Shown here piece by piece: positions 1 to 33,354 of a stretch of DNA of 33,354 bases. The notes under the pieces are model-generated. The model worked only from the letters and a program-made list of their open reading frames with translations, did not search any database and was not told the DNA's origin. Position 1 is the first letter of the stretch, and the number at the start of each line of letters is the position of its first letter. The DNA lies in IMG/VR virus record IMGVR_UViG_3300033156_000731, positions 1 through 33,354 of that record. One strand, written 5' to 3'. The position numbers and the translations under genes were made by a program. Source of the DNA: a virus.

Positions 1-9
1 AGCCTGACA

Positions 10-237
10 ATGTATGAGGTTGAATACCTGCTCACCCGTCACCAAAACGTGAAAGTCACGCTGGACGGACATAGCTGTGTAATCAAGCCCCGCTGGAGGC
101 GGTTTCTGGTGTATCTTTATGACTATGATGCACGCTGCTGGTGGGAACATGACGTCCGCACCGTCGAAACCATTGACAAAGTTCTGGATGTAGTGAAAGG
201 TTGGCTGAGGATAGACGGTTCCACGAGGGGACGGTAA
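10..237 (+). CDS. Small hypothetical protein
   Basis: 75-residue protein of unknown function. It is rich in aromatic and basic residues (a WRRFLVYLYDYD stretch near residues 29-40, then CWWEHD), with no recognisable domain, signal peptide or membrane segment. The frame stays open to the left edge (codons at 1, 4 and 7 are sense), so the true start could lie outside the window; ATG at 10 is simply the first one visible, and too little upstream sequence remains to judge a ribosome site. It ends three bases before the GTG start proposed for the next gene, consistent with a run of coupled small phage genes. That it is coding is inferred from position and spacing only. Confidence 0.5.
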   Translation: MYEVEYLLTRHQNVKVTLDGHSCVIKPRWRRFLVYLYDYDARCWWEHDVRTVETIDKVLDVVKGWLRIDGSTRGR

Positions 238-239
238 AT

Positions 240-689
240 GTGGGTAAATATGACAGCCTAAAGACGCGGCTATATGAAGTGCTCTTTGACTTGAGCGAGC
301 TTGAAGAGCGGATTAAGGCAAGGAGGTACAAAAAGGCGGATGAGTCTTTTGCCCACTTTGCCAAAGTCCAACAAGGGATTCATGGGCTTATAGATGGCCT
401 TCACTGTTTGAGCGTAGAAGGATTTGGAGAATTGTGGAACTCTGGAGAGGATAGCAAAATTGACGCGGATTCCACCGCAGAGGTCATTGAATTGCTCGAT
501 AAACTCACGAAAGGATGGGCAAAGAGCCAATCGCCGGACGAGGGAACCTCTTCAATGACCTTCGAGAATAAGGGATTTGGCGAAGTGACCAAGCGGCTCA
601 TTGGGAAGCGCAAGGATGCGTTAGATGCACTTGCAAAGCAGGATGCTGAATCAGACCGAGATTCAGCAGAAAGGAAGGGGACTGATTGA
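240..689 (+). CDS. Hypothetical helical protein
   Basis: 149-residue protein of unknown function. I chose GTG at 240 because an AGGGGAC ribosome site lies about ten bases upstream and the preceding gene stops at 235-237; a TTG at 201 in the same frame would overlap that gene and has no site. The protein looks mostly alpha-helical and charged, with a Leu/Glu-rich segment (DLSELEERIKARRYKKAD) near residues 17-34 that could form a coiled coil. The C-terminus is strongly charged (KQDAESDRDSAERKG). Its TGA overlaps the ATG of the next gene by one base, indicating translational coupling. No family recognised. Confidence 0.6.
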   Translation: MGKYDSLKTRLYEVLFDLSELEERIKARRYKKADESFAHFAKVQQGIHGLIDGLHCLSVEGFGELWNSGEDSKIDADSTAEVIELLDKLTKGWAKSQSPDEGTSSMTFENKGFGEVTKRLIGKRKDALDALAKQDAESDRDSAERKGTD

Positions 690-1018
690 TGGCTGTGATA
701 CAGGTAATAATCTGCAAATTGCTCGCTTGGCTGGGAGCCGCATGGATAGTCATACTGCTGATTAAAGCCATTGCAGCGCGACTGGGCAAGTGCGAGGACG
801 GGACTCGCGAGCCTGAAAGGTGGGAGGAGGGTACTGCTGGTGAAAGCATGGTATTCCGCCCCAATAGAGAGCCACTACTGGTATTTTACGGGCCACCTGA
901 GCACGCAGCGCCGCCTGGAAGGAAACGAGCCACCAAAGCAGTTCTCGCCCTTTTCTCCGATGGAAGAATCTGGATAAAGGGCAAGTATTACCGTCTGATA
1001 GAGGAGGAGTCTCAATGA
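689..1018 (+). CDS. Small single-pass membrane protein
   Basis: 109-residue protein with one clear hydrophobic segment at about residues 6-27 (VIICKLLAWLGAAWIVILLI), followed by a charged region and a soluble C-terminal part that contains short beta-like stretches (LLVFYG, AVLALFSDGRIWIKGKYYRLI). It is probably anchored in the inner membrane with the C-terminal part exposed; orientation cannot be decided. ATG at 689 is preferred: it overlaps the upstream TGA and follows AAGGAAGGGG at a suitable distance. A second small membrane protein with a similar N-terminal plan starts at 1230. Function unknown; small membrane proteins of this kind are common among phage genes acting on the host envelope, but nothing here shows that directly. 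Confidence 0.6.
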   Translation: MAVIQVIICKLLAWLGAAWIVILLIKAIAARLGKCEDGTREPERWEEGTAGESMVFRPNREPLLVFYGPPEHAAPPGRKRATKAVLALFSDGRIWIKGKYYRLIEEESQ

Positions 1019-1212
1019 CCATGTACGGGCGAGAAAGTGAGCACAACCAGATGACCAGCGGGCCGCCCGTCAATGTTTTGCGGGAACCGACTACTACAAT
1101 GCCCCCTGTACAGCGCAAACATACGGGAACCGGTGATGACCCGCGAATTATCCACCTTTACCTGCCGGCGATAATCGTCCTGAGGAACAACCAAACTACT
1201 TATGCGCATTGA
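1015..1212 (+). CDS. Small hypothetical protein
   Basis: 65-residue protein of unknown function. The start is well supported: GAGGAGGAG lies just upstream and the ATG overlaps the preceding stop in an ATGA arrangement. The sequence is polar (many Thr, Pro, Asn, Arg) with one short hydrophobic stretch near the C-terminus (IIHLYLPAIIVL) that could be a buried strand or a weak membrane-associated segment. No motif recognised. It is sandwiched between the two small membrane proteins. Confidence 0.5.
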   Translation: MTMYGRESEHNQMTSGPPVNVLREPTTTMPPVQRKHTGTGDDPRIIHLYLPAIIVLRNNQTTYAH

Positions 1213-1229
1213 TGAGAGGAGGACGCCCG

Positions 1230-1520
1230 ATGACCGTAATCTGCAAGATTATATTCTGGGGAGCCGTAGGATGGACGATTTGTTACCTGGCGATTGGTTC
1301 GATAGCGGCGGCGATTCGGTCGGCGCAGTTGAGCAGGCGGCTACGACGGGCCAAGGAAGAGGAATCGGCCAAGGCTACCAAGCAGATGTACGGCCAACTC
1401 AGCGAGTTCGCCTTTTACCCCGATGACCTTTATGCCCTTGATAGCGAGCCGGTTATCGTAGAACCGAAGGACCCGCTGGTGGAGGGAGATACGGAAGAGG
1501 CCGAGGGCGAGAGCATTTGA
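1230..1520 (+). CDS. Small single-pass membrane protein
   Basis: 96-residue protein with a hydrophobic segment at about residues 3-28 (VICKIIFWGAVGWTICYLAI), a basic stretch after it (RSAQLSRRLRRAKEEE) and an acidic C-terminal tail. By the positive-inside rule the basic region would face the cytoplasm. ATG at 1230 is chosen because GAGGAGGACG lies directly upstream; ATGs at 1209 and 1212 lack a site. It resembles the protein at 689 in overall plan (M-x-V-I start, one N-terminal membrane helix, soluble tail), but outside the helix I see no convincing similarity. Function unknown. Confidence 0.6.
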   Translation: MTVICKIIFWGAVGWTICYLAIGSIAAAIRSAQLSRRLRRAKEEESAKATKQMYGQLSEFAFYPDDLYALDSEPVIVEPKDPLVEGDTEEAEGESI

Positions 1521-1608
1521 GGGAGCGCGGCTGTGCGGGGTGAAACAGAACGGTGCCGACGAGGTGCCAGCGCGAAAGCGTGGCAGAGTTCTGCCGAGCC
1601 GCGCCCCT
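1521..1608 (+). ncRNA. Candidate structured RNA
   Basis: The 114-base gap between the stop at 1520 and the next start at 1635 folds on paper into three nested helices. P1 is GCGCGGCT at 1525-1532 with AGCCGCGC at 1597-1604. It continues as CGG 1536-1538 with CCG 1594-1596. P2 is CAGAAC 1546-1551 with GTTCTG 1588-1593. P3 is TGCCA 1565-1569 with TGGCA 1581-1585, stacked on CGC/GCG (1571-1573/1578-1580) around a GAAA tetraloop at 1574-1577, with G1570 bulged. The 3' strand 1588-1604 is paired without interruption, while the 5' strand has bulges of 3, 7 and 13 bases. Most neighbouring genes overlap or abut, which makes this gap conspicuous. I recognise no known family. It could be a small RNA, a structured 5' leader of the gene at 1635, or a chance GC-rich fold. 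Confidence 0.45.
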
Positions 1609-1634
1609 CTAATCACTGAAAGGAGATGCCGACC

Positions 1635-2030
1635 ATGACTGGCTACTGTAAAGTTTGTGGGCAATATACTGACCTTATCGGGCCTTTGCAAGAATGCCCC
1701 GATTGTGCCAGTAGGCTCGATAGGCAATATGCTTGCAACCAGGTGGCCGAGTGGCTAAGACGAAATGCCGATATTAGCAAGTGTAGTGCCCGAATGGTCT
1801 CCGGCCTGACAGGCCGAGATGAGTTTGAACCACTTTGCAGAGAAGCCCGTACTATACTGCGTAGCGTATGCGGACTTAATGGCGAACAGGCCGAGGACAA
1901 ATATTCGCATTTGTTCAAGCACGACCCTACCGTCAGCCGCATGAGCTTCGCGCGATGGTACAAAGCCATATTCAAGGCCGTTCGTAAGGAAGCACGGCGG
2001 GCTAATATAACGAAGGAGGAAAAACAATGA
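1635..2030 (+). CDS. Zinc-ribbon-like hypothetical protein
   Basis: 131-residue protein whose N-terminus has two CxxC pairs (CKVCG at residues 5-9 and CPDC near 21-24), the typical ligands of a treble-clef or zinc-ribbon fold. The rest is helical and basic (EWLRRNADISK, FKAVRKEARRA), suggesting nucleic-acid or protein binding. ATG at 1635 is preferred to ATG at 1626: AAAGGAG lies nine to ten bases before 1635 but runs into 1626. The gene follows the candidate structured RNA, which may be part of its leader. Its end overlaps the next ATG in an ATGA junction. Function unknown. Confidence 0.6.
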   Translation: MTGYCKVCGQYTDLIGPLQECPDCASRLDRQYACNQVAEWLRRNADISKCSARMVSGLTGRDEFEPLCREARTILRSVCGLNGEQAEDKYSHLFKHDPTVSRMSFARWYKAIFKAVRKEARRANITKEEKQ

Positions 2031-2323
2031 TAGTGCCCGATGTAGATTATCGCAACGCAGTAGAGGCTATTGACCAACTAATGGACTCCATTCGTGACCT
2101 ACTGGAAGATGAGGGAGGTTACCGCAACCAGATTCGTATTGCGGAGGACCCCGATGTTGCTTGGGCAGTAGTGAGAGATGCGGGCGGCGAAGTTGAGGAC
2201 CTCACGTTGCTGTATCACTCAGAAAATCCTGCAGAGATTGTGGCATATTTGCTCGGTTCGCTTAGGGGGAAAGGCTGGAGGGTAATAAAAGATGAAGAAG
2301 ATGAGGAAGATGAGGAGGACTGA
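2027..2323 (+). CDS. Acidic small protein
   Basis: 98-residue acidic protein ending in a Glu/Asp run (DEEDEEDEED). The start is strongly supported by AAGGAGG and an ATGA overlap with the preceding gene. The body is a mix of helix (YRNAVEAIDQLMDSIRDLLEDE) and a possible strand-helix end (NPAEIVAYLLGSLRGKGWRVI). Small acidic phage proteins sometimes mimic DNA or bind basic host proteins; the acidic tail makes this worth considering, but it is inference only. No family recognised. Confidence 0.55.
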   Translation: MIVPDVDYRNAVEAIDQLMDSIRDLLEDEGGYRNQIRIAEDPDVAWAVVRDAGGEVEDLTLLYHSENPAEIVAYLLGSLRGKGWRVIKDEEDEEDEED

Positions 2324-2325
2324 CC

Positions 2326-2529
2326 ATGTTCGACCGCGCTGAGCCGGAGACATTTTGGGAGCACTTGCGGGATGTGTGGCGCGTGCTTACGTGCAGTCAT
2401 TGGCGTAGCGGAATTATCGAGTGGGTTGAAGCGGAGGATTATGACTTGCGTATATGTACCCGATGCGGCTTGGTTTTGGAGGTCATACCCAAATCAAGTA
2501 ATACAGATGCACAATCCGAGGAGGGGTAA
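2326..2529 (+). CDS. Small Cys/His protein, possible zinc knuckle
   Basis: 67-residue protein with a CSH near residues 23-25 and CTRC near 44-47, spaced so that one zinc ion could be bound (C-S-H ... C-x2-C). The CTRCGLVLEV stretch resembles half of a zinc ribbon. The ATG lies two bases after the previous stop and is preceded by GAGGAGG. It is one of three Cys-rich small proteins in this cluster (with those at 1635 and 2534). Function unknown. Confidence 0.55.
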   Translation: MFDRAEPETFWEHLRDVWRVLTCSHWRSGIIEWVEAEDYDLRICTRCGLVLEVIPKSSNTDAQSEEG

Positions 2530-2533
2530 CGAT

Positions 2534-2782
2534 ATGCTGACCGCTGAGCCTACGCTTAAGGAGCGCCAGTGTAAGTGCGGACGCACAATATGGGGGCCAA
2601 CAGGTACACGGTTTTGGGTATGCACTTGGCAGAAATGGGATTCATCATGTACGAATACGAAATATCCAATAGACGGTGGTTGCAAGGAAACCATTCTGAT
2701 AGACGTCGGCCTTGACGCCAAGTTCTGCCCGTATTGCGGAGGGGGGCCGACAAACCAACCCAAAGAGGAGGATGAGGAATGA
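2534..2782 (+). CDS. Small Cys-rich zinc-ribbon-like protein
   Basis: 82-residue protein. I chose ATG at 2534, which follows GAGGAGGGG at the end of the previous gene; the open frame extends further left but without a ribosome site. Cysteines occur as CKC near residue 13, single cysteines at about 30, 39 and 50, and CPYCGGG near the C-terminus, so one or two structural zinc sites are likely. The tail is acidic (KEEDEE). It overlaps the next gene by four bases (ATGA). The pattern suggests a small zinc-binding adaptor or host-takeover protein, but no function can be assigned. Confidence 0.55.
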   Translation: MLTAEPTLKERQCKCGRTIWGPTGTRFWVCTWQKWDSSCTNTKYPIDGGCKETILIDVGLDAKFCPYCGGGPTNQPKEEDEE

Positions 2783-3012
2783 CCTACTACCAAAAGTGCA
2801 AGCGATATGCCAGAATCCTTTCGTCCAAATGGCGTACTCCACTTGATTTGCGGTGTGTCCAGGATGACCCACGTTTGTGGTACGCAGAAATAAGACCTTG
2901 GTGGCTGCGGGATTGGTATATAATAGCCTCAGGCCGCACCCGTGAGTCGGCTTGTAAGCACCTATGGCAGATACTCGTTGAGGATTATGGAGTGAAGGAG
3001 GATGAGCTATGA
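2779..3012 (+). CDS. MTYYQKC-type small protein, copy 1
   Basis: 77-residue protein that is clearly paralogous to the following gene. Both begin MTYYQKC and share a YA pair a few residues later. Both then carry a nearly identical C-terminal block, GRTRESACK followed by LW, LVEDYGV and an acidic end. The middle (residues 13-50) differs and is rich in Trp and Arg in this copy. The C-terminal block looks like a helix-forming module. The start overlaps the previous stop and is preceded by GAGGATGAGGA. No known family recognised; the duplication itself supports real coding function. Confidence 0.65.
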   Translation: MTYYQKCKRYARILSSKWRTPLDLRCVQDDPRLWYAEIRPWWLRDWYIIASGRTRESACKHLWQILVEDYGVKEDEL

Positions 3013-3233
3013 CCTACTATCAAAAGTGTAGGCAGTATGCTAAGAGAAGCGGTGGTTTCTTTAATGCTTATCGGTATACTGCTGCCCCCCTGGCGGTCTG
3101 GCATGTAATTGCAAGTAGTGAATTGATAAATCGCTATGCTGTGGTGAATGCTTGTGGCCGCACCCGCGAATCAGCCTGCAAGAGACTTTGGGAAACGCTC
3201 GTTGAGGATTATGGAGTGGAGGACACGGGGTAA
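3009..3233 (+). CDS. MTYYQKC-type small protein, copy 2
   Basis: 74-residue paralogue of the preceding gene, sharing the MTYYQKC start and the GRTRESACK-LW-LVEDYGV C-terminal block, with a diverged middle. The two genes overlap by four bases, as expected after a tandem duplication within an operon. The stop codon sits inside the loop of a hairpin at 3222-3243 that may end the transcript. Function unknown. Confidence 0.65.
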   Translation: MTYYQKCRQYAKRSGGFFNAYRYTAAPLAVWHVIASSELINRYAVVNACGRTRESACKRLWETLVEDYGVEDTG

Positions 3234-3243
3234 CACCCGTGTC
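3222..3243 (+). terminator. Hairpin at end of small-gene cluster
   Basis: GACACGGG (3222-3229) pairs perfectly with CCCGTGTC (3236-3243) around a six-base loop that contains the stop codon of the preceding gene. There is no T-run after it (TCGCGCGC follows), so it may act as a weak or factor-dependent terminator, or as a processing or stability element. Confidence 0.4.
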
Positions 3244-3404
3244 TCGCGCGCATAGAAGCCCGCTGTGTGGTTTCCAGCGCGAATTAGTATCGCACTACCA
3301 GACAAGCACTTCGGAGGCTTACAGGCCGTTTATGACGCTCCTACCATATAACGTTTACATTGTAAGCCGCGCCAACTTCTACCATTTGCGAGGGGGAAAG
3401 GTAA
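3244..3404 (+). promoter_or_regulatory. Leader region with 11-base palindrome
   Basis: About 160 bases without a convincing gene separate the small-gene cluster from the lysis/replication genes. The stretch contains TATAAC (3347-3352), which could be a -10 element although no good -35 is seen 17 bases upstream. It also has a perfect 11-base palindrome TTACATTGTAA (3355-3365), a plausible operator. GAGGGGGAAAGG just before 3405 is the ribosome site of the next gene. A promoter here is a suggestion only. Confidence 0.3.
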
Positions 3405-3818
3405 ATGATAGCCACACTGGTCGCGCTGATACTCGCCGCAAACCCGATGCTCAAAGCGCCGAAGCCCGAAGTTGCTGCAAAGCACATGCTCATTCTGCAG
3501 AAGCGCACCGGTGTCCCCGCCCGTGTCCTGGAGGCCGTGATTTACCAGGAGTCCCGCTGGTACCCAGGCTGTAGGGGTAGAGCGGATGAGGTCGGGCTAT
3601 GTCAGATTCACCCATGTCATAATCCCCCCAAGGGCTGGACGGCACAAATGGACTGGGCAGCGAATCACCTGGCGATGCTGCGCAAGCGGTACGGCAATTG
3701 GGAAGTCGCACTCGCCGCGTATAACGGTGGGCCTGGGAAACGACACATTAGGCGTTGCAGGCGATACGCGAGGCGCGTCCTCCGAAGGGCGAATGGCAAT
3801 GGAAGCGCCCAAAACTGA
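3405..3818 (+). CDS. Lytic transglycosylase (SLT-type)
   Basis: 137-residue protein with the hallmarks of the soluble lytic transglycosylase (SLT, lysozyme-like) fold. The catalytic Glu is in YQESRW (E49), followed by GLCQIHP at about 64-70 and the ALAAYNGGPG motif at about 102-111. It would cleave peptidoglycan glycan strands with formation of anhydro-muramic ends. The first 14 residues are hydrophobic (MIATLVALILAANP), so it may be exported or membrane-attached; the C-terminus is strongly basic (RHIRRCRRYARRVLRRA). Start supported by GAGGGGGAAAGG. It sits directly upstream of the helicase gene and overlaps it by 26 bases, rather than lying with the late genes. No SLT motif was noticed in the large ejection-type protein, so this could be either a virion-associated entry enzyme or a lysis enzyme. 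Confidence 0.85.
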   Translation: MIATLVALILAANPMLKAPKPEVAAKHMLILQKRTGVPARVLEAVIYQESRWYPGCRGRADEVGLCQIHPCHNPPKGWTAQMDWAANHLAMLRKRYGNWEVALAAYNGGPGKRHIRRCRRYARRVLRRANGNGSAQN

Positions 3819-5205
3819 ACAGGCCGCCCCACAGGATATAAAGGCCGAGCAGGCATGTCTGGGCTGCATGTTACTGGAGCCGGAGGCAATTGCTCAGGCG
3901 CTGGCAATCGTCGAGGCCGACGACTTCTACTACACAGCGCACAGAGCGATAGCCCGCGCCGTGCAGGCGCTTCACGGGCGCGGCGAACCTGTTGACCTGG
4001 TGACGGTCGCTGACGAGCTGCGCAAGCACGACGCCCTGGACGACGTGGGCGGCGCGAGCTACCTGGCGCACTTAATTGACACGGTGGCAACCACAGCTCA
4101 CGTCTCCCGGTATGCTCAAAGCGTGCTCACTAAGGCGAGGATGCGGGACTTCATTCGCCTCAGCGCCGAGCTGGGCAAGCGCTCCACCAACGGGACTACG
4201 CCTGACGAGGTGCTTGACTGGCTGTCAAAGCGGCTTCTGGCCGCCCGCAAACGCGCCAAAAGCGCCCACGCAAAGCCCGCAGGTGACTGGCGCACAGCGG
4301 CATGGGAAACCCTGGAGCTGGCCGCCCAGGAGTACAAGGCCACCGGCGGCACACCGCGCGGCGTGCTCTTCGGCATGGCTGGCAAGGGCGGCCTGGACTT
4401 CGCCCTGCATGGCGTAAAGCCCCCGTCGCTGGTAGCAATACTCGCCCGCGAGGGCTGGGGCAAGACAACGCTCATCCTCCAGGCCATCGTCCGCTCCACG
4501 ATTCAGCCCCGTCGCGGGATGCCCGCTGCAATCTTCTCGCTCGAAATGCCCGTCCAACATCAACTTTTCCCCAAGCTCGCCTGTATGACCGCCGGTATCC
4601 CGAAGGCCATAGCCCTGCGCGGTGCGCTCAAGCCAGAGCAGTGGAAGCGGATGGCCGCCGCCTTCGAGAAGATACGGCGTAGCCCGCTGCACCTCGTGGA
4701 CAGCGCAAGCTTCACCATAGCCGATATTGAGCGCGAACTGCGCACATTGCACCGCGAATCGCAGATTCGTGTTTGCGCGATTGACTACATACAACTAATC
4801 AGCAGCGACCTGCACGCCGCGCGCTTTGAGCAGCTCGACGACATCGCCCGCCGCCTGCTTGCGCTGGCCCAGGAACTCAATATCGTCATCCTCGTCGGGA
4901 GCCAACAGACAGCAGTGGGCGATTACACCCAAACCAAAGGCTCGCGTGGGCTTGACGAGGCCGCCGACATCGTGATACAGATACGGCGCGGCAGGAAGAG
5001 CGGGCTGAGCGAGGACAAGCAGTACAACACCCACCTCGGCTATCTCCTGGTGCGCAAGGACCGGATGGGTGACGCCGCCGGTAAGCGCATCCCTTACGTC
5101 TTTGACAAACTGCGCGACAGGTACTGGAGCGTCCCCGATCTGCAGGAAGCGTACAGCAGAGGCCAGCCCGACCTGCCGCCTATGGAGGACAACGATGATG
5201 AATAG
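3793..5205 (+). CDS. dnaB: Replicative DNA helicase, DnaB-like
   Basis: 470-residue protein with the two-domain layout of DnaB helicases. The N-terminal helical domain (residues 10-110) shows EQACLGCMLLEPEAI and FYYTAHRAIARAV. The C-terminal RecA-like ATPase domain carries a Walker A at 218-225 (AREGWGKT, K224), a Walker B ending in D331 (VCAIDYIQLI), VGSQQ near 375, and a GSRGLDEAADIVIQI segment typical of DnaB motif H4. It would unwind the replication fork as a hexamer. ATG at 3793 is chosen (weak AAGG site) because it gives the normal family length; ATG at 3799 is also possible. The reading frame extends upstream through the transglycosylase gene, but that part does not look like helicase. 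Overlaps both neighbours, so the replication genes are co-translated. Confidence 0.9.
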   Translation: MAMEAPKTEQAAPQDIKAEQACLGCMLLEPEAIAQALAIVEADDFYYTAHRAIARAVQALHGRGEPVDLVTVADELRKHDALDDVGGASYLAHLIDTVATTAHVSRYAQSVLTKARMRDFIRLSAELGKRSTNGTTPDEVLDWLSKRLLAARKRAKSAHAKPAGDWRTAAWETLELAAQEYKATGGTPRGVLFGMAGKGGLDFALHGVKPPSLVAILAREGWGKTTLILQAIVRSTIQPRRGMPAAIFSLEMPVQHQLFPKLACMTAGIPKAIALRGALKPEQWKRMAAAFEKIRRSPLHLVDSASFTIADIERELRTLHRESQIRVCAIDYIQLISSDLHAARFEQLDDIARRLLALAQELNIVILVGSQQTAVGDYTQTKGSRGLDEAADIVIQIRRGRKSGLSEDKQYNTHLGYLLVRKDRMGDAAGKRIPYVFDKLRDRYWSVPDLQEAYSRGQPDLPPMEDNDDE

Positions 5206-5521
5206 GACGCGCAAGGGCACCCAGGGCGAAAGAGACGTGAGACGCTGGCTCGAGGACCAGGGCTTCGAGGTCTATCGCAGCACTTGCTCGGCGGGCACGT
5301 TCGACCTCATAGGCTTCAGAATCGTCGAGACCGACACCGGATCCCGCATTGAGGTCCGCGCCGTGCAGGTCAAGCGGTTCGGCAAGAAGCGGTCATACGG
5401 CAGAAAAGCTCTGCTCGCAAAGCTCGGCGAGTGGTCAGGCTTTGCCTGGATAACCCCAATACTTGCGGAAAGGCAGGACAGGCATGAGTGGCGTTACGAC
5501 TGCGCTACCCCCCAAAGTTGA
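5195..5521 (+). CDS. Holliday-junction-resolvase-like PD-(D/E)XK nuclease
   Basis: 108-residue protein with the signature of Hjc-type resolvases and related small nucleases of the PD-(D/E)XK fold: Glu in GERDVRRWLE (E12), Asp in GTFDLIGF (D37) and VQVKR (Q58, K60), spaced as expected for the active site. It would cut branched DNA with divalent metal, resolving recombination or replication intermediates before packaging. GGAGG lies six bases before ATG 5195 (ATG 5198 is an alternative). The start overlaps the helicase stop and the end overlaps the SSB-like gene by 38 bases, tying it to replication. A general VRR-NUC-like or repair nuclease role cannot be excluded. Confidence 0.75.
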   Translation: MMNRTRKGTQGERDVRRWLEDQGFEVYRSTCSAGTFDLIGFRIVETDTGSRIEVRAVQVKRFGKKRSYGRKALLAKLGEWSGFAWITPILAERQDRHEWRYDCATPQS

Positions 5522-5951
5522 GTACCATCGCCCGAAAGTCTGGGCACGGGCGGGCGCCTGCAACGCCATCTGTCTCGTCGGCCAACTGGATTCTATGGTC
5601 GGTAAACTCGGCGAGGGCACCGCTATCTTCTTCATGGTGGTCAACGAGGCCCTGGCCACTGACCCCGACAAGCCCGCCGACAAGCCCGCGAGAATCCCCA
5701 TTGTCTGGCGCGGCAAGACGGCTAGCGTCGTGCGGAAGCTGCTCACAGAGGGCCAGTGGGTGATGGTCAATGCGCAGTTGTATAGCACGTGGGAGGAGGA
5801 CGAGAACGGCGAGCCACTCCAGGTCTGGGAAATCCAGGGCCAGCGCTTTCACTGCATCACGAGCCGCGAGGAAGCATCCCAGTTGATGAGGAAGGAGCCG
5901 AGGCGCGGCGACAACTGGAGGGAGGAGGTTGACATCTTCACCATGAGATAA
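5484..5951 (+). CDS. ssb: Single-stranded DNA-binding protein (OB-fold)
   Basis: 155-residue protein resembling bacterial SSB. An early strand NAICLVGQLDSM is followed by TAIFFMVVNE, then IPIVWRGKTASVVRKLLTEGQWVMVNAQLYSTWEEDENG-LQVWEIQGQRFHCI, matching the OB-fold strand order and the typical K-G-x-x-V-x-V-x-G-like segment. It would protect ssDNA at the fork. The usual acidic DDDIPF tip of host SSB is missing; the C-terminus instead reads REEVDIFTMR. ATG 5484 was chosen because the OB fold begins soon after it. It is the last gene before a strong hairpin and follows helicase and resolvase with overlaps. Confidence 0.8.
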   Translation: MSGVTTALPPKVEYHRPKVWARAGACNAICLVGQLDSMVGKLGEGTAIFFMVVNEALATDPDKPADKPARIPIVWRGKTASVVRKLLTEGQWVMVNAQLYSTWEEDENGEPLQVWEIQGQRFHCITSREEASQLMRKEPRRGDNWREEVDIFTMR

Positions 5952-5982
5952 GCCCGCCCCCGCATAAACGAGGGCGGGCTTC
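5951..5982. terminator. Bidirectional hairpin terminator between convergent operons
   Basis: AAGCCCGCCC (5951-5960) pairs perfectly with GGGCGGGCTT (5973-5982) over ten base pairs. It lies exactly between the plus-strand SSB-like gene (stop overlaps the first base) and the minus-strand XRE gene (stop at 5989). The stem ends in AA/TT so each strand has a short U end, but there is no long U-tract. Position between converging genes makes a two-way terminator the best reading. Confidence 0.75.
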
Positions 5983-5988
5983 ACCGTG

Positions 5989-6201
5989 CTACTCCACCTG
6001 ACCGTCGGGCACCTCACCCATCTCCTTCAGTTCCTCCATCTTCTTCCTCGCTTGCTTCGCGAGCAGCTCCTCGTATGCCCAATGCAGGTCCTCGCGTTCA
6101 ATAGCCCAGATTGCATTCACCGACACGCCGAGGGCTTTCGCCACATCGCTCTGCCGCAGGCCCAAAGCGCGCCGTCGCTCAGCTCTGGTCATCGTCATCA
6201 T
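5989..6201 (-). CDS. Small XRE-family (Cro/CI-type) regulator
   Basis: 70-residue protein with a single helix-turn-helix of the XRE/Cro type at residues 6-38: RAERRRALGLRQSDVAKALGVSVNAIWAIERED, where the LRQSDVAKALGVS part gives the recognition unit. The C-terminal half is a charged helix (YEELLAKQARKKMEELKEM) that could dimerise. AGGAGGT lies just upstream of the first ATG (6201); ATG 6198 is equally possible. It is the last gene of the minus-strand operon and overlaps the metalloprotease-like gene by 23 bases. It probably controls early or replication promoters; the palindromes in the intergenic hub are candidate operators, but no site is demonstrated. Confidence 0.8.
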   Translation of the reverse strand: MMTMTRAERRRALGLRQSDVAKALGVSVNAIWAIEREDLHWAYEELLAKQARKKMEELKEMGEVPDGQVE

Positions 6202-6892
6202 TGTTCACCTCCTCATCCTCCCTGAACACGCGCAGAAGAGTTGCCCGCTTCGGTTCGCCAGGTTCACGCCTGTACTCCCTGCAAAGCACCCACTTGTAGT
6301 AAGGGCTATCCCCCTCCGTCCGCAGGACAAACGTATAGACTAACTTGTCTCCGCCCGTGTGTTTGTCTGCCCCTGCACTCATGGCCTCCACAAGGACCCA
6401 ACGCACTTCAGGGTACGGTCTCTGAACACCCTCGAATGTGAAGCCCGTGTACTCGGCAGGCAGCACAGCCACAATCTCCCTTATGGCCAGTTGCCGCGTG
6501 AAGCGAGGCGGAGTGTATGGCTCAAAGTGCGGGACATCAACGCCCCAGACCTCCAGCACCTTGCGGAAATACCTGCAGAACACGGGGCCATGTGCATCCT
6601 CCAGGTCATCCGGCGACTGCACGTCCTGCAAGTAGTGTGCGAACTCGTGAAGCACGGTCGCTTCGCTCACCGGCGGGTTAAGCACGATGACGTGTTTCTC
6701 GTCATCATAGTATCCAGGACGCTTCAACCGGCGGCTGAACCGCACCGGAGGCTCCTCCACCTCGAACCGAGAGGCCAGCTTTTTGAGCCTGCGTTCGGCC
6801 TCCGCTTTACCGACCATGTTGTGCTCCAGCTTCTTCTTCGCGAGGACCAGGCCAGGGTCCCAGCGAAATGTGTAGTCGTGTAGGTACTTCAC
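6179..6892 (-). CDS. SprT-like HExxH metalloprotease-like protein, copy B
   Basis: 237-residue protein with a zinc-protease signature HEFAH at residues 82-86 (catalytic Glu E83) and a probable third ligand in HGPVFC (H101), the layout of SprT/Wss1-like and related metalloproteases. Start set at GTG 6892: it is preceded by GAGGTG and its N-terminus then aligns residue by residue with the paralogue at 8879 (WDPGLVLAKKKLE against YDPGLVLAEEELE, HEFxH at 82 in both). The frame continues upstream to a TTG that lacks similarity. After the protease-like core come a shared VLEVWGVD...PYTPPRF...AIREI block and a C-terminal domain that ends in DDDDQS. Substrate unknown; SprT-like enzymes can degrade proteins crosslinked to DNA, which would fit its place beside the clamp, but this is inference. 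Confidence 0.7.
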   Translation of the reverse strand: MKYLHDYTFRWDPGLVLAKKKLEHNMVGKAEAERRLKKLASRFEVEEPPVRFSRRLKRPGYYDDEKHVIVLNPPVSEATVLHEFAHYLQDVQSPDDLEDAHGPVFCRYFRKVLEVWGVDVPHFEPYTPPRFTRQLAIREIVAVLPAEYTGFTFEGVQRPYPEVRWVLVEAMSAGADKHTGGDKLVYTFVLRTEGDSPYYKWVLCREYRREPGEPKRATLLRVFREDEEVNNDDDDQS

Positions 6893-6934
6893 TGCTGTAT
6901 CACCTCGTCGCTCATGAATGCCCTCCCTCGGCAA

Positions 6935-8233
6935 TCACAGCACCTGCATCGGCATAAGAAGATATTGCCTATCCTCCTCCCGAAGTGCAAATGCCTTTAA
7001 CGGTTCTTGGTACTCCAGCGTCACCTCCTCGCCCTGGAGCATCTCGAGGCCGCGAGCAAGGAAGCGGTAGTTCAAGGCAAACGGTTCCGCTTCGCCTGTC
7101 CAATGCGCGGGCACTTGCGCTTCTGCGCTACCGGCCTGCCTGCTACTGGTGACAAGGTGTAGCGCGGCGTTGTTCAGCTCAAAGACTATCCGCCCGCTTG
7201 CCTCTGCTGCTATCGGCGTCAACTGGTCTATGGCATCCAGCATATGCTTGCGGTTGAACGTGATTCGGCACTGCATATTCTCCGCAGAAGGGACAACCTT
7301 CTCGCAGTTCGGGAAAACCCCGTCAATAGGCTTTGCCCACACGGTGGTACCCCTGTTATGCAGGAACACATGCTCCTTGCCTATCACCAGTCGGGTTCCG
7401 TCGCCCTCGGCACGCTTGGCTGTGATACCTGTCCACAGGTTCAGTGCCTTGACCGGAACAATGCAGTCATCGCCTTCATGCACCCGCGCAGCCAAAGTTA
7501 CCCGCGCAAGCCGATGGGTGTCCGTAGCCACGAGGTCCAGCGCACCTTCGCGGAGCCGGAACAGTACGCCTGTAAGTATCGGGCGAGCTTCATCCGCCGA
7601 GGCTGCAGGCGCAACTGCGTCAATTGCCTCCCGCAGTTCGGCAGTGGGGAAGTCCACCTCCACCTCCGGCGATTCGTCGCCAACCGCAGGAAACTCCTCG
7701 GCAGGGTGAGTCTCAATAGCGCTCACCACATCGCTGCACTCGACGCGGAGCATGTCACCGTCACGGTGCAGGTTGATAACCGCGTGCTTCGGCAATCGCC
7801 GCAGAACGCTTTTCAGCACAGCCGCCTCAGGACATACCGGTGGAAGGCTACCCCGCGCCTTCACTTGCTGACGGATACCGAACTCGCGCCTTGTCGCGCT
7901 CACACGCAACTGCCCCTCATCGCCCTCCAGTAGCAATGTCCTGAATATAGGCGGCGCGGGTGTAGTGCCCATATTACCCCAACCACCCCAACCAGTGCGA
8001 GTGGGAAATGTGGTCGTTGTCGCCCTCGAGGCCGACTTCACAACGTCCAACAGGTCATCCCTCCAGACATTCAGCCCCTCCGCCGGAACCGGCAATTCGG
8101 CCTGTCGCTTCTGCTTGCTCCTCCTTCGGGGTTTGAGGCCTTCGGCAAGCTGCACAAGCGCGTCTCGCCAGTCCAGGCGGCCCTCCTCAACTTCACTCGT
8201 CAATTGCTGTACTAACTTTTGTGCTTTGGTCAC
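6935..8233 (-). CDS. dnaN: DNA polymerase sliding clamp (beta subunit-like)
   Basis: 432-residue protein with the three repeated domains of the bacterial beta clamp. Domain 1 starts near residue 57 (DDLLDVVKSASRAT ... LLLEGDEGQLRVSATRREFGI). Domain 2 follows (TAELREAIDAVAPAAS ... PILTGVLFRLREGALDLVATDTHRLARV). Domain 3 follows (NRKHMLDAIDQLTPIA ...) and ends YLLMPMQVL, like the MPMRL end of host clamps. It would encircle DNA and tether a polymerase. It is longer than the usual 365-380 residues: there is an N-terminal extension of about 55 residues with a basic linker (KPRRRSKQKRQ, 34-44) and a Gly/Trp-rich insert at about 77-95. GTG 8233 is chosen for its GAAGGAGGAG site; the start lies 41 bases inside the upstream protease-like gene, implying coupling. 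No polymerase gene is in the window. Confidence 0.88.
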   Translation of the reverse strand: MTKAQKLVQQLTSEVEEGRLDWRDALVQLAEGLKPRRRSKQKRQAELPVPAEGLNVWRDDLLDVVKSASRATTTTFPTRTGWGGWGNMGTTPAPPIFRTLLLEGDEGQLRVSATRREFGIRQQVKARGSLPPVCPEAAVLKSVLRRLPKHAVINLHRDGDMLRVECSDVVSAIETHPAEEFPAVGDESPEVEVDFPTAELREAIDAVAPAASADEARPILTGVLFRLREGALDLVATDTHRLARVTLAARVHEGDDCIVPVKALNLWTGITAKRAEGDGTRLVIGKEHVFLHNRGTTVWAKPIDGVFPNCEKVVPSAENMQCRITFNRKHMLDAIDQLTPIAAEASGRIVFELNNAALHLVTSSRQAGSAEAQVPAHWTGEAEPFALNYRFLARGLEMLQGEEVTLEYQEPLKAFALREEDRQYLLMPMQVL

Positions 8234-8879
8234 TATGCTCTCCTCCTTCGCCCGTTTCTGCGGGCTTGTATTGTGGTGAACGCTGCAACTGCACAGTCGC
8301 CACATGCCAGCCGAAGTATGGTGTAGGGGCTTCGCGGCCAAACCGCGCAACCGCACATACATCGCCTGCCGGCGTAGTGACGAACAATTCCCTGCGATCG
8401 CCCGCGCGGATGATGTCCTGAACTTTGACTTCCTCCGGTTTACACCCCAGGCGGTCGGCTATCTCGCGAATAATCACTCGCCTGTTAAAGCGCGGGTTGT
8501 ACGGCTTATACCAGGGGGCCTCCACCCCCCACACCTTGAGCACCCGCCGGAAGTCACGGCAGAAACCAACACTATGCACGTCATTCAGCGCGCTTATAGC
8601 GTCGCGGAAGTGGCGCAGGTGATGCGTGAACTCGTGGAGTACCGATGCTTCGGTTATACGTGCAGGCCCGAAGCAGATGATTCCTTCCGTTGCATTATAG
8701 TAGCCACCCCGCATCCCGTTCTTCACCTGCAGGCGCGGCACCGGAACCCCGAACTCTTCAGCCAGCAAGTGCAACATTGCCTCTGCGTCTTCGGCATCAA
8801 GCGGGCGTTTTTCCAGCTCCTCCTCGGCGAGGACTAATCCAGGGTCATACCGGTATGTCCAGTCCCTGCGAAGTTTCAT
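8193..8879 (-). CDS. SprT-like HExxH metalloprotease-like protein, copy A
   Basis: 228-residue paralogue of the protein at 6892. It has HEFTH at residues 82-86 and a third probable zinc ligand at H102 (VHSVGFC), and it shares the YDPGLVLAEEELE N-terminus and the VLKVWGVE...PYNPRF...IIREI block. The C-terminal domain differs more. The start is supported by GAAGGAGGAG four bases upstream and by a GCCCGC/GCGGGC hairpin before that site. The last 41 bases overlap the start of the clamp gene. Together with its paralogue it brackets the clamp, so both probably act with the replication machinery or share its regulation. The proteins could be peptidases of DNA-bound proteins, or DNA-binding scaffolds that keep only the fold. 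Confidence 0.7.
   Translation of the reverse strand: MKLRRDWTYRYDPGLVLAEEELEKRPLDAEDAEAMLHLLAEEFGVPVPRLQVKNGMRGGYYNATEGIICFGPARITEASVLHEFTHHLRHFRDAISALNDVHSVGFCRDFRRVLKVWGVEAPWYKPYNPRFNRRVIIREIADRLGCKPEEVKVQDIIRAGDRRELFVTTPAGDVCAVARFGREAPTPYFGWHVATVQLQRSPQYKPAETGEGGEHSDQSTKVSTAIDE
8240..8265 (-). promoter_or_regulatory. Hairpin plus ribosome-site cassette before the clamp
   Basis: On the minus strand a GCCCG/CGGGC stem (8261-8265 with 8250-8254) directly precedes GAAGGAGGAG (8240-8249), six bases before the GTG at 8233. The same decamer, with the same or similar spacing, stands before three other starts of this operon (8879, 9242, 9320), and the AAGCCCG arm precedes three of the four. It looks like a duplicated translation-initiation cassette. 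Confidence 0.55.
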
Positions 8880-8883
8880 TCTG

Positions 8884-8910
8884 CTCCTCCTTCTGCCCGC
8901 ACACGCGGGC
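8884..8910 (-). promoter_or_regulatory. Hairpin plus ribosome-site cassette before protease A
   Basis: GCCCGC (8895-8900) and GCGGGC (8905-8910) form a perfect six-base-pair stem with a four-base loop. It abuts GAAGGAGGAG at 8884-8893 (read on the minus strand), four bases before the ATG at 8879. Same layout as the cassette before the clamp. Confidence 0.55.
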
Positions 8911-8931
8911 TTAGTGTGTAAGCCCTCACCA

Positions 8932-8955
8932 GAGGGCAGGTGCAGACCTGCCCTC
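8932..8955 (-). terminator. Strong hairpin between first and second operon genes
   Basis: GAGGGCAGGT (8932-8941) pairs perfectly with ACCTGCCCTC (8946-8955) around a four-base loop, in the gap between the stop at 8967 and the next gene at 8879. No T-run follows on the minus strand, so partial termination, attenuation or transcript processing are all possible. Confidence 0.45.
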
Positions 8956-8966
8956 GGCGTGAAGGC

Positions 8967-9320
8967 TCAGCACGGCGGCAGCGGCGAGACTGAGTCCAGG
9001 TACTCTCTCCGCTCCTCTTCAGCCTCTCGCCACTCCCGCAACTCGTCCTGCAACGCAACCAACACCGCCTCTGCGGGCGCATACCGCAGTACACGTGCCG
9101 CCTCCTCTGCGCCGCGCACCGGCACTTGCTGGCCGGTAGCCACCCTGCATACGTACTTGCCAATGTCATCCTCGGTAAACCCGCTACCGTCAGCACCAAA
9201 CCTCCACTCCACCAGGTCTGCAACTGCTTGGCGTACGTCCATCTTGCTCTCCTCCTTCGGGCTTAGAATGTCTCGCAACAACGGACTGTTTACATCGTAC
9301 TCCCTAACTTCAACCTGCAT
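8967..9320 (-). CDS. Small hypothetical protein, first gene of clamp operon
   Basis: 117-residue protein of unknown function. Two in-frame starts each have an identical GAAGGAGGAG site six bases upstream: ATG 9320 (MQVEVREYD) and ATG 9242 (MDVRQAVADL), so a 117- and a 91-residue form may both be made. The C-terminal part is acidic and helical (LVALQDELREWREAEEERREYLDS). The middle (FTEDDIGKYVCRVATGQQVPV) has no recognised motif. It is promoter-proximal in the minus-strand operon and separated from the next gene by a strong hairpin. The open frame reaches up to 9374, but that part runs through the promoter. Confidence 0.6.
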   Translation of the reverse strand: MQVEVREYDVNSPLLRDILSPKEESKMDVRQAVADLVEWRFGADGSGFTEDDIGKYVCRVATGQQVPVRGAEEAARVLRYAPAEAVLVALQDELREWREAEEERREYLDSVSPLPPC

Positions 9321-9349
9321 CTCGCTCTCCTCCTTCTTGCGCTTGTTTG

Positions 9350-9378
9350 ATTGTACACTATACATATACCACATTCAA
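9350..9378 (-). promoter_or_regulatory. Sigma70-like promoter of clamp operon
   Basis: Read on the minus strand: TTGAAT (9378-9373), 17-base spacer, TACAAT (9355-9350). That is four of six and five of six matches to the consensus with ideal spacing. Transcription would start near 9343, about 23 bases before the ATG at 9320, leaving just enough room for its ribosome site. It faces away from the late genes and probably serves all five minus-strand genes. Confidence 0.65.
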
Positions 9379-9581
9379 CGCCGTTTATAACCCGTTTGTT
9401 CCAACTTTTTTCGATTTGGGGAATGGCGACAGGCCAGAAAGCCCTGCGGCTCTAAGGCTCCTGGCCGAAAAAAAGTTTGAGAGAGTGCCCTCTGACCGGC
9501 TTCTATTATTGACTACCGCAATACATAGTAACCCCTCTCCTGGCTCAGTACCCAAAGTTTACAGCGTGGTAAAGTTTCTTC

Positions 9582-9614
9582 AGGGGGGTAGTAAAGAAAT
9601 TTTACTACCCCCCT
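9582..9614. repeat. 14-base-pair perfect palindrome
   Basis: AGGGGGGTAGTAAA (9582-9595) and TTTACTACCCCCCT (9601-9614) are perfect inverted copies around GAAAT. A hairpin this exact in non-coding sequence is unlikely by chance. It could be a transcription terminator, a cruciform at an origin, or a protein-binding site. The six-G/six-C base would be very stable as RNA. Confidence 0.75.
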
Positions 9615-10068
9615 CACAGGATGGCATTTATTGAGGTAGGCAAGAGTTTAGTGCAAGAGGCGTCCCATCGCTCTCCTAAGTCCAGCAACACCAAACAGTT
9701 ATATACCTGCTTGCTGTTCGCTGGCGCGTTGTCCGATATGAGGCAGGTGCCCCAAAACGCACAGTCAGCGTGTCCCAAAAGAGGCAATTTCGTCGTGTCT
9801 GCGTGGCGTGACGGGCATTTTCGGGCTGATTTGGCCTGTGTTTGACGTGAAACAGTGCGATTTACCCTCTGACTTGTACAGATAATGGGTGTTATGTTGA
9901 CTCTTGCGGTATAATGTGACGCGCGTGTGTGATGCCAAGTGGCGTACCCCCACCCCCCGTTCCAAAGCGGCCCCGAGGTTTCCCTGCGCGTATAGTATAA
10001 CCTGCTCTCCTAATGACGGGGATGGTCTCGGCCCCTTATAAGCACTGAATACCCTTCTCGTGCGAATA

Positions 10069-10145
10069 GAGCGATTCTGAGCGGTTTTGAGCAGATTCTG
10101 GTATGATACCACTAATTTCTCATAGAAACGCCATACAGAGCGATT
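10069..10145 (+). repeat. Iteron-like repeats with operator-like palindrome
   Basis: GAGCGATTCT, GAGCGGTTTT and GAGCAGATTCT start at 10069, 10079 and 10089, i.e. one per helical turn, and a fourth GAGCGATT lies at 10138. Between them TGGTAT-G-ATACCA (10099-10111) is a perfect 13-base palindrome followed by an A/T-rich stretch. Ten-base phasing of direct repeats beside A/T-rich DNA is typical of initiator or regulator binding regions. Confidence 0.5.
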
Positions 10146-10181
10146 ATGGCGATTTAGCGGGTATCTGGCTTTGTCACCTGT

Positions 10182-10231
10182 CTGCCTGTCTGCGTGCTCC
10201 GCACAGGCAGGCGTGCAACGCACAGGCAGGC
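10182..10231. repeat. CAGGCAG inverted and direct repeat cluster
   Basis: CTGCCTG (10182-10188) pairs with CAGGCAG (10204-10210), and the inner TGCG/CGCA (10191-10194/10200-10203) extends the stem past a two-base bulge. GCACAGGCAGGC occurs twice as a direct repeat (10201-10212 and 10220-10231), so either copy could pair with the left arm. Confidence 0.6.
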
Positions 10232-10356
10232 AGTGATGTCGAATCGGGGCAGGATATTGGAGTAGAGTCACGAAGCACAGAGGTCGAGAGGGGAGGGATG
10301 GAGTGAGCTGTAGCGGGTGAAGTAAGAGCAGCGAGAACCCAGTCGTAGGTCGTTGT

Positions 10357-10393
10357 GGGGAGGATGGGAAGGGGGGGGGACATGAGGGGGGGG
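10357..10393 (+). other. G-quadruplex-type tract 1
   Basis: Four G-runs of 4, 3, 9 and 8 bases with loops of two to six bases on the plus strand (10357-10360, 10366-10368, 10371-10379, 10386-10393). This satisfies the usual G3+N1-7 quadruplex pattern. It sits in purine-rich DNA that could also form an R-loop or triplex. Confidence 0.55.
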
Positions 10394-10420
10394 TAAGGAA
10401 GGAGGGGAGGAGAACGTGTC

Positions 10421-10479
10421 GGGGTGAGGACTACGTTGGGTATTTACTTCGTCCTCACCCCTTACTTGGAGGAAGTAAG
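10421..10479. repeat. Two adjoining hairpins between G-tracts
   Basis: GGGGTGAGGAC (10421-10431) pairs with GTCCTCACCCC (10451-10461) over eleven base pairs. CTTACTT (10461-10467) pairs with AAGTAAG (10473-10479) around GGAGG. They share base 10461 and lie exactly between the two G-quadruplex-type tracts. Confidence 0.65.
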
Positions 10480-10481
10480 TA

Positions 10482-10517
10482 GGGGGGGTTTAGGGGGCCT
10501 GGGGGGCAGGGGGGGGG
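10482..10517 (+). other. G-quadruplex-type tract 2
   Basis: G-runs of 7, 5, 6 and 9 bases (10482-10488, 10493-10497, 10501-10506, 10509-10517) separated by loops of 4, 3 and 2 bases: a very strong quadruplex motif on the plus strand. It ends about 20 bases before the -35 of the putative promoter of the late arm. Confidence 0.6.
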
Positions 10518-10538
10518 TAAAAAAGTTGAGCGGAAGGG

Positions 10539-10567
10539 TTGACTCTCTGGGGAAAAGTGTGTAATAT
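10539..10567 (+). promoter_or_regulatory. Candidate promoter of late arm
   Basis: TTGACT (10539-10544), 17-base spacer, TAATAT (10562-10567). The -35 matches five of six consensus bases with ideal spacing; the -10 matches only four of six. The -10 overlaps the ATG at 10566, so if this promoter is used, that ATG would not be on the transcript and the next gene must start further in. Confidence 0.4.
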
Positions 10568-10949
10568 GGAGACAGTAGCAATCAACCATCGGGAGGTGCG
10601 TGGCATTTTGAAGGACAACCGCTATAAGCTTCGGTTCGAGCCTTTTGACCGGCGAGATGGGAATGGAGGAGTTTACGCGGCATATGTGGAGTATCCGTGC
10701 GTGTTGCAGTTCCCGTACACCGTCCACTGGATCAAAAGGGACGAGGGCGAGGACTGCAACAGCTACTTCCATTGGTACGTTGCGCCTGGGAACTGGATTG
10801 TCCAAACCACGGAGGGCGATAGAATCGGTATAGAGCTTTTGCCGCACGCCGAGTTCGTCAAAAAGTACGACAGCTCAACCGGGGGTATGGTGCGGATCCG
10901 CGGGAACGATTTCTTCACTACGACAATCAAAAAAATACGCGTGGGTTGA
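10566..10949 (+). CDS. Hypothetical protein upstream of terminase
   Basis: 127-residue, beta-rich protein if translated from ATG 10566. A promoter-like -10 overlaps that ATG and no good ribosome site precedes it. A TTG at 10608 with GGGAGGTG nine bases upstream would give 113 residues and fits a transcript from that promoter. The middle contains PGNWIVQTTEGDRIGIELLPHAEFVKKYD, which recalls a small beta domain found in many phage proteins that reads roughly PGD-W/Y-IV-EG-PxxPDxFExxYE. Function of that domain is not known to me. The end overlaps a possible short TTG-started gene. It stands where small terminase subunits often lie, but has no helix-turn-helix. Confidence 0.6.
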   Translation: METVAINHREVRGILKDNRYKLRFEPFDRRDGNGGVYAAYVEYPCVLQFPYTVHWIKRDEGEDCNSYFHWYVAPGNWIVQTTEGDRIGIELLPHAEFVKKYDSSTGGMVRIRGNDFFTTTIKKIRVG

Positions 10950-11104
10950 TTCGCTGGGCAGCTGGCGATAGGCTGAAAGATGCTTCTGGGCGGGACCTGC
11001 CGGATGAGACTTGTGAGTTGATACCTGCAAGGAACCTGGTTGAGCACATCCCCCACGACCAGTCGGCACGACGGCTTATGCCAGGCGCAGGTGGTAGTGG
11101 CTGA
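10946..11104 (+). CDS. Possible short gene before terminase
   Basis: 52-residue frame from TTG 10946, overlapping the previous stop by four bases (TTGA). The content looks protein-like (GDRLKDASGRDLPDETCELIPARNLVEHIPHD), but there is no ribosome site and the C-terminus is Gly-rich, so coding is uncertain. It may be read by re-initiation after the upstream gene. If not a gene, the 199 bases from 10950 to 11148 hold nothing else I can identify apart from the terminase ribosome site. Confidence 0.35.
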   Translation: MIRWAAGDRLKDASGRDLPDETCELIPARNLVEHIPHDQSARRLMPGAGGSG

Positions 11105-11148
11105 CCTTACGAAGAGGCCCCAACCAGCGGGCTACATGGAGCCGAGAA

Positions 11149-12864
11149 ATGAGTACCGAGGCGGATGACAGCTACCAAAAGCTTCTGGCTGCAGTGCGGC
11201 GTGATGCCGAGCAGGTAATTAAGCACGGGCAGGCCGGATTGAGCAGCCAGGCACGCACCTGGTACGCCCACGTCAAGCGCGAGATGAGCGATTCGGACTG
11301 GATTGATCGGCGGGTGCGGCTGCTGACGGAGTTGGAGCAGTTCATCGGAGAGTTCTTCGGGCTGCGATTCGGGGGGCAGTGGCTTCACAAGCCGGTGCAC
11401 AGACCCCTTTTCCGCTACCTTGACAAGTCGGTGCCGCTGGTTGCGGACCGGCCGCTCAAGCAGACATCGCGACTGTTCCTTGCGGCGCGCAACACGTTCA
11501 AAACCAGCATATTCGTGCCCTACGAGACGCAAATCACGCTGCGGGACAAGGAAGTGCGGTGCCAAATCGGTGGGTTCCGGCAGGCGGAGAGCGAGCACCG
11601 GCTGGCGATGGTAAAGAAGCTCCTTGAGTCCGAGCAGGCATGGTTTTGGTTCCCTGACCACGTGTGGTACAATGATGACAAGCCCAGGACGGTGCGGTGG
11701 ACGAAGGATGCGCTTGACCTTCGCGGGAGGCGGCAGCTCGTTGACCCGTGTATTTGGGCCGTCAGCTACGGCGTGTCGGTTGCCGGTGCGCACGCCCACA
11801 ACCGCCTGCTTGACGACGTTGTGAACGAGGAGACGTGCAACACAGCGGACCTGCTGCAGAAAACGATTTCGACGTGGGAGTATCTGAACCCGTGTAGCAG
11901 CTTGAACCTCATCGAAGACATCGTGGGCACCTTCTACGACCGCGACGACCTGTACAGCTGGCTGATTCGGGAAGGGTTCGTGCAGTACAAGTGGATAGTA
12001 CCGGCGTACGTTACAAAAGAGTGGCTCCGCGACTACCCTGAGATGCAGGACAAACTCGAGTTCGACGAGTACCCGCTCGGCAAGCTGCTCTTCGAGAATC
12101 GGTTGACGGAGGAGTTCCTCGAGCAGGCGGCTGAGCGGCTAAGCGACTACGTGTTCGGCTGCCAGTACCTGCTGAACCCGACCGCAAAGACCAGCAGGCT
12201 GAAGAGGGAGTGGCTGCGTCCGTTCAAGCAGGAGGAGCTGCCGAAGAACGTCGTTTACTACATGACCGGCGACCCTGGCGTAAGCACGAAGGCTGGTTCC
12301 AGCGAAGGCGCGCTGGTGGTGTGCGCGTGGACGCATGATGGGCACTGCTACATCGTTGATCTGGAGGCTGGCAGGTGGAACACGCGCGAGTTTGCTCAGC
12401 GGGCCGTGACTATGTACAAGCGGTGGGCAGGCCCTGACTTCATGGAGTTTGGGATGGAAAGGGTGTCGTTCCAGGCCGCACTGCACGAGGTGATTCGCCT
12501 CGTCGCGCAGGAGGAGGGCATAGGCGACCTGCCGCTTGTGGAGCTGCCAGGCGCGTACCTTGGCGTGGGGCGTCGGGTTGACAGAATATCAGGCCCCGCC
12601 TCAATGGGGATGATTCACTGTGCTGACCATCTAATACCGCTGCTCATGCCGCAGTGGGAGCGTTTCCCCGACCCGAGCGGGCGGAACATGGACAGGCTTG
12701 ACGCGGTGTCGTACCAATTCACAGTTGACAAAAACGGTGAGAGGTGGGTAGTCTTGCCATACGAACCCGCGCTCGAGGCCTCCCCGTCGGACTACAGCAA
12801 GCTGCTGCCGTCGCAAAGGCCGCCCGAGATGCGAAAGAGCAGCAAGAACTGGAGGTTGATGTGA
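11149..12864 (+). CDS. terL: Terminase large subunit
   Basis: 571-residue packaging motor. The ATPase domain has a Walker A-like loop AARNTFKT (residues 112-119, K118) after LFL and a Walker B RLLDD (219-223) followed by VVNEE (E227/E228 as catalytic Glu candidates). The C-terminal RNase H-like nuclease domain shows TGDPG (D375) after a strand VVYYM and NMDRLDAV (D515 and D518) near the end. It would cut concatemeric DNA and pump it through the portal. ATG 11149 has GGAG seven bases upstream. The last codons overlap the GTG of the next gene. The classical order TerS-TerL-portal is altered: no obvious small terminase precedes it. Confidence 0.92.
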   Translation: MSTEADDSYQKLLAAVRRDAEQVIKHGQAGLSSQARTWYAHVKREMSDSDWIDRRVRLLTELEQFIGEFFGLRFGGQWLHKPVHRPLFRYLDKSVPLVADRPLKQTSRLFLAARNTFKTSIFVPYETQITLRDKEVRCQIGGFRQAESEHRLAMVKKLLESEQAWFWFPDHVWYNDDKPRTVRWTKDALDLRGRRQLVDPCIWAVSYGVSVAGAHAHNRLLDDVVNEETCNTADLLQKTISTWEYLNPCSSLNLIEDIVGTFYDRDDLYSWLIREGFVQYKWIVPAYVTKEWLRDYPEMQDKLEFDEYPLGKLLFENRLTEEFLEQAAERLSDYVFGCQYLLNPTAKTSRLKREWLRPFKQEELPKNVVYYMTGDPGVSTKAGSSEGALVVCAWTHDGHCYIVDLEAGRWNTREFAQRAVTMYKRWAGPDFMEFGMERVSFQAALHEVIRLVAQEEGIGDLPLVELPGAYLGVGRRVDRISGPASMGMIHCADHLIPLLMPQWERFPDPSGRNMDRLDAVSYQFTVDKNGERWVVLPYEPALEASPSDYSKLLPSQRPPEMRKSSKNWRLM

Positions 12865-13217
12865 CACCGATACTGCTGAGCGATGCGATGAAACTGTTCG
12901 GGCTACAATACCACGAACTCGTGCAGTTCCCGAGGGTACGAGTACATGGCGACAAGAGGGCATACGTGCGCAAGGAGGACATCCAACTGCACCTTGGGCG
13001 GCACGGGAAGTTCCTCTCCGAGGGCGAAGCGGAGATTATTCAACTGCTGCGCGTCAAGCCTCCAGGGTTATCTGCACCGCCCACGCACAAGGAAGTTGCA
13101 GCGTTCCTAAAACGCCCAATCGGTACAATCAGTGGCCGCATAACGCGCCTGCGGGCACTGGGCTACATGGCACCAGGCGCCTACAGGCACAGGGGCCTCG
13201 CCCTGGCTATCAAGTGA
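12861..13217 (+). CDS. Double DNA-binding-domain protein (winged helix)
   Basis: 118-residue protein started at GTG 12861, five bases after GGAGG and overlapping the terminase stop by four bases. The frame runs further upstream inside the terminase gene, but without a site. The N-terminal part (LLSDAMKLFGL...RVRVHGDKRAYVRKEDIQLHL, residues 5-45) resembles an excisionase/MerR-type winged helix in which a substrate residue and a DI-x-x-HL helix follow a loop. The C-terminal part (THKEVAAFLKRPIGTISGRITRLRALGYM, 75-103) is a typical winged helix-turn-helix with a basic wing (YRHRGLALAIK). It could be the small terminase, misplaced behind TerL, or a regulator of the promoter just downstream at 13246-13275. 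Confidence 0.65.
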   Translation: MTPILLSDAMKLFGLQYHELVQFPRVRVHGDKRAYVRKEDIQLHLGRHGKFLSEGEAEIIQLLRVKPPGLSAPPTHKEVAAFLKRPIGTISGRITRLRALGYMAPGAYRHRGLALAIK

Positions 13218-13245
13218 CGAAATTATGTCAATTTATGAGTAAGTG

Positions 13246-13275
13246 TTGCCTTTTGCCGCTTTCGGTGGTTATAAT
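13246..13275 (+). promoter_or_regulatory. Sigma70-like promoter before portal
   Basis: TTGCCT (13246-13251), 18-base spacer, TATAAT (13270-13275, perfect -10). It lies in the only gap (78 bases) between terminase and head genes, with a predicted start near 13282, about 14 bases before the portal ATG. A/T-rich DNA with repeated AATT-ATG motifs (13221-13237) precedes it. It would allow head genes to be made independently of the terminase transcript. Confidence 0.6.
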
Positions 13276-13295
13276 GCCAGTGGGAGTGGCGAATC

Positions 13296-15179
13296 ATGGC
13301 CGAAGGCGGCAAGACGAAGCCCGAATCGGTCTCATACATGCTGGGGCTGACCAAGGAGCTTCGCCAACAGTATTCGGTGATGTGGAAGGAGTGGCTGACC
13401 GACCTCAGCTACTACTATGGCCGCCCATCGCTGAATGACGCAAACAAGGTCACGAACGACCTCATCGTCAACCTCGTGTTTGCCAGCGTCGAAACCCACG
13501 TATCCCACATGTTGCTCTCGAAGCCCGAAATCTTCGTTCGCGCCGTGCAGGAGGAGTACGACGATGCCGCAGCAGCCGCGACGAACATCCTGCATTCGGT
13601 GCAGATTGAGGCGGGCCTTCAAGCCTCCTACCAGCGCCTCTGCCGCATAGCCTCTCAAACCGGCACCTCGCTGATGCTTGTGAGGTGGGAGCAGCCGACC
13701 GGACGCCCTGGTCAAATCAAGCTGGATGTACTTGACCCGTTCACAGTTTACGTTGACCCGAACGCGACCTCGATTGATGATGCGGAGTACATCATCATCG
13801 AGAAGTACCTGACCATCGCCGAGGCCAGGCGGCAGTTTCCCCTTATGGCTGACGCCATCCCCGAGATGCCGAAGGTTCAGGTTGAGGAGCCGAGCTACCT
13901 CAGAAAAGCGGCGAAGCTTGCCAGGGCCCCTGGGCCGAATGAATTGAAGGAGAAGGAGAACAAGCGCCTTCGCTACCTGCAGGCATGGGTGCACGGCGGG
14001 AGGGTTATCGTCGAGATTCTGGGCGATATGCACGTAAAGCAGCGGATTCTGACCGAGGAGCGCGAATCACCGTACCCGAACCCGAACTACCACGGAACGT
14101 TCCCGATAGTGCCATTCTATGCGACGCAAGACGCAAGGAGTTTCTGGGGCATAAGCGACATTCGCAACATTCGAGACCCGCAGGATGAAGTGAACAAGCG
14201 CATGAAGCAGGTCATCGAGGTGGCCGACCACATGCGCATAATCCAGAGCAAGCTTTTCGTGCATTCGCGTGATAGAGACGTTGACACCGACGCGCTCAAA
14301 ACGACCGACTTCGAGATCATCAAGGTGCAGGACATCGCGCACGGCGTGCCCCGCACGATTCAGTCGGACGCATTGCAGCAGTGCGGAATCCTGCTCCAGA
14401 TGTCGCAACTGTCGGAGTACAACATTGACCAGATAACGGGCCTTTACAATCCGGCGAAGGGCGAGCAGGCGACGGGAGTGTATTCCGGCAGACATGCTGC
14501 GGCATTACAGTCGGCCAGCGCGATACGATTCCAGCCGCGCCTGGATTCCGTGGTTACATCCTTCCGCAGGCTCGGGCACCTCATGCTAAGCCTTCTGCAA
14601 CAGTACCAGATGATGGACATAAACAAGCGCACGTACTACAACCCCAAGGGCGGGCAAATCAAGACGCACGATGAAGAGGGCAAGCCGATACTACCAGTCC
14701 TGCAGGACAAGGACGGTAAGCCGCTTGACTTCGTGCCTGGCTTTGACCCCCGCTTCGAGATAGTAGTGCAGCCGACCGACGAGGTGCCGATGGCGAACCA
14801 GGCCAGAGGGCAACTGTTGCTGCAGATTATGCAGGCCGGCGGTGCCGACATCGAGGCCGTCGTCAGAGCGCTGCGGCTGCCGAACGGTGAGGCCATGCTC
14901 GAACGCATAGGCAAGAAGGCCGTCGCCGGACTCTCACCGGTCGCTTACTACCCCGACGAGGTAGTCGAAAAACTGTACCAACTTGCAATGCAGCGCATCA
15001 AAGAGCAGGTTCAAGCCGGAAACAGGGAGGGTGCCCTCAATGAAATGTACGGGCCAGAGGGGGCCGCCGCGCCAGAGGAGCAAGGCCAGCCCCCCCCGCC
15101 AGGTGCTGGAATAAGCCCTGAGGAACAGGCGATGATGCAGGCGCTGGCGGAGGCTCAAGGCCGCCCGATGGGAGGGTAG
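13296..15179 (+). CDS. Portal protein
   Basis: 627-residue protein with features of podovirus-type portals. An N-terminal helical part contains SYYYGRPSLNDANKVTNDLIVNLVFASVETHVSHML. The core has LVRWEQP...LDVLDPFTVYVDPNATSIDDAEYIIIEKYLT, a common portal stretch in which a DP-x-x-V-x-x-DP segment lines a strand. A long stem-like helix region precedes QVIEVADHMRIIQ. A Pro/Glu-rich C-terminus ends EEQAMMQALAEAQGRPMGG. It forms the dodecameric channel at the capsid vertex. ATG 13296 has GGGAG upstream. A run of eight C (15090-15097) lies in its 3' end. Placement between terminase and scaffold supports the call. Confidence 0.9.
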   Translation: MAEGGKTKPESVSYMLGLTKELRQQYSVMWKEWLTDLSYYYGRPSLNDANKVTNDLIVNLVFASVETHVSHMLLSKPEIFVRAVQEEYDDAAAAATNILHSVQIEAGLQASYQRLCRIASQTGTSLMLVRWEQPTGRPGQIKLDVLDPFTVYVDPNATSIDDAEYIIIEKYLTIAEARRQFPLMADAIPEMPKVQVEEPSYLRKAAKLARAPGPNELKEKENKRLRYLQAWVHGGRVIVEILGDMHVKQRILTEERESPYPNPNYHGTFPIVPFYATQDARSFWGISDIRNIRDPQDEVNKRMKQVIEVADHMRIIQSKLFVHSRDRDVDTDALKTTDFEIIKVQDIAHGVPRTIQSDALQQCGILLQMSQLSEYNIDQITGLYNPAKGEQATGVYSGRHAAALQSASAIRFQPRLDSVVTSFRRLGHLMLSLLQQYQMMDINKRTYYNPKGGQIKTHDEEGKPILPVLQDKDGKPLDFVPGFDPRFEIVVQPTDEVPMANQARGQLLLQIMQAGGADIEAVVRALRLPNGEAMLERIGKKAVAGLSPVAYYPDEVVEKLYQLAMQRIKEQVQAGNREGALNEMYGPEGAAAPEEQGQPPPPGAGISPEEQAMMQALAEAQGRPMGG

Positions 15180-15185
15180 CGCAGG

Positions 15186-15653
15186 ATGCCCATTCCTCGG
15201 CGCCGGAAAGGTGAGAGCGTGTCCTCATGGCGGTACAGGATAATGCGGACGGAGATGGAGTACGGGAGGCCGGAAAAGCAGGCGTGGGCAATCGCGTACA
15301 GCGAGACGAGGACGGCTGGCTCAAAGAAGCGGAAAAGTGGTCGTGGTTCTACCAGGTCGCGACGTGGCAAATCCAAGAAGAAGGCGAGGAAGATGGCCAG
15401 AAAGAGGGCAAGGCGCGGCTCCAAAGCGAAATCGAGGAGTAAAACGCCGCAGAGAGGCTTCCAGGCGATAAAGAAGGCCAAAGTGGCGCAGATACGGGCG
15501 CGAGGGAGTAAGACGGCAGGCGGCAAGAGAATCAAGGACCCCGAGGCCTATGTGGCGGCAGGGCTTAGGCGCACCGGTATCGCAAAATACGGCGAAAAGG
15601 GGTTCGCGGCTCGGCAGAGGAAGGGCCGCAGGAAATCCAGCAGAAAGCGGTAG
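15186..15653 (+). CDS. Highly basic virion-region protein
   Basis: 155-residue protein with extreme positive charge: residues 40-85 are almost wholly Arg/Lys/Ser/Gly (KKRKSGRGSTRSRRGKSKKK and onward), like a protamine or histone tail. The N-terminus (RIMRTEMEYGRPEKQAWAIAYSETR) resembles a short phage motif of the kind LMREGKPQKQAVAIALSE, and the C-terminal half (GGKRIKDPEAYVAAGLRRTGIAKYGEKGFAARQRKG) resembles small basic phage proteins with a KDP-x-A-x-x-A...KYG..KF pattern. ATG 15186 follows GGGAGGG. It may condense DNA, bind nucleic acid in packaging or sit in the head. It lies directly after the portal. Confidence 0.65.
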   Translation: MPIPRRRKGESVSSWRYRIMRTEMEYGRPEKQAWAIAYSETRTAGSKKRKSGRGSTRSRRGKSKKKARKMARKRARRGSKAKSRSKTPQRGFQAIKKAKVAQIRARGSKTAGGKRIKDPEAYVAAGLRRTGIAKYGEKGFAARQRKGRRKSSRKR

Positions 15654-15661
15654 GCGGGCTT

Positions 15662-15982
15662 ATGGCAAGAAAACCGGTCCCACCAAAGCGGATGGCTAAG
15701 CCGAAGGCGGTTGCGCCCGAGGAGGCCCTCAACCCGATTGCCGAGATTCGGAAGAAGGCGCAGGTCACAGCGGCGCAATTCGCTGTTGCGATAGATGTGC
15801 CGGTCAGCGTGATAAACAATACCGAGGCCGGAGTCTATCCCGACCTCACGACCAGCCTACGGGAAGGCCTGAGACTGGTAGGCCTTGACCCCGACGAAGT
15901 GAACAAGCGATACGTCGAGTGGGTGAAGACCCGCAAGGAAGTCAGTTTGGACGACATACGCAAGAGACTCGCGAAGAAGTAG
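15662..15982 (+). CDS. XRE-like helix-turn-helix protein in head operon
   Basis: 106-residue protein with a basic N-terminus (MARKPVPPKRMAKPKAV) and an XRE/Cro-like helix-turn-helix in the middle (TAAQFAVAIDVPVSVINNTEAG, about residues 36-57), followed by LTTSLREGLRLVGLDPDEV and a basic tail. Its place between a basic protein and the scaffold is unusual for a regulator. It could control late transcription, act as a small terminase-like DNA binder, or have been adapted for the virion. The ribosome site is weak (GCGGGC). Role inferred only from fold. Confidence 0.55.
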   Translation: MARKPVPPKRMAKPKAVAPEEALNPIAEIRKKAQVTAAQFAVAIDVPVSVINNTEAGVYPDLTTSLREGLRLVGLDPDEVNKRYVEWVKTRKEVSLDDIRKRLAKK

Positions 15983-16012
15983 GCCCCAATAATGAATACG
16001 GAGGTATCTAAG

Positions 16013-16774
16013 ATGGAACGTCCCGACGAAACCCAGCCCTCCGCTGAAGGCGTGCTCCCGAACGATGGCGGACTCGGCGATACGCCCCCGACCAGCGACA
16101 GCGGACTCAGCAGCCAGCCTGAACCGGAACTCGGCGTGGATGCAGGGGACATTCCCGACGACCCAGAGCAGCTCAAGCAGATGGTCGCCACCCTCACCAA
16201 GCGGTTCAAGGACACGCAGGCCAAGTTGACCGAGGTGTCCACCGAACTCGCTCGCGTGAAAGAGGATTCTGGCACCACCGGAGAGCCGACCTGGGGAGGA
16301 CAGGGCGCGTCGGTTCCAGACCCTTGGGACCTCGTTGCGCCCGAGACGGAAGCCGTTGCGCCGGAAGCGCAGGCTATCCAGCAGTTGCAGCAGCAGGTCA
16401 GTGTGCTGAGCGCCGTGGTTGCCGACGTTGGTATCGAGAATCAGATGCTGAAACTCGAGGACCAGATAGGCCGGTCCTTGACGTCGGAAGAACGGCAATC
16501 CATTCGCAAGTTCTGCAATGATCGCCGCACAGCGGACGTCGCAGGTGCGTGGAAACAGATAACCTACGACCGAGCAATTGCAGAAGCGAAGGAACGCGGC
16601 AAGCAGGAAGCGCTCAAGGAACTGCAGCAGGCAAAGCAGGGTAGCCAGAAGCCGCCTCCAGGTGAAACGGCAGAACCTGCGCTTGGTGGAGAGGGCGGTG
16701 CAGTCAGCTACGACGAGGCTATCCGGTACGCCATTGAACGGGGAGACATCCCAGGCGTGGATGAACCGTTGTAG
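16013..16774 (+). CDS. Scaffolding-like protein
   Basis: 253-residue acidic, low-complexity protein immediately before the capsid gene, the normal place and character of a scaffold. It has a Pro/Gly/Asp-rich N-terminus and heptad-like coiled-coil segments (LKQMVATLTKRFKDTQAKLTEVSTELARVKE; IQQLQQQVSVLSAVVADV; ALKELQQAKQGSQ). ATG 16013 is chosen because GGAGGT lies seven bases upstream; ATG 15992 in the same frame has no site. It would direct capsid assembly and be removed later. No protease is seen nearby. Confidence 0.75.
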   Translation: MERPDETQPSAEGVLPNDGGLGDTPPTSDSGLSSQPEPELGVDAGDIPDDPEQLKQMVATLTKRFKDTQAKLTEVSTELARVKEDSGTTGEPTWGGQGASVPDPWDLVAPETEAVAPEAQAIQQLQQQVSVLSAVVADVGIENQMLKLEDQIGRSLTSEERQSIRKFCNDRRTADVAGAWKQITYDRAIAEAKERGKQEALKELQQAKQGSQKPPPGETAEPALGGEGGAVSYDEAIRYAIERGDIPGVDEPL

Positions 16775-16822
16775 AACGCAGCACCATGCTCCTCCGCCTC
16801 GCGACAAACATGGAGGTAAAGC

Positions 16823-17755
16823 ATGGCTACGGCTCTTACAACGACCATCGAAAGCGCAGCCAAAGCTTGTCGCCTTCCATTCACTGACCAAATCTACAAG
16901 CGCGGCTACCTTGGGCAGGAGCTGTGGCGCAATAAGATTGTCACCGGCGGCGGGAAGTACATCTACCTGCCGGTCAACCTGAGCGCCACCGGTCTGGTCG
17001 GGACTCGTAGTCCTGGCGAAGCGATAAGCTACCAGACACCTGATACCATCAAGTCGCCGGTGCTTGATTGGCGCTACTACTGGGCGGCTGGCTCGATTCC
17101 GAGGGAGTACATCAAGCAGGCCAGCGGTCGCAACCAAGTAGTTGACCTGGTCAAGAATGAGATTCAGCGACAAGGCCGAGAGCTGCGGCAGCACATCTGG
17201 ACTCACGTGTACACCGGTACTGGCGACAGCCAAATCACCGGACTGGTTGACATCTGCAGCACCAGCAATACGTATGCGGGGCTTAACCGCTCCACGTACA
17301 CCAACTGGCAAGGCAACGTGTCCACCGAAACAAGCGTCGAAGACGCGGACATGAACACTGCCATTGCCGCATGTTCACAGGACGACGAGCGCCCGAACCT
17401 GATTGTCACGAACACGGCATTGTGGCTTGAGATGCAGAGGGTCTGGGCGCTGCCGTACATGCACTACACCGACACGAAGAACGCCAACTACGGGTTCACC
17501 GGACTGTCATTCTCCGACATTCCGGTTATCCACGACGACCTCTGTCCCTCGACGTACATTGCCATCCTGAACACCAAGTATCTGCACTGGGTGGTTCCGG
17601 ACGCCAATGACCCGTTCGAGGTGGAGACGTTCGTGGACGAGTCCGACGTACCAGGCGTGAAAATCCGAATCGCGCCCATGCTACAACTGGCGTGCACGTG
17701 GCCGAAGTACCAGTACCTGTTCACATCGGCCACGTCCATCGTCAAGGCGTCATAA
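16823..17755 (+). CDS. Major capsid protein (HK97-like fold)
   Basis: 310-residue protein resembling HK97-fold capsid proteins of podovirus-like phages. An N-terminal part ends KIVTGGGKYIYLPV. A SPVLDWRYYWAAGSIPREYIKQASG stretch, a long helix (VDLVKNEIQRQGRELRQHIWTHVYTG) and the sequence ITGLVDICSTSNTYAGLNRSTY follow. Then come NLIVTNTALWLEMQRV and SFSDIPVIHDD, with a C-terminal domain that includes VETFVDESDVPGVKIRIAPMLQLACTWPKYQYLF. ATG 16823 follows TGGAGG; a CCTCC at 16791-16795 could mask that site by pairing with GGAGG (16812-16816). Stands after the scaffold and before a probable decoration protein. Confidence 0.88.
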   Translation: MATALTTTIESAAKACRLPFTDQIYKRGYLGQELWRNKIVTGGGKYIYLPVNLSATGLVGTRSPGEAISYQTPDTIKSPVLDWRYYWAAGSIPREYIKQASGRNQVVDLVKNEIQRQGRELRQHIWTHVYTGTGDSQITGLVDICSTSNTYAGLNRSTYTNWQGNVSTETSVEDADMNTAIAACSQDDERPNLIVTNTALWLEMQRVWALPYMHYTDTKNANYGFTGLSFSDIPVIHDDLCPSTYIAILNTKYLHWVVPDANDPFEVETFVDESDVPGVKIRIAPMLQLACTWPKYQYLFTSATSIVKAS

Positions 17756-17770
17756 GGGAGGTGGCATACA

Positions 17771-18253
17771 ATGGCGCACGTTGGAAAGGTTAACGCAGTT
17801 GCAGTGCCGCTTGGTGCCACCACATCCGCTGGCACCTTGACGCACGAAGTTGACGCGACAGACGGTCGGGCGCAGTACAAGTTCACGCATAGCGCGACGG
17901 CTACCGTTACAGTACCGTTCGAGGTTGTGGTTCCTCGGGGCTGCAACGAGATTGTGGAGGCCTTCGTCTATCACCAGGCGAACCAGGCGGACGCCACCAA
18001 CAAGCTCACGCTGACGGTGTACGGTAGTGATGCGGCGACGACTGCGACGACCGCGCACACGGGCACAGCGTGGACGAGCGCTACGGTGGACTGTAGCGGA
18101 ATCACCGTCGCGCCGTACAACGAGACCCCATCCACCGCAACGGGTCTGCCTGGAGTCATCTTCGGGCAGATAGAAGTGGTTGTGGACGCGAACGATACGG
18201 GGACTTTCAGTCTGCCAATCTTCGTGTTCCAGGAGAACCTAATGACCGGATGA
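17771..18253 (+). CDS. Possible head decoration or cement protein
   Basis: 160-residue, beta-rich, Thr/Ala/Val-rich protein directly downstream of the capsid gene, with GGGAGGTGG before its ATG. The composition (TATVTVPFEVVV, LTLTVYGSDAATTATTAH) is like an immunoglobulin-like or jelly-roll virion protein. Position suggests a capsid cement or decoration protein. No family match recognised, and a head-completion role is equally possible. Confidence 0.5.
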   Translation: MAHVGKVNAVAVPLGATTSAGTLTHEVDATDGRAQYKFTHSATATVTVPFEVVVPRGCNEIVEAFVYHQANQADATNKLTLTVYGSDAATTATTAHTGTAWTSATVDCSGITVAPYNETPSTATGLPGVIFGQIEVVVDANDTGTFSLPIFVFQENLMTG

Positions 18254-18264
18254 TGGAGGTGAAA

Positions 18265-18289
18265 GGGGAGGGGGCCAGCCCCCCTCCCC
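18265..18289 (+). promoter_or_regulatory. Strong GC hairpin before the glycosyltransferase gene
   Basis: GGGGAGGGGG (18265-18274) pairs with CCCCCTCCCC (18280-18289), ten base pairs with a five-base loop, seven bases before the ATG at 18296. The left arm contains the only Shine-Dalgarno-like sequence near that start, so the hairpin would mask it. No T-run follows, so an intrinsic terminator is unlikely unless factor-dependent. Confidence 0.55.
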
Positions 18290-18295
18290 GCCCGT

Positions 18296-19270
18296 ATGAT
18301 AGAAAACAGCGCCGAGCCGGTTGTCAAGGGTGCGAAGCCCGAAAACGTGCCAGTTGCTCCGCTCCACAATACGCGAGAGGTCGCAAAGCGAAGAGCACAC
18401 GCGGTTGACGTGTCTTTCCAACTCGTCATGCCCGAGGAGTTCCCTCTTCTCAATCCTGTGGTGAGAAGCGTTCTTACAAGGGAACTTGGCGTCAAAGAGG
18501 CTGACCGTATCGCCAACCTCATAAAGGAAGAGGGCGGCACCCGATGCGCAGGCGGCTGGCTCCCCACCGACGTGGCGCTGAACCTGACTAACCAGATTGC
18601 AACGCTGCCGCTTGCCACCATGCAGGCGATGGTACAGACGGCGTCCGGACCGGAGCGCGGGCCCCAACGCGATTCGCTCGTCAAGGACGCGCTGGAAAAG
18701 GATGTGGAGTACATCTTCATACAGGACTCGGACGTGCTACAGCCTGCGAATGCGTTCGCAATGCTCAAGGGCGTGATGGATGAGCACAGTCTCGACATTT
18801 GTGCGGGCGTGTACTTCACCAAAACGTCGCCGTGTCAGCCCCTCATAGGCATAGGGCCTGACCTACCCTTCTGGGATGGCTGGTACGAGGACAGATGGAA
18901 GGTTTGGGAATGCACGCTGGTGGGCAACGGATGCTTGCTCGTGCGGAGCGATGTGTTCCGCAACATAGAGCCGCCGTGGTTCCTGGATGTGGCGGAATTG
19001 CACCCCGACGCACCGCCTACCAGTATGACCGACGATGCACACTTCTGCCGCAAGGCTATGGACGCGGGCTACAAGATTCACTGCTACACCGGTGTCACCT
19101 GCGGCCACCTGGACATTCACAAGGGTGTTGTTTACGGTTTCGACCCAGAGAAGAAGCGACCTGCTTGGCGAAGGTTGCGCGGCACGTGGCAGCCCTTCGT
19201 CGGCGACGTAGTCCCGCTGGAGGAGGGTGGGGATAATGGCAACGCTCTCGGACATCAGGCAGCAGGTTAG
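18296..19270 (+). CDS. Glycosyltransferase-like protein (GT-A fold)
   Basis: 324-residue protein resembling GT-A glycosyltransferases. It has QDSDV (D144-S-D146) as the metal/nucleotide-sugar DxD motif, GERGPQRDSLVKDALEKDVEYIFIQ-type lead-in, and then ICAGVYFTK. WECTLVGNGCLLVRSDVFRNIEPPWF and DDAHFCRKAMDAGYKIHCYTGVTCGHLDIH match the typical phage GT-A series (GxGCxLI, ED-x-x-FCRK-x-x-x-AG, CGH). It would transfer a sugar to a protein, DNA or cell-surface acceptor. About 85 residues at the N-terminus do not fit the fold and may be a separate domain. It lies among virion genes, so modification of a virion protein or fibre is plausible. Its end overlaps the next gene by 35 bases. Confidence 0.75.
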   Translation: MIENSAEPVVKGAKPENVPVAPLHNTREVAKRRAHAVDVSFQLVMPEEFPLLNPVVRSVLTRELGVKEADRIANLIKEEGGTRCAGGWLPTDVALNLTNQIATLPLATMQAMVQTASGPERGPQRDSLVKDALEKDVEYIFIQDSDVLQPANAFAMLKGVMDEHSLDICAGVYFTKTSPCQPLIGIGPDLPFWDGWYEDRWKVWECTLVGNGCLLVRSDVFRNIEPPWFLDVAELHPDAPPTSMTDDAHFCRKAMDAGYKIHCYTGVTCGHLDIHKGVVYGFDPEKKRPAWRRLRGTWQPFVGDVVPLEEGGDNGNALGHQAAG

Positions 19271-19907
19271 GGATTATATCGGCGAGCCGACGGCTCAGCA
19301 CTGGTCCGACGTGCTGCTCAACCGCTTGATAAACAACGCCTACCGCGAGGTGGCAATTCAGACCCGTTGCGTAGGCTCAGACTGGACCGATGATACCGGC
19401 GCGGACCAGTCGGACTACCCTCTGCCCGAACAACTTATGCTGCCCCCCGACGGCGTGATATACGACTACACCGGAACACCGAGGCAACTGGCCTACACGC
19501 CGATGCGAAGCAACTGGGCAACCTGGAAGCGGGCAGGTTCGGGCACGCCGGTGTACTACACGGTCCTGCGCTACAAGCAGCAGCACATGCTCCGGTTGAT
19601 GCCTGCCCCTTCGTCGGCGTCGAAGCAGTTGTACGTATGGGGCGCCTGGATTCCTGACTCGCTGAGCGCGGATAACGATGTCCTCGAAATGCCGCTGCAG
19701 GCGCACGAGGCAGTCGCCCTGCTCGCGGCCTACAAGGCGTTCGCTGAGTGGGAAGAGTGGGACCAGGCGAACCAACTTCTCCAGTTCTACGTTGTTGCCC
19801 GCGACAATGTGATTGCGGATATGAAGAGCGGCGGGCCTATTGTGGACACGCAGGGGACATCTGGGACGGTCGAACTGGCAGGACTGTTACCGTCGGAGGT
19901 GGCGTAA
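19236..19907 (+). CDS. Head-tail adaptor (T7 gp11-like)
   Basis: 223-residue protein beginning MATLSDIRQQVRDYIGEP with HWSDVLLNRLINNAYREVAIQTRC, a helical pattern shared by many phage adaptor proteins (W-S-D-x-x-L-x-x-x-I-N-x-A-x-R-x-I). A beta-rich middle (YPLPEQLMLPPDGVIYDYTGTPRQL; PVYYTVLRYKQQHMLRLMP) and helices (AHEAVALLAAYKAFAEWEE) follow. It would form the ring between portal and tail. ATG 19236 follows GGAGG; GGAGGT near its end is the ribosome site of the fibre gene. Confidence 0.75.
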   Translation: MATLSDIRQQVRDYIGEPTAQHWSDVLLNRLINNAYREVAIQTRCVGSDWTDDTGADQSDYPLPEQLMLPPDGVIYDYTGTPRQLAYTPMRSNWATWKRAGSGTPVYYTVLRYKQQHMLRLMPAPSSASKQLYVWGAWIPDSLSADNDVLEMPLQAHEAVALLAAYKAFAEWEEWDQANQLLQFYVVARDNVIADMKSGGPIVDTQGTSGTVELAGLLPSEVA

Positions 19908-22184
19908 GTGCCTCTGTGGGATGAGGCGAGCCACCCGTCGTCAACAGCGACGGAAGCAAGCCATCCGTCATCTACGGCAATGGAGGCGAGCCACCCGTCG
20001 TCAACAGCGACGGAAGCAAGCCATCCGTCATCTACGGCAATGGAGGCGAGCCACCCGTCGTCAAGTTGGGAGGAAGAGCCAGTGGCACACTGGGGTGCAA
20101 TTGTAGGAACGCTAAGTGACCAGACAGACCTGCAGACCGCGCTTGACGCGAAACTGTCGGTGTCGGACGGGACACTGACCTCCGTGCCCCGTCTGCCTCC
20201 CGACCGAGACATTGATAATCTTCATAGCATTGTTGATAAAGTGTACGTGGATGAGGCAGTCGCTTCTCTGGCCGCGCGATATTATATGCTGGACGACGAT
20301 GACCCGACCGGTTATAAGTTGACCTCCTTGGATGCTTCGTCAGACCCCACCGCATCTTACTCGAAGTCCGGCTTGAGCGACGGCGAGTTGATAATGGGGT
20401 GGATTCAACCGTCCGGTGATGACTTGACCACCCTGATAGCGGGCGTCTATGCTGCGAGGATATTCGCCGAAAAGACCTCCGGCAACAAGACCCTCCGCCT
20501 CTACTGGCAACTTGTGGAGCGCAAGTCCGACGACAGCGAGGTAGTTATCGCTACGTCGAACGAGAGCGACGAAATCACCTCCAAGTCGCTGCACATAATC
20601 TCCGTGCTCCTCACCGACGACTATACAATTGACGACGGTTCGCGGATAGTAGGCAAAATCTACGCTGCCGTCAGCGGAGGCGGCGGTGCGCCGTCGGTAA
20701 CGTTGTACTACGAAGGCGACGAGGACAGCGCGTGGGAGATTCCGGTAAACATAAACCTCCTGGACGGGCGTTACCTGAAGACCGACCAGAGCACGCCGCA
20801 GACCGTCAACGGCGGCGCGCCGACGTTCGCCGGTGGCCTGAACAGCACAATCGGCACCTTTACCACGAAGGTAGTCACACCGCTGCTGCAACCTTCCGGC
20901 GGCGACCAGGTGATAAAGCTCGGCGACAGCGCGGGCGCGAACAAAGTATCAATCGAGGATGTGGATGGGGTTATTCGGGGAGGCTGGACGTCAGACGGCA
21001 TTATCTTTACAGGCGAAGATTTGCCGTCTGTTTCGGAAACCAGCGGGGACGCAGCGATTAGGGGCACCTACCGCGCGAAGGCGCGTAGCGGAAGCGACAA
21101 CAGGTTCTTTGCATTCTACAATTCTGCTGGCACATTTATTGGCACAGTAAGAGAGGCGTCAACCGCTGGCGCAGGAGGGCTGGACTATCGAGGAGTTCGC
21201 AAGGGTGGGTCAGGCGCGGGCAATCTGTTTCGGGGCTATGTTACCAATGATGATGGTTCCGAATTAGCGTGTAACCTATTCGTCGGTGCGAAGGGCGCAG
21301 ACGCCGACGCAACAGGAAGCACTCTGGCGACGACGCCTGTGGCCATCTTTCGGAACAATGTCTATACCATCCTTACCGTCGCCGCTAACGGAGCGACTAC
21401 ATTTGAGCCTCGCATTACGACTGAGAAGGGCGTAGTCATTAGGGGGAAAGAAGGTCATACGGCCAACTTATTCGAGGTGCAAGACTATACAGAGGCTGTT
21501 AAGGCCTACTTGACCCCTGCAGGAGAGCTGGGGCTGTCCGGTGCGATTGTGGTTGGTGGCGACCTGAACCATGACGGGGAAAACGTCGGCTTCTACGGCG
21601 CAGAGCCGGTCGTGCGACCCACTATAACGGGCGTGCGCGGCGGCGGGGGAACCGCTAATCTTCTGTCGGCCTTGGCAGGCATGGGGCTTATAGAAGACAA
21701 CACGACCGCCGCAAAGAGCGAAATCAAGTTGCCCGTCGGTTCGCCCTCCGAGATGACCGCCCAGATTGACCAGGACAAAGACCTGCGGCTGCTCTTCGAC
21801 GACACCACAGTAGAGCACGCCGTCTGGCAGTTCAGGATGCCCGACGACTATGGCGGCAACCTCGTCGCCAAGATTCAATACACGATGGCCTCCGCAACGA
21901 GCGACAAGGTGGACTTTGAGGTCTCGGTCATGGCGGTCAGCGGCGGCGACGCGCAGGACTTGGACGCCAACTCCTACGACACGGCGAACGCGGCCAACGC
22001 TACTGTGCCTGGAACGGCGGGCTATCTTGGCGAGTTGACCATAACACTGACGAATGACGATGACGTAGCCGCCGGTGACTATGTGCGTATCAAGCTGGAG
22101 CGCGACGCCGACGACGCGACCGACGACACCGCAACCGGCGACTGCGAAGTCCGCAACGTCGTCTTAGAGTACGAGGTGGCGTGA
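19908..22184 (+). CDS. Tail fibre protein with repetitive N-terminus
   Basis: 758-residue protein read from GTG 19908, seven bases after GGAGGT. Residues 6-53 are five ten-residue copies of EASHPSSTA(T/M), the last one altered to EASHPSSSW. Then follows WGAIVGTLSDQTDLQTALDAKL, a motif common in fibre shafts, then several beta-rich segments (LYWQLVERKSDDSEVVIA, YLKTDQSTPQTVNGGAPTFAGGL, GFYGAEPVVRPTITGVRGGGGTANLL). A C-terminal domain resembles a jelly-roll/carbohydrate-type end (AVWQFRMPDDYGG...VDFEVSVMAV...YLGELTITLTNDDDV). It is the probable receptor-binding or shaft protein. Confidence 0.75.
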   Translation: MPLWDEASHPSSTATEASHPSSTAMEASHPSSTATEASHPSSTAMEASHPSSSWEEEPVAHWGAIVGTLSDQTDLQTALDAKLSVSDGTLTSVPRLPPDRDIDNLHSIVDKVYVDEAVASLAARYYMLDDDDPTGYKLTSLDASSDPTASYSKSGLSDGELIMGWIQPSGDDLTTLIAGVYAARIFAEKTSGNKTLRLYWQLVERKSDDSEVVIATSNESDEITSKSLHIISVLLTDDYTIDDGSRIVGKIYAAVSGGGGAPSVTLYYEGDEDSAWEIPVNINLLDGRYLKTDQSTPQTVNGGAPTFAGGLNSTIGTFTTKVVTPLLQPSGGDQVIKLGDSAGANKVSIEDVDGVIRGGWTSDGIIFTGEDLPSVSETSGDAAIRGTYRAKARSGSDNRFFAFYNSAGTFIGTVREASTAGAGGLDYRGVRKGGSGAGNLFRGYVTNDDGSELACNLFVGAKGADADATGSTLATTPVAIFRNNVYTILTVAANGATTFEPRITTEKGVVIRGKEGHTANLFEVQDYTEAVKAYLTPAGELGLSGAIVVGGDLNHDGENVGFYGAEPVVRPTITGVRGGGGTANLLSALAGMGLIEDNTTAAKSEIKLPVGSPSEMTAQIDQDKDLRLLFDDTTVEHAVWQFRMPDDYGGNLVAKIQYTMASATSDKVDFEVSVMAVSGGDAQDLDANSYDTANAANATVPGTAGYLGELTITLTNDDDVAAGDYVRIKLERDADDATDDTATGDCEVRNVVLEYEVA
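19923..20064 (+). repeat. 60-base tandem repeat in fibre gene
   Basis: Bases 19923-19982 and 19983-20042 are identical, and a third partial copy runs to about 20064. Each 60-base unit is two 30-base sub-units encoding EASHPSSTA plus T or M. The sub-units differ at eight bases, of which seven are silent, and one changes Thr to Met. The protein sequence is thus preserved while the DNA of the sub-units has drifted, followed by a recent doubling of the 60-base unit. Confidence 0.95.
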
Positions 22185-22891
22185 TGGCGATTGAGTTTGA
22201 CGGTAATAATCAATACATAAGCGTACCATCACTTGCAATAATTGAACTGGCAAATGGTTTTACTTGGAGCGCCTGGTGTAGGACAACGGCTTACGATGAA
22301 TTCTGGATGTGGGTTTTTTCTTCTTCCTTGAGATCCTCAGCTCATTACGCTTGGTTTCAGATTGGCAAAAAGGACTCAATAGGCGATGTCCGTTTTGAGA
22401 CTGGGTCTTTTACGTCGAATACTTGTTTGGACACTACTGGCGAGAATATAGCAGATGGTAATTGGCATCATCTCGTTGGCGTATGGGACAGGAGCGGAGA
22501 AAAGAAATACATATACTTGGACGGGGAAGAAAAGGCATCGGCAATCGCCACAGTGGATGACCCAGTGGATGAATATGGCTACCTTTTGATAGGGGCACAA
22601 TTAGAGATAGAACCTGGTCCAAGGCAGTTTTGGCAGGGCGATATAGACGAATGCTGTATCTGGGATGTCGCATTAGACGCCGACGAAATTGCTACCCTGG
22701 CTAAGAGCAAGCGCCGTCTGGCCCTATCCGTTCGCGGCGACCACGTTGTAGGCTATTGGCGTCTTGATGGGCCAAATGGAACAGTAGCGGCGGGCGCGAA
22801 CAGTGTTCTCGACCTGAGCGGCAACGGGAACCACGGCACGCCGTACAACGACCCAGTTTACAGGGGCAGTATTCTGACGTATCCTGAGTGA
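22184..22891 (+). CDS. LamG/concanavalin-like domain protein
   Basis: 235-residue protein with a LamG-type (laminin G-like/concanavalin A-like) sandwich. It opens MAIEFDGNNQYISVPS, then has FTWSAWCRTTA and NWHHLVGVWDRSGEKKYIYLDGEEKASA. IGAQLEIEPGPRQFWQGDIDECCIWDVALDADEIATLAK is the usual end of such domains, and VVGYWRLDG...VLDLSGNGNHG follows. These domains bind sugars or act as fibre accessories. ATG 22184 overlaps the fibre stop by one base, with GAGGT upstream. The first two-thirds have low GC (I count 43% over bases 22201-22440, against 58-60% near its end), suggesting it was acquired from elsewhere. Confidence 0.75.
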   Translation: MAIEFDGNNQYISVPSLAIIELANGFTWSAWCRTTAYDEFWMWVFSSSLRSSAHYAWFQIGKKDSIGDVRFETGSFTSNTCLDTTGENIADGNWHHLVGVWDRSGEKKYIYLDGEEKASAIATVDDPVDEYGYLLIGAQLEIEPGPRQFWQGDIDECCIWDVALDADEIATLAKSKRRLALSVRGDHVVGYWRLDGPNGTVAAGANSVLDLSGNGNHGTPYNDPVYRGSILTYPE

Positions 22892-22905
22892 TGGGAGAGT
22901 GCATG

Positions 22906-23229
22906 ATGGACATTGTAATCACGATACCTGACGACAACGCGCAGACGGTCATAGACTGCTTGTGCAAGGCGGGCGATTACGAGGCGACAATCGTTGACGA
23001 GGAAACCGGCGAGGAGCACCCGAACCCCGTCACGCCCTTGCAGTTCGCCAAAGAGCGCATTCATAAGCATATCCGCGATGTGGTCAGGGCGCAACTGCAG
23101 AAGGAATATACCAGGCCGATTATCGCGAAGGCGGCGGAGGACGCGGACATCGCCGTCGGCAGAATGAGGAAAAGGAGGGAAAAAGATGGCGACCTCAAGG
23201 AATCCGAGGGGGCTATCCCGTCCGCGTGA
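22906..23229 (+). CDS. Hypothetical tail-region protein
   Basis: 107-residue protein, started at ATG 22906 (22903 possible) after GGGAGAG. It begins MDIVITIPDDNAQTVIDCLCKAGDYEATI, ending with charged helices (LQFAKERIHKHIRDVVRAQLQKEYTRP; VGRMRKRREKDGDLKESEG). It recalls small phage proteins that pair a short beta strand with a helix and overlap another frame. The following Gly/Arg gene starts inside it. Function unknown. Confidence 0.55.
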   Translation: MDIVITIPDDNAQTVIDCLCKAGDYEATIVDEETGEEHPNPVTPLQFAKERIHKHIRDVVRAQLQKEYTRPIIAKAAEDADIAVGRMRKRREKDGDLKESEGAIPSA

Positions 23230-23359
23230 CGGTCGGGGCCGAGGCAAAGGAATGCCAGGCGGTCGGCGCGGCGGGCGCAACACCGGTGGCTGCACAAAGG
23301 GCGGCCCTGGGCACGGCAGAGGTGGTGGACGTGGCAAAGGCAAGGGACGCAAAAAGTAA
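23186..23359 (+). CDS. Gly/Arg-rich mini-protein
   Basis: 57-residue protein encoded from ATG 23186, with AAAGGAGG seven bases before it: one of the best ribosome sites in the window. It overlaps the end of the previous gene by 44 bases in another frame. The sequence is dominated by Gly, Arg and Lys with blocks such as RDGRGRGKG, GGRRGGRN and HGRGGGRGKGKGRKK, one Cys and no hydrophobic core, so it is probably disordered and nucleic-acid- or DNA-binding, like an RGG-type tail. It lies between fibre-region and nozzle genes. Function unknown. Confidence 0.65.
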   Translation: MATSRNPRGLSRPRDGRGRGKGMPGGRRGGRNTGGCTKGGPGHGRGGGRGKGKGRKK

Positions 23360-23386
23360 GAGCCATGCCGTATTAGGAGGACCGAA

Positions 23387-23608
23387 ATGCTTAACAAAGA
23401 TGACCTCGAACTGCTCCGGCAGATTGTGGCGAGAGGCGTGCTCACAATAAACGGAGAGCAGGCGCGGCTCATAGGCAGGCTGCTCGACAAGATTGAGCGG
23501 CTTCTCAAAGAAGAGGAGAAGCACGAAAAAGATGGCGGGCAAGAAGCGGAGGTTCGTCCTGAACCAGTGGAAGGGCCTCGACACCATGACAAGCCAGGAA
23601 GCCCGTGA
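23387..23608 (+). CDS. Small helical protein before tail nozzle
   Basis: 73-residue protein with AGGAGG before ATG 23387. The first 45 residues form amphipathic helices (LNKDDLELLRQIVARGVLTINGEQARLIGRLLDKIERLLKEEEK); the tail is charged and disordered. It overlaps the nozzle gene by 77 bases. It may be a small chaperone or fibre-associated subunit; function unknown. Confidence 0.55.
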   Translation: MLNKDDLELLRQIVARGVLTINGEQARLIGRLLDKIERLLKEEEKHEKDGGQEAEVRPEPVEGPRHHDKPGSP

Positions 23609-25352
23609 CCCTGGCCTGCTTGTAACCTGTAAGAACTGGGACTTCACTCGGCCTGGCCTAATGGTCAAGCGGCGTGGAATAGCTAACTGGGGAACCGCCG
23701 CCTCTCAGAACGTACAGCGGCTCCTGTTCCTCGACAGCGTGACCGGTGAGGGCAAATACGCTATAGTCCTCACGTCAAGCGGTGCGTACTACTCAGACGT
23801 GACCGGCGGCTCGCCCTCGACGTGGACGCTGTGCGACGGCACTTCGGGTAAGGAGTTTGTGGCGACCCACGCCTATGAGCGCGCGGCCTTCGTCAATTGG
23901 AAGCAAAATCTATTCGCCCTGTGCACCGAAAGCGGCGGGGATGCTACTCTGAAAATGTTCACCGACCAGGCGAAGTACCGAGACCCGTACCTCGCCGCGC
24001 CGACATCGGCTCCAACCGTAGCCACCGGTGCTGCAGGTGACCTTACCGGCGACTACTACTACAAAGTGTGCTTCCGATCAACTCGGCGTTCGGAAGCGGC
24101 GGACTACACCATCATAAGCAATCCAAGCCCAGCGAGTTCGCTTGTGCAGCCAAGTTCGCAGAAGGTGAACTTGACCAACATTCCCGTATCATCGGATCCC
24201 GACGCCACGAACAAGTACATTTACCGCACCAAAGCAGGCGGCAGCGTGTACTACTACGTTACATCAATAACAAACGCGACCACCAGCTACACCGACAACA
24301 CGACCGACGACAACCTCGGCGCAGCGCTCCATGACGAGGACCATACGACGCTCACAGATTTGATTAGCGCTCCTTACTACGCCATCGAAGGGCACCGAGA
24401 CAGGCTGTTTGTCGCGACCGGCAAGACCATCGCCTTCACTGAACCCGACGAACCTTACTATTGGGGCTACAGTTCCGATAGCGGGCGCACGACCAACACC
24501 ATGACGCTGCCGATGGTCGAGGGCGAGGAAATCCGCAGCATGGCAAGCATCAACGGCGTACTCATTATAGCCACGAGCCGGTCGCTGTGGGAACTGGTAG
24601 GCTACTACAGGGATACCTGGGAACTTCACCAGGTTGCGAATGTGGGCTGCATTGCCCCGATGTCCTTCGCCAAGACGCCATACGGCCTCATATTCGCGAG
24701 TGACACCGGAGTGCACTTATACGACGGCGAGAGGCTCACGGAAATCAGCTTGCCGATTCGCAACAGGCTCGAAGGCCAGATGCACAGCTACGCGAGGGGC
24801 GTCTGGCACTATGACCGGTATCTGTTCGCCACGGGTTCGGCGGGAACTTTCGCGTACTTCCCTGGCACCAAAGCATGGACTGAGTACACCACAACCGGCT
24901 GGCCGACGCACCAGTGGGTTCATTCGGTTTTGTACAGCAGCTACTTCCCGCAGGCGCTGATTGCGGTGGACAATACGTCGGGGCAGCTTGTTGAATTGCT
25001 GAAAGACGGCACCTACGCTGACCTTGGTAACGCTTACACTGCACAGGCGACGACCGGAGTGCTACCGATAGCGCCGATGCAACAGAAGTCGTTCAAGCGC
25101 ATATACCTGACTGCAGAGGCAGGCGGTTCGAGCACAATCGAAGTGAAGATTAGCCTCGATGATGGCACCGTCACCGATACAAGCAGCTTCACCACGTCCT
25201 CTTCTGTTGACAGGTATGCCGAGGCGCTTCCGGCGGGTATAGTGGGCGAGGAGGCAAGCATAGACATACAGCACAAGCTGAGCACCGGCTCCGAAATCGC
25301 GATAAGCGAAGTGGGCTTGGACTACAGAATCAGAGGGGCAGGCAGGCGCTAA
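23532..25352 (+). CDS. Tail nozzle (T7 gp12-like, beta-propeller)
   Basis: 606-residue protein, placed at ATG 23532 because a preceding TTG at 23493 in the same frame has no site and the protein homology starts at MAGKKRRFVLNQWKGLDTM. It contains repeated beta-propeller-like elements: DRLFVATGKTIAFTEPDEPYYWGY, INGVLIIATSRSLWELVGYYRDTWELHQV, TPYGLIFASDTGVHLYDGERLTEIS and GVWHYDRYLFATGSAGTFAYFPGT. This is the arrangement of podovirus nozzle proteins. It would be the distal channel of the tail. Its stop overlaps the next gene by one base. Confidence 0.75.
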   Translation: MAGKKRRFVLNQWKGLDTMTSQEARDPGLLVTCKNWDFTRPGLMVKRRGIANWGTAASQNVQRLLFLDSVTGEGKYAIVLTSSGAYYSDVTGGSPSTWTLCDGTSGKEFVATHAYERAAFVNWKQNLFALCTESGGDATLKMFTDQAKYRDPYLAAPTSAPTVATGAAGDLTGDYYYKVCFRSTRRSEAADYTIISNPSPASSLVQPSSQKVNLTNIPVSSDPDATNKYIYRTKAGGSVYYYVTSITNATTSYTDNTTDDNLGAALHDEDHTTLTDLISAPYYAIEGHRDRLFVATGKTIAFTEPDEPYYWGYSSDSGRTTNTMTLPMVEGEEIRSMASINGVLIIATSRSLWELVGYYRDTWELHQVANVGCIAPMSFAKTPYGLIFASDTGVHLYDGERLTEISLPIRNRLEGQMHSYARGVWHYDRYLFATGSAGTFAYFPGTKAWTEYTTTGWPTHQWVHSVLYSSYFPQALIAVDNTSGQLVELLKDGTYADLGNAYTAQATTGVLPIAPMQQKSFKRIYLTAEAGGSSTIEVKISLDDGTVTDTSSFTTSSSVDRYAEALPAGIVGEEASIDIQHKLSTGSEIAISEVGLDYRIRGAGRR

Positions 25353-26143
25353 TGGCGACATGGCACGTACAGGGCGCCGGAGACAGCACGTACGACGGTT
25401 TGTACTACGAGGCCGGTACGTATGGCGGCGAGCCGTACTATGAAAAGCCTGGGGCCACCCGTTACCTGTACTACTACGTGACGGAACCACCCGAGTGGTA
25501 CTGGGTGCTCGGTACAAACCCAGGCGACCTGCCTGCTTACAACGGCGAAGCCAACACGCCTCTGCCAGGGGGAACATGGAGTGTCTGGGGCGGGACTCCG
25601 CCAGCACCGACAGTTAGCGCGAAGGCTGCAGAAACGCCGCCGACTGAGAAGGCTGCAAAGCAAACTCGGCGTTTGGAGCGCCAGCCGTCGGCACCGTTTC
25701 CGGAGGACAAGCGGACTGCGAAGCTGCTTCGTGACCTCTACAGAGCAGGCGGCGCGATAGCAGTAACGCGAGGGGCAACCGCAGATTCCGGCATAAGAGT
25801 TTCAGACGGCTACGTTGACATTCCTGACATGCAGCTTGACGTGGACTTCGGGCCTGGTATCGTCGAATGCCGGTTTGTTGGCACATTTGAAAGCCCAGAC
25901 CAGAGCGGCCTGGAGTTCGTGATAAGGCTGACAATGGACGGCTCGGACATGCTCGGAGACAGTAGGGCGATGAGGCAGGAGAACACAATCGGCACTACGC
26001 ACCAGGGCTACACTGTGAGCTACCTTGACGTTTTCCAGTTGCCGCAGGGGACACACACGCTGAGGATGCAGTACCGCAACTGGTCAGGCGGGACTCTGAG
26101 ATGCGACGGCTACAAGCGAATCATGGTCGTTAGGCTGTACTGA
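25352..26143 (+). CDS. Tail-associated structural protein
   Basis: 263-residue protein starting MATWHVQGAGDSTYDGLYYEAGTYGGEPYYEKPG. The Y/G-rich repeats GLYYEAGTYGGEPYYEK and TEPPEWYWVLG resemble segments common in phage tail proteins that contain DGLYxxxGxYxGxPxYxx-type motifs, followed by a proline-rich linker. The C-terminal half is beta-rich (VDIPDMQLDVDFGPGIVECRFVGTFES; LRMQYRNWSGGTLRCDGYKRIMVVRLY), perhaps another sandwich or receptor-binding domain. It starts one base before the nozzle stop ends. Exact role unknown. Confidence 0.6.
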   Translation: MATWHVQGAGDSTYDGLYYEAGTYGGEPYYEKPGATRYLYYYVTEPPEWYWVLGTNPGDLPAYNGEANTPLPGGTWSVWGGTPPAPTVSAKAAETPPTEKAAKQTRRLERQPSAPFPEDKRTAKLLRDLYRAGGAIAVTRGATADSGIRVSDGYVDIPDMQLDVDFGPGIVECRFVGTFESPDQSGLEFVIRLTMDGSDMLGDSRAMRQENTIGTTHQGYTVSYLDVFQLPQGTHTLRMQYRNWSGGTLRCDGYKRIMVVRLY

Positions 26144-26157
26144 GGGGGCTGACAAGG

Positions 26158-27285
26158 ATGCCAGGCTGGACAAAGACACATCGAGGGAAACGACACCCTG
26201 TTTTCGGAGGCTCGAAGAAACGTCCATCGTCCACGGTGTGGGGCGACCCGCTCCAAGCCGCGATTTACAACGCGGCGAAGCAGGGCGCTGGCGACCCGTA
26301 CTCGGTTAGCCAGCAGGTTCTGAGCACCTATAACCCAGCGACGACACAACTGGCTGGAGGCGCGGTCAAAAGCGCCTATCAGGAGGCCAAGAACCCTCCG
26401 CCGCCCCCACCCGCCGGTCCGACAACGTTCAACGAAGCGGCGCAGACCCTGCTTACGAACGTTCTAACGGGGGCACAGCCTGCGGCTACGCCGCCGCCTG
26501 AAATGCTGCGGCCGATAACGCCAACCGGAACCGCAACTCCGCCTCAGCCCACAGTCACCGGCTACAAGCCGCCTCCTGGCCTCGGTCAGCTCGAACCGGT
26601 GCAGCAGGCGATGCTCCAGAAGCTGCTTGAAGATATAACCCGACCGCAGGGTATCGCTCCACAACTGCAGGAGACGATGATGAGGCCGGTTGAGGCCGCC
26701 GCCCACGAGGAGGCGAGACGCGCAAGACAGCAGCTCGAGGAGCAACTTGCCGCGCGTGGCATGGCAAGGTCCGGCGAACGGGTGGGCGGCTTCACGGACA
26801 TTGAGCGTCAGAGGATGAACCAGATTATCAGCGCTCGGCAACAGCTTGCGCAGATGAGCGCGCAGTTGCAGGAGGCCCGACGCCAGCAAGCGTTGCAAAT
26901 GGTGCCTGGCCTGGTGGAGTCAGAACGCGGGTACGGCCTCGAGCAGCAGGCGATGATGCTAAACTACCTGACCGAAGCCTACAAGCAGCAAATGGGGCGG
27001 GCCGAACTTTCACTGGCGCAGCAGGCGCGCGACCAAGGCTGGAGCGAGCTTGAGCTGCGCAGGCAGGCGGCGCTGGCAGGCCTCAGCGATGCGGAGGCAG
27101 ACCGCGTCCTGAACTATGCCCGACTGCAGCAGCAGTACGACGAATTGACTACTCAGACTAACCTGACGAGGTGGCTGGCCGAGCAGGGCTACCTGCAGGC
27201 AGCGAAGGAACGAAAGACGGGTCTGATTGGCGACATACTGAGCGCCGTCACCTTCGGCCTGTCCGATAAAATCTTCGGCAAGTAG
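26158..27285 (+). CDS. Internal virion or ejection protein candidate 1
   Basis: 375-residue protein with a Pro-rich region (NPPPPPPAGPTTFN; ATPPPEMLRPITPTG) followed by extended Gln/Ala/Arg-rich helices (EEARRARQQLEEQLAARGMARSGER; QQLAQMSAQLQEARRQQALQM). A short amphipathic end, LIGDILSAVTFGLSDKIFGK, could insert in membranes. This composition and position (after nozzle, before two more long helical proteins) fit ejected or internal proteins that form a trans-envelope channel. No enzymatic motif. Confidence 0.55.
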   Translation: MPGWTKTHRGKRHPVFGGSKKRPSSTVWGDPLQAAIYNAAKQGAGDPYSVSQQVLSTYNPATTQLAGGAVKSAYQEAKNPPPPPPAGPTTFNEAAQTLLTNVLTGAQPAATPPPEMLRPITPTGTATPPQPTVTGYKPPPGLGQLEPVQQAMLQKLLEDITRPQGIAPQLQETMMRPVEAAAHEEARRARQQLEEQLAARGMARSGERVGGFTDIERQRMNQIISARQQLAQMSAQLQEARRQQALQMVPGLVESERGYGLEQQAMMLNYLTEAYKQQMGRAELSLAQQARDQGWSELELRRQAALAGLSDAEADRVLNYARLQQQYDELTTQTNLTRWLAEQGYLQAAKERKTGLIGDILSAVTFGLSDKIFGK

Positions 27286-27305
27286 AAAACAGTGAGGTGA
27301 GCGAG

Positions 27306-28463
27306 ATGGCCGAATCGTGGCTTGCAGCGCTTGCAGGCGCAGCACGAGGATACGAAAAGGCCGTGCGGTTCAAAGAGGAGCAGCGACGCGCTAAGACATC
27401 CGAGGAGCTTGCGAAGCGGCGGGTGGCGCTCAGCGAGAAGTCCCAGGCAGAGCAGGCCAAACTCATAGCCGCACAGATAGCACACATGTCGGCACAGGAG
27501 GCGCTGGATTGGGCCACGCTGAACCAGAGGTCCATAGAATCGGCCCGTGACTACGCGCTGAACCGCTTCAATGCGGAGCTTAACTGGTACGGCATAGAAA
27601 TAGACAAGAAACTAAGGGAGGACATGCTGAGGAACCAGTTCAACATAGCCGTATTGAGCCAGCAGGGCGCATACCAGCGTGCGTTGCTCGGCGAGTGGGG
27701 CGCAAACTGGAGGACGATGTACGGGCCTTACTACCAGGCGGGAGCGCGAATCTATGAGCAGCAGCAGGCAATCCCCATCGAAGCCTGGGCTACAAAAATG
27801 TTCGGCGCCGCGCAGACCAAGGCCGACATTGAAAGGATTGACATGCTACTCGACTACCTCAGACAAGAGAGCCCAGAGACCTTTGAGGCAATTAAGCGGG
27901 GGTACCTCGCTCTGCCTGGCATCACCCTCTCGCCGCTACAGACGCCTGCGACAGCCGGAGCGACGGCACAGGCGCAGGCGGCTGGTCAGCTCACCGGCAC
28001 ACTGGAGACGTCGAAGAAGTTCGGCATCCCCGTCGGGGCCGCACCGGCGCGGGGCGTCCGAGCCGGAGGCGGACGTAGCAGAAGCCGTAGCGCAGGCCGA
28101 ACGACCCCCGCGCCGAGTACAGGAGGCAAAGCGCTCAGTTCCTGGGCGGCTAACGTGCTGGTCAACAAGTTCGGATACGACACGGTTAGACAAGCGATGG
28201 CCGCGACGATGAGCAAGGGCAGACCTGTCACCGAGGAGAACGTTATGAAGGAAATAACCTACATGCAGTTGCAGCAGAAGCGGGGCGCACAGGCCGCACA
28301 GAGTGGACAACCACAGGCGACAATCAGGCGCCCGCCTAAGCGCCTGCCATCCGGCATCCTTGCAGACGCTCTTTGGGGCATACGCGCACTGCTCAGCCGG
28401 CCAGCCGCCAGCCCATCGGACATCGGAACCGTAATCAGCGCATACGGTACAAGGCAGCGGTGA
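27306..28463 (+). CDS. Internal virion or ejection protein candidate 2
   Basis: 385-residue helical, Ala/Gln-rich protein. I chose ATG 27306 over GTG 27297 because GAGGTGAG lies about six bases upstream. Residues 1-100 are helical (AESWLAALAGAARGYEKAVRFKEEQRRAKTSEEL), the centre is helical and the last third is a low-complexity basic linker (GGGRSRSRSAGRTTPAPSTGG) before a possible C-terminal domain. Position between two similar proteins supports an ejection role. Function inferred. Confidence 0.55.
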   Translation: MAESWLAALAGAARGYEKAVRFKEEQRRAKTSEELAKRRVALSEKSQAEQAKLIAAQIAHMSAQEALDWATLNQRSIESARDYALNRFNAELNWYGIEIDKKLREDMLRNQFNIAVLSQQGAYQRALLGEWGANWRTMYGPYYQAGARIYEQQQAIPIEAWATKMFGAAQTKADIERIDMLLDYLRQESPETFEAIKRGYLALPGITLSPLQTPATAGATAQAQAAGQLTGTLETSKKFGIPVGAAPARGVRAGGGRSRSRSAGRTTPAPSTGGKALSSWAANVLVNKFGYDTVRQAMAATMSKGRPVTEENVMKEITYMQLQQKRGAQAAQSGQPQATIRRPPKRLPSGILADALWGIRALLSRPAASPSDIGTVISAYGTRQR

Positions 28464-28469
28464 GAACGA

Positions 28470-31400
28470 ATGCCAGAATACGGCCGTAACTACCTGCTGC
28501 CACCCATCGGGCAGCAGTCCAAACTCATAAAGGAGGCGCGAGAGCGCCGCAAGCGTGAGGAGGAGGCAAGGCGAAGGGCGGCGCAGGGCCAGCCGATGAC
28601 CGTCCCGACGCGGGAGCCGGAACTCCTCGAACGCCCGCCGTTCGAGCTGAGCAGCTCTGTTGCCCAGATGGCCGGTGCTGGCAAGGGTGCTCCGCTGTGG
28701 CGAAAGGCCCTCTACCGGCTGTCTGTCGGGGCTGTCCCTGAAATCATCGAAGGCCTGACACATGTTTTCAGCCTCGGCCCAGCAATAGCAGCCTCAGCCC
28801 GCAAAGTCGTGCCGCCAGAGATTCGTGCACAGCTCGGACCACTTGGCGGCATTGGTACCGTCGAAGCAGGGCAAACGCTTTACCAGCTTGCCATAGACCC
28901 GCAGGCGCGGGAGACGTTCAAGCACGGTGCCCGCGAAGCGCTAAAGGACGTTTTCGTGCGGGGCCGACAGCCCTTCACAAACGTTGACTACTGGCTCGAA
29001 AGAGGCGCACACCCGCTTTACGCATACACGCGCGGTATCGTTGAGGATGCCCTGACCGACCCCCTAACCTACATCGGCCTTGGCGAACCTGAGAGCTTCG
29101 TCAGCGCAGTCAAGGCGGTCAAGGCTGGCGCGAGAGAGATGACCCCCGCACTGATTGAGGAGATGGCCGAACGCGCTCCGGACGTACTTCCGAGGATAGT
29201 GCCCCGCATAGTGGAGGGCATGGAATCCGTTGCCGAACGCGCGTTCGAGCTGGTGAGGGCGCACGGCGCTGTGCCTGAGCGGGCGGTTGACCTTGCAGCG
29301 AAGCAGGCGCTGGCGAAGGCCTCGCCGGAAGTGCAGGATGCGTTCGCCGAACTTGTCAAAACGATGGGGCCGGACTTCACTGACAGGATTCTTAGGGCGG
29401 TAGCAGACCCAGCGACACAACGGGCGGTGCAGTCGTCTGAGCGCTACTGGCGGTTTGCGGGCATTCCGATTGCAAAGGCGGGCACTGCCCGCAGGCTTGC
29501 GACCTCGAGCCTGGCTGAACCGCTGACCGGACCCGCCTACCGAGCGCTCTCAACGGGCACTCGCCGGTCGGAAATGGCGTCGGAAACAGTCAGAATGGCC
29601 CGAAGCGGCCCAATGCAGCTCTACATGGACCTGATAGACCACATGCGCAGGGCCGGATTCTTCAACATAGCCAAACCCGAAAGCGAGGCCATAGTACGAG
29701 CGGCGACGTACATGCGAATGGCGCCCGAATCGTTCGTTGATGAGCTGGTGACGACAATCAGCGAAGCCCCTGAGATACTGCCCCGCAGATACCCTGGCGT
29801 CTCGGTCAGCACTATAAGCAAAGTCAAGGATGACGTAAGAAGGCTGCTCCAGACTATTACGGGCGACGAGAACCTTCCGGAACTGGTGGCGAAGCTCGGC
29901 GATGACGAACTGGCGCGGAAGTTGCAGCCGCTCATAGCCGAGGCGACCGAGGCCAAAGACCCGCAGAAGGCTGCACAGGTGCTAACGATTGCGGCCTTCG
30001 ACCACTTGCGTAACACGGTGGCCGAGAACCACCTGCGCCTCGGCATCATCCGTTCGACCAGGCCGCGAGCCATCGGGAAGATACTGCGGAACCCGAAGGT
30101 TCTGGAGGAACTTCCGCCCAGGGCGGCAGAGGTCGTCCGGCGCTTCGCTCGGCGTCCTGAGGCCCTGCGGAGGGCGCTCTCGGTCGGTGAGGACTTCGGG
30201 CTTGCGGGTACACCGGACTACGAAGCCCTGCTTGACGTGCTCACACGCGGCAGCCGGACACTGCACTACGGCGAGCTTGGCCTGCCGGTCGGGAGGGTGC
30301 CAACGCTCGAACACCTGAAGTTCCTGCTCAACAAAGGCCTCGAAATGTTCGACGTGTGGGGCGAAGAAGGGCTGGCCGACGACCTGCTCAAAGTTATACG
30401 CGAGGACTACATTCCAGGCTTGCACGGCGGCAGTCCAGGGGACAAGCCGCTTATCAAGTGGGTACGGAAGGCGCTCTACGAGGAGTTCGGTACCGTCGCC
30501 GAGCAGGACGTTAGGAAGGTCGCCAGCCTGATAACGGCTGCTCCGAGGAAGCTCGCGCGCGAGGCCGAGCGCGACCTGGATATGGACGTCATAAGATTCC
30601 TGCTCCGACAGTCAGAGGGAGATGACGGCCACGTAGCCAACTACTTGCATTACATCGCGAAGAGGGCGGCGGCTGAGGGACTGCCGGCATTCCGAGGCCC
30701 GATGGAGCGGGACTTCCAGTCGGTGCTGTTTGAGTTCAGCCACAAGGTACCCGCCTTCGCAAAGCAGAAATACTACCAAAACCCGTTGCGTGCTGTCTGG
30801 TCGGGCCTCAACACCAACCTCGACTGGGGAGCACTCGTCGCGCAGCGCGGCAAACAGCAGTTCCTGGCGAAGGCGAGGAAGCAGCTCGCGGCTGCAGCCA
30901 TGTCGTGGGGCGTGCCCGAGGAAATGATACGACCGGAGTTTGACGGTTGGATAACGCTGCTGGACGCCGCGCGGACGATGAACGTTGATCCCAAGTCGGT
31001 CTCTCGGCTATGGCCTGAACTGCGCGGCTTGAAGTTCCATCCCGATGAGGCGCTTGCACTTATCCGCGCGACGAACTTTCACCCGATAAATGAGGTGTCC
31101 CACGTCTTCTGGCGCTGGTTCTACGACCCGTACATACGTTCATGGAAGGCAGGCGCAACCGTAGCGAACTGGGGCTGGGCAATGGTCAACATGCAGGGCA
31201 ACATGGTCAACTGCTTCCTGGCGGGCTTGACCGACCCAAGACGGTTCCTGATAGGAGCAGCCGCAGCCGCCGAGGAAGGTAGCAAGTGGGAACGCATGTT
31301 CGGACGCCTTGCGACCAAGGTTGCACCTGACCTGATAACGGAAGAAGCGGGGCAGTTCCTGCTCAAGTTGCCGGACAGAAGGATGCCGCTCGCGTCCCTG

Positions 31401-32492
31401 AGAGAGATTGCAAAGCGCAATGCCTGGTACAGCGGCTGGGCAAGCACTGCACTCAATGAAGTGCCGGATACCGCCTTTGGGCAGATAAACAAGGTTCTGA
31501 ACACGACAATGAATCCCTTCTCGCCGGAATGGTTGGGCTGGCTCCCGACCAGAACGTTCGCAAGGTGGAACGAGGACGTGTCAAAGCTGGCGCTCGGCAT
31601 TGACCGCCTGCTCAAAGGCGACCACCCGATTGAGGCGGGTAGGCTTATACGGCGGGCGCTGATTGACTACGCTGACCTGACAACCGCCGAAAAGCAGATA
31701 TTCCGGCGAGTCTTTCCGTTCTGGTCGTGGATGCGCAACAACTTCGCTTTCCAAGTGTCAACGCTGATAGAGCACCCTGGTAGGTGGCGGATACCGCCGC
31801 AGATGATAGCCGACCTGCGGGCCTTCGTGAAGCCCCAAAAGAGGGTGCCGACTGAACTGATGCCGGAATACTATCACGAGGAATACACGGCGCAACTTCC
31901 CTTCGAGGTCAACGGCAATCCCGTGTTCATGGTGTTCAGACTGCCAGCGGCGGACGTGGGCAAATTGCTGTCCGCGCAGGAGTTACTCGCCTCGATGGGG
32001 CCGTGGAAACTGCCGCTTGAACTGTGGGCCAACAAAAGCGCCTTCTACGGCGGCCCCATTGACTGGCGCAAGCGCTATGCCCCCGAAGGAGCGCAGGAAG
32101 CCTACGTCGGCTACGAGGACGCGCCGTTCTGGGCGACGGTCGTGCCGAAAGGCTGGTGGACTACCGGTTGGCTCGCGATAGGTAAGAACGAAAAGGGCGA
32201 GGACGTGCTAAAGATTAGCAGCCGGTTCCGCTATGCGATGGAATCGCTGTTCCCCGTGCTTGGGCGCGTCGGCAGGCTTGCTCAACCGCGCAGGCCAGGC
32301 GGCACGCACTACTATATCCGCGTGTTCGGCAAGAACGTACAGGAGGGCTGGATTGACATGCTCACCGGTACTAACCAGACGGTTCTGGACCTCACGAGGG
32401 CCAAACAGCGGCTCCAGAGAAAGCGAGAAGGAATCAAACGAGGGCGACAGCAGCAGCTCCGCGACCTCGGCTTGGAGGGGAGGATCAAGTGA
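28470..32492 (+). CDS. Very large internal virion/ejection-type protein
   Basis: 1340-residue protein, the largest in the window, in the place of T7 gp16 after two helical proteins. It has a basic N-terminus and is largely alpha-helical. Near residues 1082-1091 FPFWSWMRNN follows LTTAEKQIFRRV, a motif seen in many large phage virion proteins of this kind. The region at about 850-910 (YDPYIRSWKAGATVANWGWAMVNMQGNMVNC) is hydrophobic and might traverse membrane. I see no SLT-type motif (the separate gene at 3405 has one). It may be ejected with the genome to form a channel. A Trp-rich C-terminal half supports membrane contact. Confidence 0.6.
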   Translation: MPEYGRNYLLPPIGQQSKLIKEARERRKREEEARRRAAQGQPMTVPTREPELLERPPFELSSSVAQMAGAGKGAPLWRKALYRLSVGAVPEIIEGLTHVFSLGPAIAASARKVVPPEIRAQLGPLGGIGTVEAGQTLYQLAIDPQARETFKHGAREALKDVFVRGRQPFTNVDYWLERGAHPLYAYTRGIVEDALTDPLTYIGLGEPESFVSAVKAVKAGAREMTPALIEEMAERAPDVLPRIVPRIVEGMESVAERAFELVRAHGAVPERAVDLAAKQALAKASPEVQDAFAELVKTMGPDFTDRILRAVADPATQRAVQSSERYWRFAGIPIAKAGTARRLATSSLAEPLTGPAYRALSTGTRRSEMASETVRMARSGPMQLYMDLIDHMRRAGFFNIAKPESEAIVRAATYMRMAPESFVDELVTTISEAPEILPRRYPGVSVSTISKVKDDVRRLLQTITGDENLPELVAKLGDDELARKLQPLIAEATEAKDPQKAAQVLTIAAFDHLRNTVAENHLRLGIIRSTRPRAIGKILRNPKVLEELPPRAAEVVRRFARRPEALRRALSVGEDFGLAGTPDYEALLDVLTRGSRTLHYGELGLPVGRVPTLEHLKFLLNKGLEMFDVWGEEGLADDLLKVIREDYIPGLHGGSPGDKPLIKWVRKALYEEFGTVAEQDVRKVASLITAAPRKLAREAERDLDMDVIRFLLRQSEGDDGHVANYLHYIAKRAAAEGLPAFRGPMERDFQSVLFEFSHKVPAFAKQKYYQNPLRAVWSGLNTNLDWGALVAQRGKQQFLAKARKQLAAAAMSWGVPEEMIRPEFDGWITLLDAARTMNVDPKSVSRLWPELRGLKFHPDEALALIRATNFHPINEVSHVFWRWFYDPYIRSWKAGATVANWGWAMVNMQGNMVNCFLAGLTDPRRFLIGAAAAAEEGSKWERMFGRLATKVAPDLITEEAGQFLLKLPDRRMPLASLREIAKRNAWYSGWASTALNEVPDTAFGQINKVLNTTMNPFSPEWLGWLPTRTFARWNEDVSKLALGIDRLLKGDHPIEAGRLIRRALIDYADLTTAEKQIFRRVFPFWSWMRNNFAFQVSTLIEHPGRWRIPPQMIADLRAFVKPQKRVPTELMPEYYHEEYTAQLPFEVNGNPVFMVFRLPAADVGKLLSAQELLASMGPWKLPLELWANKSAFYGGPIDWRKRYAPEGAQEAYVGYEDAPFWATVVPKGWWTTGWLAIGKNEKGEDVLKISSRFRYAMESLFPVLGRVGRLAQPRRPGGTHYYIRVFGKNVQEGWIDMLTGTNQTVLDLTRAKQRLQRKREGIKRGRQQQLRDLGLEGRIK

Positions 32493-32719
32493 ACGAACAG
32501 GTCCTCGTTGCACTGCTTGCGTTGATAACCGCCTTCTCAGTGGCACTCTGGAAACTGTGGGCTGCTGCTGTCCGCGCTGACGAGCTGATAGTGCAACGCC
32601 ATAATGAGGACATGGACAGGGTGCGCGACCACCTGGACGCAATCCAGCGGGACATTCGGGAAATCCTGCAGCGCGTTACCCGCATTGAGACCAAAGTGGA
32701 CAACCACAACGCAACCTAA
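32489..32719 (+). CDS. Holin-like/XhlA-type small protein
   Basis: 76-residue protein begun by GTG 32489 (overlaps the previous stop) after GGAGGGGAGG. One hydrophobic segment at residues 5-25 (VLVALLALITAFSVALWKLWAA) is followed by a heptad-rich, charged helix (IVQRHNEDMDRVRDHLDAIQRDIREILQRVTRIETKVDNH). The order differs from XhlA (coil first, membrane segment last) but the combination is similar. Likely a membrane part of the lysis module. Confidence 0.6.
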   Translation: MNEQVLVALLALITAFSVALWKLWAAAVRADELIVQRHNEDMDRVRDHLDAIQRDIREILQRVTRIETKVDNHNAT

Positions 32720-32735
32720 GAGGAGGTGAGACCCG

Positions 32736-32933
32736 ATGAAGGTACTGAATCGCGGCGTGAAGATGACGATACTTTCGGCTATCGGTGCGGCGGTAGCATA
32801 CCTGATTGCTCACGTTACCGAGCTGCAGCTTGACCCGATGCAGACGACACTGCTGACCGCAGTGCTGACGGGAATCGCGGCGGCGATTGAAAATGCAATC
32901 AAGCACAGGGGGCAGACTCCACCGGTGCGATGA
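32736..32933 (+). CDS. Small holin-like membrane protein
   Basis: 65-residue protein with two hydrophobic segments (MTILSAIGAAVAYLIAHV at about 9-26, and LDPMQTTLLTAVLTGIAAAIENAI at about 32-55) and a basic tail. The size and topology fit a class II holin that would make holes in the inner membrane for the hydrolase downstream. ATG 32736 follows GAGGAGGTG. It overlaps the next frame by a few bases. Confidence 0.65.
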   Translation: MKVLNRGVKMTILSAIGAAVAYLIAHVTELQLDPMQTTLLTAVLTGIAAAIENAIKHRGQTPPVR

Positions 32934-32950
32934 AAAGGGAGGTGAAACTA

Positions 32951-33181
32951 ATGAGTTGGCTGACTGAATGGATTCGGGCAGGTAAAATCCGCCTGCCGAA
33001 GAAGTATAATTCTATCAAAGACATTCGGCGGGCACTGCGCAAGGACTTGACCGAGGAGAAACTGCGGTACATCTCACGGGGCATCGCGCGGAACATTGAC
33101 ATTCCAGGCATTGACGAGGCTGGCAAGGTTCGATTGATTCACACTATCCTTGCCTACGGGCTGAAAGCATTATTGGAGTGA
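32951..33181 (+). CDS. Small hypothetical protein in lysis block
   Basis: 76-residue basic helical protein (SWLTEWIRAGKIRLPKKYNSIKDIRRALRKDLTEEKLRYISRGIARNIDIPGIDEAGKVRLIHTILAYGLKALLE). I chose ATG 32951 because GGGAGGTG stands seven bases upstream; ATG 32930 in the same frame overlaps the previous stop but lacks a site. It lies between holin and probable hydrolase, so it might be a lysis accessory. No family recognised. Confidence 0.55.
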   Translation: MSWLTEWIRAGKIRLPKKYNSIKDIRRALRKDLTEEKLRYISRGIARNIDIPGIDEAGKVRLIHTILAYGLKALLE

Positions 33182-33186
33182 GGGGC

Positions 33187-33354
33187 ATGAAAACTGACGG
33201 CCGCGGTAAGGGCGTCTGGATTTGGCAGATACCGAAGTGCGAGCGCGGCGATGTCCATGCTATTGTCGCCAAGGCGCGAGCACACGGACTTACTCGTGTG
33301 CTGGTCAAGGTCGCCGATGGAATAAAGTATCACGGGGCTAACCGCAATAAGTTC
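33187..33354 (+). CDS. Partial cell-wall hydrolase-like protein
   Basis: 56 codons of a gene cut by the right edge. The start KGVWIWQIPKCERGDVHAIVAKARAHGLTRVLVKVADG resembles the first strands of TIM-barrel, glycoside-hydrolase-like proteins that often follow holin genes, with a strand WIWQI followed by a helix and VLVKVADG. The catalytic residues would be beyond the edge. Position after holin-like genes supports an endolysin; without the rest, this is tentative. Confidence 0.5.
   Translation, partial: MKTDGRGKGVWIWQIPKCERGDVHAIVAKARAHGLTRVLVKVADGIKYHGANRNKF

Follow-up and report, generated by a model that had tools for sequence, protein, structure and literature searches.

SprT-like metalloproteases are widespread in phage annotation, and the literature that we found assigns them no tested function. 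In human Spartan (SPRTN), which is recruited by PCNA, as in Escherichia coli SprT (YggI), the catalytic site is recognised by an HExxH motif with a third histidine some 12-14 residues further on, typically within HG-x2-[FW]; the E. coli protein has HELAH-x12-HGKEW and carries a C-terminal Cys4 zinc ribbon. Spartan, ArdC and IrrE are gluzincins, with His as the third ligand in Spartan and Glu in ArdC, which itself is closest to Spartan and IrrE (PMC7213743). Among 224 jumbo phages surveyed, some encode SprT-like proteins in one to three copies, for which the authors prefer host proteins as suggested targets (PMC7824862), and in mycobacteriophages SprT-like proteins are widespread and structurally similar to the human protein of entry 6MDX (PMC12363180).

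Here we describe two SprT-like proteins, P1 and P2, which bracket a DnaN-type beta sliding clamp in a virus record of 33,354 bases (IMG/VR IMGVR_UViG_3300033156_000731), analysed over its whole length and referred to as the window. The two are a divergent addition to this known class of phage proteases, in an unusual gene order. Several SprT-like copies per genome have already been described in some jumbo phages; what is new is a divergent, ribbon-less pair on either side of a clamp.

Results

The two genes belong to a leftward string that runs from about 9320 to 5989 and comprises, on the minus strand, one or more small upstream genes without a family match (8967-9320), P1 (8193-8879, ATG start, 228 residues), the clamp (6935-8233, GTG start), P2 (6179-6892, GTG start, 237 residues) and an XRE-type helix-turn-helix (HTH) protein of 70 residues (5989-6201). 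Codon-position GC bias supports P1, the clamp and P2 as coding, and a Shine-Dalgarno-like site is found at every gene of the string, AAGGAGGAG lying just 5' of the P1 ATG and recurring as a strong site 5' of the clamp GTG at 8233. This start codon lies within P1, which overlaps the clamp gene by 41 bases, and the end of P2 overlaps the start of the HTH gene, which has its own Shine-Dalgarno site, by 23 bases. On the 5' side of the string, a possible promoter, TTGAAT-17-TACAAT (9350-9378, minus strand), is a consensus match only, at 9 of 12 positions. On its 3' side, a perfect 10-bp inverted repeat, AAGCCCGCCC/GGGCGGGCTT with a 12-base loop (5950-5981), separates it from a converging rightward string that encodes a DnaB helicase, a Hjc-like resolvase and SSB. 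The repeat, a possible two-way terminator, was read off the sequence itself; its loop exceeds what the scanner allows. No terminal repeat was found in the record.

P1 and P2 are diverged paralogues. The sequence-only reading had described them as an HExxH pair with a shared start, a third probable zinc ligand and a downstream VWGV...PY block, and coordinates, frames and residues agree with this. In BLASTP, 61 of 143 aligned residues are identical (43%, E 1e-33), far above chance, over a region that takes in the common start DPGLVLA, HEFxH and VWGV...PY; beyond residue 143 the likeness is weak. The motif occupies residues 82-86 in both proteins, as HEFTH in P1 and HEFAH in P2, and an HExxH arises by chance in about 2% of P1 shuffles. 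The candidate third ligand is H101 in P2, 14 residues past the motif (HEFAH-x14-HGPVF), and H102 in P1, 15 residues past it, where the glycine has been lost (HEFTH-x15-HSVGF). Both proteins show the SprT-like combination of HExxH and downstream histidine (spacing 15 in P1), and the likeness to E. coli SprT extends to HExxH followed by HG-x2-[FW] and to a VL-x-GV element with H-x-F or H-F after it. The full metal site is probably retained in both copies, which would probably bind zinc and be active.

The suggestion of a SprT/Spartan-type fold is borne out by profile, sequence and structure searches. The Pfam SprT-like profile PF10263 scored 26.3 bits against the isolated P2 domain (gathering cut-off 25.6) and 26.1 bits in a six-frame search; full-length P2, at 24.3 bits, fell slightly under the cut-off. 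P1 alone matched no SprT profile and did not reach the PF10263 threshold, either at full length or as an isolated domain, and is assigned as SprT-like because of its identity to P2. TIGR04338, an HExxH metallohydrolase family of NCBIfam, matched P2 weakly (2.2e-4, well below cut-off). The top PDB sequence match of P2 was human Spartan (6mdx, E 0.017), aligned without gaps through HExxH-x14-HGPxFC, and the spacing of this motif in the SprT domain of Spartan (6mdw/6mdx) is identical to that of P2. A profile-profile comparison of P1 and P2 with home-made SprT, YgjP and M78 alignments did not favour SprT (weak, 19): M78 aligned out of register, and the YgjP-type set was the most similar, at probability 92 with HExxH in register. 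Starting from two sequences only, the comparison says little on SprT versus YgjP; the Pfam score for YgjP is 12.1 bits for the isolated P2 domain, versus 26.3 for SprT-like.

As the AlphaFold2 model of full-length P2 (pLDDT 69), in which confident residues were confined to the N-terminal part, gave a mixed fold search, the catalytic domain (6503-6889, minus strand) was modelled by itself, with a pLDDT of 88.5 and a pTM of 0.85. In a Foldseek search of the PDB, the top of the list consisted entirely of zincin peptidases and zincin-containing regulators. Spartan was matched with probability 1.00 in 6mdx (query TM 0.57, rmsd 4.2, a weak E-value of 3e-2) and 0.99 in 6mdw (TM 0.55), the TM of 0.57 being the highest among the matches listed. 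In BFVD, the best named match was the 'SprT-like protease' of Mycobacterium phage Yuna (A0A5J6TL57; probability 1.00, E 1.4e-3, rmsd 2.5 over 95 columns), and many further named matches were SprT-like. No Foldseek match of the domain model in the PDB or BFVD had an E-value below 1e-3, and the assignment is carried not by any single score but by the concurrence of profile, motif and fold. P1 and P2 would accordingly share their catalytic fold with the described phage SprT-like proteases, from which they have diverged too far for BLAST detection and from which they differ in bracketing a DnaN clamp and in a C-terminal beta domain that matches no family.

Both proteins are predicted to comprise an N-terminal zincin domain, with HExxH and the third histidine, and a C-terminal beta domain that replaces the zinc ribbon; in P2 the latter (6182-6505, minus strand) is mostly beta in a low-confidence prediction. 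A Cys4 zinc ribbon or zinc-binding subdomain is absent, P2 having two cysteines and P1 four scattered ones, with no CxxC pairs. They thus depart from E. coli SprT in the ribbon and from human Spartan in several parts, since neither its zinc-binding subdomain nor its basic region, PIP box or ubiquitin-binding part is recognised in them. SprT-like in their catalytic domain but ribbon-less, they therefore fall short of full SprT or Spartan proteins. Neither shows an evident DNA-binding feature, and both are mildly acidic overall.

The protein encoded between them is a genuine DnaN-type beta clamp. It scores 176.9 bits against TIGR00663 (cut-off 137.65), matches phrog_947 at 2.5e-56 and beta clamps in the PDB at E-values down to 1e-26, and all three clamp Pfam domains are present. 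These matches confirm the clamp that had been read from the sequence between the paralogues, and its start inside P1 agrees as well. Ahead of the standard first domain, the N terminus is extended by an unusual basic stretch of about 48 residues (pI 10.2; 8090-8233, minus strand), which the strong Shine-Dalgarno site at the GTG supports; a longer open frame that reaches 8362 is not needed. The peptide-pocket motifs ATDTHRL and LMPMQ are kept, so the clamp could bind partner peptides. None of the window proteins that were scanned was recognised as a DNA polymerase, and the clamp therefore probably serves that of the host.

Does the association of clamp and protease recur? PF10263 had no match in any of 94 other clamp-bearing records (80 IMG/VR clamp contigs and 14 phage records), a survey that very divergent members could escape, given that the profile fails to detect P1 itself. 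Nine HExxH frames lying within 4 kb of the clamps on the 80 contigs look spurious, being mostly antisense to the clamp. Conversely, a DnaN clamp was found neither in the flanks of 80 SprT-bearing viral loci nor in the 50 records of this set that were searched throughout, a set collected with bacterial-type SprT patterns; many of the surveyed records are fragments. The neighbours of the other clamps surveyed thus lack SprT-like proteins that PF10263 would detect, the very outcome that the sequence-only reading had named as counting against it, and the order protease-clamp-protease is so far unique to this phage. In P1 and P2, a pattern scan for bacterial clamp-binding motifs, which a degenerate motif would escape, returned none.

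Discussion

What do these features suggest about the role of the pair? We favour, at a probability of roughly 45%, an active SprT-type pair that would clear DNA-bound proteins from the replicating phage genome, with the clamp as an operon neighbour. P1 and P2 would be zinc metallopeptidases made early, from the same leftward string as the clamp and the small HTH protein, and would cut the DNA-bound proteins that block replication of the phage genome, be these host-encoded roadblocks or crosslinked proteins. The two copies might have different targets or form a heterodimer, and the clamp would act with the host polymerase, as a neighbour only. Of the earlier proposal of protein removal or clamp handling at the fork, it is the removal of DNA-bound proteins that may survive, by analogy with the family, while the survey and the motif scan speak against clamp handling. 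As the order protease-clamp-protease was seen in no other phage examined, the clamp link is unproven; with neither recurrence nor a clamp-binding motif, the parsimonious reading is an early-gene operon with a duplicated protease gene, in which the clamp is probably a mere neighbour of the proteases and not their partner.

A plausible, if less probable, alternative is counter-defence or host take-over, in which SprT-fold enzymes cleave defence or regulatory proteins of the host early in infection, each copy having its own target, and the clamp neighbourhood reflects early expression. The survey of jumbo phages takes patchy spread and copy number as grounds for preferring host proteins as targets (PMC7824862), and the present case is similar: the two copies have diverged, their distribution is isolated, and a link to the clamp is not conserved. 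Moreover, the structurally related ArdC, whose metalloprotease fold (6i89/6sna) superimposes on the P2 domain model at a TM of 0.46, is an anti-restriction protein, though its protease activity is dispensable (PMC7213743). ArdC differs in having Glu as its third ligand. Against this reading, the ssDNA-binding DUF1738 domain of ArdC is missing from P1 and P2, and neither has a defence-related family match in PADLOC. The Spartan-type catalytic site and the co-expression with a replication gene tip the balance, by a small margin, towards the clearing of DNA-bound proteins.

Two further readings draw on the immediate gene neighbours, and both are improbable. The HTH gene, a genuine XRE-type match (PF01381, 25.7 bits versus 23) that adjoins and overlaps the end of P2, raises the possibility that P2, and perhaps P1, are regulator proteases of the ImmA/IrrE (M78) kind, which would cleave the HTH protein and so switch phage gene expression. 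These share the zincin fold, and the top Foldseek matches of the P2 domain model by E-value are IrrE/PprI and a transcriptional regulator of M. tuberculosis, the E-values of the IrrE family being equal to or slightly better than that of Spartan. However, TM values to IrrE are only 0.32-0.36 as against 0.57 to Spartan, and the HTH protein has just 70 residues. PF06114 (M78) was not reported for P1 or P2 at E<=1, nor for the isolated domains at E<=10, and the signature of the M78 proteins that we fetched, RFT[IL]AHELGH with a downstream E-x-(E/D)A-N/D-x-FAA, is absent from both. An ImmA/IrrE identity was rejected on signature, profile and third ligand, the last being a His placed as in Spartan and not Glu. 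Less probable still is a direct engagement of the clamp, by which P1 and P2 would remove the host or phage clamp from DNA or be recruited by it as Spartan is by PCNA. The clamp does lie between the two genes, co-directional and with its start inside P1, and its retained peptide-pocket motifs could allow partner binding; the empty surveys in both directions, the spurious HExxH frames near other clamps and the missing clamp-binding motif all weigh against it. Least probable of all is the elaborate version in which a ribbon-less, replisome-associated SprT-type heterodimer would act with the phage clamp to remove proteins from the fork or swap them there, as a separately evolved counterpart of Spartan and PCNA.

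On gene arrangement alone, no clamp-protease system can be claimed. What this phage, so far without close relatives, does provide is a compact pair that lacks the ribbon, keeps both predicted metal sites and shares its string with a replication clamp; such a pair is well suited to asking whether the SprT-like enzymes of phages attack DNA-bound or host proteins.

As for relatives, searches of viral contigs with P1, P2, the clamp, the capsid and alignments of P1 with P2 yielded none save two weak SprT-like matches, one scan of genome contigs with the P1/P2 core had no match, and tblastn of P2 in phages gave nothing significant. The two weak matches, on IMG/VR contigs (L003, 2550-3152; L004, 7539-8141), are to a SprT-like protein with HEFAHYLQ that is encoded between terminase and portal and opposite to them, and not next to a clamp. 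The terminase of our phage has distant relatives only, at 22-31% identity and mostly in phages of marine Rhodobacteraceae, and its head genes (11149-19907, plus strand) encode a P22-like portal, an SU10-like adaptor above cut-off and a weakly matching SU10-like capsid. The phage is thus without a close relative in the collections searched.

A few observations concern the remaining genes. PADLOC matched the HTH protein weakly to HTH_VI and to mad1, in both cases likely through no more than the shared HTH. A second tandem pair of paralogues, beginning MTYYQKC..., is encoded at 2779-3012 and 3009-3233 on the plus strand (40% identity over 75 residues, E 1e-14), so that gene duplication is not peculiar to the proteases. 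Finally, a protein of 1340 residues (28470-32492, plus strand) shows a weak match to LPD38, a large polyvalent-protein domain, at an E-value of 0.007, which is under the cut-off.
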